A stretch of DNA of 64,000 bases from Chrysogorgia sp. JL179-B06 (lineage: Eukaryota > Cnidaria > Anthozoa > Scleralcyonacea > Chrysogorgiidae), in assembly GCA_035772405.1 (NCBI GenBank), contig JAYKKM010000070.1, positions 839,001-903,000 of the forward strand, read 5' to 3'. The notes beneath the pieces are model-generated. The model ran no database searches and had not been told where the DNA came from. It saw nothing but the letters and a program-made list of their open reading frames with translations. This document shows, piece by piece, positions 1 to 64,000 of the stretch (the stretch's first letter is position 1; every line of letters begins with the position of its first letter). The translations under genes were made by a program, and so were the position numbers.

Positions 1-61
1 AGGAAAGCAATTTCATGTTTAATTATCACGTCGTATTAAACTGCTTAATTAACACGTCTGA

Positions 62-746
62 ATGGATTTCGGAAGGGATCAATCAATGGAACAATTAAAA
101 AAGGCGCGAAGTACCGCCAAAGCAAATGTTACAAGGAAGGTCAATAAACTTAAAGAGTTAATGACAACGAGTGATAACGTCGATACTGTGAAAAAAGTCA
201 CAAAGGAGCTGAACGAAGTCTCGAAAGAATTTCAAGCCGCTCACGATGCTTATCATAGCTTAATTAACGATGAACGAGGGCTGTAAGAATCCACGCTGTA
301 TTTTAATTTGGTTAAAGAACTACCAACCAGACCGCCCAATACTGTCAGAAAAACAAAGTCTAGACATTCGTCCAAACGATTCTATAAGTAATGCCGGATC
401 GTTTACCTCTTCGCGCTCTCGCGCACGGTCAAAAACCAACTCAATAAGAAGTTCAGCTAGCGCAAAGGTGAGAGCAGCCGCGAAACAAGCAGCGCTAGAG
501 GCAAAGGCTGCCACCCTGCGAGAATTGCACGACCTTCAATTCGAGGAGCTAAGAATTCAGCAACGGAAAACGGAAGTAGAGCTCCAAGCTGAGATAGCAG
601 TGGCCGAGGCCGAAAAAAGGGTCTACGAGCAATCTGAAGCTGACGAAGCGCGCGACTTTCATTCGTATCGTGACAATAACATTCGAGGCAGACCACTGGC
701 TGGGAGAGGTTATAAGAAATCAAGTCCAGCAGAGACCACTCAGTGA
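62..746 (+). pseudogene. BEL/Pao gag N-terminal part, frameshifted
   Basis: This is the start of the gag polyprotein of a BEL/Pao LTR retrotransposon. An ATG at 62 opens a short, Lys-rich, probably coiled-coil segment that stops at 286. The reading continues one frame over (270-746) with a Ser/Arg-rich stretch and then a Glu/Ala-rich helical stretch (about 480-640). BEL gag proteins usually begin with such charged helical regions before DUF1759. The frame moves again near 740 into the DUF1759 segment. The 5' LTR and primer-binding site lie outside the window, so the start is only the first ATG seen. The frame changes show a dead copy or an error-rich assembly. Confidence 0.65.
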
Positions 747-1863
747 GCAACCAATTAGGTGTCAACCGAAAGAGACGCCATTTTCGACCAAGCAATCGCT
801 TAATCCTTGTCTACCTGAATGGGTTCCCGATCAGATATCTCCGCCTCTGCAGTACAACGGTAACTTCCAAGATCACTCGTTGCAACGGCTGATGGAAATG
901 CAAAACCTTCAGAACTACGCCCTTCAGCAGTTGATACAGCAACAGCAACAAGGTGTTATGGCGCTTACACTACCACAGCCTACTATGAAAGTCTTCAGTG
1001 GAGACCCCATTGATTACTGTAACTTCATTCGAGCCTTCGAGCAGCTTATCGAAGAGAAAACACTACGGTCAGGTGCTCGCCTGTATTATCTGGTGCAATA
1101 CACCTCTGGTCTTGCACAGGAACTTATGAAGAGTTGTCTGTCCATGCGAGACGATGAAGGCTACCTGGAAGCGAGAAGGTTGTTGAAGGAGAGGTATGGT
1201 CAAAGCTACAGAATTGCTGCAGCGCACGTGCAATCATTAATAAATGGGCCACCAATAAAGTCAGAGGATGGAACCGCACTCCAACAGTTCTCCATACAAC
1301 TGACGAGCTGTACCAATACATTAAGGGAAATCGGTTACCTTAATAAGTTGGACAACCCAGAAAACCTAAAGAAAATCATCGATCAGCTTCCGTTTGGAAT
1401 TAGGCTAAAATGGAGGGATGCTGTCGACCGCATTGTGGAAAAGGAGAGAAGAGATGTGACTGTTAAAGACATAACGGACTTTGTCACCGCTAGAGCAAGA
1501 GCAGCTACCCACCCAGTATTTGGAAAGGTGATAAATGAGAACAGGAATAAACAAGTTAACGACAAGCCCAAGCGGCAAGTTGGTCCTAGAGCTAACGGTT
1601 TCGCAACCCAAGGCGGCCAGCCATTTCCACAAGGGTCAACAAAGAGAATCGAGTGCCCTTTGTGTAACGCTAACCACTGGTTATCACGTTGCGACAAGTT
1701 CCGAAAGCAGTCTCTAGAAGAAAGGAAGAAACTCATCAATGACAAGAGACTTTGTGCGTTCCTGTCCCAAGGACAGTTTCTGCAAGGTGCAAGGATGTAC
1801 CGGGAAGCATTCAACCTTTCTTCACCCCAAGATCACCCCAAACAACTGCAACGACAACGATGA
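740..1863 (+). pseudogene. BEL/Pao gag DUF1759 region with zinc knuckle
   Basis: This is the central gag segment. A Gln-rich linker (about 890-950) leads to a DUF1759-type core that begins with the motif KVFSGDPIDYCNFIRAFEQL (about 990-1050). The segment ends with a nucleocapsid-like zinc knuckle, CPLCNANHWLSRC (about 1654-1692), followed by a conserved Arg/Lys-rich stretch. In BEL/Pao elements DUF1759 packages RNA and forms particles in the cytoplasm. The frame is open from before 740 to 1863, but the real reading leaves it near 1740-1790 for the protease frame. The identification is strong because knuckle, DUF1759 and protease follow in the usual order. Confidence 0.8.
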
Positions 1864-2452
1864 GAAAGCGAGTGCGAATAAAACAGCAAGCGAACAGCCT
1901 CCAGAAAATGAAAATAGCTCCAGCCCGGCAAACAACGGTTTTGTAAAGATGTCGTCGAAATATAATTATGCTACAAGCTCCTCCGTTACGGGACTGGCAA
2001 TTGTTCCAGTTAGTGTCAAGGCGAAAGGGAAGCCTGAGATGGTGGACACCTACGCGTTTCTAGACTCCGGATCGAACACTTCCTTTTGTACCGAAAGTAC
2101 CCTAAAGAAGCTCAATCACGTAGGAAAGAAAACAAGGGTATCACTGACGACTATGCAAGATGAAAATACTCCAATTGAATGTTCCGTAGTCAAGTTGGAA
2201 GTCTTCGATATGGGCAACGAAAATCAAGTCGAGCTACCGATGGTGTACTCCAGGCCGAGTTTACCTATCCGTCCTGACGCAATTGGCAAACAAGAAGACG
2301 TTGACCGCTGGCCATATCTAAAAGGGATAACTATCCCACATATTGAAGCTGAGATCGGTCTCCTGATAGGTAGTGATGTACCGCAAGCTCTACAGCCCAA
2401 GGAAGTAAGACAAAGCGAGAATGGCGGTCCATTCGCCACAAAACTGTGTTAG
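1739..2452 (+). pseudogene. BEL/Pao aspartic protease segment
   Basis: This is the retroviral-type aspartic protease of the BEL/Pao polyprotein (DUF1758-like). The catalytic Asp sits in the motif AFLDSGSNTSFC at about 2055-2090, preceded by the usual small-residue beta strand. Such proteases cut the gag-pol precursor and work as dimers. The C-terminal part carries the conserved IGLLIGSDVPQAL motif (about 2356-2395), which in this family precedes the reverse transcriptase. The frame is +1 relative to the gag segment, and another change near 2445 leads to the linker. Overlaps between frames are only a few tens of bases, consistent with single-base indels in one ancestral ORF. Confidence 0.8.
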
Positions 2453-3419
2453 GTTGGGTCGTAAACGGTCCACTCGGCAGGAAAGAAACCAAAGTTGCCA
2501 CACCGAATTACGTTCAAGGAGATAACATCCTGAGCCAGCAGTTTGAGGAATTCTGTAACATGGAATTTAACGACCTATCCCACGAATCAAAGGCTTCTAT
2601 GTCCCAGAACGATCGGAGAGCATTGAACATCATGGAACAAACCGTGAGGATGGAAAACGGCCATTACGAGATGGCGTTACCATGGAAAAACTACCCACCA
2701 CATCTAAGCAACAACAAATCGTCGGCAGAACAACGGCTACAGCGGGATCCAGTGGTGCTAGAAAAATACAAGAAGTTTATGGACGATCTCTTAAGTAAGG
2801 ACTATGCAAGAAAGGTGTGTAATCAAGATCTCGGACCACTACAAACCCACTGTATCTCCCACATCACCCAGTGTTCCACCCGCAGAAACCCGATAAAGTC
2901 AGAGTAGTCTTTGACTGCTCTGCGAAGAATCGCGACACTTCGCTCAGTGACCAGTTGTTACATGTGCTGACCAGATTTAGGGAAGAACCAGTAGCCATGA
3001 TGGCTGACATCGAGTTCATGTTCTACCAGGTGCGCGTCCGCCCGAGCGATTGCGATGCTCTGAGGTTCCTGTGGTGGCCGGTTGGCAACCTTGACAACCC
3101 GCCGGAAGAGTACGAGATGAGAGTTCATTTATTTGGTGGTGCATCTTCCCCAAGTTGCGCTAACTTTGCACTGAGAAAGACGGCCAAAGACAACAAAGCA
3201 GATTTCGAGCCCCAACTCGTAGAAACTGTCAAACGCAACTTTTATGTCGACGATTGTCTCAAATCAGTAAGTGAAGAGGAGGAAGAGAGAAGCTTGCGAA
3301 ACAACTACGCGAGCTTCTTGCAAGAGGAGGATTCAACCTCACAAAATGGCTCTCAAATTCGAGAAAGGTCATCGAGTCGCTACCTGAATCAGAAAGAGCT
3401 TCACTGGTCAAGAACCTAG
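2446..3419 (+). pseudogene. BEL/Pao reverse transcriptase, frameshifted
   Basis: This is the reverse transcriptase portion of pol. The linker 2446-2907 contains the conserved ALPWK motif seen ahead of BEL RT. A frame change near 2880 leads to the RT fingers/palm: a FDCSAK strand (about 2910), [11 protein letters not shown] (about 3005-3040) holding the first catalytic Asp, and the catalytic box YVDDC at about 3244-3258. The enzyme copies element RNA into DNA in the particle. Around 3340 the reading shifts again and continues in a third frame through the connection region to the RNase H segment. At least three frame changes lie within pol, so this copy cannot encode a working enzyme as read. 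Confidence 0.85.
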
Positions 3420-4177
3420 ATTTTGACAGTTGGTCTGTCGAAAGAGCGCTCGGTGTTCAATGGAACATATCGTCCGATCAGTTCGGATTCAAGATCGTCA
3501 TAAAGGACCGACCTGCTACAAGAAGAGGTATACTGTCCATCGTCAGCTCTGTTTACGATCCGTTGGGATTCGCCAAACTCATCCTGCAAGATCTCTGTCG
3601 TAAGAAGTTGGACTGGGACGACGAAATTCCAGACGAAATTCCAGACGAGATCCTGAATCACTGGCAAACCTGGTTAGAAGAGTTACCCAAGTTGGAGCAA
3701 CTCGCAGTCGACCGCTGTTTCAAGCCATCAACTCTAGGAAAAATTGCGTCTACCCAACTCCATCACTTCTCAGATGCATCGCAACATGGTTACGGAGCTG
3801 TTACGTACCTACGAGTTGAAGACAATAACGATAATGTGAATTGTTCGTTTGTCATGGGCAAATCGAGACTCGCGCCGATCAAGCCAGTGACAATTCCCCT
3901 GATGGAGCTCTCAGCAGCAGTCGTGGCGACAAAGCTGGACAGAATGTCTCGGCAAGAGCTAAGTTTACTGGTCGACCAATCGTTCTTCTGGACTGACAGT
4001 ACGTGCATGCTACGCTACATAGAGAACCAAGACAAGCGATTCCAAACCTTTGTAGCGAACCAGGTCGCAACAATCCACAACGCATCTTCTCCGTGTCAGT
4101 GGAGTTACGTCAACACGCAACTGAATACAGCAGACGATGCATCGAGAGGCGTGTCAGCAGATTCCCTCGACCGTTGA
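3420..4177 (+). pseudogene. BEL/Pao connection and RNase H segment
   Basis: This continues pol after the RT palm. It includes the conserved SSVYDPLGFAKL motif (about 3545-3585) of BEL/Pao elements and then an RNase H-like fold starting at HHFSDASQHGYGAV (about 3760-3805), whose Asp is the first metal ligand. Later a WTDS motif (about 3990) supplies another expected acidic residue. The RNase H removes the RNA strand of the hybrid. A three-codon near-perfect repeat (EIPDEIPDEI, about 3622-3650) looks like local slippage. The frame stops at 4177; the expected continuation WIKGP follows in another frame directly afterwards, so a single-base loss is likely. Confidence 0.75.
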
Positions 4178-5649
4178 ATAAAAGGACCAGTTTTCCTAAC
4201 TCAGTCAAGTGAAACATGGCCACAGAGACCTGCTGACATGGTTGCCAACGTACGTGATGACGACCCAGAAGTCAAGGACTCAATCGTATACACGAGCGAA
4301 CTCTCTGATCAAGATCCTATCGCAAAAATTATCGAACGATTTTCGTCATGGAGTCATCTGAACAGAGTCGTAGCGTGGATGCTTCGTTAAAGACAAGCTT
4401 GCAGCGCTTAAGCAAGAAACGAAAGGCTGGAGAGTCAGTCGAGATCCAGTCAACCAGCGCAGTTATTCCTATCAACGTGACTGAGCAAAACAATGCTGAA
4501 ACCGAAATTCTTAAGCATGTACAGAGACAGTGCTTTAGAGAGGAATACGATATTCTCAACAAAGTCTACCAGCAGACCGATACAAGAAAAGAGAAAGTGC
4601 TTAAGAAGTCCAGCAGCATTTTTAAGCTTGACCCAATGCTAGGTGACGCCCTCATACGCGTTGGAGGCCGCCTGCGACAAGCACCAATCAACAGCGATGC
4701 AAAACACCCGGTTATCCTACCAAAAAACCACCATGTCATGAAACTCATTGTCAAGTATTACCACCAAATGTCTGGGCACTCAGGTCTAGAATATACCTTG
4801 TCTCTTGCAAGACAAAGGTATTGGATTATCAACGCAAGACCAACCGTACGGAGAATTCTCAACGAGTGCTTCAGCTGCAGAAAACCACAGGCGCCTGTGG
4901 GTCAACAAAAAATGGCAAACCTGCCTGAAGATCGGATAATGCCTTCAAAGCCACCGTTCGCCTGCTCCGGAGTAGACTGTTTTGGTACATTCGAAGTGCG
5001 ACGTGGAAGAACCACCGTGAAACGATATGGTGTGCTATTCACATGCTTGAACCTCTGTGCCATCCATCTCGAAGTAGCAAATTCGTTAGACACAGAGTCA
5101 TTCATCAACGCCCTGCGGAGATTTATTGCGAGAAGAAGTCAACCCGATGAGATGCGATCGGATAACGGCGGTAACTTCGTGAAGGGTGAAAAGGAGCTCC
5201 GTGAAGCAGTTAAAGAGTGGAATCAGTCGCAGATCCATGACTTTCTCCTACAGCGAAACATCAAGTGGACGTTCAATCCACCTACTGGCTCCCACCACAG
5301 TGGGGTGTGGGAGAGATGCATCAGAACCACGCGAAAGGTCATGAAGGCCTTGATGAAAGAGCAAGTGCTGGACGACGAAGGTATCAACACACTGATGTGC
5401 GAAGTCGAGTCGATAGTGAATGGGCGGCCAATCACTAAACTATCAGACGACCCACGAGACCTGGAGCCTCTGACACCCAACGACCTGCTACTGCTGCGAG
5501 CTGGACCTACAGTTCCACCTGGAACCTTTTCCAAGCAAGATAACTACAGCCAGCGGTGGCGTCAAGTACAGTATCTAGCGGACGTGTTCTGGCGCCCGTC
5601 CTTGCAAGAACGGCAGAAATGGAAAAGCAGCAGAGAAACCTCGCAGTAG
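4178..5649 (+). pseudogene. BEL/Pao integrase, zinc-binding and core domains
   Basis: This is the integrase of the BEL/Pao element. After a short linker the ORF 4348-5649 holds an H2C2 zinc-binding module (HHVMKL ... SGHSG ... CFSCRK, about 4730-4890) and an rve core. The core has an Asp in SGVDCFG (about 4969-4990), an Asp in SDNGGNF (about 5158-5178) and a Glu in GVWERCIR (about 5305-5330), the D,D-35-E set. Integrases insert the cDNA into chromosomes in the nucleus. The catalytic residues are all present, so the core may be intact although the polyprotein is not. The frame changes at about 5560-5650 before the last domain. Confidence 0.85.
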
Positions 5650-5846
5650 ACGACATCGTGTTGGTCCTTGATGATAAAACTCCACAAAACTCCTGGCCAC
5701 TTGGACGCATCCTGGAGGTGTACACCAACCGCAAAGATGGACTTGTGCGCTCCGTGAAGCTGAAGACCCGAACAACCGAGCTTCTACGACCTGTCAGTAA
5801 GATCGTGTTACTGGAGGCTGCTGACGCCGTGAAGAAGGATAAGTAG
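5556..5846 (+). pseudogene. BEL/Pao DUF5641 C-terminal segment
   Basis: This is the C-terminal end of pol. It begins in the tail of the preceding frame and carries the DUF5641 signature: DIVLVLDD (about 5650), WPLGRILEVY (about 5693-5722), and RPVSKIVLLE (about 5790-5820), ending with a TAG at 5846. In BEL/Pao elements this SH3-like barrel follows the integrase core and probably binds DNA. The region is in the expected place, about 170 bases before the probable 3' LTR. It needs one frame change to join the integrase. Confidence 0.75.
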
Positions 5847-6016
5847 ACTCATTAGACTATTAGTATGAACAATATGGCAACATTAATAATTTATATTGAA
5901 CATTATTATTAATTAACAGTATAGTATTAGTTTAGTTACCACTTCGTTTCAAAACCGTTATATAGTATTATTTTTTGTAAAGGCTACCCTATAGTATCGC
6001 CTTTAAGGGGCCGGAA
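5847..6016 (+). other. BEL/Pao 3' untranslated leader to LTR with purine tract
   Basis: This short AT-rich stretch follows the pol stop codon. It ends in a small purine-rich run (TAAGGGGCCGGAA, about 6004-6016) directly before a TGTTGG start, the usual position of the polypurine tract that primes plus-strand synthesis. Confidence 0.4.
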
Positions 6017-6872
6017 TGTTGGTTTCGAAACGCTAATCTTAAGGTAGTTAAATGTCATCACTATTGCATGTGCGATGCAAGATATTTATAGCGATAGTTC
6101 AGTGCTTGCGGAGCGGAAACTCTTAGTGGCGCGACTGCATGTCGCTATGCGCTTTAGCGATTGCGTGAGAGTTAGGAATGTTAATTCAAGTACGTTTTCT
6201 TGGCTACAATAACTACCCTCTCATTTTTGGTAAGCCAGTTCTAGTGTGGACGCTATTGTGATAGCAACTGCTTGGCATTTGGCTATTATCTTCAATCTGC
6301 GTTAGTGATTCAAATTCTAATTATTATAGCCTATATTCAAGTCTAATTTGGTGCGTGTGTAAACCAAAGTGAGTACCTTAGCTATTTCTTCTTTGCTATA
6401 ACATTGGTTTGTTTCAGTTAGGCCATAATTCGTTGTTCCATAATTCTATTGACAATACGTTCATTAGTTCATTTTGTATTCTTTGTAGTTGTAACTGCAT
6501 GCTTTGTTATATTTACGCAATGTTAATCGTAGTAGTGTACGTATAGTTGTTCTTAATTATCGTGTTATTTAGTTCGAACCTACAATTTACAATCGACAAT
6601 TCTAAATCTACAATTATCAATCTGCAATCGTCAACATTGTTCTACAATCTACATAACGTGAACATTACCGGATTCAATCAAATAGACTGCTTTAAAACTC
6701 TGAAATCTACGTTTATTAAAGAAACATTAATTCAACTGTCTCCGTGTTCACGCTGTTGTCAACTGTCAATAATTTTGTCGAGTTCTATTTATCCTACGCA
6801 CCTCTCTACCTAAACGTGATCCAACTGGATGCTATAGTATCGTTGAAATTTATTCTGTCCTTGCGGATTACA
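6017..6872 (+). repeat. Probable 3' LTR of the BEL/Pao element
   Basis: The segment starts with TGTTGG right after a purine tract and is taken to end near TTACA at about 6872, giving the TG...CA ends expected of an LTR. No coding is visible; there are many AT-rich runs and CAATC-type short repeats (about 6575-6650). The 5' LTR is outside the window, so neither the ends nor the age can be measured here. The right boundary is a guess based on the terminal CA. Confidence 0.4.
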
Positions 6873-8296
6873 CAGTGCAGCAATTGCTTTCAATTACTGA
6901 AATAATAAAATCCTATATAACCCAAGATATATAACCAATATTAAATTCAGCCAGTTTAATTGTTTTTTTACAGAATAAAACAGTCATTAAGCTAGATGGT
7001 AATATGCTATTAAACCAAAAACAATACCGTGAAATAGAGTTTACTGTTAATCAAAATATGGTACTGAACGACAAGCTCAAATATTTACACTTATGATTTA
7101 CAATTACGTACGGTAGCTCTACTTAAAATACACATTATATACGATTAGGCATGTTAAAGTATGGAGGTCCTCCAGAACTGATGCTGCAATACCACTACAG
7201 TATAACATGTTCAGTTACTGTATATTTTTCCTGATTATATTCGAATTGTAGGCTGTATAGACCTTTAGACAAATGCAATCAGCAATCGACCATGTCCTTG
7301 ACCTTGTGTATGATTCCGTCGCAAATTTTCCAGTGTATACTCTTCTTTTACCAATAACAGTGATTTTTCTGTAACATTAACTGTCTTTACAGCACGGTGC
7401 ATGTCACATTCTTCTCAAAGGCTGGAGGAAATAAACAAAATATGATCAGTACGGTTCGTTGTAACATTATTTATTCAGTAGCCTGCGAGCATTTATTCAG
7501 ATTCACGAAAACAGGCTGAGACCGCGCGGGGCATGGTTTGAGGCCATGGTTAGTTTGCGTGGTTATGGTATCAGCTTTGAGCCACTTTAATACCTCCCTC
7601 CACAGGCAACTCTGTGATCCAAAAAGGTGATTTATCCAAAAAGGTGACGTGCACCAGCGCTTTTAATTTTAACTTTGCACTCAGTCTCCCACGTGAACTC
7701 AGTAAATATTGGCACGCATGTAGATAAATCTTTTTGGATGCCACAGTGCCTGGAGAGGAGGCTAAGATATATGCTGCATGCAAGTATATTATATAAAGTA
7801 TATGAATCGATTATAGTTAATCAGATGCCAAGTCAATTGGTTAGGATTATAACTTAATTATAATTAGAGTTCTTTCGTGCAGTAGTGATATCGGTTTCAC
7901 TCACTAGCATAGTTTCAGTGGCATGAGAAATGTTAGAATGCAATCTATTTACAAAAGTTATTACAGAAGATGGCAGCTTTCTGTCATCTCTAATTTGCAA
8001 AACGCATTTTTTCAAATACAAAAACATGTTACTCATTGCGGGCGGATATTTGTAGATAAAAAAGTAATTTGTAGCCAATAGGGCAAGAGTCCCTTTGAGC
8101 AATCCGCCTTCATATCGAAACAGCGCTTGCTTATCGGCGACGATAAGCTAAGCTTTCAAGGTTCCCCTGATGATAATAGCCCGCAACGGTGACTCTTGCT
8201 TCATCAATATTTTCATCCTATACATAATATAAAACGAGAAGCAATTAAATGTTAGAATGAGAATAAGGACCTGGTCTTATTTTTGCTTATTATTAC
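6873..8296. other. Non-coding AT-rich stretch, nothing recognised
   Basis: I see no coherent reading frame, terminal repeats or RNA gene here. Short frames at 7571-7857 have no recognisable motif and overlap on both strands, as random frames do. Confidence 0.5.
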
Positions 8297-8600
8297 ATTG
8301 AGTCGGTTTCCTTCGATGTACTACACGATGTATGCGCCATACATCCCTATGAATACTAATAAGATAAGAAACGAAGAAAAAACTAGGAAAATCTTTGTCC
8401 AAGGTGGACAAAATCGACAAAACTTTGTTGGAAACCTCCTCAATGTAATAATAAGTCAGATAAATACCTCGAACGTCGGGATTTATGCAATATACAGCCC
8501 TCGGATGCTACGTGTCCTCGGGGCTGTATACTGCGTAAATCCCCCGTTCTCGGTATTTATCTATTACTTATTTCATGATTGAGTCGGTTTTCTTTGATGT
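8297..8600. repeat. MITE-like hairpin between two copies of a short direct repeat
   Basis: A 20-base motif (GAGTCGGTTTTCTTTGATGT-like) occurs at about 8299 and again at about 8580. Between them lies an imperfect inverted repeat: the arm starting GATAAATACC at 8459 runs to about 8504, and its complement runs from about 8517 to 8562, with a CTCGG-rich tip. The arrangement suggests a small non-autonomous foldback or MITE insertion. No coding is seen. Confidence 0.5.
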
Positions 8601-8743
8601 GCCGCGGGCGTTAAGTATAGGTTATATACCGTGACCGAGGTGTTTAAGCGATATATCAACCCGAGGGCGAAGCCCGAGGGTTGATATATCGTTTATCGCT
8701 TAAACACCGAGGTCTAAGGTATATAACCGCCTTATATCACCAT
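8600..8743. repeat. MITE-like imperfect palindrome
   Basis: The left arm (about 8610-8672) reads from TATAGGTTATATACC through GTGTTTAAGCGATATATCAA. Its complement returns from about 8680 to 8740, ending TATATAACCGCCTTATA. The loop is the short GCGAAGC-type tip. Such near-symmetrical 140-bp hairpins with no coding are typical of foldback or MITE elements. Confidence 0.55.
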
Positions 8744-8906
8744 TGGTGAAGTTTAGTATTTATGAGGTTGATAAGTACTTATCAACCTCATGAATAATTG
8801 TATGAGGTTGATAAGTACTTATCAACCTCATGAATAATTTTATGAGGTTGATATTAGATATAATGGCCACTAGAGAACAAAGGAAACTGAACCAATGGTG
8901 ATATAA
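8732..8906. repeat. Small TIR unit holding a 39-bp palindromic tandem repeat
   Basis: TTATATCACCATTGGT at 8732-8747 is matched by its reverse complement at 8891-8906. Between them a 39-bp unit, itself containing the palindrome GGTTGATAAGTACTTATCAA, is repeated about 2.4 times from 8761 to about 8852. This is a hairpin-forming tandem array inside short terminal inverted repeats. Confidence 0.5.
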
Positions 8907-9571
8907 TATATGTTGAGAACAGTTACAACACAACAAGTGGGGCACTCAGACGTGCAGCATGTGCAGGGGGCCCTGGCTGTGCATAATGAATGTCTTACCC
9001 CAGATGGCAGATAGATGTCTGAGGTATCCCAGAGTGCCCCAGAGTTAGTACGTACCTATGGTCCAGCAAGCTCATTGTGAGCTCCATATATATGTAGAAC
9101 CCACTGCTCTGGTATTACCTAAACCATAACTGCATACAGCAGTTATTATAAATAAGTATTCGCAGTGGTGTCCAGTGGACGATTTTCCCCATGTGGCACT
9201 TCTGTTGGTGACAGCATTTTTACTCCTATATCCACAATACATACTCTCACACAAGGTTGCAAGGAAACAACAAACGACCCAGACGATAGTGTAAGCTTAG
9301 GCCACCACCAATAAGAACTAGTTTGTCTGGGATATCTGCTCTTCCATCAGAATTCATACACTGAATCCTGCAAAAAGTTATTGTCACGTATCCCTTTCTG
9401 GCTGATGTTGAACCGTAAGTTAACCTACACCAGCACACGTCAACTTCATTAATTATAATTATATGCATGTTATAAGTACCAGAGAGTAGGTCCAGACTGG
9501 GAAAACATAGCCCAAAATGTTGACATAAGTAATTATCTACATTACAGATCAAGCCCAAAGGTCAATGTCTA
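8907..9571. other. Non-coding stretch
   Basis: A short inverted motif, GGGGCACTC near 8939 and GAGTGCCCC near 9032, is the only structure noticed. The frames 9072-9254 and 9247-9558 on the minus strand carry no recognisable domain. Confidence 0.4.
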
Positions 9572-9785
9572 CACTGCCCTTCTAAACTGTGCATGCATGC
9601 TGCATGCATACAAAGCATGCATGCTTCACATGCATGCTGCATGCATGCAATTTGGCTCATTTGCATGCATGCAGGAAATGCATGCATGCAGGGTTGTCTA
9701 ATTCTGCATGAAGTTGCATGCATGCAAATTTGCATACATGCATTAGATTGCATGCATGCATAGGCTGCATGCAAAAATTTCATGT
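9572..9785. repeat. TGCATGCA-rich array, copy 1
   Basis: Over about 200 bp the octamer TGCATGCA and close variants recur every 10-20 bases with different spacers, so it is not a simple microsatellite. The left edge reads CTTCTAAACTGTGCATGCAT. The same edge occurs in reverse complement at the right end of the array at 13735-14140. The Met-His-Ala-Cys reading frames across it are by-products of the repeat. Confidence 0.7.
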
Positions 9786-9790
9786 ATGCA

Positions 9791-10072
9791 TATTTTTAGC
9801 AATCTTAAAAATTGAAATCTTCCCATCATTCAGAAACACAAAAACTGATTCAATGGCAAATTATTCAATTGCAAATTTATTAAACCCTACCTAAATGATG
9901 ACAACATTTAAAATATAAACCATTTGTATACGAAGTGCTAAAACATAGATTACATGTACAATCAAAACCTGATTTGTATTGTTTTCAAATTGCCAAATCA
10001 CTTTAAAACTTATAAAATGCCTAAGCAGTGCAGAAATACAAATCAAATGTCTAAAAAGTTTGGTGTAATAAT
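9791..10072. other. AT-rich spacer
   Basis: This is low-complexity AT-rich sequence with no coding, ending at a (TAA)n microsatellite at about 10066-10090. Confidence 0.4.
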
Positions 10073-10487
10073 AATAATAATAATAATAATTCTTTATAAT
10101 TATACAGGTTAACTTCTTCAGAAAACTAAGATTCTGGTATCAATGAAGGACCTGTGTTTAAGTAAAATACAAACATTTGTTAAAATAAGAAACTATGAAA
10201 CAGAAAAATGTCAATGAATAAAATGTTATCAAACTTAAAGTTAGTTCTAAAGAACCTTAAACACAAATTGACTTATTTTGTTCTTAAATCTTAGAAGAGA
10301 AATTTCATCCCTTAACGATTTGTCTAATTGATTGTATATCATAGCACCCTGGTAGGCAAATGACTTTTTTCCAATGCTGGTACGAATTTTTGGAAGTAAC
10401 ACACATGATGCATTTCCACGGGTATTCTTGTTATGTTCGAGCCGCTGAAACAAGGTGTTATGTGACTCCGGTCCAATATGGTTAAGT
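10073..10487 (-). pseudogene. LINE ORF2 C-terminal fragment (CR1/L2-like)
   Basis: Read on the minus strand, this is the extreme C-terminus of a non-LTR retrotransposon ORF2. It contains NTRGNASCVLLPKIRTS and GKKSFAYQGAMIYNQL, which match in kind the C-terminal segment of the other minus-strand LINE at 27.0-27.3 kb (HSHGKGTRGDNNKLLLSKVK). The stop at 10247 is followed by a short tail and then (ATT)n on the minus strand, the microsatellite 3' end that CR1/L2-type elements leave. Everything upstream of about 10487 is missing, a typical 5' truncation. It is not functional. Confidence 0.65.
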
Positions 10488-10501
10488 GAAAACGGGTAGA
10501 C

Positions 10502-10543
10502 AACCAGTATATAGTTTCAACAACAACCAGTATATAGTTTCCT
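10502..10543. repeat. Short direct repeat next to LINE 5' truncation
   Basis: AACCAGTATATAGTTTC occurs twice within 42 bases at the 5' edge of the LINE fragment. It could be slippage or a remnant of the insertion site. Confidence 0.3.
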
Positions 10544-10565
10544 TTTCCTTGTTTTCTTTGTTTTT

Positions 10566-10685
10566 GTACTGCAGAAATAGCATGTAATTGTCTAACGTTT
10601 CGAGTGAAGGCCCTTCGCCTTTAACTCTCTGACAAAGGGCCTTCACTCGAAATGTTAGACAACTTACATGCTATTTCCGCAGTAC
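10566..10685. repeat. Inverted repeat with hammerhead-like / Penelope-type motif
   Basis: Arms of about 50 bases at 10566-10615 and 10635-10685 are near-perfect complements separated by about 20 bases. Each arm carries a CTGACAAAGG...CGAAA-type motif resembling the one found beside Penelope-like remnants elsewhere in this window (14.4 kb, 57.77 kb). Penelope-like elements are known to carry hammerhead ribozyme motifs in their terminal repeats. The match here is partial and no catalytic fold was proven. Confidence 0.4.
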
Positions 10686-10687
10686 AC

Positions 10688-11165
10688 CAACCTTTTTAGA
10701 TACTTTAAAACATAGTTAATATAATCTTTTCAACCACTAGGCTTCATTTATTTTGATATTCATATATTAGTTACTAAACTCAAAATTTTAAGTTACTTAA
10801 TTAAAGTAATTTGTAATAAAGGCAGATTAGTAAAATTAAATAAGTGTCAAATGTCAATTTTCACCAAACATGGCAGCAATAGCCAATAACTAAGTCGTCT
10901 CGGTCTGTTGCATGGCGTTCTCTTCTAGATTCAATGGCCACTTGCCCAATCACTCTGTTAACATCAGGATAGCATTTGAAACATTTGTCCTAAGAAACCT
11001 TTAAGAAAAGAGGAAAATTATCAATATTTGTATTTTGTACACTGTCTATAATAGCATTTTATACTGTATCAAATAATTCATTTTACTGAAATATAATATT
11101 TCAGAAAAAGGAATTATATTCAAACATGTAATTCCTTGCAAAATCAAATAAGTTCTACAAATTTT
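10688..11165. other. Non-coding AT-rich spacer
   Basis: No coherent frame, repeat edge or RNA motif was recognised in this stretch. Confidence 0.4.
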
Positions 11166-11403
11166 GTGACCAGAATTTCACAACCAATTGGCAACTGGCA
11201 ACTTTAATCATCAAACACACATGTGCAGTACGGTACTTAATATATTTCAGTTTATACTCTGCTTCAGACTAATAGTAAAGAAGCCATTCTTTACTATTAG
11301 TCTGAAGCAGAGTATAAACTGAAATATATTAAGTACCGTACTGCACATGTGTGTTTGATGATTAAAGTTGCCAGTTGCCAATTGGTTGTGAAATTCTGGT
11401 CAC
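11166..11403. repeat. Perfect 117-bp inverted repeat (foldback)
   Basis: The arm 11166-11282 is the exact reverse complement of 11287-11403, with only the 4-base spacer GCCA. I compared all 117 positions and saw no mismatch. Such an arm length would extrude readily as a cruciform. It has no coding and no clear transposon ends. It is either a very young foldback element or a palindrome made by template switching. Confidence 0.85.
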
Positions 11404-11475
11404 CGACTCAGCAGTACCCAATTTTTGGGTACTGCTGAGTCGGTGACCAGAATTTCACAGACTCAGCAGTACCCC
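11388..11475. repeat. Second palindrome sharing the arm of the first, plus partial third copy
   Basis: Bases 11388-11421 are the exact reverse complement of 11425-11458 (34-bp arms, 3-base spacer). The left 16 bases of this palindrome are also the end of the 117-bp palindrome. A further partial copy of the arm (ACTCAGCAGTACCC, about 11461-11474) follows directly. The chain of complementary segments suggests repeated template switching. Confidence 0.8.
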
Positions 11476-12044
11476 AAAATCACTCACATTTTAGGGTCAT
11501 CGTGTATACAGTTACCAAAAAGTTTGAGTGCTGCATAGGCAGATAAATTGGTAATAAATTGGTGTGCAAAGGTGATGAACTGCCAATTCTGTGACTAACG
11601 TAAGAGCCAATCATAAATTCAAGGTAAAAAGGCCACTCATGCCAGAATAAAATTAAAACAGTCCGAAATTGGCAGGGTTCGCCAGTATCTTTGGTCTGTG
11701 GTATCCCGCATCAAAAGTCAAAACATGCAAGGTCAATGTATATATTTATAGTGAAAGTGTTGTAGAAAATAATTAATTTGCATATATGTCAACAATGTTT
11801 TGCAATGCAAACTGAGTTTGGAATAACCTCTCAACCAAAACAAATTTACAAATAGATTTAACTCGATCTTCGTGGCACATTCAAACACCTCAAGGAAAAA
11901 CAGACAGACTGTGCTGTATTATTGATTACAGTATGGAGATAAAGCTAAAATTATGGATTAAGTTTGTAAACTGGAAAGCTCTGTTAACATTTGCATACAT
12001 GTGCACAGGAACATGGTCACGTATTATATTTAGACAATAATAAC
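11476..12044. other. Non-coding AT-rich spacer
   Basis: Nothing recognisable was seen between the two palindromic structures. Confidence 0.4.
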
Positions 12045-12195
12045 TAGTTTACAAGCGCAGCGTAAAAACTTGTTATTGTTGCACAAGCTGAATACAGACT
12101 TGAAGAATAGAGATCAACAGTTGATCTACCTTCTCATCAAGTCTGTATTCAGCTTGTGCAACAATAACAGGTTTTTACGCTGCGCTTGTAAACTA
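12045..12195. repeat. 59-bp inverted repeat with nested hairpin
   Basis: The arm 12045-12103 is the reverse complement of 12137-12195 with one mismatch seen (the T after AAAAAC in the left arm). The 33-base spacer itself contains the palindrome AGATCAACAGTTGATCT at 12111-12127. It has no coding. The structure resembles a foldback element. Confidence 0.75.
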
Positions 12196-13261
12196 TAATA
12201 AGAGGCCGAGTATATTGCAACGACAACAAAATAGGACTTAAAATCAAACATCATCTTCGAACACGAGGTCGAACTGAAGTATCTTCGAACACCCGATGCA
12301 ATTACTACCCAGTAAATCATAGTTATAATATTAACTTAGTAGTGATAATTACTTTACCTCTTGTCATTTCGAGTGTTGGTTGCGTTGAAACGGAATATTA
12401 TTCAAATCCAAACGCGAAGTTGACTGTTACAGCTATGTTGCATGTGGCGACTGTCGAAGCGATTTGAGCTTCAATGCTGTGTCGGATCAAAATTTCCTGT
12501 ATTCTGATTGGTAGAGCTGCAGGCGGACCTCTGCGAAGACGGTGCTTGCATTTGTGTTGCTAAATTAAGCACACCGTCATTGTCGCCTGATTGGTCGAGA
12601 ACTCATTTAGTTGATCCGATTGAAATAAATGGTCAATCATAAAGATAGGAAATATAAAAATATAATACAGATACTGTATATATTATATTGTTTATAGTAT
12701 TTATATTATATTATTTTAAAATTTATAATATATTCTTAGATATATTATTCGTAAGATTATACTCTTGGAGGTGTTATTAAGTCAATATTTTAATAACAGA
12801 AAAAGTAGATGCCCTGCTATTAGTTATTATAAAAAACTAATGGCCCTGCCTTTCATGTGACCAAAAAAAGTCCTAGCCCTGCCATGTTTTCCACCGGCCC
12901 ATCCTTTTGGTAATTTTTGCATGGTCCCTAAATATAAATATATATTCACCTTAGCTTATAAAATAGTATTTGCGCGTACCGTATAAGGTAGCCTATTACA
13001 TGTTCCGATCGTGTGTTACTGAGAGAACATTTATTTGACCGAGAGCCGATTCAAATTCCAATCTGGGGACCAATCTGCTAATACGTTTATATAATAATAA
13101 AATAAACTAATATACGTCGAAACAACGATCACGGTCACTGTAGTTGTTGACGGCGAAATAAAGTATATTGACGAGTTACAGGTCATCTCTTCACTCAGAT
13201 ACATATAAGTATGTTTAGTTTTCATGTGATGGGCATTATGCGAGGGGAAATGGCCTCTTAT
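12196..13261. other. Non-coding AT-rich stretch
   Basis: There is a strongly AT-rich segment around 12650-12760 and no supported gene. The frames at 13031-13475 overlap on both strands and carry no recognised motif. Confidence 0.4.
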
Positions 13262-13691
13262 GCCAGTCCTCGCACGAAGCAACTTGCAGCTCGCTGTATT
13301 TCCAATTCCACCACATGCAGCTCGTTGCGATACGTTGACGAAGCGATCGCCGAGTTTTTTTTTAACAAACTTCGAGGTGTTTGGATACAGGTATCCTGAT
13401 GTCAGCACTCTTCTGAGTGTTTCAGATATAGCACTGACCTCAAACAAATCGGTATTTACGAGAAAATCGAGGTGAAAGTTCGATTAATTTATGTAATTTC
13501 TCCTTCAATATCTATGTAAGTTAACCACCAACACGGTAATGATTTCCTTTGTGCAGATTTCGCCATGAATTACTATTGATTTGAAATGTTGACATAATTT
13601 GTTTTGATTGGTTATATTTACTGCGAGTACTTGCCGCGAGTAAAAAATAGTTCAAAGTTTCCAACAGCAAGTTGCTTCGTGTGAGGACTGG
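13262..13691. repeat. Inverted repeat pair flanking 380 bp
   Basis: CCAGTCCTCGCACGAAGC at 13262 and onward (25 bases) is matched by its reverse complement at 13667-13691 with one difference. The interval is AT-rich and non-coding. This could be a decayed MITE; no target duplication was identified. Confidence 0.4.
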
Positions 13692-13734
13692 AAATGTGCC
13701 TTAAAGCCTGGTTTCCATATGATCGCTATTTCAT

Positions 13735-14140
13735 CTGAGCATGCACATGCAATACAGCTATAACTATGCATGCATGCATTACATCTGAACACGCATGCAA
13801 TAACAATTTTGCACACATTAAAATGGCAACTTGGCATGCAATAACAAGGTAAAAATAGCAACTGTACATTGCAAGTTTTCTTGTAAAGCGCCCTGATCAT
13901 TGTTATGGATTGAGGCGCTATATAAAATGTATTATTATTATTATTATTATATACAATTTTGCCTGTATTTTATATTTTAATGCATGCAATATAATTTTGC
14001 ATGCATGCATTTTATCTTTGCATGCATGCAATACAATTTTGCATGCATGCATGCATCCGTGCATGCAATAGTATGTTGCATGCAAGCATGCATGCACAAC
14101 TGTTTGCATGCATGCTGCATGCATGCACAGTTTAGAAGGA
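13735..14140. repeat. TGCATGCA-rich array, copy 2 (inverted)
   Basis: A second stretch is dense in TGCATGCA, strongest at 13978-14128. It contains a (TTA)n microsatellite at about 13931-13950. Its right edge ATGCACAGTTTAGAAG is the reverse complement of the left edge of the array at 9572, so the two arrays point toward each other and bracket about 4.5 kb. They may be two copies of one repeat family or the ends of one larger element. Confidence 0.65.
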
Positions 14141-14397
14141 TGTACTTAAGTCCTGCTTCCTCTACAACTGAAAATGTGGCCACCCCTTTGTTTTTCTCAT
14201 ATGGCCTGTAGGCATATAATCTGATGTGAAATTATATTACACTAATGTATAATGCACTGGGTAATCGGTATAAATCAAATTAAAGTTCTGATTGAACAAT
14301 CTACAGTATATCAAAGTTTTGAAGCTTGGTATGGCGATGTATTAATGAAATAAAAACGTTTGCAGTTACACACCATGTTTATTTAACGCTACAATTC

Positions 14398-14436
14398 GCT
14401 GACCTTTCGCCCATAAACTCAGGACTTTGTCAGAGC
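14398..14436 (-). ncRNA. Hammerhead-like motif of a Penelope-type element
   Basis: On the minus strand the motif reads CTGACAA, a GTCCTGAG...GGGC stem-loop, then GAAAGGTCAGCG. This follows the hammerhead order CUGANNA - stem II - GAAA, though the second purine position differs from the CUGANGA consensus. It lies just downstream of the minus-strand GIY-YIG fragment at 14.63-14.92 kb, where Penelope-like elements carry such motifs. Cleavage activity is not shown. Confidence 0.4.
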
Positions 14437-14625
14437 ATGACTAAAAGTGAACTGATAACAAATTACAACGAAATCGCGCACACAAGCATGTGGTTGTGTC
14501 ACCACAACAACAAATTTTAAAAGTTATTTCTAATAGATTAAATTGATAAATAATTTTGGGTAGCATATAACTGTATTTGTCAACGAAATTAACTCAATTA
14601 ACAAATAACTTGCCCGAGTAGACAT

Positions 14626-14925
14626 CTAACCTAAAAATAGCACAGTCCAAGTGTCATTCAAAGGAATTGCCCTTCTATTTGGACTGTTTCGTGTCCTCGA
14701 AAAATAGTTGTGGACGTTTGAGATCAGACTGGTCTTTTTCCATAGAATCTTATGTCCTGTTTCCCAGGTGTGCTTGGTACCAGACGACTTCTGTTTGTCC
14801 CTTGCAACAGCATGCCATATGTTCTTTTTGGCATACCGAAACCTCACAACCTGTTTCTCCAGTGTACACCAGTCCACATTGACATGGAATGCAGCAGACG
14901 CTGGGTTGTTTATATGTATAGTTTC
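14626..14925 (-). pseudogene. Penelope-like GIY-YIG endonuclease fragment
   Basis: On the minus strand two overlapping frames give pieces of a GIY-YIG nuclease domain of a Penelope-like retroelement. CCIPCQCGLVYTGETG (about 14850-14905) is the GIY-YIG core with the Cys pair seen in this family. KHTWETGHKILW (about 14745-14780) is the later conserved helix with His and Glu. One frame change separates them. In Penelope elements this domain nicks the target and sits at the C-terminus behind the RT. Here it abuts an RT fragment in the opposite orientation, so the two cannot be one protein. It is clearly a broken copy. Confidence 0.7.
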
Positions 14926-15790
14926 GCCTACTTACGCCCTGGCCAAACATCTTGCTAACAACCTGAAACCACTGGTCGGAAATTCGGAACAACATGTTCT
15001 CAACTCTTCCACTCTCGTGACTGAGCTCCGAAACGTTAAACTTCAAGACAACGATATTCCGCTCAGTTTTGACATTGTCAGCTTATTTACTAATGTCCCG
15101 TAAGCAAAACCTGTGAAATTCTACTTTTAAAACTCGTACTGACCTTTCTCCAGACTTAGTCTACGACTTGTTAAAATTGTGCCTTTCAACTACTATCTTT
15201 CAATGGTGTGACAGGTTTTATGAACAGACGGAAGGAGCCGTTATGGGATCACCTCTATCTCCAGTTATTGCTAATATCTGCATAGAACATTTCGAAACTC
15301 TTGCTCTCAAACTCAGTAACTTTAAACCTCTTTGGCACAATATGGCCTCATGGTAGTGAAATGCTCGAAGCTTTCTTAAAACATCAACAGTCTCAACCAA
15401 ATCCAATTCACTATGGAGAAACAAAACGATCATCAAGCTCTGCATTTCCTTGATGTTCTTCTACCAAAGAGAGCAGATGGATCAATTAACCATCAGTGTG
15501 GGTTGATTTTCTGTAAATAGTATGGCTATCTCAACTACCGTTCCTTCCATCATCCAAGAGTTAAGTCTTCAGTGTGCAAAACGCTGGTGCATTGAGCCCA
15601 TGCCAGCATGTTAACGACGAACTCGAACATCTTTGTAAAGTTCTCTCACAAGAAATGGCTTCTCTCACAAGAAATGGCTTCCCTAACAGCAAGATCTCCT
15701 TGAACGAGAGACCCGATCAATCTAATCCAGAATCGGTATATATTCTGTTAATCTTCGATTAACATGTTAACATTGGCCCAGCATCTCACA
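14926..15790 (+). pseudogene. Penelope-like reverse transcriptase fragment
   Basis: On the plus strand, PTYALAKHLANNLKPLVG (about 14928-14980) and LSFDIVSLFTNVP (about 15063-15101, holding the first RT Asp) mark the Penelope-like RT palm. The motif GAVMGSPLSPVIANI (about 15234-15280) is RT motif B'. A later frame gives LHFLDVLLPKRADGS (about 15440-15485) and YLNYRSFHHPRVKS (about 15530-15570). At least three frame changes and several stops occur. The YADD catalytic box expected between these blocks is not visible, so part of the palm is lost. The 5' end is truncated at the junction with the inverted endonuclease fragment. Confidence 0.75.
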
Positions 15791-17743
15791 AAATAGAAAG
15801 AATCCTCTCAAGCTAAAATAGAAATCTACCACAGCACCTCTAACAGATCTACTAAAGATTATTTACACTTCTCGAATCATTAATAATTCATGAGGAAAAC
15901 ACAAAGTGCCAAATAAAACTCTGTTTTCGTGATATTAATAAATAATTTATTATGCAGAGAACAGTAATTTAATCGAGACAATTCATTGTTCAAAACAGAC
16001 ACTGTCTGAAAAACTTGGAGTAGTATGATAAATATCGTCTGCATACATTAGAACCTTGGTTTTTTGGAGATAATATGGCAGAAAGCAGAATGTTGTTTCA
16101 GCTAAATTAAAATAAATTAAATTCAGCCAGTCATCTTGAGCAATGACCAGTCCTAGGTAACCCATGGTTTCACACTGCTGTATGTCAAAGAAAAAATATT
16201 ACAGTACTGTATGTGAATGTTTGGTGAATACTTACATTGTAACAGATTGGCAAAATGATTAACCAGATCATTTTCAGATGTTAACAGGTTGTTGCCAACA
16301 TTTGTTGTCCCATGGTAAATATTCCCACTATATCCACAAATCAACAAGCAACATCATCCTAAGGCCTCCAATTCTTGTAGCTTAATATAATATACAAACA
16401 AACTATTTTAGAAAGTTTCTAAATAAACTTTCCATATTATGCCTTTTTGTGCTCAGTTGCCATGCAAGGCAACTATATGGAAAATATATGTCGCCAGCTG
16501 TAAATTTGGTCATATTTGTTGACTAGGATTTTTTCATGGTTATTTAGATCCCCCAAATGTGGCTCAAAAAGAAATTTGTAAACATGTAGACTTCAAGACA
16601 TGTGCATCATTAAAATCTAATAGTGCAACTGAAGAAAAAACGCAATCTCATCTACTATAACGTTTATGGCATACATCTAATGTTACACTATCACTTTCAT
16701 CATATTATTTATTATTCTTTTTGCCCTTGTACTATTTGATGGTAGACATATTCTGATCTGACTCAGAAGCCCTTTTCCTATAAAGTCTTTCTCTGTATCA
16801 GGTAGGTTTCTCCATTTCCATCCAATTTCCTCAAAATAGTTACAGCGACTTTCACTGTGTTCTACAAAAAGGTTTGAATTCATTGTTTTGGAAATACATA
16901 CCAGAAGTAAAATAAAGGTGTAAACCAAGAGATAAATATTACTGGCAGTGAATGATGCAGGAGTGGTTAGGCAGTGCCTGAACAATACCAGTTCACTGTT
17001 GTTTATGATACAACGTATTTACATGTAATAAAAAGTTATGTTGGTTTGACCTGTAAACACAATGTGACATAAATAACTGTTAAATCTCATTAGCAATCGA
17101 TAAATTAGATGTGCTTTCTATTTTCTATTTATAGAAACAAACAAGTATATTGTAATGCAAATGCTGCAATCCTGTTACTTGCTATATAATGAGAACTAAA
17201 AGATAGATAATACCAAGATTAACTTCCCTCTTAATTATATTTCTGAAGAACTAACATAAGTTGGTTTCTACTAAAACAACTGGTTAGTACAGTAGCAAAT
17301 CCATTGAGAATTACTTGAAAATTAATGATACAGTACTGTGTATATTAACAACAATTAACAAACATTAAAACCTCATAGAATATTGACAATCGATACCTTC
17401 ACTGTGGAGGTAGTAAATAGTGGTGATGTACATGTAAATATTCACTGATGTAAATAATTATTTTAGTATATGCTGCAGAAGTGACATTCTTGTTTGAAAT
17501 CTTATTTGTTTTGGTATTTTCACAATTATTTTCATGTTAGCTTGTTACTCAATATCCATAAAACAATTTTTGACACTATTTGACTAAATTTTGTTGACTT
17601 TGTCGCTCCACTACAAAAGCATTGTTTTTCAACAAAATCTCTTTCTTCACTGAAAAGATAATATTTGGCAACGATATTGCTTTTGCTTGGAGGTGAATAT
17701 TCAATAATTTTACGAGAATATTCACTCAGCAGTATTCATGTGT
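15791..17743. other. Long AT-rich stretch without supported genes
   Basis: No transposon ends or domains were recognised. A minus-strand frame at 16683-16985 includes the coherent-looking peptide SRCNYFEEIGWKWRNLPDTE, but it has no start context or splice support and I do not call it a gene. Confidence 0.4.
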
Positions 17744-18823
17744 ATTAAAAAATGAGTATCAACCGTTATGCATTGCGCGCTTGTGTTTGTTTACATACGG
17801 GAATTCTACGCATGTTTCACCTTGATTTCATTTCACCAAACTTCAAACATAATTATAGTATTTAGCTTTAAAATTTTCACTGTCTGATTCGGACCCAGAT
17901 TTAACTGTGTTGTGCTGTGGCCCAGAAGATAATCTAAACGTTTACGGATCACCAGTTTGCCAACAACCACCACCACCGCAAGAAGAAACAGTTGTCGGCG
18001 CGGCACCTCGAGAAGAAACAGTTGTCGGCGCGGCACCACAAGAAGAAACAGTTGTCGGCTCAGTCGACATATGCGGATCTAAAAAAGCAGCGTGTAAAAA
18101 CAGGACCCAAGAAGAACAGGCAACCAGCGGAGATGCAATTGCTGGAAGAAATGCTTTTGAACGGCATCAAATCGCTGTTGGCGAACCAAGGCAACAGATT
18201 ACGGTAAATACACGTTTATTTCAAGTAAACATTCAGTGTTTTACATTCTACCGTATGTCTATTTTATAGTTGTATTTGCTGATTTGCAGATATAAATGAT
18301 AGACACGTTATCACTTATCATTTCAAGCACCCATTGAGTGCACCTGGATTATATAACCTTTTCATCCTTACAATTGCCTATAACTTGATTTTGGCTTTGA
18401 TGATGTCGTTCTTTGTGATTATTTAATTAATATTCAGCAAATTCACTGTGGGTCATGGTGGAAAACCCAAGTCGATCTCTTTTGGTAATCCACATGTCAT
18501 ATACGTGAACTCTTAGCTTAATTTGTTCAATTCCTTCATTTCTTTTAGGCCTACCGTGCTTTAGAGGCGACGCGCCAGGTTCAGGGGAAATTTTAACGGC
18601 GTACAGTCCAACGATGTTGCTAATATGGCAATAATTACATATTCAATTGTTCAATTTGCAGAAAAAACTAAAAATTTAATAATTCATATAGACGACTTTA
18701 TATTATATAATATTTGCGGATGACTTCGCATTCTCACTTTGTTAAAGAAAGTCGCCATTTTCGGGTTGCCCTAAAATGGCCTCCAAGCGCGCAATGCATA
18801 ACGGTTGATACTCATTCTTTAAT
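17744..18823. mobile_element. 1.1-kb DNA element with 40-bp terminal inverted repeats
   Basis: Bases 17744-17783 and 18784-18823 are reverse complements over about 40 positions, with one or two mismatches near the outer end. The outermost bases read ATTAAAAAATGAGTATCAAC. The interior includes a possible exon (17880-18207) with three 30-bp repeats. The size and TIRs point to a DNA transposon, perhaps non-autonomous. No target duplication could be fixed, and no transposase domain was recognised. Confidence 0.6.
17880..18204 (+). CDS. Candidate exon with 30-bp repeats inside a TIR element
   Basis: I do not recognise this protein. One frame (17880 onward) gives an acidic start SDSDPDLTVLCCGPEDN, a proline run QQPPPPQ and three repeats of EETVVGAAP/S. 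A second frame over the same bases (from about 17992) gives a Lys-rich helical peptide ending LLEEMLLNGIKSLLANQGNR, directly before a GTAAAT splice-donor-like sequence at about 18204. The three 30-bp repeats (about 17971-18057) are in phase for both frames. The location inside terminal inverted repeats suggests transposon coding. Which frame is used cannot be decided from the sequence. Confidence 0.3.
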
Positions 18824-19145
18824 ATGTATATTAACAATTAATTGAAAATGAATGCAGCTTTGTTTAATTTTCAGAAGACTCTCACTAGCAAATGTATTGA
18901 AACAACATATTTTTCAAACTAGCTTGCTCTTCACTTTCTTTACACATGCTCGTCCACTTATTAATCCAGTGCTGAACATATAACAAAATAATTTCATTTA
19001 TCGATTGCCCCTAAGCAGGCACAAAACCAACGTTTAACCAATCATGTTAAAGCATTTCCACGGAGTTGCACCCCAGCATCGCTTGTACTTGCAATGTGGT
19101 GAGTCTGCTATACCTGAGCAAAGTGTGAAATTTCCTATATTGCTA
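18824..19145. other. Non-coding spacer
   Basis: No feature was recognised between the TIR element and the SINE-like sequence. Confidence 0.4.
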
Positions 19146-19325
19146 ACTTGCACATTACATTGTGGGAGTATGTTGATGGAACTTAAATAAAATAAATCAA
19201 TGGGAAGCGTATTTTGCAAGTGTAGAGCCAGCCACGAAAAATGCAACTCCAAGGTCTTCAGCAAGAATATAACTTGTGACCCTGTGAATCTAGTGTGGTG
19301 CTCTAACAAGTGAGCCACAAAGACG
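19146..19325 (-). repeat. tRNA-derived SINE-like sequence
   Basis: On the minus strand the sequence starts GTGGCTCACTTGTTAGAGCA, a good RNA polymerase III A box of tRNA type. About 30 bases later GGTCACAAGTTATATTC is a decayed B box. A non-tRNA body follows and ends in an AAATAAA-type tail near 19190-19146. This order is that of a tRNA-derived SINE. The B box differs enough that the copy is probably inactive. Confidence 0.5.
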
Positions 19326-20580
19326 TTATTGGGTATAAATGCCAATATTATTTGCTATTTCAAATAAAAGAATATTGACTTATTTTGTTCATGGCCACCA
19401 AACCTTTATCTGAATCTCGGGGGATTTATTGCAACTTTACAAATCCTCGATAAATGCTCACTTGGGTATCTTGAGGCTATATGTAGGGAGATCCTTCCAC
19501 CAGAGACAACTCTCATCCCTGTAAACACCCCCTAATACAGTTGCACATGTTTCTCAATAATTAGGTCTTGCTAGACACAATTGAGCTTGTGGTATGCTTA
19601 CATACAATAAACCGATGGACAGGAGTTAATGACGACATATGGCCGGGTTTTTTGCAAGACATTAGGAAATACATGATTTTTCTCAAAAAGAGTAATTTTG
19701 TGGTTAGGTTTTAATGTTTACTCATATTCATTTGCATACGTTAGCTCCTTCCTGATGGGCAGAAAATATCGAAAATTGAACCACCACTTTCTTCTATTGA
19801 TATCTCTGGAAATAACGATTGTGAAAGCTATAACTTTTCTGAAAACCCAATAAACCGGCTACCAATGTTTTTAAATTTCCCGAACAAGACACATGGTAAT
19901 ATAAATTAGCATAATTATCATAAATCAGGTTGAAAAACTTCCATTTTTCTTGGAAACGCCATCTTGCATGCCCACGTAGCATCATGAAAATTCAAAATGC
20001 TAACAATCTCAGAGTCGTTTATGAAATCAAATCAAACATGGTGTGTGAGTGGATCTCATGTGCCTGGTGCTTGTCGAGTTTCAATTTTTACTTTTGGGTT
20101 ACTGTGTGCTGTGTTTTTAGATTCACGACTTCGTCAGTCTCACACGACCGATTTTGACTGCACCAGACAGGAAATATTTAATACACCATGGCAGATAATT
20201 TTTCGCATTGATCAATTTTTTCAGCATTGGTTAAGTCGGTCAAACAACACACAAAATTTCAAATTTGTCAAAATTTAAGTCAATTTGGTTAAATATTTCC
20301 TACTACTCTAAACACAGTGATTTTGGTTCACTGCCACAAATCATAACCTATGGAAGGAAAGCACAAAGTGTTTATTAGCACCAGTGTACTTCATATTTAT
20401 AATATTGTATAAAAAATATGTCAATTGCAGTTACCTGATGGTGCTTGGCCACCGCCCTACCAATTTACATAATTATCATGAATGTGTTATTGTTCTATGC
20501 AATAACTATAAATTATGTCAGGTCTGTCATAATACATAGCTTAAGACAGTACTTATATCCTTTCCTTTTAAATATCAGTG
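19326..20580. other. Non-coding stretch
   Basis: Short frames at 19794-20278 and 20445-20657 show no recognised motif, and neighbouring frames overlap. No repeats with clear ends were seen. Confidence 0.4.
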
Positions 20581-20589
20581 TGAAAAATG

Positions 20590-21400
20590 GCATGGAAAGA
20601 TGGAGAGATTGTAAGGACAGAATTTTTTGTGGATGGACGGAAGGAACCTCTTCTTGAAATCAGGAAAAATTCATGCATCAGACACAGAGTTCAAGAATAT
20701 ACCATGTCAAAAACTTATGACATTAAAGAGTCTAAATGAATATAAAGAAGGAGAAAGTGAAGATGAAATGAGGGCCCACCTGAAAAAAATGGAAAGAACA
20801 AGACATGTCAAAATATGCCATGATTTACTGTCGCCAACAATGGTCACTTAGTATTTATGGTTTCATGTCTTTATGATCCAGCCATATACTACACAAATTA
20901 GGAGTACCATAAGATAACCAACACTACTGTAGATGTCCAAACCCCAGTGGAAATGCCTGAGGTCTACATAGTCGCCAAAATCAGGAAGCTCAGATGTTGA
21001 ACAGCTTACCTACATTGATACCTGATTAGAGTGCCTAGAAGACATGGAGATTAAGGTGCAAACAAAATCAGCAACTAATATCACAGATGTTATGCGTTTT
21101 TTCCATGGCGATAGTCCAGCCTGTCAGTTTAATATGGACAACAGAATGTGGAAAACAGAAGGTGGCATTTTTACTGTTCTGGTTGTAAGGCAAAATTAGC
21201 TTACAAGTTGGACTATTTCTTTCACCGTCCATACATGTCTATGCCACTATATGGCAAAAGTTAGTCTGTGAAGAAAAAATTCTCAAGCAAAATCTAACAA
21301 ACCATTGAAAAATCAGCTAAGCAAGAAATGATTCTGGAGCTCAATGCAAGAGGAATTTATGAAGGAGAAACAAATAAAGAACTGCAAGGATATAAGATAT
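20590..21400 (+). pseudogene. Decayed multicopy gene with SAP-like motif
   Basis: Pieces in all three plus frames read as one broken protein. They include KNIPCQKLMTLKSLNEYKEG (about 20693-20752), HGDSPAC-type and HFYCSGCKAKLAYKLDY (about 21165-21210, Cys pair), and LELNARGIYEGETNKELQGY (about 21333-21392). The last has the spacing of a SAP-type DNA-binding helix-turn-helix (ELxxRGxxxxGxKxEL). I recall similar proteins as high-copy uncharacterised families in cnidarian genomes, which suggests a mobile origin, but I cannot name it. Many stops and frame changes make it a pseudogene. Confidence 0.4.
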
Positions 21401-23430
21401 GATTTTAGCCTTCAATGACATGGAAAAACAAAACAAAGCTTTTTAATGGTGCAGAGCAGCGGAGATTGGAGACCGAGCAAAGGTGTGAGGAAGATAGGAG
21501 AAAAGATGATCAGACGTTTCAACTTGATGATGAAGATGCACATGACCATGTTTGCCCAGATGAATCAGCCTGCATATATGCAAACCCAGTCACCATCACA
21601 ATATCAGGGTTTTGATGCTACCAAATGTATTACAGTACTGCTCACATGAAACTTAACCATTCTTGTGAGTTTTTTGCGAGCGCAAATCGAGCGAGAAGCG
21701 AGAATGAAAATGCGCTCGATAGTGTAACGAGACTTCGCGCTCGTTTCTCGAACACTCTCGATAACCACGTTATCATTGGAGAGAGATTCTCCTAAAAATG
21801 TATAGAACTCCTAAAATCTTACAAGAAATCTCAGTCTTCTTTGCTCTAAGTTTTTCGTACAAGCATGACAAGGATAGCATCAAACTGTTAATACTGATAA
21901 AAACGTTGGGCTCGCATTAACGAAAAACGGCTGTTAAACACCTACACTAGTATAGCCGAAAGCGGTACATGGTTCGGTTACGAACAACGTTGCTTACCTC
22001 TGAAAGAAATTAGCATCGCTTCATAAGTATTTTAACCCAATGCTTGTACGTACCTCCATCCTATTGCTTTTCATCAAAATCATTTCGTTTACAGCGACAA
22101 TCTTTTCACGACGAACAATCGACATTGTCTCGTCATCGAAAAAATAAACCAGGTAATAACTAGGGACCTTGGTCAATGAACGTAAAAACATGTTTCTGAT
22201 CTATAAGTTGTGGATTCACAAAGATTAAATACGGTCGAAATTGCGTCGAGAAAATTCACAGTACTATAGAGTTCAAGTGGCTTATTTTGATACATTATCG
22301 AAGAATGAGTCATAAAATGTAAATATCGTTACGAAAATGATAACACGTCAAAGAGTCAAAAGGTTTTCAAAATAATGGCACCGTTACGGTTCAAAAGGCA
22401 TGTTTTCACTGAGAATTTGTCACAATAGTCAATACAGAGTAATCTGCGACTGAATCATAAAATGCAAATATCGTTTCTCAAAATGATAACACGTCAGAGT
22501 CAAAAGGTTTTCAAAAGAAATGGCACTGTTATGCCATAGTCAATCGAGATATGGTCTGTAAACTCGGCAAACTTCAAAGCGACTATAATGAGTTACGTTT
22601 TGATGTTGAACCATACCTTAAACCGTGAACATCCTTTGTGGGTAAATACGTACCTAAAATGAACAGGTTTTGTGATTGGCTACATGGAAGAAAAGTGATA
22701 AGGTTAGGACATTGGTTTCTTTGTGGTTGATTCTATTGTTTTATTGTTTGAATCAACCAATCACAAAACGTGATTGTATAGGTAGGTGATGACCCTCCTT
22801 TGTTTTAGGTTCATTAATATTTAACAACACAGTTGAGCGATTAAACCCAAACTATACTATTGGATGATTGCTTCATTATACTAAAATACAATAGGTTCAA
22901 TGACTGTGCACCATGCACAAAATTGCATAAAGACGAACAAAAAGATAGAACAAAGACTTCAGCTGAGTTTCCAGAAAATCTCGATTGACTATGGTCAACG
23001 TCCTCAAGTCAAAAGACTTCTTTTTATGGAGTTAGGGGGGGAGAAAATTAGGTTTGCCTGTTGTCGCGTCGGATTAGTGTGTAGGGGCAAGTCTGTTTTG
23101 TAATTGTGTCGTCTTTCATATTGAGCGGGATCGACACTGACTCGAGTCGCGGTTGAGATCACATCGAGGCGTTTCAGTTGGTGTACCAACAATACCACTG
23201 TGAAGTACGCCGTCGATTCAGCCGTCGATTGAGCGGGTATTTGCTTAGTTTAGCCTTTAGGTACAGTTTACACTGTCCTCCGAGTATTTCGTCGTCGGCC
23301 TTCGGAACGATGATTGAGTTGTTTACGCCGTAAAAGCTATTCCAATGTCCATATAAGGTAATGCGTATTCGTTTACTCGTGTCATTTTGGCCTTGCTGAA
23401 TACAGACAAGGTGTTTTCGTAGTGATAAAA
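21401..23430. repeat. Upstream region with diverged direct repeats
   Basis: A segment of about 80 bases at 22305-22386 recurs at 22447-22532. The shared core is AAAATGATAACACGTCA followed by GAGTCAAAAGGTTTTCAAAA. A short inverted pair, GTTTTGTGATTGGCT near 22667 and AACCAATCACAAAAC near 22755, also occurs. Around 21670-21770 is a GC-richer patch of GAGCGAG/CTCGC motifs. No coding was seen. The region may be the 5' flank of the Helitron-type gene that starts at 23431. Confidence 0.4.
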
Positions 23431-24047
23431 ATGGCTAGATTCTGTGGTACTTTAACTAGTAACAATCGCCCGCGCATCGTCAACAATCTCTTGACTCGTC
23501 AGAGAGCTTTATGTAATCGAAGCAAAAGACGAGGAGATAGCCAACGTGTAATCGAAGCAAAAGACGAGGAGATAGCCAACGTGTTATCGCTACAACCTTG
23601 ACTCGCCAGGTTAGCATTTCAGATGCAAAAGGTGAGGAGATGTTAAAATACATCGCCACAGACCCAATTATTCACGGGTCGACCACAACGGTGGATAATT
23701 GTGAATACTATCAAAATATATCAAATGCTTATCAAAATCTATCAAATATCTATGAAACAAATGAACACAAATGCGTCAAACAAGCTAGTACTAGAATCGA
23801 CGACAGTATTGATATCAACAACAAGCGACCGTTCACGGATTTTTACAGACGAGATAGACCACATATCAGAACACGTGAACGAGAACCGTCTAGGATACCA
23901 TTGAAGAGAGTAATCCATTTTATGAGAAAAAATAAACACAATAGACAAAATCAAATTGCTAATAAAACGTACGATTCCCAAATCGTCTTCTTGGCATTAC
24001 TTGCTTTCTATAAGATACAGAAAAGACGTTTATCACCGTCTAGATAA
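23431..24047 (+). pseudogene. Helitron-type protein, N-terminal part (frameshifted)
   Basis: An ATG at 23431 opens a basic N-terminal segment that ends at a stop at 23599. The frame is lost because a 35-bp unit (23513-23547) is duplicated in tandem (23548-23582). Without the second copy the reading would continue directly into the open frame 23598-24047. That frame ends in a Lys/Arg-rich stretch, and the following segment (from about 24000) lies one frame over. No domain is recognised in this part. It precedes a 2A motif, so it would be released as a separate basic peptide if translated. Confidence 0.5.
23513..23582 (+). repeat. Exact 35-bp tandem duplication inside a coding frame
   Basis: The unit starting GTAATCGAAGCAAAAGACGA occurs twice back to back with no mismatch seen. 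Its length is not a multiple of three, so it shifts the reading frame. Confidence 0.9.
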
Positions 24048-25107
24048 TGCATTTCCGCGGTTGTGGAAGTTAGCCAAGCCTCATTTGAAGAAAGATATTA
24101 AAAACATGTCTCAAAACCGACAAAATATAACGGGAAAACACAAAGTACGATTTAACTTGCAGAAGATTAAACGAACGAGAAAACACAAATTATTGAAACT
24201 AAGTCGAGATACAACCATATCAATAGTCTGCGAGCAGGCTCTCCCGGTATCAACGGTTAATTCCAGTAAATGTGATAAACAAAGAGTCAAAACATCTTCA
24301 AGATTTTTCCTGATGATGTGCAGGGACATTGAATTAAATCCAGGTCCTATTAATTCAGCAAGAAAAGAATGCTCGAACTTAACACCGCGTTCAAACTCTT
24401 CAATGTCCTTGTTAACAAGTAGACTATTTCAAATAGGATTAAAACCAATAGATGTGATTGGTGATGCAACTGTTTTTTTTCGCAGTGTAAGTCACCAAAT
24501 TTTTGGTACAGAAGCTAAACATTTACAAATACGAGCTCTTGCAATTCAACATCTAATAAACTCTCCAGAACACTTTATTGAAAGTAATACTGAACAGTCA
24601 TGGTTGCATTATTTACAAAGTATGTCTAGACAAGGAACATGTGCTGACCATATCATTATACAGGCTGTTGCAAATTCACATAATTTAACAATTCATATAA
24701 CTGAAACTGCCCTATATTTTTCTGAGACAACAATTGTACATTCTTCAGGAAATACAAGACATATTAATGTTGGACATTTAGATGAAATGCATTATGTTTC
24801 CACAAGCCCTATGAACCACTGTGCACTGGGGAATGTGACTGAAATTGATAAACAAACCCACGTGAATAATAATACAAGAAATGATCAAGCATCTGTTTCT
24901 GGTGAGCACATACATGTAAGTTGTGATACTTGTCAAGATAAACCTCAATCCAATAAAACCAGGAACAATTACATGAAAGAATACATGAGGGAAAGGAGGA
25001 TGGATAATCAATATAAAAATAAGGAAAATGAAAGAAAGAAGGAATCTTTGCAAAAAGGCAATGCAACATACAAACAATTAAACCCTGATAAAGTTAAAGA
25101 AACCTAG
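23956..25107 (+). pseudogene. Helitron-associated protein: 2A motif, OTU-like domain, charged tail
   Basis: This 383-residue frame starts with a basic segment, then DIELNPGP (24325-24348), the consensus 2A ribosome-skipping motif. After it comes an OTU-type cysteine protease fold (about 24440-24810). Recognisable parts are GDATVFFRSVSHQIFG, RALAIQHLINSPEHF, LQSMSRQGTCADHIIIQAVA and LDEMHYVSTSP. The catalytic Cys of the usual GDGNCFF is Val here; the Asp and the C-terminal His (24790-24792) remain. The frame ends in a Lys/Glu/Asn-rich tail with a TAG at 25105. The following frames continue the tail and reach DUF6570, so the original protein was longer. Confidence 0.7.
24325..24348 (+). other. 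2A ribosome-skipping motif
   Basis: The residues DIELNPGP match the 2A consensus D(V/I)ExNPGP exactly, preceded by the hydrophobic/Cys stretch FFLMMCR that is common upstream of such motifs. In known 2A sequences the ribosome omits the Gly-Pro bond and releases two products. It is in frame with the OTU-like domain downstream. Confidence 0.85.
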
Positions 25108-25420
25108 CTCTAGAAAATCGAGTAAAACATATAGACAATCACATCCTGAGAAAGTTAAAGAATCTGGTAAAATATCAAATACTGTGAAACTTAAAGCATC
25201 CATGAGAAACGCAATCACTAAATATAAACAATCAAACCCTGAGAAAGTAAAAGAATCCATGAAAAAAGCAGTTACTAAATATAAACAATCAAACCCTGAG
25301 AAAGTAAAATTGATGAAAAAAGTAGTTAATAAATATAAACAATCAAACCCTAAGAAAGTAAAAGAATCCATGGGAAAAGCACATGTAACATATAGGCAAT
25401 TAAATCCTGAAAGATTTTAA
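25060..25420 (+). repeat. Coding tandem repeats of about 57 bp (KYKQSNPEKVKES type)
   Basis: Five to six copies of a roughly 19-residue unit with the core YKQSNPEKVKE follow the OTU-like domain. They cross the frame change at 25107 and end at a TAA at 25418-25420. Copies at 25210-25380 are the most alike. The minus-strand frame across them is a by-product. Confidence 0.75.
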
Positions 25421-26535
25421 AAATCTCAAAAAAATAAGGACCTCAAAAGAAAATTAGTGGCGAATACAAATGATTCAAATGTGCTAAGACGTAAGAGATT
25501 AAATAATGATGATATTGATAATAATCATGGCAAGGTTGATTCTAAAACCAGGTCACAAATGACTATGTCTGAAAGTATAGCATTATTCCATAATAATATC
25601 AGTATTGGCCCAGAATATATTTATACTTGTTGTGATCAATTATGGTATAAGTCATCTGTCACAAAATGCAATCCTGCTATGTACAAATTATGTTCCAAAG
25701 AAATACTTAACTTATGTGTTACCAGTGTTAAAAGTATTGATGACACAGAATGGATTTGTTCTACATGCCACTCTAACTTGAAAACTGGCAAGCTCCCAAG
25801 TTGTGCAAAGGCTAACAAAATGTCTTTTCCAAATAAGCCAATTGCTTCACAAAATTTAACACCCCTTGAGGAGAGACTAATCTCACCAAGAATTCCCTTC
25901 ATGCAACTGCGATAATTACCTAGTGGAGGTCAGCTAAGTATCCATGGCAATATTGTTAACGTACCAGCTGATGTTAATTCAACAGTTAATATTCTACCAA
26001 GACCAATAAATGAATCACAAACAATACCAATCAAGCTTAAAAGGCGTCTTAGTTACAAACATCATTATCAATTTCAGAATGTTAGACCAGCTAAAGTTCT
26101 AGAAGCAGCTCGATATTTAGTAAACACAAGTGATTTGTTTAAAAATGAGGGAGTACAAGTATCGGATAGTTGGCTACCCAACCTAAATAACAATAAGGAA
26201 GAGTGGTCTGCAGAGTTTATTAACAAAACAAATTCAGAAAAATCAGATAGTATACAAAAAATTAAAGAGAATAATAATATAGCAACACAAAACTGCAAAA
26301 CTGATGACTCCATTGACAATGATACAGATGATGAATGGTGTGAAGAAATTGAACGTTCATCGGGTATTATGGATACTTTATTACAAGAACCTGACATGAC
26401 ACAACATGGTGATAAGATAATCAGTTTTGCACCACTACACCAGGCGAAGGAAATAGACCACTTGGTATATTTATTGACAAAGATTCAGAGTTTCTTTCTT
26501 TTCCTAGTATATACTGTGGCAAACGTAGATCCTTC
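25421..26535 (+). pseudogene. DUF6570 region of a Helitron-type polyprotein
   Basis: The frame 25457-25915 carries a Cys-rich module (YTCCDQLWYKSSVTKC ... WICSTCHSNLKTGKLP, about 25625-25800) and then LTPLEERLISPRIPFMQLR, the signature start of DUF6570. A TAA at 25912-25914 replaces one sense codon. The reading continues in the same frame with GGQLSIHGNIVNVP and LKRRLSYKHHYQFQNVRP (about 26030-26085). Near 26445 it shifts once more to DKDSEFLSFPSIYCGKRR, as in Helitron helicase-like proteins. DUF6570 normally sits ahead of the Rep nuclease and Pif1-type helicase; both are absent, since a LINE begins at about 26536. Confidence 0.7.
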
Positions 26536-26966
26536 TTGATATTTCCCCATAATCTGGATTGTTGTCGACATCAACACAAATTAAGCAATCCATCTTTCTG
26601 TCGTTATGGATTGGAGTTTTCCTCGTCAAGTCCCTGGCATGTTATTCTCTTCGGCATTCTATCCAGTGATATCGCTGTTAATCCTAGTCCAGCAACAGCA
26701 AATAATTCAAACATTTATGTCAACACGTCGTGTTCTTCTGAAGTACCGACATGTAAATCAGATACGTCGTGGCTACATCTCAATGCCAGGAGTTTGAAAA
26801 GCCTTATCTGCACTTCTGATGGCTCAGTGGATTCGAACTTATCCAGATTTCAGGACCTTGTTTATTCTGAAGACTTGGACGTGGTCTTTGTTTCAGAAAC
26901 TTGGTTGAATGAGCGGGTTTTCGATGGCGAAGTCTTTCCATCTGGTTATGATATATTCAGGTCTGA
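26536..26966 (+). pseudogene. LINE 5' part: degenerate 2A and endonuclease start
   Basis: The frame has WLHLNARSLKS (about 26770-26802), the first motif of the APE-type endonuclease of non-LTR elements. DLDVVFVSETWLNE (about 26873-26915) follows, with the catalytic Glu. The frame upstream has DIAVNPSP (26668-26691) in the position where many invertebrate LINEs carry a 2A motif, but Glu and Gly are changed. The copy is cut at about 26967 by the tail of an opposite-strand LINE. It appears inserted into the Helitron-type pseudogene. The rest of ORF2 is not found on the far side of the second LINE. Confidence 0.65.
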
Positions 26967-28510
26967 TAATAATGATAATTAACTATATTTTAACAGGTTA
27001 GCTTGGTCAGGTATAAAAATAAGCTGCTATAAATCAAGGACTGTGTTCAATAAAAGTTAAATACCTACGTTAAAACAAGTAAAAGTTATAGTACAGATAG
27101 TTTTAACTTTGGACAGCAATAGTTTATTGTTATCTCCACGTGTTCCCTTCCCGTGAGAATGTTTTTGGTAGTAGCCATCGTAGCATGGAGGAGCCAAGCT
27201 GTTTAAGCATTTAAAAACATCTATTACACAAATTTTGCTTCGAATACTTTCGAGCATAGACCAATTATTTGAAATATTATTGCCATAATTTTACAATTTT
27301 GCAGTAGAGAATGATGGGTTCTATCATTGTTCTATAAATTGATTGCGCGACCAGTGGACTAACATTACACCGTATATGTGATAGAAGTTTAACTCTTCTC
27401 ATTTCCTTATACATCTTCTCTTTTTGCTCAATATACGTTAAAGATTTATCCATTTTAACCCCAAGGTATTGATAGGTTTCCACTGCATTCACCGGTGTAT
27501 TATGCATCAGTATATCCATTTTCTGGGCTTTGGACAATTTCTCGCTTGTACCATAAAGGAAAATTCCGCTTTTCCTTGTTTTAGGTTAACAACCACGTTG
27601 TTTTCGTAAAACCAATTCGTGAGATTTGACAGGTCCGAGTTTAAATTTTTTTCAATATGCTCTTGCTTCTTACTCGATGTGAAGACTACTGTGTCATCGA
27701 CATATAGTAAGATTTTACAACTGTTCAATTGATGATCAATATCGTTAATTGATATAGCTCTTTATCTTTAATGCCATAATAGGGCAATTTGGACAATATA
27801 CGACCGTGGTACACGGTGTCGAACGCTTTATTAAAATCAATAAAGACAGCACCGCATATTCGCCTTTGTCCATGCAATCCCTTATATAATCCGAGAAATA
27901 GGTGACTGCGTGCTGGGTTGATCTGCCTTTTCGAAATTCAAATTGATTTGGGGAGAGTAGACAGTGTTCCTCCAGGTAGTTACATAGCTGTCTGTGAACG
28001 ACACGCTCAAATAACTTTGCTAGGATGGGTAACACAGAGATTGACCTATTGTTATCCATTGATGATTGGTCTCCTGTTTTGTAGATCGGGGTGATGTTTG
28101 CCAATTTCTCTGCATCAGGGAAAATTGACTTCTGTAAACATGCGTTTATGAGCATCGCAAGAGGGGTGGTGGCATGGGAATGTTTTTATGACAGTGAGTA
28201 TTTCCCTTGCAGTTACTTACTTGAACTTAAAAACAAAACGATGTGGGTTGATAAGCTCTTGAAGTTTTAAGTAGCTGTGGAATATCCAATGTTTCTCCGT
28301 TAAAGTGACATAACATTTCTGAATGGATGTTCCAATTTTTGAAAATTTTTGAAAATTGCAAAAGGTGTCGGCGATTTCGTTGATATCAGTTTTCCCTGAA
28401 CATTAAGCATTTTGTTTGGGATTTCCTTCTTATTATGCATTGGATAGCATTTCTTTATTTGATCCCAAAACTGTTTTGGTCTTTTGACCACGACCTCAAT
28501 GGCCGCCATT
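26967..28510 (-). pseudogene. CR1/L2-type LINE ORF2, 5'-truncated and frameshifted
   Basis: The minus strand, read from 28510 downward, carries an ordered RT. A pre-RT segment with PKQFWDQIKKCYP (about 28435-28475) comes first. RT motifs LANITPIYKTGDQSS (about 28065-28110) and EFRKGRSTQHAVTYFSDYI (about 27895-27950) follow. The catalytic box LLYVDDTVVF is at about 27680-27712. Then come YQYLGVKMDKSL (about 27435-27475) and the C-terminal block FKCLNSLAPPCY. At least four frame changes separate these pieces. The 3' end is a decayed (ATT)n tail at about 26967-26982, typical of CR1/L2 elements. The endonuclease is missing. Confidence 0.75.
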
Positions 28511-29488
28511 ATAGGAGTGTTCCTCTAATTCCAGGCATTTGTATTTTCACCATCAATAGTAGTGATATCATATATGCTTCTTGTAGCATCATCAATTGAA
28601 TGGTGCGTCGCCGTCATTTATCATGAACGCTTTCACAATCGTATAGCTAACGCCGAAAATCAATCGCAAATCCTGCTTCAGGCATCATTGGCAATCGACT
28701 GCTGTGTTGCCACTGCATGTGCACGAGGAGTTAAACTGTTATCGCTCAGCATTACTCGTATCCCCTAAAGGCCAAACAATCGACTCCCAGAAAGAGGCTA
28801 AGTCACCAAACCCAGATGATCCCAGCAGCAAAATATGTGCATCGCTTTTTACGATCACTTGTAGAAAGCTATTGAACGTTATGGTTTAGCAAACCAAGCA
28901 TGGATCCGCTCAAGTCGCTTGTGATACTGATTGAGGCTGCTCTCATCAGTATATGCATGATAGTATATATAGTATATATAGTCTCTTTTGTACCTGATAC
29001 ATTTCATGAATGTATGTATCTGTTTCCTCTGGATATCTCTTTAGGAATTTCGCTTTTGGTGTTGTGATTTGCATTTTGCGTGAGCCAGTAAAAAGGGTAA
29101 TCATTATCATAGTCCTAAAAAGGATAAATAAAATTTATATTTATTGTCCTCTTTTAACAATTTTAATGTGACACAGTATCACAGTATTTGCACCAGATTA
29201 CATTACCTTGCGGACCTTAAGTAGCTCAGATACTCCGTCTATGTTGAAATTTAAAATCGAGTTAACTGAAGGCACATTAACTTTCAACTTTTTGAATATC
29301 AACCAAAGGAAATCGAAATCTGCATGTGACTAAATAAATTGGAGAAAACCTTTATGCATTGGTTTAAACATGGACAGAAAATTTGGATGGTTTGTAAAAT
29401 TGTGGACATTTGCCTTTTTACAATTCCTAAGTAATGGTCTGAGGTAGTTGTATGTTTATGTGCGTAGCTGTATAAAAGGAAAAAAATT
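28511..29488. other. Non-coding stretch
   Basis: No further LINE or Helitron sequence was recognised. There is a short TATATAGTATATATAG-type run at about 28964-28983. The frames 28562-28889 carry no known motif. Confidence 0.4.
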
Positions 29489-29727
29489 TCAGATGGAAAT
29501 GGGAAAAACCATCCTTGGCTGCTGTTTGCTGACACACTTCGTCTGAGCTGTCTTGTCATTCTCGTTATCGTCATCTTCCCCACAGGCACAATCAACATCC
29601 TCGTTTTCCCTTTCTGCATTGTTGGAGTCCAGGTCTTCAGGAACCAAAACAAAATTCCCTTCATTTTCTTCTGCCCCAACGAGTTGAATATCCTCTGAAA
29701 TTTCCGCAGCGTTTATCTCATTGACGA
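29489..29727 (-). CDS. Candidate acidic terminal exon, unknown protein
   Basis: I do not recognise this protein. On the minus strand an open frame begins right after ACATAG, which can serve as a splice acceptor, and runs 79 codons to a TGA at 29489-29491. It is strongly acidic: EEN EGN, PEDLDSNNAERENEDVD, then a CACGEDDDNENDK cluster, ending with RMVFPISI. There is no ATG near the start, so it would be an internal-to-terminal exon. The preceding exon was not found. Composition differs clearly from the surrounding AT-rich non-coding DNA. Confidence 0.3.
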
Positions 29728-31949
29728 ACTATGTAACGAAAACCTATCCACACTTTCAAAACTTAGTTTACATAACGCACAATGGTACTGACAGGCTCGT
29801 TTCTTCATCGTGTAAACTTCCTGCCAGCCCAATATGTAAATAAAATTTGCTTGGCTTTATTTTCGTTCTCGTTTTTAAAAGATACCGGTCAAGTTGAAGG
29901 TCGCGATATTTCTGTTTTTTGCGCCCTTCATGTTTTAGCTAAACAAGCGTTTTGATTGGTCAAGGTGACGACAGATTCAGTGAAGCTTTATTCTCATTGG
30001 TTAAGACAAGAAGGTGATTTTGACTTTTATTACAAGTTGGGGTTGGCCATGATTTTTTTGTAGACTTTTCGTGCATTGTTTTTAAATTTGTTTGGGACTC
30101 CCGGGCGGGCTGTAGGAACAAAAAGACCTTTTGACAAGTAAGTGGGCTACATATATGTTGACAGCAAAACATTACTAATTTTGGCTAGTTTTTAAGGTAA
30201 CAACACCATTTCATTACAGTGGCTTGGATGATGATGTTTTGTTCAGTGAAACCCCTCCCTGTCAACGGAGACGTCTTGATTTTCGTTTTTGAAAGTAATT
30301 TGTTCTCATTCGCATTTAATTTTCCGACATTTTCAGAGCAAGATCAAATCACACTTATCTGCTGCGAGCTAAAGGATATTTTGAAAGGCATGAGAGAAAA
30401 ACAGGGAGAGATGGAAAAGGCTCTTGCAAAAGTGACCCAGCATCTGACAAAAAAGTCGTCACATGCTGTCTTTGCTATGTTATGTTACCCAGTTGAAATT
30501 TTGCATCACATTTGCATCACAAATCAGTAATCATTTGTCTTTGCTTGTAGACTGTCACAGAAATCTTCGCCAAAGGTATGGCCGTTTTACAAAAACGAAT
30601 GAAAACAAAACAGTTAGTATATTTATTTTATATAGTACGACCACTGTATCAGTTCATTTTGTAATATATAACCAAATTTTGTCAAGGAAAATGTTGGTCG
30701 TCTTTACGGACTTTAGATAAATAAAAATACATTGTAGAGGAAAAAACTTGGAAAAGCTCTTGATATAATTACAAGACAGTTGAGAAAATATATATTATTT
30801 AAAAAAATACTAGTTAACATATGCAGTAGCAAAAGAAGTTTATGTTTTACTGATTTAAAAATATATATTGCAAATATTAATTGGGAAAGCTAGTTTTCAT
30901 GCTGAAAACAATAACATGAGAAAATCATGGTAAACATCACAGGTCGAAAGCTCAGCAATAAATAATATTGTATATACTGTATTATTATGTGGTGTTTCCA
31001 TAAATTTCATGAGTTAAATTTAATTGTCTTACAAACTATACTTCCCATTGTTCTTCCCATTGTTCTTCAATGGTTAAGCAACCCGATAAGGGGCATGCAG
31101 GTACATGTATCCCACATTGATGAATAAAATCACTTTGATGAGGAAAAGTTCCAAAGGCCACCCTTGGAGTAAACTATAATCATAAAGAGATAAAATATTT
31201 TGTTTCTTTATATAGTATCAACTTCAACAAGAGTTTACAAATTCCCCATATGGGCTCCCAATGAATGAAATGGTGGCAATGGCAGCAACATTTGAAAGAA
31301 ACAAGTTATGTCTACTGGAGAGGTGAGGAAAGAAGAAGGGTAATGAATATACAAAGTTCTTCCTCGTACAGTGATTGTTTTATGACATGCTAATATCATG
31401 GTTTTCTAAACCAAGTGTTCTTCAAGTCACTGTACATGCAGTACTATTAGAACTATTATATAATTGTTCATCAACTCTTGAGGTTTTGGAAGTTGGTCTG
31501 CCTTGAGGAGTGCATCCACTCAAGAAGTGTCTGCCAAGCTTTGCTCTCTCCTTGGTGTAAGGTTTAACGTTGCCTTGGAAAAAGCAGTATTCCAGCAAAC
31601 TGCTATTGTGGTAAAATTAAAAATTTTTACTCTTCTGTATTCTGTACAATTATCCACCACAATTATGCAGAAGATCCAAATACAATATAACTAGAAAAAT
31701 ATGTAAATTGTTATTAATAACAAAATATCAACTCTTTTTTACTTTACTTTTAATAGAGACCATACATTTCAGAACAAGGGTTGGATCAATGTCTGCAAGA
31801 TGACCAATTTTGGATAAACTTCTCCAAATGGAAGGAGAGTAAATATGGCATAGGGGGCCAACCCAGATGGAGTGGGATGTGTTACTAATACCCCACAAAT
31901 AACATGTATTAATAATTAAAATTACACCTTTTTAAATATTCCGTCGTGG
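29728..31949. other. AT-rich stretch with one weak exon candidate
   Basis: The only notable item is a plus-strand segment at 30337-30470. It follows ATTTTCAG and reads LICCELKDILKGMREKQGEM, a helical, coiled-coil-like peptide. A short ACTGTCACAG segment between CTTGTAG and GTATGG (30551-30575) could be a micro-exon. Neither is confirmed. The rest holds no recognised feature. Confidence 0.3.
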
Positions 31950-34090
31950 GTTGAGCTGTCGAATCGACAGATCTCAGGTTTTTCTGCACTTCCTCTTTTT
32001 TCTTTCAATTCCTTGATTCGGTTCCGTTCGAACGTTTGGACGTGTCCGGTCCAGAGCAGTCGTTTCCCATCCGGTGGTACTGATCTTGCATCGCTTTAAG
32101 TTCGTCTTCAGTTTATCTTTATACCGTTTAACAGGAGCGCCTATTGACCGTATCCCATCAGCAAGCTGTCCATACGGCAGCATTTTCGGTAGTCGTCCAT
32201 CCTCACCAGGTGGCCTGACCAACGTAGCTGAGCCCAAAGTAAGGACGCCTCGATTCCATCCATGCCAGCATATGTTAAGAATCCTTCATGGACACCTCAT
32301 GTCGAAACTGTCCTGGACACTCTACCAACGGAACGTACGAAACCAAGTCTCGCAACCGTATAATAAGGTGGGTATGACGACTGATCGATAAACGCTGATT
32401 TTTGTCTCAAGCGAAACGTCATGCGTGGACCATAATCGCGAGTTGAGGCGGCCGAAAGAGGCATTGGCTTTACTGAGGCGGGATGTTATTTCCACATCAA
32501 TTGTACCATTGTTGCTTATCACACTGCCCAGGTACGAGAACGTGTCGGCAACTTTCAGTGGCTGGTTGTTGATGGTAATCCGCGGCATCACATACGGTGA
32601 CTCTGGTTTGGGTTGGAACAAAACTTCGGTTTTTGTGATACTAACTGTCAGGCCATAACGAACAGCAGATCGTGCAAAAGCGTCCATCAGGTGCTGAGCG
32701 TTCTCCTCGGTGTGGGCGACCAAGGCACAGTCATCGGCAAACATCAACTCTTTGATCATTATTTTTTAGGGGTTTTGGTTTTCGCTCGGAGGCGACTTAA
32801 GTTGAACACCCCGCCATCCATGCGGTAGGATATGTCGACTCCCTTGAGGCTTGGGAGTTGGATACAGTTGGAGCCAAGACGCAACCCTGCTTGGTGTCGT
32901 TTGAGACCTCAACGGGGTCTGATCCCCACCATTGCCGACAACCCTCGCCTGCATGCCGTCATGAAAGGATCGGATGATGTTGATCAATTTATTCGGACAG
33001 CCAGCACAACGAATAATTTTCCACAAGCCTAAACGGCTAACAGAGTTGAATGCTTTTGTCAGGTCAACAAATACTATGTACAAGTCTTGTGTTGTTCACG
33101 GCATTTTTCTTGCACCTGCCTTACAGCGAAGATCATATCGGAGGTCCCACGATTTTTGCTGAATCCACACTAGCTTTCCGGATGGATGTCTTCAGCCAGT
33201 GGAGATAGCCGGTTGATGATAATACGGGCGAGAATTTTCCCAGCAATTACCAACAAGGCGATGCCACGGCTGTTGTTACAGTCCGATCTATCGCCTTTTC
33301 GCTTGTAAAGTTGGCAGATGGTCGCATCTTTGAAGTCTTGAGGAACTGATTCTATAGCCCATATACGAATAAACAACTGATGCAGTCTGGAAAGCAGATA
33401 ATCGCCGCCGTATTTGTACACTTCGGGTGGAATGCCGTCGGATCCTGACGCTTTGCCAGTCTTCAGTTGTTTCATCACATTGCGAAGCTCGTCAGCCGAT
33501 GGTGGCGCTGCAAGAACCGTCATCTCGGGTTTCTGATCGATGCTACTAATGGTAGAGTCTTCGATGTCGGATGACTGATTCCAAACTTTGCTAAAGTGTT
33601 CTGACCACCGTTGGAGGATCAAAGTTGGTTCAGTAATGAGTGTATTCCCATCAAGAGTTCGCACCGGCGCGATACCGTTGAAGCTTGGATCGTACACGGC
33701 CTTCAATTCCTTAAAAAATCCCTGTGTGTCTTTTCGATCAGAAGCTGCCTGGAGTGCGCATGCTCTGTCGGTCCACCAGTCTTCTTTCAGCTGCCGACAT
33801 TTGTTCTGTGCAACACTTCGAGCCTTAAGGTAATCGTTTTTCTTAGACAGGTTTTGTTTGTCACATGCGTACTCAACATGTTTCTGGTGAAGGTCCTCCA
33901 TCATCGGAAGAATGAGAGGATCATTCTCGTCGAACCAGTCACGATGTTTACGTTCCACCTGACCGATTGTTGTAAGCGCGGCTTTCTGAGTGGCTTCACA
34001 AAATGCGTGCCATTCAGCTGTACATGAATCAAAGTTAATACCGTCGGTCTTGCCTAACTCCTTTTCCAGGTTCGTTATCAATTCGTTGCG
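31950..34090 (-). pseudogene. LINE ORF2 (endonuclease-RT type), 5'-truncated
   Basis: A long minus-strand frame, 34081-33170, carries a pre-RT helical region and the RT motifs LKTGKASGSDGIPPEVYKYG (about 33413-33470) and RGIALLVIAGKILARIIIN (about 33220-33275). The next frame, from 33083, has FVDLTKAFNSVSRLGLWKI with the first catalytic Asp. The frame 32759-32322 has LMFADDCALVAH, the catalytic FADD box (about 32715-32750), and TFSYLGSVISNNGTID. The last, 32237-31974, has RLPKMLPYGQLADGIRSIG. Frame changes near 33100, 32765 and 32300 break the protein, and the endonuclease is absent. It resembles a family widespread in marine invertebrates; I cannot fix the clade. Confidence 0.8.
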
Positions 34091-34734
34091 CGTCTCTGTT
34101 TAAAGGTATGCATATAGCATCAATCCGTTATTACATTGTACATAGATTACATTGTTCAACTCAAATTATATATTTAATGATATTTCAATTCATTTTACTT
34201 CTGTCTGAGTGGCTTAATATTGTTCAAACCATGAAAAATACATGAGAAAAAGACAAAGGAAATCAGTGCACTAACATGTCAGTGGTAATGGATATGTGAT
34301 CTACAGCAATTATAAGCACAATATTGCAACAACTTTTATTTCAAATTAGTTTGATAAGCAAGTTTAAACACAAGAAAGTGGGTTAGGCAACTTTGCTTGT
34401 GCAGTCTTTTTACCACAAAGCATATTCAAAAAGAATACTATACCGGTACATGTGATATTTTTCCCAAATACTATATAAATACCAAATACTTAAGACATAA
34501 GGTTTGTAATGATTATGTACGGTACATCATCAGGTAATTGACTGTCATTATTTGGCAGACACTCAATGTTACTGGGACAGGCCTCAATATTTTTTTTGTG
34601 ACTGGGAGAGAATTTAGAAGTTGAAAATGTGCCCATAACATGTGTGGTCCTTTTCATGGAAGGACCACTGCAAGCACTGTCAAATTTGCAGCTATTCTAT
34701 ATTCTACTATAACCTGATTATTATGCCTTATTTT
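34091..34734. other. Non-coding AT-rich spacer
   Basis: A short hairpin (GTGGTCCTTTTCATGGAAGGACCAC, about 34645-34671) is the only structure noticed. Confidence 0.4.
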
Positions 34735-34900
34735 TCTCGCCTTCTGCCTATACGCCCGATGTCATATTCGAAATCAATGGCATGATCGTTATTCCAAGCG
34801 TGCTTGGCGATATTTGATCCCTTTTGTCCTTATTTGACATTCCTTATGTACTCTTTCTTTCTAGTTCCAAAACATCTTCCTGGCTCAGCAATGTAGCCTG
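34735..34900 (-). pseudogene. Penelope-like GIY-YIG fragment
   Basis: On the minus strand the pieces GRCFGTRKKEYIRNVK (about 34840-34890) and SNIAKHAWNNDHAIDFEYDI (about 34760-34820) match the C-terminal half of Penelope-type GIY-YIG nucleases, in particular the AxHAWNNDHxIDF block. A stop lies between them. Nothing else of the element is present, so it is a short relic. Confidence 0.6.
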
Positions 34901-34941
34901 TAATTGTATTGTTTACATTGTCTTTTATAAACGACATCTAG

Positions 34942-35221
34942 TTGTTCCTCGCCTGTATTTGGGTGGTCTGTATTTGGGAGAAGGGAAATAACTATACAAG
35001 TCCTAACTATACGTTCAATTTAATATCACTTGTCAGAACTACATCAGCAACTACAACAGAAAAGCTTGAGGTGGTGTCCCTAGACAACCAGAACAAGAAC
35101 AGCCAGAACCATCAGCAACAAATACCTGTTCAACACGTGTCAGTTTCGACACAGCCACCAAGAAAGCGCTGTAAGCTGTCTGGTGCCAACATATTTTACC
35201 ACGAATTTATGAGAAGTAAAG
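34942..35221 (+). CDS. Candidate exon of an HMG-box-like gene, first half
   Basis: The open frame ends at a GTAATT donor (35222). It has a Thr/Gln/Ser-rich stretch and then KRCKLSGANIFYHEFMRSKG, which resembles the first helix of an HMG-box domain (NxFxxFxxE type). The likely acceptor is CACTTGTCAG near 35036. A candidate second exon lies at 35732-35902. The donor leaves phase 1 but the second exon reads in phase 0, so as read the two do not join cleanly. The gene may be broken, or a different junction may be used. Confidence 0.35.
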
Positions 35222-35731
35222 GTAATTATTAAGTTGCTATGTATTGGAGTATATATTAAAAGTAATATTTGGTATTTACAATCGGTGGATGAAGGAAAAC
35301 TTGTGGTAAATAACGTGTCGAATTTTCGAGACAGTACGTGTACAAATGTATTATAATATAACAATGGTATTCAGCCAGATTTCCAACCACACTTGAAAAC
35401 ACTTGAAAACCTATTTTATTCCAACATCAATTATTGTACATAACTCTAGTAGCTAGCAATAAATTTATCAGTATGGGTCTTTTTAATCCATTTTTAGCTT
35501 CTTACCATATATTTTCTCATACATTTATATTATATAGCCATAGCTAGTTCAATAACATATGGCTATATAGCCATATGTTTCCATGAAATAATTATATTAC
35601 CTTTTTAACTTGTAAATCTCATGCAATTCTGTTTTGCCATTAAGTGTAATGTGAAGTATTTAATAAACTATCTATCTTATCTATCTCTCTTTGTAAATAT
35701 CATTGTATTTTCTATGCAACAGTCACGAAAA

Positions 35732-35902
35732 GGAAACACACTTGGAGAAAAAAAGAAGTTATTTTCCCAGGCATGGAGGCAGGTGGATGAGCTGACAAAA
35801 GAGCAGTATAATATTAGTGCTCAAGATGAAGAAGAAAAGCTTGCATCATCTACTTCGAAGACTGAGCTGGTTAATGATGCTCTAGCAAAATTACAAGAAC
35901 AT
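35732..35902 (+). CDS. Candidate exon of an HMG-box-like gene, second half
   Basis: After TATGCAACAG the frame reads GEKKKLFSQAWRQVDELTKE and then QYNISAQDEEE. This matches the second and third helix pattern of an HMG box (aWk.ls.eeK..Y...A). It ends at a good donor, CAT|GTATGT, in phase 0. HMG boxes bend DNA in the nucleus. No further exon was recognised downstream before the LINE and BEL relics. The intron between the two candidates is about 510 bases and AT-rich. Confidence 0.4.
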
Positions 35903-36005
35903 GTATGTACAATTTTGACCTTGTGAACTACAATTTTTTTGCTTTAATGTTGGAAACTATGAATGATATTTATGCTGACCTTACTGCAATTGTGGTTGCA
36001 GACTA

Positions 36006-36062
36006 AATGGTTTAATATGTAGACCATTTTGTTGTGGGTTCAAATCCCACATGGGTCAAACT
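36006..36062 (+). repeat. tRNA-like A and B box relic (SINE head or tRNA pseudogene)
   Basis: ATGGTTTAATATGTAGACCA is A-box-like, and GTGGGTTCAAATCCCAC is a perfect T-arm with a consensus B box. No matching acceptor stem is found, so this is not a functional tRNA gene. A SINE head is more likely. Confidence 0.5.
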
Positions 36063-36639
36063 CGACATTTCCAAGTTATGTGTGCTACCAATTTATATTT
36101 AATATATATATTATATGTAAATTGTTCTTAGAAGTTTATAACATTATTCATGACAGGTTAACTACTTGGAATCGCTTGATGTTGATTGCTGTGTCTTAGT
36201 TTTATATAAAAAAGGATAAAACGTCGAGGCTCAACAAAGGGGATGATTATCATTGACAACTGCACAATCATGAATCAAATTTATGCTGAGTTCACCAAAA
36301 CATCTGGTGAGCAAATGTTCGTCAATAGTTCAGTTTAGTTCTGTTACAAGGGGACGCTTCCCCTTTAAAAAAATTTAAATATATTTAAAAAATTCGAATT
36401 TCAGAAAAAAATTTTTTGGGATAAAATATATAATATTTACGAATTCACTGTTTTTAGTTTGAAATTCCCGCTCTAATTAGTCCAAAACGTGCTTTTACGG
36501 CAATAGGCTATTTTCCGTATTAATTTGTTTATCTTCATGTATGCACAGAAGGTTTGAACAAAATAAGGAACTACTATACTGTATTTATTGATTATTTTTC
36601 AAATTTGCTGTGGTCAGTGTCAAATGATTATACTCACAA
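36063..36639. other. Non-coding spacer
   Basis: No recognised feature was seen. There are AT-rich runs around 36370-36440. Confidence 0.4.
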
Positions 36640-37260
36640 AAGGGAGAATTACCTTCGCACGCTCATAACCTTTGGTTGAAAAAGGAAGACCATCAATACA
36701 ATTTCTTACCTTCGGTTCAATGAGCTCTTTTAAGTATGAAAACTTTGTCACTGCAGCCACACCAACACGGTCAATTTCCACTTCAAAGTGCTTCCAGAAG
36801 CGGAGCCAATCTTGAAGTGTTCCATCAAACTACGTTAAGACCAGTTTCGGTAATTTACATGTAGCCAATTCCGCCTTTCTGGATTGTAGATTTCTTCGCG
36901 TCTTCGTTTCGGTGCTCAAATTCCAACTGTTTCCCTCTTTCACACGCGGTGAAGATATCTTCTTTCTCTTTTAGCTCGGCTTTCTCCTCTAGTTCCAAAT
37001 TTGCTAATTTCTTTACCCGAGGCTGTTACATTCTCATCGCTTTCACCGCTCGCAAATTTCGTTTCTTCAACTTATTGCTTTAATGTTTCCACCACATTTA
37101 CCATGGAATTCAGCGTTTCCCTGTGGCGTTCAAGGGCTAGCTTGTTATCTTTCTTCACGATATCGTCGGTTTTACTGAGCGTAAACTGTAGAAGTTTCAG
37201 CTTTCCGGTCAGACTTTCTCCATGTTTACTTCTCGGCGCAGACTGCGTCTCGATGTTCTG
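36640..37260 (-). pseudogene. BEL/Pao-type gag (DUF1759) relic
   Basis: On the minus strand the part at about 36640-36845 reads FDGTLQDWLRFWKHFEVEID, then VTKFSYLKELIEPKVRNCI and LPFSTKGYERAKVIL. This is the DUF1759 pattern of BEL/Pao gag. Upstream (36880-37000) is a charged coiled-coil stretch, LELEEKAELKEKEDIFTAC, as in other gag proteins of this type. Stops and frame changes are frequent. It is a separate element from the BEL copy at the start of the window. Confidence 0.6.
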
Positions 37261-38159
37261 TTAGCTTTGTTTTAAATGTACTTGTTTATCAGCGTATCCC
37301 GTCTCGGAGGTGCCACTGTGTGGGAAAACACACACAAAAAATATATTATTTTTAGAACTTCCTATTGTACCACCTATCTAATTAAAAAGCAATTTGTTCA
37401 TTTATGTCCTTATAGGGTCATTTTCGACATGACAACATTTTTGACTTTACGATTTTGGGAAAAAATATTTTGACTTGTATACGAATCTTCAAATCATTTT
37501 TACATAAAAAAGATTTCGCATTTACCCCTATTTCTCACAAAAAATATTTCTCGTTTATTTTTTCATAAGAAATCTGTTCAACATCATGCGTTCCGCTTAT
37601 TATTATCTCAACCCAATAAAAAAACACGTTTTTCAATTGACCAATCAGAGAAAAATAATAGAGCATAAATAATTTGCGAGAATTTTTCAGTGGCAAAGTG
37701 AGACGGCTCAAACGAACCAGACGGTAAAAAAACTCAAAAGATGGGGGAAACCTATTGGAAGAGCAACTCAGAATGGTGCCAGTGAGACGCTTGGCTGAGC
37801 TCTCTGATGTTTCATCAGCCGAGGAATCCGAAGAGGAAAGCAACGATGTGTCAAAAAAAGTTTCTCACCGCCTTCACCACTTCCATCACCACAACCACCA
37901 TGACATTTTTCGATGACAAATGATGAAATGCCATTATCACCAATACCTTTACCACCACCACTCAAGTAGGAGATTTATATTCACTCGAAGAAGCACAACT
38001 AGAAATCCACAGTAAGCCCTATTCACTCTGCACAATAAAATTCTACTCAAAAACCTCCCTTTCACTGTAATTCCCAGTGAAATTGTACATTTACATTTTA
38101 TTGATGACAAACTTCTTATTTACTTATAACCTTTTCACAACCCAACAAATTAATAAAAC
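37261..38159. other. Stretch with weak minus-strand frames
   Basis: Minus-strand frames at 37535-37965 include a Ser-rich peptide (SSSDSSADETSESSAKR) and a Gly-rich one. These are low-complexity and have no recognised domain. No element ends were seen. Confidence 0.3.
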
Positions 38160-38985
38160 TGCCTCAATCTCAATCTCAATTTATTTAGTCGGTAAACTTT
38201 TTCAAGATCACACCAACTTTAAAACTATAAATAAACAATAAAACAATGTATATAAATATGTCTAAAAAGTCCTAAAATACACCTATATTACAATTAAAAA
38301 TGACAACTCAGCTTCGTTTTAAATTCGCCTAATGAATTTGAGAGTACTAGTTCAGGTGGCAGTTTGTTCCACTCTTTAATCGTTCGTGGGAAATATGAAA
38401 ATTTAAAAACATCTTTAGTTGCCTTGGGAATTTGATATTTCAATGGGTGACTTCCCCGTGTTCTAGTTTCAGGGTGTAATATCAAATACTGATCGGCGTT
38501 AAAATCTACCAGGTTGTGACTTATCTTGTACATCATCGTTAGTCTTGATTTCATCCTCCTCTCTTCCAATGTTTTCCATCCAAGTGTGTCTAACATGCCT
38601 GTAACACTGGCAAGTGGAGCATAGTTCTGCAAGCAGAATCTGGCGCCTTTTCTTTGGACTTTTTCCAGTGTCTTGATGTCTTTTTTGTAGTGTGGGTCCC
38701 ATGCCTCACAAGCATATTCCAATTTTGGCCTTACCATGGTTGTGTAAATAGTTTCCCTAACTTTTTTCGGACAATTCCAAAAATTTCTTCGTGCCATTCC
38801 AAGTAATTTACTTGCTTTATTTGCTGTATTTGAGACATGCTCCGAGAACTTCATTTTGTTATTCAGGGTGATACCCAGGTAAGCGACCGACTCGACCTGC
38901 TCTAACTCAGTGTTACAAAACGAATATTTCCTTTGTGGCGGGTCCTTTTTTGTCGATATGCATAATACTTTACATTTTCCGGGAT
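38160..38985 (-). pseudogene. CR1/L2-type LINE, 3' part of ORF2
   Basis: The minus-strand frame 38854-38294 (186 residues, uninterrupted) begins MKFSEHVSNTANKASKLLG and has the C-terminal motifs IYTTMVRPKLEYACEAWDPH and FFPRTIKEWNKLPPE-like. Upstream bases to about 38985 continue the same protein, with KCKVLCISTKK and VAYLGITL blocks after the catalytic box. The catalytic YADD itself is missing, so the copy is 5'-truncated. The 3' end has a (ATTGAG)n tail at about 38163-38185, as CR1/L2 elements do. This is the best preserved LINE piece in the window, suggesting a fairly young insertion. Confidence 0.75.
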
Positions 38986-39005
38986 ATTTCTATTTCATTG
39001 CAGGC

Positions 39006-39297
39006 AGATGTAAAAGTGAATACCATCAATTCCTTCACCAACTAATGGAAGATGTTCAAGAAAAAAGTAAAGGCAAAGGACAGGAAAAAAAACAAGTTTT
39101 GCTGCCACATTGTACGTGGGATAAATTTGGCAATATATTGACAAACTCTGGTGGACGGTGCATGAGTTTGTTATTGTTTGAGGAGCTGCTATCATTCTTC
39201 TCCACCATGAACATGTACTCATCAAAGAAAATGCAGGTTTCTGACATTGATGATTTCCTCCAAATGTATACTGGCAAAACCAAGAGTCGAGAAACAG
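39006..39297 (+). CDS. Candidate exon of a DUF3987-like protein
   Basis: The exon lies between an acceptor (TTCATTGCAG) and a donor (ACAG|GTATTA). It has a Lys/Gln-rich lead, then SGGRCMSLLLFEELLSFFST and MNMYSSKKMQVSDIDDFLQM. The pattern LxxEL..FFxxxNxY resembles the Walker-B-like strand and following helix of DUF3987, a primase/helicase-associated ATPase-like family. Copies in animals are multicopy and poorly studied. A second, related exon is at 48076-48250. A truncated LINE ends directly upstream (38985). Functional status is unknown. Confidence 0.4.
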
Positions 39298-39728
39298 GTA
39301 TTAACTTCCTTTATCATCACTTAAACATATTGTAAATAGGTTTAGCAATAACATTCTTACCATCATGTTTTAGTCTTCAACATATAACTCGCGACTCTGT
39401 GATAAGGAGTTTTATCCCTCTCGGTACGATATCATAATTGTAATGAGTTGAGCGCAGCGAACGAGTGATAAAACTAATATCACCTTATCCCTCATATGAT
39501 ACCTATACTTATGTATATATAAATAGTTACCAGAGATTTACTGGGCAGAAATCTTAAACGAAAAATGAATATTAGAACCCAGCTCTAAATTGGGGCAAAC
39601 TTTGGGCAAACGCACTGTCATTTATACAAGCGCTAAGGCAACAAACTGTCTCAGCCTACGATGTCACTCTAACGAAACTTGCCACCCCATTTCTTTTGAT
39701 GACCTTTCTGTTATTTCTTATAAGTAAT
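39298..39728. other. Non-coding stretch with weak inverted repeat
   Basis: GATAAGGAGTTTTATC near 39400 and GATAAAACTAATATCACC near 39467 form a weak inverted pair flanking a GAGCGCAGCGAACGAG motif. No coding was seen. Confidence 0.3.
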
Positions 39729-39843
39729 ACCATGACTTGAGGGAAATTAGCGATTAAATTGCGCGCCGCCGAGGGAAGATTTTTACAAATCTTCCCGAGG
39801 CGAAGGGCAATTTAATCGCTAATTTCCCGACAAGTCATGGTGT
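39729..39843. repeat. MITE-like 115-bp palindrome
   Basis: ACCATGACTTG...GAGGGAAGATTT (39729-39783) is complementary, with a few mismatches, to AAATCTTCCC...CAAGTCATGGT (39786-39843). The tip has only a few bases. The motif TTAGCGATTAAATT also recurs near 40085, suggesting a second decayed copy there. Confidence 0.6.
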
Positions 39844-40459
39844 TAGTTTGTAATATTACGATCGCCGAGGATAACTTTGAGAACCTTATACAGCCCGTGG
39901 TTGGAGACAGTTTTTGTCTACTAAATTTCCCGTGCATTTGAATGAGGGAAAATTAGAAGACAAAGAAATCCTTTGTGTTCTACTAAATTTCCCTCATGCA
40001 TATCATAGGAATGAGGAAAAATTAGAAATTTTCCCTAATTTGTATGCATGAGTAGTTTTCAAACAAATAAACGTGGGGAATTTAGCGATTAAATTTCCCT
40101 GCGAGAACAAAAGAAACCGAGTAAATCATGGTATTATTTGTGTAATTCAACGTTTGAATTACTAATCAGAGAAAGATTTCTAAATTTAAACCTTGCCTTA
40201 TGTTTCTTGTGAAGTGTCGAAACATTAGTTATTAAAGATATTTTATTATTGTTATACAACTCCTGTTCTCGAAGCGCTTGCAGAACACATCAATCGTCCA
40301 ACGTCAGGGCGTTTTGTCTTGGGGGCATTTTGACCACAAAGGCTAATTTAGATGCAGATGAAAGAATATTTAAATTGGTCGCTATTTGTTGTGATCTTGT
40401 GATAAAAAAATTATCGCCCAGCAAATGGCTTTTAAGAAAACCATAATAAAGTCTACAAA
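39844..40459. other. Non-coding stretch with partial MITE copy
   Basis: TTAGCGATTAAATT near 40083 and AAATCATGGT near 40123 look like remains of the palindrome at 39729. Otherwise nothing was recognised. Confidence 0.35.
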
Positions 40460-41340
40460 GAAATCACCAACAAGTTGATCAGGCAAGGAGATAGCACCAA
40501 CCAAGAAAGTTCCAAGTAGGACTTGTTATATTCAGTTCGAATCTGCATGAATGAGGATGAAAAGTCAGAAGAACCGTTTGTTCGTGCACTGGCCAACAAC
40601 ATACCAACAACTCCATTATATACGATGTTTTTACATCACACCCAGTCAATTCGGTGTCCTAGGTGTAGATCCCACGTTTAACTGCAGAAATTTCTACGTA
40701 ACTCTTGACTACATTTACGTACCTAATGTTAAAAAATGTCCGTTGGTCCAGCACTGGTACATAAACGCAAGATGGCACTAAAACATAACTTTTCTGTCAC
40801 AGAATATGGTGAACTTTGAGCCAAAGACTAAATATCTTCTCACGTATGGTTCTGACGAAAAACAGCACTAAGTATTTCGTTTAAGAACTCATTTCCTAAA
40901 GCAGTACATCTGCTATGCTCCTTGGAAAAGGTGTGGAATAACCGTTAAACAAGTTCAAGCGGTCGAGTTCCTCAATTCCACAAACGGTTTCTACAAACGA
41001 AAGCACAAGAGTTTGTTTCATCGGTTTTAAAGCCTGTACGTGTACAAGGGGGTCTCTGTGACCTGCCGTCAATCTACACTAACAACCCAAATGAAGGATG
41101 CAACAGAAATTAAGGGTATGAACAACTACAAAAACAGGATTGGCCTGACTTCGTAGAAAGCCAATATGAGGAGGTAAAAAAGGCTGTTCTTGGTATCTTT
41201 TCAAAGGAATTCGAATCCTTAGCAATGCCGAGACATTTGAAAAGGTTATGTCCATGTAGATCAATGAGCTTACCAACACCCAAAGCGAGGCTGGAGAACT
41301 GCAATACAAACCACCTGCACCTCTATCAGTGAATCCGTTC
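40460..41340 (+). pseudogene. MULE-like transposase relic
   Basis: Plus-strand pieces in changing frames line up as one protein. They are MNEDEKSEEPFVRALANNIP (about 40547-40610), QFGVLGVDPTFNCRNFYVTL (about 40648-40707, whose Asp is the first catalytic residue in MULE-type folds), KTKYLLTYGSDEKQH (about 40825-40870) and FVESQYEEVKKAVLGIFSKE (about 41150-41210). The order (FxVLGVDPTFN, then YGSDxEK, then a C-terminal helical region) is that of MULE-like transposases found in high copy in cnidarians. Stops and shifts are many, and no terminal inverted repeats were found. Confidence 0.5.
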
Positions 41341-42017
41341 ATGTGCAATATAAAAATAGCGAACTTACGTTTGCAGAACGGCATCGCCAACCGCAACTTT
41401 AGAGGGCTGGATCGAGCCGCGCAAGTCGCCGTCCCCGCGATCACAAACGTTTTGATTACGAGCTTCACATGACGATGGTGGGAAATTCGAAATCTGTCAT
41501 TTTGATTAGGATTCTGTAATATTGTCACACCAAAACTTAAATGTGATGAAATACAGTACAATATTCAATTTTGTCATGTTTATGTCAATTAACGAAATCA
41601 GAGAGGCAAAACATAAGTCTAAGGCAAAACATAAGTCACACAGAAAAGGTTAATTACTGATAGAAAAAAAGAGCAGTACATGTACAGGTGTGCGAACGTG
41701 GAACCTACTGAGAAAAAATAGGTTACAGAAAGCTGCTTTATATTACAAAATCGAAGGGAAAGTCAAATTTTGTGATGTTGACGAGTCTTAAACGGGCTAC
41801 TGAACATTGTGCGTCGATTTGTACACATCAATCTAACAAGTTGAATATCTGACTACACAACATCTTTCATTCACTAAATTACATGTTGTTTGACGTTTCC
41901 GTGCGTATGCAAACGAAATCTTCGTGTTTTAAAATCGTCATTTTTTTGAAATATTTTTCATCTATTCCTGCGAGGTGGATCAGTTGTGATTACACATTCA
42001 AATTAGTCTCCAACACA
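41341..42017. other. Non-coding spacer to transposon edge
   Basis: No coherent frame or repeat was found. The target duplication of the large transposon begins at 42018. Confidence 0.4.
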
Positions 42018-42024
42018 GACTACA

Positions 42025-42109
42025 TTAGCCTCCTTCGCAGACGTTCTTTGTGGGCCGTGTATGCCCGCCCCCCACTAACGTCTGCTCAACCGAGCGATAC
42101 ATTCCATTC
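42025..42109 (+). repeat. Left 85-bp terminal inverted repeat
   Basis: This is identical, in reverse complement, to 47349-47433 over all 85 bases as compared by eye. It contains an internal inverted motif pair, CAGACGTT and AACGTCTG, at about 42038 and 42077, which could be protein-binding sites. The 7-base target copy GACTACA precedes it. Confidence 0.9.
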
Positions 42110-42199
42110 TGACAGTTTAACCAATCAAAGCTAACCTTCCCAAATCAGGAAGCTCGCCCTTGACCTTGGCCGCTCTTGAATATATTTTCCCGGCAAAAG

Positions 42200-44067
42200 A
42201 TGGCGGATCTCGAGTTGGCGTTCAAAAGAGTATGCGAGAAGTTTCAGATAAAGGCGCTCAATCCTTGTCAACGAAAAGCGATTATTCATATAGTTGAGAA
42301 AAAAACTGATGTGTTCGTTAATCTTCCAACTGGGTTTGGTAAATCTATGATTTACCAAGCATTACCATTAATTGTGGATACCATCTCCAAAGCGTCGGGG
42401 CACATTGTTGTGGTTGTTTCTCCGCTTATTAATCTCATGCAAGAGCAAGTTCTTTATTTACGTGATGTTGGAATTTCTTCAGTTTGTTTGAGTAAGATCA
42501 AAGATGAAGAAACAAGAGATATAGAAGAAGGGAACTTCTCTGTTGTTTATGCAACGCCTGAAGCATTAATCAAGAATGAACGTTGGCGAAAAATGCTGTC
42601 GAGCAGCGTTTATACATCGAAGATGTGTGCGATTGCAGTGGATGAAGCTCATGTCATCAAGCAGTGGTAAGTAATGAGTAATGACACAAATAAAGAAACC
42701 AACCTGTTTACGTAGATCAAACTACAAATATTGTGGTTTATTAAATAAATTTTGATTGCATTGTGATTGTTGATTGTGTTGTGTTTAATAAAGTTTATTA
42801 AATGATTCTCATTTTAAACTCAGCAATTGTTTATCATCATATTGTTTTACTTTATTATTTGAGTTTTCTTTAAATTCCATCCCATCGAATGTATAATACA
42901 ATACAAATTTTCTCCTTGTTAACATTTATATTTTATTTTTTAGGGGAACCTCAAATAACACAAACAAAGCAGTATTTCGAGAGTGTTATTCTCGCTTGCA
43001 TGAACTAAGAGCTCTTGCTCCATTGGTGAATGTTTTGGCCCTCACTGCAACAGCTACAAGATATACAATAAATACAATGTTGGAAGTTTTAATGCTTAAA
43101 GAACCCTTTGTGATATACGAGAGCCCAGACAAACCAAACATTGCATATTCAGTACTTTACATTAGCAAGGATAAAAGTGTAGAGCACTGTTTCAAATGGC
43201 TGAGCGACGAACTTATTGAACTTGGTACCAATACAACACATACTATAATTTACTGCCAAACCATAAAGCAATGCACAGTTATTTACACAACAATCAAAGC
43301 AATGCTTGGCAAGAATCTTTTTATAGGTGAAACAAAAGATTACAAAAATGTCCTACTTAATGTTACATTCTTGTACACCTGATGATAATAAGGCGACAAT
43401 TTGTACTTCATTTCAGGATGAAGCATCAGGAATACGAGTTTTGGTAGCAACCATTGCCTTTGGTATGGGTGTTGACTGCAAGGGTGTCTATCGGATAATT
43501 AATTTTGGGCCTTCTAAGAACGTTGAGTCCTACATTCAAGAAAGTGGACGAGCAGGAAGGGATGGGAAGCAAAGTGTTGCATATATAATTTACCATGGCT
43601 TGCTCCTAAATCATGTGGGAAAAGACATCAAACAGTATGTTAATACATTGAACTGCAGGCGAAAAATGTTACTAAGTCACTTTGATACCTCTTCACAAGT
43701 GAAGTGTCCTAAGCAATTGCACTTATGTTGTGATAACTGTGCTAGTAAGTGTGAATGCGGAGCTCCTGATTGTGGAAAATTGACAAAATATCCAGCTCAT
43801 ATAATGCCAGACAGTAAAACAGCTAATTATAGATGTTCAACTAGACAAGTCCTGCCTAATCAGAAGCATGTCCTGCAGACAAAATTGATTTTGTATTACA
43901 AGTTGTTGGTTCATGATATGATCAGTAAATCTGCAAATATGAAAACTTTGATGGACATCAAATTTTTGCTTGGCTTTTCAGAGCAACTAATATCTCAAGT
44001 GTTGGATAACTGTGACAAACTTTTTTCAAACTTTTTTCATTTGTCAAATGGTTTTTGTTTTTTATAA
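42200..44067 (+). pseudogene. RecQ-type DNA helicase, two exons, one frameshift
   Basis: This gene encodes a superfamily 2, 3'-5' DNA helicase of RecQ type. Exon 1 (42200-42666) starts MADLELAFKRV and has the Walker A NLPTGFGKS and the DEAH box AVDEAHVIKQW. A 277-base GT-AG intron (42667-42943) keeps phase. Exon 2 has ALTATATR (motif III), VATIAFGMGVD (motif V) and QESGRAGRDGKQ (motif VI), then a zinc-binding cluster ending CCDNCASKC. Typical RQC winged-helix and HRDC domains are absent. A single-base frame change at about 43357 (just before MLHSCTP) breaks the protein unless it is a sequence error. It is probably the transposon's helicase for excision or replication (inference). Confidence 0.8.
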
Positions 44068-44502
44068 TAATGTTATGTGGATTTGGTGGTCTACAGGTAT
44101 TTCTTAGTAGGGTTCAGGGCTGTAGTGGAGTATATTTAAGTGCCACTGCAGGTTGTGATACTTAGGGGGCATGCCCCCCTGGAAAATTTTTGGAATCTCT
44201 GAAATGCCAACCACCGAGTCTATTGATATTATTAATTTATATTATATATTACAATCTGTCGTATTTGCGTAATTGTAAAATTTATTGAAAAAAATTGACT
44301 AGAGTAAAATAATGCCATCATTGGCAGTGCCGTGGCACTTGCTACAGCCCTGCGGTTGATGTAAAAGTGATGGATGAGGGTCAGCAAAAGCATGTAGATG
44401 TAATTTTATTGTTCACAGTAAGCGTTTGGTGGGAGTGCAAGCCTTCATTTGGCATGTATATCTTAGATGACATGAAAGCTACAGTATGTAGCTGCAACTT
44501 AC
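44068..44502. repeat. hAT-like MITE between the two genes (44116-44353)
   Basis: CAGGGCTGTAG at 44116 and CTACAGCCCTG ending near 44353 are inverted, and the following AAGTGCCAC/GTGGCACTT also pair. The roughly 240-bp size and CAGGG ends suit a hAT-type MITE. An 8-bp target duplication is not clear. It sits where the C-terminal exons of the DUF6589 gene would be expected, and those exons were not found. Confidence 0.5.
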
Positions 44503-47227
44503 ACTCAGAATCTTCAATCCAGTATGCCATTCACCAAGTTGTAAAGTCATGCCTTCAAGTCGGCTTTCAGGTGTATACCCGTTGGAAAGCGATCCTATTA
44601 CATTTACAGCCCTTTCAACTGTCAACTGATCACCAGCAAACAGTTGGCCATCATATGTACCATCAGCTTTCTTTGGAATGTAGGAGTGAAAATGTTGTAA
44701 TATTGCTAACATGTCAGCATTCTCATTTTCATTTCTAAATATAACACCCAGAGGAACCTATATGGGAAACATATAATATTCCAAAGTTTTATTGACTGCT
44801 AAAGCTTGCAGCAATTGTTTACATGAGATTATTTGTTTTACCTTAAAGTTAGTTTTTAACCGAAATAAGTTATAAAAATGCCAGGATGGGAATCAGTTGT
44901 ATGTTCTGCGATCAATGTTCTGCCAAGATTCTGATAGAGATTGTGTCAAAACTTAAAACTTATGCAATGCAGTTTATATAATTATATATATAATTACAAA
45001 CATTACAGTAATGTAATGGTTTGTGATTTTGTGATTGTTACAGAAATAAAAATGAAAACTTGGATACATTTAGCCATGTGAATACCTTAGAAGTCCACTG
45101 TTTAATATATACTCAGATAATTTTAAATGCATAACAACATAATTATGTATAATTATAATAATTATAAAAAATACTGTAAGTAAATATATGTACCTTTGTT
45201 GACTTCTGAGACATTTCCTTACTATAAGTATGAGGAATGTGGTAAATACAGACATCCTTAAGTGGACCAAAGGCATCAAAATACTCAACCAAAATCCTTG
45301 ATACCAGAATGATGTAGTTAAACCTTTGCTTTTTCATATCATTATGTGAAGGCAAAAATTTCAGGTTAGATACTTTAGAAATATCTTCTTTTTGTCCTTT
45401 ACTTGTATAAGAATTACCAGATACTCTGTTTGTTACCATGCGGTGATTGATCCAGTGAATGTCCCTATTTTGATTAGCCATTGTCATGTCCTTTGTTTTA
45501 ATTTCCATGTCAATGTTATCAAAGGCAATAGTAAATCCTGGGTGATGGTTTGTTGTCTGATGCTTTAGTTCTTCTTGTGCATTATGTTTCTCTGCTGCAT
45601 GATTTGCTTCGCATCCCTCTGTACAGTCAGCAGAACAATTATGAACACTTGTGCTGATATCCTCTAGATGCTGTATGTTGCAGTTCTCCTTAGTTATAAT
45701 GTCCTTAGCAGTATGAAGCTCGGCATCAAAATCTTTCCCAAGGGTGTCTAACTTGGCCAATGTGCACTGATTTGAGCATGTCAGACGCATCTTACTAAAT
45801 CTTTGAAGGGTTGACTAAAATAAATCATAAATAATTTATTATAATTATTAAAACATGATGCCCTTATAAGTTATAACCCAAGAGGTGTACATTTACAAGT
45901 CAAATTATAAATAAACAACTACAATATTTACATGTATACATTGTTTATTTAGTTGTTTAATTTACATACTGTATAAATTTGTAGTAAATTTTTGAGGGTA
46001 ACCTTTTTAGCAATTGAGATAAATAACAAAAATAAAACAATATATAGGATGTGTTCTTTACCTCAATTGATCCTGTCTTAAGAAGGATACCAAGTACGCA
46101 GTCAGTGGCATTCATATGCGCGTTTCTTTGCTTTAACAAAATTGATCCAGCTAGCGCAACACTCGGAAGCCATCGTGCTTCTTTAGTACTGCGGGACAAG
46201 GCAACTGTCATCAAGAAGGCATAAAAGACTGGCGTTCTAGTCTGCCATTCCTCGCATAGTGATTGCATTGAATAGTTAACCAATTCACCTTTTCCAGTTT
46301 TCCTTAGTATGGATGGGGTTTTCCTCGAGCAAATCCCACTCACCTCGTTAGAGACTGTACGAAGAACGTTTTCTACAACAAACTTTGATATGGGATTACA
46401 TTTCATGACTGCATTCGCTATTTATATTCTCTTTGGTTGTCCGTGAATTAGAGCCTTTCCAAGGGCCTCATAATCTAATGACAATGTCTTGTTAACAGTT
46501 CTGCTCGGATATTCTACATATATCTTCACCTTTGCTGTTGAAACTGGGGAACACGGTACAGTTAAGGTTGGTATGGTACTGGTAGAAGATGGTATTGTCC
46601 GACTCCCTTGAATAGGGCTAGAAGTCAATGGGTATGCAAAAGATGTATTCTGAGCGACGGGTGGCGGAAATCACCAAATTGCATATTATGATCTCTGGAC
46701 AATGTTAATGAGCCAAAGGCGTTGAAACCCACTTGATATCTCTGATGACCATGAAATTGCGGTAAATATAATCCAGAATTATTTCCATAAGATGTACAAG
46801 TCGTAGTGGGATTGGAAAAATCCAATGATTTAGCTGAGCCAACGCGCTGATTTATTGCGGACGATGTTAGTTTTTCAGGTGGTCGAGCAGAATTGTTCTG
46901 GTCCATATCTGAATTTTTCCGCATCCTTTTGACTCTTAAATTTCCATCTTTAGTAAAATCGTTCTTAATTTCTTCCTTCGCATCTTCTAAATTCTTTATC
47001 TTTTTTTCTAGTCGCAGCAACCGTCTATAGCATGTCTTAAAGCATATGAACAGATCGTTCCCAGAGGAGTAGATATTGACATCGACATCAATTGCCGTTT
47101 TGATAAGACCTTTCAGGTCTACTGATGTTTTCCCAAAAATTTTAATTCTTTCATTATTTGGTGGAGCGCTGTTACAAAGAAAACATCGCAAATCTCCACA
47201 GACTATTTTTTGTGGTGTTTTATCCAT
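44503..47227 (-). pseudogene. DUF6589 protein gene, spliced, damaged and C-terminally short
   Basis: On the minus strand the first exon (ATG at 47227) starts with a ZAD-like Cys module (CFLCNSAPPN ... CFKTCYRRLLRLEKK), then a Ser/Thr-rich linker. A one-base shift near 46665 and an in-frame TAA at about 46424 damage it. The exon ends at 46062; introns 45815-46061 and 44758-45193 have GT-AG ends and keep phase. Exon 45814-45194 has FTIAFDNIDMEIKTKDMTMA and QNRDIHWINHRMV, the DUF6589 hallmark. Exon 44757-44503 has VPLGVIFRNENENADMLAIL. A further 200 or more residues usual for the family were not found. Its role is unknown; it is a candidate transposase. Confidence 0.7.
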
Positions 47228-47348
47228 TCCTGAGCTTACATACTGAAAATAAAATAATAATTTTTCGCGGGAAATTCATTGTTTACTTCTTACTTTGCCC
47301 CCCTGTGAACAATTTAAGCAAATCTGATTGGTTCCTCAAACACAAAGG

Positions 47349-47433
47349 GAATGGAATGTATCGCTCGGTTGAGCAGACGTTAGTGGGGGGCGGGCATACA
47401 CGGCCCACAAAGAACGTCTGCGAAGGAGGCTAA
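47349..47433 (-). repeat. Right 85-bp terminal inverted repeat
   Basis: This is the exact reverse complement of 42025-42109, followed directly by the second copy of the 7-base target duplication. Confidence 0.9.
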
Positions 47434-47440
47434 GACTACA

Positions 47441-48075
47441 TCCGTGAAAGTGACAAAGTTATATTAAAACTTTTTTTGGTTCTTAACGAGCGATGGATCT
47501 GTTATTCAAAAACTTAGAAAACTTATTTTAGAAAACTTATTTCTTACTCTTGCAAAAAGATTTGGATCACAAAACAAATTAAAAGTTATATTCCTGGACA
47601 ATTGTTGCAAATGGTCAAATTAGACTTGTTTCACGCTGTTCCAACAGCTGTTAAAAACTATATCAAAACAGTAAACTATGTATGCATAAATTGCAAGAAA
47701 TTATGCAATGGTTTTTCGTGATCCATTATTGGACATTGGTCCAGAAAGACGTTTACAAACAACTACAACAGAAGTGCTTGTGGCAAACCTTACTTTGAAA
47801 ACGTTGGATGAAATAAAAATTGATAATTGGAAGAAATGCATTCTTAATACTTCAACAAAGCAAACCGACTCAACTAGAAATCACAGGAGGACTTTGGCAT
47901 AGATGAAATTCCCACGAGACAGCAAATCAGAGAAAATAGGTAAAATATCTAGGATTATTTTCCAGTTCAGAAGTAAATAAAATAATCGAGGAGATTGCAA
48001 CTATACTAAAGACACTACAGTAATACAACGCCCAACACGACAGCTACATGTAACCATCACATCACCAAATACAAC
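47441..48075. other. Flank with weak frames
   Basis: The frame 47708-47902 has no recognised motif. Otherwise the stretch is AT-rich and non-coding. Confidence 0.35.
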
Positions 48076-48250
48076 ATGACGTTCAGCAGAAAGACTAAAA
48101 CAAAAGATCGGAAAGCATTTCAATTATCGAATGTTTCCGTTCGTTTCACAGTTGGGGACATCCTCGCAAAATCAGGTGGTTGGTCTTTTGGCCTATTCGA
48201 TGAACTGGTCTCATTTTTCTCAACGATGAACATGTATTCTCAACCAAAAT
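48076..48250 (+). CDS. Candidate exon of a DUF3987-like protein, second copy
   Basis: The frame from an ATG at 48076 reads to FGLFDELVSFFSTMNMYSQP and stops at a good donor, AAAAT|GTAAGT (48251). The last part closely parallels the exon at 39006-39297 (FEELLSFFSTMNMYS). Here the first acidic pair is DE as in the family. In DUF3987 the LFDEL strand is Walker-B-like and may bind metal and ATP. No upstream acceptor was fixed. The two exons flank the RecQ/DUF6589 transposon at about 3 kb and 0.6 kb, but belong to different copies. Confidence 0.4.
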
Positions 48251-48933
48251 GTAAGTCTCTGATACTAAGGAATACCAGATTAATTATGCAGAATTACTCA
48301 AATCTTGAGTGGACAAGATGCTGCTATTCGGAATATATTTTGTTTTAATTATGAGAATCAAGTTCCAAGTGGAAACTTTACAGAGAGGTAATTCGACTGG
48401 TCATAATGGGTTTCTTTTCTGCTCTTTTAAGAAGTGTGTTTACTACGACCAAATAGAACTTCACGTTTGTAATATTTGCTGACTTATCTAGCGGTCATAT
48501 TTCAAATCGAACTAACGAACGGGAATGCCGGATGTCACCGTTGTAAAAAAACATTAAGGTTTATATAGTCTCTCCTTGAATTAAGATGCTGTCGTTTGTT
48601 GCCGTGTTCCACTCGATAACCATCAAAACTACGTATCAAGACAATCATATAACATACGGAAATCATGCAGGTGTCACCATTCTATGTATTGTTTTCTAGA
48701 AGTCGAAGTCAGGAATGTCTAAATGTATAGAATGCATTATTCATTCCGCGCGACCGGGAATGGTAACTGCTAACAGATATCCACTTTTTCACACAGATCG
48801 AGATTAACAGCAGCTATACATAGCTCTGCCAATCGACTGGGCACAAGTTAAACACAGGGACGCCAAGAACAGTGTGCTGCCTCCCTAAGGGGATGATCCT
48901 TGTGGTAGCTCACGAAGTTCAGAAGTAGATGAT
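48251..48933. other. Non-coding stretch
   Basis: No continuing exon of the DUF3987-like gene and no repeats were recognised. Confidence 0.35.
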
Positions 48934-49173
48934 TTGGCAAGTGTGTCAGATATCGATGGAGATATAACAGAATTGAACAACTACAGTAAACGAAGGTTGA
49001 AATTATTCAATTCCTGGGAAAGACAACGGAAAGGTTTTCTGAAAGCCTATTCGGATAATTCTGTCATTTTAAACAATGCTGTGTGTCATGTATGTGGTGA
49101 AAGCAATCCGGAGTACAGGTGGAAAGACTGGCTTGAATCTACACTTTTGTCTGGATTGTTTAGTAAAGCTTAA
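48934..49173 (+). CDS. Unknown small frame with CxxC motif
   Basis: I do not recognise this protein. The frame reads SDIDGDITELNNYSKRRLKL, then a charged helix and AVCHVCGESNPEYRWKDWLE, which has one CxxC pair, and stops at 49173. The CxxC followed by aromatic residues could be half of a zinc-binding site, as in cysteine-rich heads of some transposases. No ATG context or splice sites decide the start. It may be a relic exon. Confidence 0.25.
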   Translation: MASVSDIDGDITELNNYSKRRLKLFNSWERQRKGFLKAYSDNSVILNNAVCHVCGESNPEYRWKDWLESTLLSGLFSKA

Positions 49174-51238
49174 TTGTTTAATCAGCTACATATTCCGGAG
49201 AAGTGGCAGGCATTGTACATAATTGTATGAATCTTGGAGAAACTACATTGTATACTCTATAATTACTCTACAATATCCATTCACCTTTAATCAGTTTATG
49301 TATTTATTAAAGTTTTTTTGTGACAAGAGAGTTATAAGCTCATGAAGGAAATATTTAATCATAAATCTAACACTTTGGGGGTGTAATTATACTATATGGA
49401 GGGGAACCAGCCATCTTGGTTACCCTAGTAAGAAGGCTGGATTACACATTATTTACATGGTATATGTTATAGCCCTTTGAGGAGGATTGGCATCAACAGT
49501 GAACAAGCAAAAGCTCCTTAAGCAAAAGCTCCTTATTAATATAATAATATAATATTAGTATATGCTATATTATATATTAGCTTAATAATTAAAATATGTA
49601 TTCACTATTTAAATGAGATTAATATTTTTTAGAAGCTGACATAACCATGGGAAGGGTGAATGTGGTGGTGCAAAATGACGATATGGGTAAATATGACAGC
49701 CAATTGAATAAAGTAAAGGAACATATCGCGAGGAAAAACAATGCCGGTACCTCGAAAAAAGAACATATTAGGCATATCAACTAAAAAGGCAAAAGATCCC
49801 GAGTTTTAGGTGTCCTTTATAGAATTAGAATCAATATGTCCATATACTGTCCAATGATAAATTACCAGATTGGGGAACTTTGGGAGGGGGAATAAAGAAC
49901 AAGTTAGTTTTCAATATAGGTACCATCATGGGTTAGAATATTTAAATAGGAAAACTTCCATAGAATTTTTATAACCAACAAGAACTTTTAGGGGGACTAC
50001 TTCATGTATGCCGATTTTTGTGTCCCGACACAAAATTTTGGTTAGGATTATAGTTGTGTTGGGGACAGGCTTACATGAAGTAACCAGCTTTAGACATACA
50101 TGAAGTACCTGCCACTTTTAGATAGTTTGTCATTTACATTTAGTAAATTTAGAGAAAATAATAAGGATGGGACTTTACAATCTTATTTATGTAAGTTAGT
50201 AAATCCATTAGTTAAATGTATTAATTTAGAACATTTTGGGGTTGGGAAGTACGAACAATTCTTAATTTTTATAGTCTTAGAGTAAAAAATTGCACATATC
50301 ATTTAGGTTAGGTAGTCATTATTCTTTGTTTGAGTGTATGTTGTTTAGGGTGGAAGGGAGCAACTTATGGTTGCATTATAAAAAATACTTGAGTTTACAT
50401 TTTTTTATATATATCTTTATATATTTTCTTTTCAGATGCCCAAAAAAGACATAGCATACAAGAAACTTGCAAACTTTTTATAAAATCAAACATACGTTGC
50501 TTCACTGTCCAAAGCCTCTTTGTTTAGGTTTTCAGCATGAAATACCGGCACTGATTTTGTTGCAAAAAATTATTTAATTGACGAAACCAAAGCACATTGT
50601 ATATATTATATTAACTGTTAATTTTTTGTTTTGCTTATTTCTCTGTTTAGATCTCCTTGGCGTTGTCAAACACGGTTGTGGCATCTGAAATGATACAAAA
50701 CTGCCTAAACATGCCCAGGTCATAGATACAAGGCTGCTTCTTCATGCAGACTTAGAGTTCCTGAAAAGAGATAATTAATATAAAATAGCATAAACACTCT
50801 GTCATTTTTTAAAATGCTTCTTTAAAAATGTTCACATTGACACAGTGTGTAAACTCACTTTGTCTCAATTATTTTATCTTTTGTTCCATGTCTTCCGATT
50901 TACTTGTTGCAGTTTATTCTTCCAAGTCTTTAGGCATAACAGTTGTAATATCTCCCTTCGTTATTCGAGCTATCCTATATTTACCTTTGGTCTCCCAACG
51001 CTTCTAAGGTGCTTGTCAACTTGCTGTTTTTGTGGAGAAATTTTATAAGATTGTTTTTAATTTAATGTGCAAAGTATAAGATCACTTTATGCCACAACTA
51101 TACCACCTTGCTGTTTGTTAATAGTTTAGTTATTGATATTGTATGAAGCTAAATACGATAGAAGCTAAGAAATCATATTAGAAAAAGAAACAATGGGTTT
51201 GTGTGTTTGAATTACTTTAGTTATATTGACATATTGCA
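49174..51238. other. AT-rich stretch without supported genes
   Basis: A frame at 49648-49780 starting MGRVNVVVQNDDMGKYD and one at 50100-50285 are open but unrecognised. A TATA-type run lies at about 49538-49590. Nothing else was seen. Confidence 0.35.
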
Positions 51239-51600
51239 TCATGCACCCACAGGGAAAACCCTTACACGGTAAGCCGCTAATTTTGGCCGGTATAGGGATG
51301 GGTTTAACAACGTACAAGCTGAAATAAAGAATGCCAAACTGACCTGGTGTGAGAATTTTGCTGTTTTCTTCCATTTATTTATGGTCTGATAACATGCTCT
51401 ACAGAAATTAGATAATAGAGACTGTACTAAGGATTCAGAAACAATTATGGAGTCAAGAGAATTGAGAGTAGAATTTGAAGGAGAAGATAAAGAAGAAGAA
51501 CCAGTGTCCGGATTAAAGACTGATGCAAAAAAGTTGTTAAAAGCCTTTTCTTTTGAAGAAGAGAGTTTAAGATCTCCTAATTTCATCACATCAGGTAATG
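51239..51600 (-). pseudogene. LINE pre-RT fragment
   Basis: The minus-strand frame contains SSSKEKAFNNFFASVFNPDT and a Ser-rich stretch. Pre-RT segments of CR1/L2-type LINEs carry the pattern KAxxFNxFFxSVF. Further motifs are lost. The plus strand is also open here and ends at a GTAATG, but its peptide is a charged low-complexity sequence and I treat it as the shadow. Confidence 0.4.
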
Positions 51601-51677
51601 AGGATTTTGTCTCCAGAAAGGTTTAGAATTAACGCATATAGATTCAGATAAACAAGATAAATATTCTCTTTTTCTAG

Positions 51678-52036
51678 CGTTAATCCAACACTTCACATGC
51701 TGTCGGCTGATGAGGATGCAAGGAATGGTCAGGCAATTGTTGGATTGAGTGATAGTGTTGGGATGTCAGATGGAGTTGATGTTTGTTCAGACACGTTTCA
51801 CACAGATGGCGAGAAAGTAGGCTGTGTTGCATGTTTTAATGGAGATGGGGTCGAGGTTGGTAGTGATGATGTAGATGGTCTAATAATTAAAAATGGAGGT
51901 GAGAATGATGGTGAAGTTGAAGATGTGGATGAGCACATAATTTCCCTGCAGGTAAGTAGTTCTGAGATAACTACCAGCTGGAACACAGAAGCTGGAACTA
52001 GTGATGTGGGACAAGTTTCAAGTACTAAACCATTAG
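51678..52036 (+). CDS. Penultimate exon of an acidic-protein gene
   Basis: I do not recognise the protein. The exon follows a TTTTTCTAG acceptor and reads an Asp/Gly/Val-rich acidic stretch (DSVGMSDGVDVCSD, DGVEVGSDDVDGL, EDVDEHIISLQVSSSE). It ends at TTAG|GTAAGG in phase 1. The next exon, 54205-54569, starts in the matching phase, so the two join without a break across an intron of 2,168 bases that contains a hAT-like element. Upstream exons were not identified; a LINE relic lies directly before. Acidic low-complexity composition suggests a nuclear regulatory protein (weak inference). Confidence 0.5.
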
Positions 52037-52067
52037 GTAAGGGTTTACATGCAGAGTATATATATAT

Positions 52068-54009
52068 CAGTGGCGTGCGGTCATGTAAGCGCAGGCAAGT
52101 ACTGCTTGCCTAGTCATTTTTGAAAAATAAAATGATTATAAAATGCTGATTTTTTTGCGTTTGTGTCATAATTACGATTGTTTCCTCTGCGGGGAATCAA
52201 GTGGATTATAAACGGCTTATCTTCATCTTCTTCTGTTATTGGTTGTTGTAATATTGCGCCCTGCTCGATCAATACTCATGCTATTGCTTGATTATTAACC
52301 AAGGGCAAGCGGCTTCATATCTCAAAATCAACAATTGCGCATGTGCTAAAATACGTTGGGAAGTTCCAATTCGACGAATTTTCACTGAAGGCAAGCAGCG
52401 CTTCTGAGGGCACCGCTTGATAGTTGATTGGTCAATAGGCGCGTTGTTCTAAATATATAATGCATATAAATAATGAAGACTCAGTCGTTGGTGAATGGTG
52501 ATATAATTTGAAAGGTAATGTTTAGTTCTCTATGTCAGTTATTTACTTATTCCCCTAAAAGTATTTATTGTTTATTTAATTGTTTAAACGCGCATTGAAT
52601 CAGTGACAATCACAGAGATTTAATGTTTGCGTACGCACTGTGTTATCAACTATGATTCATCAACTGAAATACTCCAATGCTTCAGAATAGCTAATACTAT
52701 AAGCTAAAATCACTGACCCTTCTCGGATAGTCTAAAACATACGAGACACGGTTTCGTCTGTTTGCCATTATAAGATAAGACGTTATGTACCAATCTATAT
52801 TAATCCATATAATATCATGTGGTATTGCCAATACCATATGATATTATCTGGATTAATATAGAGAACATACCAGACACAAATTGTTCGACGCACGTTCACG
52901 TAGCCAACAAAATAAACGATCATGTTTAATTACTTTAATAACCCTTTACGTGTCTTTTGCTGCTCAAATTTGACGCAACTATTTAATCATGCAATAATGG
53001 TGATCTTTAGTGACAACTTTCAATCTGTTTGGAAATGTGCGCAACTTTATTTATGGTTAGATGAGAACATAGCTGAGAAGCAATCTGTTTAATACAACAA
53101 ATGCGTAAATCTATATTATCGTTATCAGTCAGGAGCTCAAAAAAGGAAGGAAAGGGAGAAAACCCTTTTGGCTATAGATGCAAAGAAGACAAGGAAAATA
53201 ACTTCGTTCATGACGAGCACGATTGCTTCTGCATCAGTATCAGTGCAAGTGCAACTGCCCACAACTCCAGTGGCTCCATCTCAGGGTTGGCAAATCGTCT
53301 TATATTGTTTCTTCTTGTATTTTCTTATATTAATATAAGAAGATTTAGTTTTTGGCAAAATCTTATATTATTCTCATTGATTATAAGATAAAAATTCAAA
53401 TTGAGGTGTCTTTCTGAACAGTCATAATATGACGTCATCAATATGACTTTCAATCTGTTTGGAAATGTGCGCAACTTTATTTATGGTTAGATGAGAACAT
53501 AGCTAAGAAGCAATCTGTTTAATACAACAAATGCGTGACACCTTCATGACGTAATCGATTACGCGGTTCTCTGGTAGAATAAAGTTTATTAATAAAATAA
53601 ATTCAGTATATCATCCAGAGTGGGTATTTCAATTGCAAAATATGAACTGTATACTGTTATCAGGAATCACCAATATTATAAACTATTCCTTAATTCTTCT
53701 GATAGAGTTCTGGGCAGTATTTCTACATTATTTTTAACTGGCTGAAGAAAATATATCTACTTTTAACTCTTGACTCATGCAAAGCAAAGACCCAGTGAAT
53801 TAACATGTTTATCGTAAAAAAGATATGAATAATACCCTGCTTGTCAGATAAATTTATTTGAAAACTCGTTCCTGAAATCGCTGGAAATGCACTTCTGGCG
53901 CTTTCGAAATTCAACATTTTCTGGGGGGGGCCTGCCCCCAAACCCCCCTAGGTGCTATCCTTCAACTGGCCAGTTGAGCTTGTCTAACAATTCCTGTCAC
54001 CGCACGCCA

Positions 54010-54012
<3 letters not shown>
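52068..54012. mobile_element. hAT-like DNA element in an intron
   Basis: The ends CAGTGGCGTGCGGT (52068) and ACCGCACGCCACTG (ending 54012) are inverted. The flanks are TATATATA-type on both sides, consistent with an 8-bp target duplication in an AT repeat. The 1,945-bp interior has no recognised transposase. It includes a near-palindrome at about 52789-52861 and repeated ATGGTTAGATGAGAACATAG segments at about 53053 and 53483. It is probably non-autonomous. The tandem duplication of the region starts inside it, at 52185. Confidence 0.6.
53030..53535 (+). repeat. Internal direct repeat pair
   Basis: About 85 bases, from ACTTTCAATCTGTTTGGAAA through AATACAACAAATGCGT, occur at about 53017-53106 and again at about 53450-53535, with one or two differences. 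The pair recurs in the second tandem copy (about 58922 and 59351). The frame 53101-53391 between them has no recognised domain. Confidence 0.6.

Positions 54013-54040
<28 letters not shown>
54013..54040. repeat. (TA)n microsatellite at hAT-like target site
   Basis: This is a run of about 14 TA units directly after the right end of the hAT-like element. Its length differs slightly in the second copy (59918-59946). Confidence 0.8.
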
Positions 54041-54043
<3 letters not shown>

Positions 54044-54204
54044 TATTTGTTGTATTGCAGGCCAGGTAGTTTGTCCTGCCAACATAATACAACCACAGGG
54101 CTGCAAATTCATATAACTTTAACTTATAATAAACGAAATTTATAAATATTTAATAAGCATAATAATATGTAACTTACCATTCATTATTTGAATATTTGGT
54201 ATAG

Positions 54205-54569
54205 ACAAATCACCAGAGCCTCAGACTAATGTTGGATGCGAAACGAAGCAAGGACGTGCCCTGGAGTTCATTCTAGGCCCGGCAACCAAGGAGGTGTTAA
54301 GGTACGACAAAGCACACAAAAGAATCAAGGCATCTCCAAATAATCATGATTACCTTCAAGATTACTTGGATAATTTGGCGGTGATGGAAACCAGGGTTTC
54401 CCGTGAACAGAGGTTAACGAAAGAACGGTTGAAGATTTGGGAGCGACGACACTTCGACCAATATTGCAAACTTCCGACTTCCCAAGATGTGCTCTCTGAT
54501 CCAGCTGCAAAGCTATTGATGGACAAGCTGAAATATTGCAAAGCCGTGGTCAAGCAGTGGAAAAAGTGA
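54205..54569 (+). CDS. Terminal exon of the acidic-protein gene, copy 1
   Basis: This is the last exon: acceptor TTGGTATAG, phase 1, joining the exon ending at 52036 to give Asp at the junction. It reads KSPEPQTNVGCETKQGRALE, then a helical, charged region (YLQDYLDNLAVMETRVSREQ, LKIWERRHFDQYCKL, LLMDKLKYCKAVVKQWKK), and stops with TGA at 54567. The function is not recognised; the helices may form a coiled coil. The exon is duplicated at 60112-60476 as part of the 5.9-kb tandem repeat, where it lacks its partner exon. Confidence 0.55.
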
Positions 54570-55210
54570 AATAAATGGTTCTTTTAGGACCCAAAGATAC
54601 AAATTAAACAAACCGGCTACCAATAATAAAAAGAATTAACAAACAAAAACGCTCGAACCAAACTTACATCGGTCAGTCGGGTAATCTATTTCGTACATAT
54701 TTGTTGTCTTGTAAAGCATTAGTAAATTGCTTTTGCTAGAGTTTGAAGAGCCAGTCAAATCAACATCAGAATACAGTATTAAATCTCCAGAAAAACATGA
54801 AGAGATATAAACGAACAAGAAACGTGTTTTTAAAATACAGTACTTTAAAAATCGTTTTCGTTGCTGAGCAACGGTAGTCCAGCGGCATATCATACCAATG
54901 TGTTATCTGTTGTTTCACTGCTATTATCACACAGGAAATTTTAATATAATAATGAAATACAACGGGTATCTGTTAAACTATTATTGCACAACTACTAACT
55001 TTTAAATAAGACACGATATTCAAGCGGGTTTAGAATACATTTGAATTGCAACCGTGATCAAATTAGCATGTTCTCTACACATGACTGAGTCTTAGCGGTC
55101 AACTCGTACCCAGACCCACGCGGTGGTTGGCGGCAAAATCAATATACGCGGGTCATTTTGCGTAAGTTCTGTTATTCGGTTTCAATTCATATTTACTTTA
55201 ATGCCAACAT
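54570..55210. other. Intergenic spacer
   Basis: No supported gene was found. The minus frame 54636-54893 has no recognised domain. Confidence 0.35.
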
Positions 55211-55466
55211 ATGGGCAAGCCAGATTTGAATACGCTCGTGATGGAGAAGAAGAGAAGGATGAGGAACAACAGGAAAAAGCATCACCGACAGCAGCGCGCT
55301 CTTGAAAAGCGCGCTGCTGCCGCTGATGTGATAGCACGCAAGATCGATGATGGCATCAACGAGCAGAAGATACTCACTGCAAATATGAGGCAAAATGGAG
55401 GAACCTATGCAAGGAAACCCGAGCACTTACGAGTAAAATACCAATCCAAAATCATCGCAGAAAGGT
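55211..55466 (+). CDS. Candidate exon: basic peptide, copy 1
   Basis: I do not recognise this protein. From an ATG at 55211 the frame reads a very basic stretch (EKKRRMRNNRKKHHRQQRAL) and then a helical part (ADVIARKIDDGINEQKILTA), reaching a donor GCAGAAAG|GTAAAA at 55467. The basic run could be nuclear targeting or RNA binding. It leaves phase 2, while the next recognisable exon (kinase, 56673) starts in phase 0, so they do not join directly. An exact-looking copy lies at 61118-61373. Confidence 0.35.
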
Positions 55467-56672
55467 AAAAGTTGAGTTAGAACAGTAATTTCGTATTATG
55501 ACTGATTATTAGCCAATTCCAAGCGTACCCCCTCCCCCCCGGGACGACTCGCGCGAAATTTTCTAAAAACAATGTTAATGCATTGCCTGGCACCAGTCAA
55601 TTGAAAAGCCGGACTCCCGACCCCGGGGCTATAACGGGACTTTGTCGGGGAGATACAAGGTTTTACCAAACATTGATCTTTTGGTAGACATGAAAAATCG
55701 GGTATGATGTAGCCAGGATTTAACACTTGTACAGTCTGGGAACTAACCGATTTAGCATGATGAGATGCTTCAGACGAAAAAGCTGACGAAAAAGGAAATC
55801 CTACTATTAAATTCAAACTTTTGTTATGCTTTTTACAATTAGACTATTATTGTTGGTTTCACATTCCCACCAAAGGGTTGGTGGTTCTGTCCGAAGTGCA
55901 AGCATATGCACAAAAAATGTAGAACAGTTATTAAAAGACGAAATGAGCAAAACAAATAGAAAGCCTTAACATTTTTATAATATATATATATAATTTTTGT
56001 AATATATCTGATATAATATTAAAGAATTATTCCAAAACATCAATGTACATAAAGCATGATTTCAAATGTCCCAACCCTGGAAAGTTCCAAAGAGATGCAC
56101 ACATTTTGAATTGATTGATACATTACATTTACTATACTGTATAATGCATAATGCATACACATACTGTCTCAGCATATTTTTTAATGCTTTGTGGGTGGTG
56201 TAGTATGGACTATAATAAACTATACAACTCCCGGTATGGCAAAGCATTGTGGTAGTTGTAGTTAAATGACAGTTCATAATATTGTGTTTGTACACAGACT
56301 TGCTATTAAGGCCATAATGGCTAGCCGAGTCAGCCAACTTAAATGTTGTTACTATAGGTGCTTGTGTATGGCACTCTGGTACGGCCCTCTTGGCCAGCCA
56401 CTGATATTATTCTGAATGCAGTGCCAAAATCACACAGACATATAGTGCCTGGGCTTGGCCACCATTTGGATTGTGCTAGTTTTGAGCACTGCATACTTGA
56501 TTTGTGCCCCAAAATAGGCACTGGGGTCTCGTTATTAAAGCAAAATTCTATAATTTAGAAATCAAAAAATGATATTCATAAACAAAAATGACATTTTACA
56601 CCCTTAATTGTAATCGGAAATGTAATGTAGCTGTTGCAGATGCTTATATATTTATTTAAATATAATCTTTAG
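55467..56672. other. Intronic or intergenic stretch
   Basis: A C-rich/G-rich patch occurs at 55528-55545 and 55618-55645. No coding was recognised, and no repeat edges were seen. Confidence 0.35.
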
Positions 56673-57458
56673 GTCACAACAGATGCTGCTGGATTTACAA
56701 GTTCCTCACAGACCATTAATGTTTCTGTTAATCAGATTGGTCCTGGTGAGCTAGCACCACTTGAACAAAATGTTGGTGCAAACATTGGTGCTGGCACATA
56801 TGGAGAATGCAGTTTAAAGACATACAAACGGCTTGGCATTATTGTCCTTGAAAAGCAGGTGGAATCATCAGATGTAAAAGCTGTTATCACTGAAGCACAG
56901 TGCATGAACACATTAACACATCAATGCATTCCACAATTGCTAGGAGTGCAAATTGAACAGAAACCATACTCACTGGTAATGGAATTTGTTGGTAACAACA
57001 TGGAATCAATAACATTCCATAAGTTGTTGCTGCAAAGCATGCAAAAACAATCGCCACTTAGTAACAAAGAGTGGATCTCTGTTTGTATTGACATAACAGA
57101 AGCTGTCCAACACAGTCACCTCAAAGGCTTTTTGCATTGTCATCTAAAGACAAACAATGTACTTGTGTCTCAGGAGAGGGGCTTTGTCATAGATTTTGGC
57201 AAAGCTTGTAAAATTTCAAAGCCATCCGCTAAGAAGTACACATCCTTTTATCCACACATTGCCCCAGAGATCTTAAGAGGTCAACCAGTTGGTACTTCAA
57301 GTGACATGTTTTCACTTGGAGTAATTTTGTACACAGTTGGGAAAGCAATACAGATTACATCTATAAAATATCTAGGGGAAAAATGCAAAGACACCAATTC
57401 ACTTGCACGACCATCTGTCCCTGAAGTGCTGAGAAGGATGAGAGAAGATCCAGAGTGA
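56673..57458 (+). CDS. Protein-kinase-like exon, HRD Asp missing, copy 1
   Basis: This is one exon of 262 codons after an ATCTTTAG acceptor, phase 0, ending in TGA. It holds a protein kinase fold: Gly loop NIGAGTYGECSL (about 56790-56825), a Lys in the VLEKQ strand, Glu in VITEAQCM, the catalytic loop LHCHLKTNNVL (about 57132-57165), DFG in VIDFGKA (about 57189-57209) and APEILRG. The loop reads HCH where active kinases have HRD, so the catalytic base Asp is lost, while Lys, Asn and DFG remain. It is therefore probably a pseudokinase or ATP-binding scaffold. Related kinases are multicopy in cnidarians as I recall them. Upstream exons are not identified. Confidence 0.65.
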   Translation, partial: VTTDAAGFTSSSQTINVSVNQIGPGELAPLEQNVGANIGAGTYGECSLKTYKRLGIIVLEKQVESSDVKAVITEAQCMNTLTHQCIPQLLGVQIEQKPYSLVMEFVGNNMESITFHKLLLQSMQKQSPLSNKEWISVCIDITEAVQHSHLKGFLHCHLKTNNVLVSQERGFVIDFGKACKISKPSAKKYTSFYPHIAPEILRGQPVGTSSDMFSLGVILYTVGKAIQITSIKYLGEKCKDTNSLARPSVPEVLRRMREDPE

Positions 57459-58089
57459 GAAATTGACTCTTAATAGCTACAATAAAAAAAGATACATAAA
57501 TAATACAATACTGTATACAGCTAATTTAATTAAGGACTTAAGGTTGTTCTTTAAGGTCAAAACTCAAAACCTCAAACTCTAGATGCGAAAAGCACGAATG
57601 GGCTTGTGTGTGTGCAAGTTAGTTTGAATTATTACGTGTTGTCCATGTGATACAAAATAAAGGACAACCTTAATTGAATTAGTAAATAGAGTGCTGCGTA
57701 GACAGTGTTTTGAATATATAGCAAAGTGAAAAGGTGGTAAACTGCCAAGAATTTAGTGACGAGATACTGACGTTTCGAGCGGAGCCCTTCATCAGAGTAA
57801 GACGAGATGAAATGAAATAAATAGGGCTTATATATATATGCCAAAAGGGTGTCACAAGTAGAAAGTAGCCAATCAAATGCACGGGAGATAAACAAACTAA
57901 TAATTAATGAGATGGGAAACGTTAGATCATTTGCTATTTTTAACAGTCGATCAGCAAGCAGACTGAGGGGGCGGGAGAAATGACAGGTCCAATATTCAAG
58001 GGGATTAGGCGATAATATTAGCATAAGAAACAAAAACTTGAAAAGGAATGAAAGCCAATTGTATAATAATTGTATACCTTAGGTAAAAA
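57459..58089. other. 3' flank of kinase exon to duplication boundary
   Basis: A TTTAAGGTCAAAACTCAAAACCTC-type low-complexity patch lies near 57552. The minus frame 57632-58033 crosses the Penelope-type motif and is unrecognised. The duplication junction is at 58090. Confidence 0.35.
57720..57800 (-). ncRNA. Hammerhead-like / Penelope-type terminal motif, copy 1
   Basis: On the minus strand the motif is CTGATGA (57795-57789), a GGGCTCCGCTC stem-loop, then GAAAC (57776 downward) and GTCAGTATC. This is the hammerhead core order. The short third stem is not convincing, so activity is doubtful. It marks a Penelope-type repeat remnant. Confidence 0.4.
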
Positions 58090-59914
58090 CTCTGCGGGGA
58101 ATCAAGTGGATTATAAACGGCTTATCTTCATCTTCTTCTGTTATTGGTTGTTGTAATATTGCGCCCTGCTCGATCAATACTCATGCTATTGCTTGATTAT
58201 TAACCAAGGGCAAGCGGCTTCATATCTCAAAATCAACAATTGCGCATGTGCTAAAATACGTTGGGAAGTTCCAATTCGACGAATTTTCACTGAAGGCAAG
58301 CAGCGCTTCTGAGGGCACCGCTTGATAGTTGATTGGTCAATAGGCGCGTTGTTCTAAATATATAATGCATATAAATAATGAAGACTCAGTCGTTGGTGAA
58401 TGGTGATATAATTTGAAAGGTAATGTTTAGTTCTCTATGTCAGTTATTTACTTATTCCCCTAAAAGTATTTATTGTTTATTTAATTGTTTAAACGTGCAT
58501 TGAATCAGTGACAATCACAGAGATTTAATGTTTGCGTACGCGCTGTGTTATCAACTATGATTCATCAACTGAAATACTCCAATGCTTCAGAATAGCTAAT
58601 ACTATAAGCTAAAATCACTGACCCTTCTCGGATAGTCTAAAACATACGAGACACGGTTTCGTCTGTTTGCCATTATAAGATAAGACGTTATGTACCAATC
58701 TATATTAATCCATATAATATCATGTGGTATTGCCAATACCACATGATATTATCTGGATTAATATAGAGAACATACCAGACACAAATTGTTCGACGCACGT
58801 TCACGTAGCCAACAAAATAAACGATCATGTTTAATTACTTTAATAACCCTTTACGTGTCTTTTGCTGCTCAAATTTGACGCAACTATTTAATCATGCAAT
58901 AATGGTGATCTTTAGTGACAACTTTCAATCTGTTTGGAAATGTGCGCAACTCTATTTATGGTTAGATGAGAACATAGCTGAGAAGCAATCTGTTTAATAC
59001 AACAAATGCGTAAATCTATATTATCGTTATCAGTCAGGAGCTCAAAAAAGGAAGGAAAGGGAGAAAACCCTTTTGGCTATAGATGCAAAGAAGACAAGGA
59101 AAATAACTTCGTTCATGACGAGCACGATTGCTTCTGCATCAGTATCAGTGCAAGTGCAACTGCCCACAACTCCAGTGGCTCCATCTCAGGGTTGGCAAAT
59201 CGTCTTATATTGTTTCTTCTTGTATTTTCTTATATTAATATAAGAAGATTTAGTTTTTGGCAAAATCTTATATTATTCTCATTGATTATAAGATAAAAAT
59301 TCAAATTGAGGTGTCTTTCTGAACAGTCATAATATGACGTCATCAATATGACTTTCAATCTGTTTGGAAATGTGCGCAACTTTATTTATGGTTAGATGAG
59401 AACATAGCTAAGAAGCAATCTGTTTAATACAACAAATGCGTGACACCTTCATGACGTAATCGATTACGCGGTTCTCTGGTAGAATAAAGTTTATTAATAA
59501 AATAAATTCAGTATATCATCCAGAGTGGGTATTTCAATTGCAAAATATGAACTGTATACTGTTATCAGGAATCACCAATATTATAAACTATTCCTTAATT
59601 CTTCTGATAGAGTTCTGGGCAGTATTTCTACATTATTTTTAACTGGCTGAAGAAAATATATCTACTTTTAACTCTTGACTCATGCAAAGCAAAGACCCAG
59701 TGAATTAACATGTTTATCGTAAAAAAGATATGAATAATACCCTGCTTGTCAGATAAATTTATTTGAAAACTCGTTCCTGAAATCGCTGGAAATGCACTTC
59801 TGGCGCTTTCGAAATTCAACATTTTCTGGGGGGGGCCTGCCCCCAAACCCCCCTAGGTGCTATCCTTCAACTGGCCAGTTGAGCTTGTCTAACAATTCCT
59901 GTCACCGCACGCCA

Positions 59915-59917
<3 letters not shown>
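58090..59917. mobile_element. hAT-like element, copy 2, lacking its left end
   Basis: This is the duplicated part of the hAT-like element, missing the first 117 bases including the left terminal repeat. The right end ACCGCACGCCACTG is intact (ending 59917). In this copy the internal palindrome (about 58694-58766) is perfect at a site where copy 1 has a mismatch. Confidence 0.65.
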
Positions 59918-59951
<34 letters not shown>

Positions 59952-60111
59952 ATTTGTTGTATTGTAGGCCAGGTAGTTTGTCCTGCCAACATAATACAAC
60001 CACAGGGCTGCAAATTCATATAACTTTAACTTATAATAAACGAAATTTATAAATATTTAATAAGCATAATAATATGTAACTTACCATTCATTATTTGAAT
60101 ATTTGGTATAG

Positions 60112-60476
60112 ACAAATCACCAGAGCCTCAGACTAATGTTGGATGCGAAACGAAGCAAGGACGTGCCCTGGAGTTCATTCTAGGCCCGGCAACCAAGGAG
60201 GTGTTAAGGTACGACAAAGCACACAAAAGAATCAAGGCATCTCCAAATAATCATGATTACCTTCAAGATTACTTGGATAATTTGGCGGTGATGGAAACCA
60301 GGGTTTCCCGTGAACAGAGGTTAACGAAAGAACGGTTGAAGATTTGGGAGCGACGACACTTCGACCAATATTGCAAACTTCCGACTTCCCAAGATGTGCT
60401 CTCTGATCCAGCTGCAAAGCTATTGATGGACAAGCTGAAATATTGCAAAGCCGTGGTCAAGCAGTGGAAAAAGTGA
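60112..60476 (+). CDS. Terminal exon of the acidic-protein gene, copy 2 (orphan)
   Basis: This is the same exon as 54205-54569, coding for the same residues as far as compared, with the same TTGGTATAG acceptor. Because the duplication starts downstream of the penultimate exon, no partner exon lies directly upstream. Transcripts reading through from the first gene could use either terminal exon, skipping or including the copies. A substitution just after the stop (AAATAAATGG to AAAGAAATGG) is one of the copy differences. Confidence 0.5.
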
Positions 60477-61117
60477 AAGAAATGGTTCTTTTAGGACCCA
60501 AAGATACAAATTAAACAAACCGGCTACCAATAATAAAAAGAATTAACAAACAAAAACGCTCGAACCAAACTTACATCGGTCAGTCGGGTAATCTATTTCG
60601 TACATATTTGTTGTCTTGTAAAGCATTAGTAAATTGCTTTTGCTAGAGTTTGAAGAGCCAGTCAAATCAACATCAGAATACAGTATTAAATCTCCAGAAA
60701 AACATGAAGAGATATAAACGAACAAGAAACGTGTTTTTAAAATACAGTACTTTAAAAATCGTTTTCGTTGCTGAGCAACGGTAGTCCAGCGGCATATCAT
60801 ACCAATGTGTTATCTGTTGTTTCACTGCTATTATCACACAGGAAATTTTAATATAATAATGAAATACAACGGGTATCTGTTAAACTATTATTGCACAACT
60901 ACTAACTTTTAAATAAGACACGATATTCAAGCGGGTTTAGAATACATTTGAATTGCAACCGTGATCAAATTAGCATGTTCTCTACACATGACTGAGTCTT
61001 AGCGGTCAACTCGTACCCAGACCCACGCGGTGGTTGGCGGCAAAATCAATATACGCGGGTCATTTTGCGTAAGTTCTGTTATTCGGTTTCAATTCATATT
61101 TACTTTAATGCCAACAT

Positions 61118-61373
61118 ATGGGCAAGCCAGATTTGAATACGCTCGTGATGGAGAAGAAGAGAAGGATGAGGAACAACAGGAAAAAGCATCACCGACAGCA
61201 GCGCGCTCTTGAAAAGCGCGCTGCTGCCGCTGATGTGATAGCACGCAAGATCGATGATGGCATCAACGAGCAGAAGATACTCACTGCAAATATGAGGCAA
61301 AATGGAGGAACCTATGCAAGGAAACCCGAGCACTTACGAGTAAAATACCAATCCAAAATCATCGCAGAAAGGT
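61118..61373 (+). CDS. Candidate exon: basic peptide, copy 2
   Basis: This is a copy of 55211-55466 with the same reading frame and donor GCAGAAAG|GTAAAA. The protein is unrecognised; see copy 1 for the composition. Its preservation says little, since the whole unit is nearly identical. Confidence 0.35.
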
Positions 61374-62578
61374 AAAAGTTGAGTTAGAACAGTAATTTCG
61401 TATTATGACTGATTATTAGCCAATTCCAAGCGTACCCCCTCCCCCCCGGGACGACTCGCGCGAAATTTTCTAAAAACAATGTTAATGCATTGCCTGGCAC
61501 CAGTCAATTGAAAAGCCGGACTCCCGACCCCGGGGCTATAACGGGACTTTGTCGGGGAGATACAAGGTTTTACCAAACATTGATCTTTTGGTAGACATGA
61601 AAAATCGGGTATGATGTAGCCAGGATTTAACACTTGTACAGTCTGGGAACTAACCGATTTAGCATGATGAGATGCTTCAGACGAAAAAGCTGACGAAAAA
61701 AGGAAATCCTACTATTAAATTCAAACTTTTGTTATGCTTTTTACAATTAGACTATTATTGTTGGTTTCACATTCCCACCAAAGGGTTGGTGGTTCTGTCC
61801 GAAGTGCAAGCATATGCACAAAAAATGTAGAACAGTTATTAAAAGACGAAATGAGCAAAACAAATAGAAAGCCTTAACATTTTTATAATATATATATAAT
61901 TTTTGTAATATATCTGATATAATATTAAAGAATTATTCCAAAACATCAATGTACATAAAGCATGATTTCAAATGTCCCAACCCTGGAAAGTTCCAAAGAG
62001 ATGCACACATTTTGAATTGATTGATACATTACATTTACTATACTGTATAATGCATAATGCATACACATACTGTCTCAGCATATTTTTTAATGCTTTGTGG
62101 GTGGTGTAGTATGGACTATAATAAACTATACAACTCCCGGTATGGCAAAGCATTGTGGTAGTTGTAGTTAAATGACAGTTCATAATATTGTGTTTGTACA
62201 CAGACTTGCTATTAAGGCCATAATGGCTAGCCGAGTCAGCCAACTTAAATGTTGTTACTATAGGTGCTTGTGTATGGCACTCTGGTACGGCCCTCTTGGC
62301 CAGCCACTGATATTATTCTGAATGCAGTGCCAAAATCACACAGACATATAGTGCCTGGGCTTGGCCACCATTTGGATTGTGCTAGTTTTGAGCACTGCAT
62401 ACTTGATTTGTGCCCCAAAATAGGCACTGGGGTCTCGTTATTAAAGCAAAATTCTATAATTTAGAAATCAAAAAATGATATTCATAAACAAAAATGACAT
62501 TTTACACCCTTAATTGTAATCGGAAATGTAATGTAGCTGTTGCAGATGCTTATATATTTATTTAAATATAATCTTTAG

Positions 62579-63364
62579 GTCACAACAGATGCTGCTGGAT
62601 TTACAAGTTCCTCACAGACCATTAATGTTTCTGTTAATCAGATTGGTCCTGGTGAGCTAGCACCACTTGAACAAAATGTTGGTGCAAACATTGGTGCTGG
62701 CACATATGGAGAATGCAGTTTAAAGACATACAAACGGCTTGGCATTATTGTCCTTGAAAAGCAGGTGGAATCATCAGATGTAAAAGCTGTTATCACTGAA
62801 GCACAGTGCATGAACACATTAACACATCAATGCATTCCACAATTGCTAGGAGTGCAAATTGAACAGAAACCATACTCACTGGTAATGGAATTTGTTGGTA
62901 ACAACATGGAATCAATAACATTCCATAAGTTGTTGCTGCAAAGCATGCAAAAACAATCGCCACTTAGTAACAAAGAGTGGATCTCTGTTTGTATTGACAT
63001 AACAGAAGCTGTCCAACACAGTCACCTCAAAGGCTTTTTGCATTGTCATCTAAAGACAAACAATGTACTTGTGTCTCAGGAGAGGGGCTTTGTCATAGAT
63101 TTTGGCAAAGCTTGTAAAATTTCAAAGCCATCCGCTAAGAAGTACACATCCTTTTATCCACACATTGCCCCAGAGATCTTAAGAGGTCAACCAGTTGGTA
63201 CTTCAAGTGACATGTTTTCACTTGGAGTAATTTTGTACACAGTTGGGAAAGCAATACAGATTACATCTATAAAATATCTAGGGGAAAAATGCAAAGACAC
63301 CAATCCACTTGCACGACCATCTGTCCCTGAAGTGCTGAGAAGGATGAGAGAAGATCCAGAGTGA
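62579..63364 (+). CDS. Protein-kinase-like exon, HRD Asp missing, copy 2
   Basis: This is the copy of the exon at 56673-57458, same length and frame. The only coding change I noticed is Ser to Pro at about 63305 (TNSLARPS to TNPLARPS), in the C-lobe before the conserved ARPS motif. Pro fits the family pattern here as I remember it (xxPxxRPS), so copy 2 may hold the ancestral residue. The catalytic loop is again HCHLKTNN. The exon remains open to TGA at 63362-63364. Confidence 0.65.
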   Translation, partial: VTTDAAGFTSSSQTINVSVNQIGPGELAPLEQNVGANIGAGTYGECSLKTYKRLGIIVLEKQVESSDVKAVITEAQCMNTLTHQCIPQLLGVQIEQKPYSLVMEFVGNNMESITFHKLLLQSMQKQSPLSNKEWISVCIDITEAVQHSHLKGFLHCHLKTNNVLVSQERGFVIDFGKACKISKPSAKKYTSFYPHIAPEILRGQPVGTSSDMFSLGVILYTVGKAIQITSIKYLGEKCKDTNPLARPSVPEVLRRMREDPE

Positions 63365-63625
63365 GAAATTGACTCTTAATAGCTACAATAAAAAAAGATA
63401 CATAAATAATACAATACTGTATACAGCTAATTTAATTAAGGACTTAAGGTTGTTCTTTAAGGTCAAAACTCAAAACCTCAAACTCTAGATGCGAAAAGCA
63501 CGAATGGGCTTGTGTGTGTGCAAGTTAGTTTGAATTATTACGTGTTGTCCATGTGATACAAAATAAAGGACAACCTTAATTGAATTAGTAAATAGAGTGC
63601 TGCGTAGACAGTGTTTTGAATATAT

Positions 63626-63706
63626 AGCAAAGTGAAAAGGTGGTAAACTGCCAAGAATTTAGTGACGAGATACTGACGTTTCGAGCGGAGCCCTTCATCA
63701 GAGTAA
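63626..63706 (-). ncRNA. Hammerhead-like / Penelope-type terminal motif, copy 2
   Basis: This is the duplicate of the motif at 57720-57800, with the same CTGATGA...GAAAC order on the minus strand. Confidence 0.4.
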
Positions 63707-64000
63707 GACGAGATGAAATGAAATAAATAGGGCTTATATATATATGCCAAAAGGGTGTCACAAGTAGAAAGTAGCCAATCAAATGCACGGGAGATAAACA
63801 AACTAATAATTAATGAGATGGGAAACGTTAGATCATTTGCTATTTTTAACAGTCGATCAGCAAGCAGACTGAGGGGGCGGGAGAAATGACAGGTCCAATA
63901 TTCAAGGGGATTAGGCGATAATATTAGCATAAGAAACAAAAACTTGAAAAGGAATGAAAGCCAATTGTATAATAATTGTATACCTTAGGTAAAAACTCTG

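Follow-up and report, generated by a model that had tools for sequence, protein, structure and literature searches.

The locus considered here raises the question of what kind of mobile element carries a RecQ-type helicase together with a protein of the DUF6589 family, and which of its products might serve as the transposase. It lies within a window, the whole stretch of 64,000 nucleotides from the anthozoan Chrysogorgia sp. JL179-B06 that was analysed, and all positions given below are counted from its first letter. An earlier note, made from the letters of the window, had described a 5,409-bp unit with identical 85-bp terminal inverted repeats (TIRs), a perfect 7-bp target duplication and two convergent spliced genes, and had known of no named superfamily combining these two genes. 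Among the papers covered by full-text searches, none contains the word DUF6589, and the Pfam accession of the family, PF20231, matched only an unrelated optics paper.

Boundaries of the element and the length of its target duplication

The segments 42025–42109 and 47349–47433 are reverse complements at 85 of 85 positions, with 5239 bp between them, and GACTACA flanks both sides of these inverted ends. Using the 85-bp end as a query against the genome (781 Mb, with the window on contig C70), we recovered 54 matches, which begin at query position 2 in 35 cases, at position 1 in 15 and further in for the remaining 4. Two of the 15 are the window copy's own ends, and the frequency of starts at position 1 (15/54) is close to the chance expectation for a base outside the element. 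Since most end matches start at position 2, the TIR is 84 bp long, the element extends from 42026 to 47432 and the target duplication comprises 9 bp. The resulting 5407-bp copy, delimited by comparing its TIRs and target duplication with those of copies in the same genome, is AcademH-like and internally deleted. Its left TIR occupies 42026–42109 on the forward strand, starting with TAGCCTCCTTCGCAG, and its right TIR, of the same sequence (84/84 bp), occupies 47349–47432 on the reverse strand. With the ends taken as TAGCC...GGCTA, the copy is flanked on both sides by the 9-bp AGACTACAT, at 42017–42025 and 47433–47441 of the forward strand.

The duplication had looked like 7 bp because its first base, A, is complementary to its last base, T, and was taken for part of the TIR; complementary outer bases of this type add one to the apparent TIR and remove two from the apparent duplication, and can in this manner disguise 9 bp as 7. 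The earlier note was right in recognizing a transposon and the full complementarity of the 85-bp ends, whereas its limits and its 7-bp duplication have to be revised. The proposed signature of TTAGCC ends with a 7-bp duplication is rejected, with 35/54 end matches starting one base inward, and gives way to TAGCC with 9 bp in the window family.

Positions 42037–42085 (forward strand) of the left TIR form an imperfect palindrome (GCAGACGTT ... AACGTCTGC), possibly representing a hairpin or paired binding sites; its folding has a z of -2.14, with an equally good fold in 5 of 200 shuffles. Rfam, applied at the gathering threshold to the whole window, gave no match. Inside the element, a stretch of 238 bp at 44115–44352 has short inverted ends CAGGGCTGTAG.

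Copies of the window family and related families in the same genome

We examined 18 two-ended copies of the window family, counting only those end matches whose partner end was found by BLAST in the stretch fetched. Four are long, namely the window copy (5407 bp) and those on contigs C121 (8327 bp), C231 (6189 bp) and C263 (10209 bp), and 14 are short derivatives of 72–100 bp consisting of two TIR arms. An exact 9-bp duplication, one of the features of AcademH elements, flanks 16 of the 18; the exceptions are L019, with one mismatch, and L024, with no duplication. All three other long two-ended copies contain both helicase and DUF6589 matches, as the earlier note had anticipated for full copies, although it had expected flanks of 7 bp and not 9. 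Five further copies, each with a single end recovered, yielded helicase matches in every case and DUF6589 matches in three, within the stretch fetched. Since long copies occur in this one genome side by side with deletion derivatives and with tiny palindromic ones, the family should be useful for studying the role of a transposon-borne helicase.

The 9-bp duplication is also found in other DUF6589 families with different TIRs, at two of the four loci fetched: the 9157-bp copy of the C360 family is flanked by GTGATTGCG and the 8368-bp copy of the C276 family by GGTTGATCC. At the other two, the C418 locus has a damaged left end and the C143 locus has no TIR in the stretch fetched. The C276 family displays the same complementary-edge illusion of a shorter duplication.

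Association of the helicase with DUF6589

A RecQ-type match occurs within 10 kb at 40 of the 48 scored DUF6589 loci, in convergent orientation at 38, against an arithmetical chance expectation of about 0.0024 per locus, the loci being copies of few families and not independent events. These 48 loci were merged from 57 matches (51 of 1021 candidates scored), and the helicase search covered 90 of 732 candidates. The two exceptions to convergence, at C339 and C483, each involve an additional DUF6589 piece in inverted orientation. In a separate survey of flanks of about 1.5 kb on each side, a RecQ-type match was present at 24/30 DUF6589 loci, including three (C269, C379 and C359) of the eight that lack a helicase in the 10-kb count. 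Viewed from the opposite direction, of the 86 merged helicase loci 38 lie no more than 10 kb from a scored DUF6589 locus; among the others, some are more distant RecQs (34–45% identical) and some are close relatives. Elsewhere, the longest contig is 594823 bp for both the DUF6589 protein P0151 and the helicase P0033 of Stylophora pistillata, and 8133 bp for both P0005 (DUF6589) and P0052 (helicase) in JGI data, which suggests that each of these pairs resides on one contig. The central proposal of the earlier note, a DNA transposon family in which DUF6589 is paired with a RecQ-type helicase encoded by the element itself, thus has strong support from the long copies and from both surveys of DUF6589 loci.

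Since RecQ genes ordinarily serve DNA repair in the host, one might ask whether an ordinary TIR element merely picked up host RecQ and DUF6589 genes at the window locus. Such a capture is contradicted by the recurrence of the convergent pair at 38 loci and by its presence inside TIR-bounded copies with different TIRs, and we regard it as exceedingly improbable.

Gene structure and decay of the window copy

The helicase gene lies on the forward strand, with exon 1 at 42200–42666 (the DEAD part, Pfam 7.4e-18; also delineated by tblastn with P0030 and P0033) and exon 2 at 42944–44028 (Helicase_C, 2.6e-14; RecQ_Zn_bind, 2.9e-06), separated by an intron with GT–AG ends. Convergent to it, on the reverse strand, the DUF6589 gene comprises exon 1 at 46062–47227, encoding a Cys-rich N-terminus, exon 2 at 45191–45814, with FDNIDM bearing the putative first catalytic Asp, and exon 3 at 44500–44757, with GDQLTVERA and GEWH, which matches PF20231 at 28.6 bits (cut-off 27 bits); its introns are likewise GT–AG, and the next exon is absent. 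Conserved Cys pairs mark the N-terminus of DUF6589 proteins. Relatives seem to share the position of the intron that follows exon 1, many of their open frames stopping shortly past SIEV. The named close protein relatives are anthozoan.

Aligned with its 8327-bp counterpart on C121, the window copy is 98.6% identical over element positions 1–2002 and 97.2% over 2013–5407, and leaves out 3008 bp, the joint of this internal deletion being at 44027–44038. The deleted segment contains the C-terminal tail of the helicase and DUF6589 exon 4, which in C121 matches profile positions 152–276 at 26.9 bits (just below the cut-off of 27) and 269–406 at 69.7 bits; the window copy has nothing that corresponds to the profile beyond position 153 of 410. 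Consequently, the window copy retains both putative catalytic Asps, while the exon with the Glu, the putative third acid, is deleted. Further lesions are a frameshift in helicase exon 2 near 43360–43364 and two defects in DUF6589 exon 1, namely a frameshift located within 46634–46688 and an in-frame stop at 46422–46424. With the deletion, the frameshifts and the stop, neither full protein can be encoded by the window copy; the convergence, the spliced structure and the Pfam matches of the two genes stand as first described, but both genes are broken. No exon-4 match was obtained in the C231 copy either, and the C121 and C263 copies have frame changes within their genes.

Identical TIRs are no clock in a DNA transposon. 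The exact target duplication suggests that the insertion of the window copy is young, and if the damage was already present at that time, the insertion would have been made in trans.

DUF6589 as a candidate transposase

The conservation of D, D and E residues, together with the fact that no other gene was recognised, makes DUF6589 a likely DDE transposase. In an alignment of 11 DUF6589 proteins (P0006, which skips the region, being excluded, and gapped rows uncounted), the Asp of the FDN motif is present in 8/8 (with P0156 doubtfully aligned), that of GDQ in 9/10, with P0003 lacking it, and the Glu of DLxxEH in 8/8. In P0150 the three residues correspond to D334, D485 and E808, with spacings of 151 between the two Asps and 323 between the second Asp and the Glu, and a C2H2-like stretch lies between the latter two. 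Among DUF6589 loci of the genome that holds the window, 28/28 keep the second Asp and 28/30 the Glu, with the first Asp falling outside the covered region. Of the three conserved acidic residues that the earlier note had suggested looking for, the second and third are thus kept at nearly all genomic loci, and the first in the aligned proteins. The 30 genomic loci amount to 16 distinct strings and are not independent, and full conservation is common in this exon (mean majority 0.71 over 365 positions, 29.6% fully conserved), such that the conservation of the acids among them would support a DDE transposase and not prove it.

Two AlphaFold models of DUF6589 proteins, built from alignments of 17 and 13 rows, were poor (mean pLDDT 47.9 and 45.7), and a profile search of solved structures with DUF6589 returned only C2H2-finger chains (E 0.43 and 0.54). 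No relative was confirmed in viral contigs with the alignment of 11 proteins or with a 20-base TIR pattern, in prokaryote genome contigs with a second alignment (A1), or in phages and prokaryote genome contigs with P0003.

With models too poor to show an RNase H fold, one might take the view that DUF6589 is an accessory protein, with the DNA cut by another enzyme, for example a transposase of another element supplied in trans. Against this, a scan of 10 of the 18 listed ORFs in the centre of the 8327-bp C121 copy, the one copy on which the gene-content argument rests, found no family above the cut-off other than pieces of DUF6589; moreover, DUF6589 has a RecQ-type match beside it at 40 of 48 loci and conserves its D and E residues. 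We consider an accessory role very unlikely. The earlier suggestion of DUF6589 as candidate transposase remains likely, and it provides a probable function for genes that are now annotated just as DUF6589.

Relationship to known transposons

AcademH, a lineage of the Academ superfamily of which Kojima 2020 is reportedly the defining paper, is one of several groups to which the element can be compared. Kolobok elements duplicate TTAA at their target, as opposed to the 9 variable bases of the window family, and this separates it from KolobokH. The nuclease of AcademX is XPG, and no XPG match was present in eight window pieces or in 10 ORFs from the centre of the C121 copy. MuDR/MULE elements resemble the window element in their duplications of about 9 bp and long TIRs, and no Pfam MULE domain was found in eight window pieces or in five relatives of the DUF6589 family.

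According to PMC10045372, AcademH elements have a target duplication of 9 or 10 bp and AcademX elements one of 3 or 4 bp, and this length seems to be tied to the presence of a helicase in the former and a nuclease in the latter. The window element, with its helicase and 9 bp, differs in both respects from AcademX, a branch of the same superfamily as AcademH. A RecQ helicase in Academ had been cited in 2013 among transposon-encoded accessory proteins (PMC3627910), and our element shares this helicase with it by description only. AcademH and KolobokH are treated as helicase-bearing in PMC10799480, and reference lists there and in PMC10045372 give the title of Kojima 2020 as placing AcademH in animals and fungi. 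KolobokH also has a RecQ helicase beside a DDE transposase, which is putative in our case; as described in PMC9587614, its helicase is downstream of the transposase domain and it is found only in fungi, both being points of difference. The accessible portions of PMC12210899, PMC12730594 (helicase only), PMC8290104, PMC9970103 and PMC10294476 contain no sequence or motif that could be tested.

The element fits AcademH in its superfamily II/RecQ-type helicase, its TIRs and the length of its duplication, with no difference seen, the comparison being one of descriptions and not of transposase sequences. In all probability it adds a new member to this already reported kind, and the earlier impression that no named superfamily has the pair is probably wrong, given the RecQ helicase cited for Academ (PMC3627910) and the AcademH helicase and 9–10 bp duplication published in PMC10045372. 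What may be new here is the proposed link between Pfam DUF6589 and the AcademH transposase.

Two other placements deserve consideration. The element could belong to a separate, unnamed superfamily whose DUF6589 transposase independently acquired a RecQ helicase, with its likeness to AcademH confined to the duplication length. This draws on the descriptive nature of our comparison and on the precedents of RecQ helicases joining other transposons, namely KolobokH in fungi and Kolobok-1_CCri in a red alga (PMC9587614); but the combination of a helicase with 9 duplicated bases is just what has been published for AcademH (PMC10045372), which has already been reported from animals and fungi, and we find such a superfamily decidedly unlikely. 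Likewise improbable is a related proposal in which DUF6589 constitutes a separate family of DDE transposases. Its acids would lie in FDN, GDQ and DLxxEH, with a C2H2-like finger separating the latter two motifs, and its convergent RecQ partner would be obligate; the resulting lineage would stand apart from the Academ elements described so far and would use its helicase to open the palindromic ends while transposing.

Very probably, the window element is a defective copy, probably recently inserted, of a DNA transposon of the cut-and-paste type that belongs to the AcademH lineage.

Under this AcademH assignment, the DUF6589 protein, acting as a DDE transposase, would bind the TIRs, perhaps through the inverted GCAGACGTT motifs, cut both ends and join them to the two strands of the target at points separated by 9 bp. 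The helicase might aid in unwinding or remodelling the ends, the targets or the joints that follow strand transfer, and defective copies, along with the palindromic derivatives of 72–100 bp, would be mobile only in trans.

Relatives of the element's helicase carry the names WRN-like, Bloom-like or Med34-like in cnidarian annotations, and some of the RecQ-like genes in these annotations may be transposon genes.

Minimal and aberrant copies of the element

The same genome contains 14 tiny elements of 72-100 bp (L018-L028, L032, L042 and L043), each composed of two facing arms of the terminal inverted repeat (TIR) and 12 of them flanked by exact 9-bp duplications; these are the smallest non-autonomous derivatives seen. 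Two further loci, L031 and L036, are half-elements that retain a single TIR arm of 48-49 bp without the other arm, and in both the left 9 bases recur after the lone arm; one arm was possibly lost after insertion. At L041, which has a GGCTA end, the left 9 bases recur after 57 bp. The copy on contig C483 (L015) contains two copies of DUF6589 exon 4, the exon with the putative third catalytic acid, in inverted orientation. Within the AcademH-like copy of the window itself (42026-47432), a 238-bp stretch at 44115-44352 is bounded by inverted CAGGGCTGTAG ends, and inspection by eye revealed no clean duplication flanking it.

Other features in the window

Domain matches identify remains of a BEL/Pao-type retroelement at 264-5649, comprising DUF1759, the Pao peptidase A17 and an integrase zinc-binding domain, together with a sub-cut-off match to the integrase core. 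Reverse-transcriptase-like frames occur on the minus strand at 27748-28185 and 32325-32765, with RVT_1 matches below the Pfam cut-off. An OTU-protease frame followed by DUF6570 pieces spans 23541-26540, an arrangement known from Helitron-like elements. The right end of the window (52185-64000) is occupied by a head-to-tail tandem repeat of a 5.9-kb unit, whose two copies (52185-58094 and 58090-64000) are 99.8% identical. The first copy contains a protein-kinase frame, the domain having been tested there, and the second a near-identical frame; the pair represents either an assembly effect or a recent tandem duplication.
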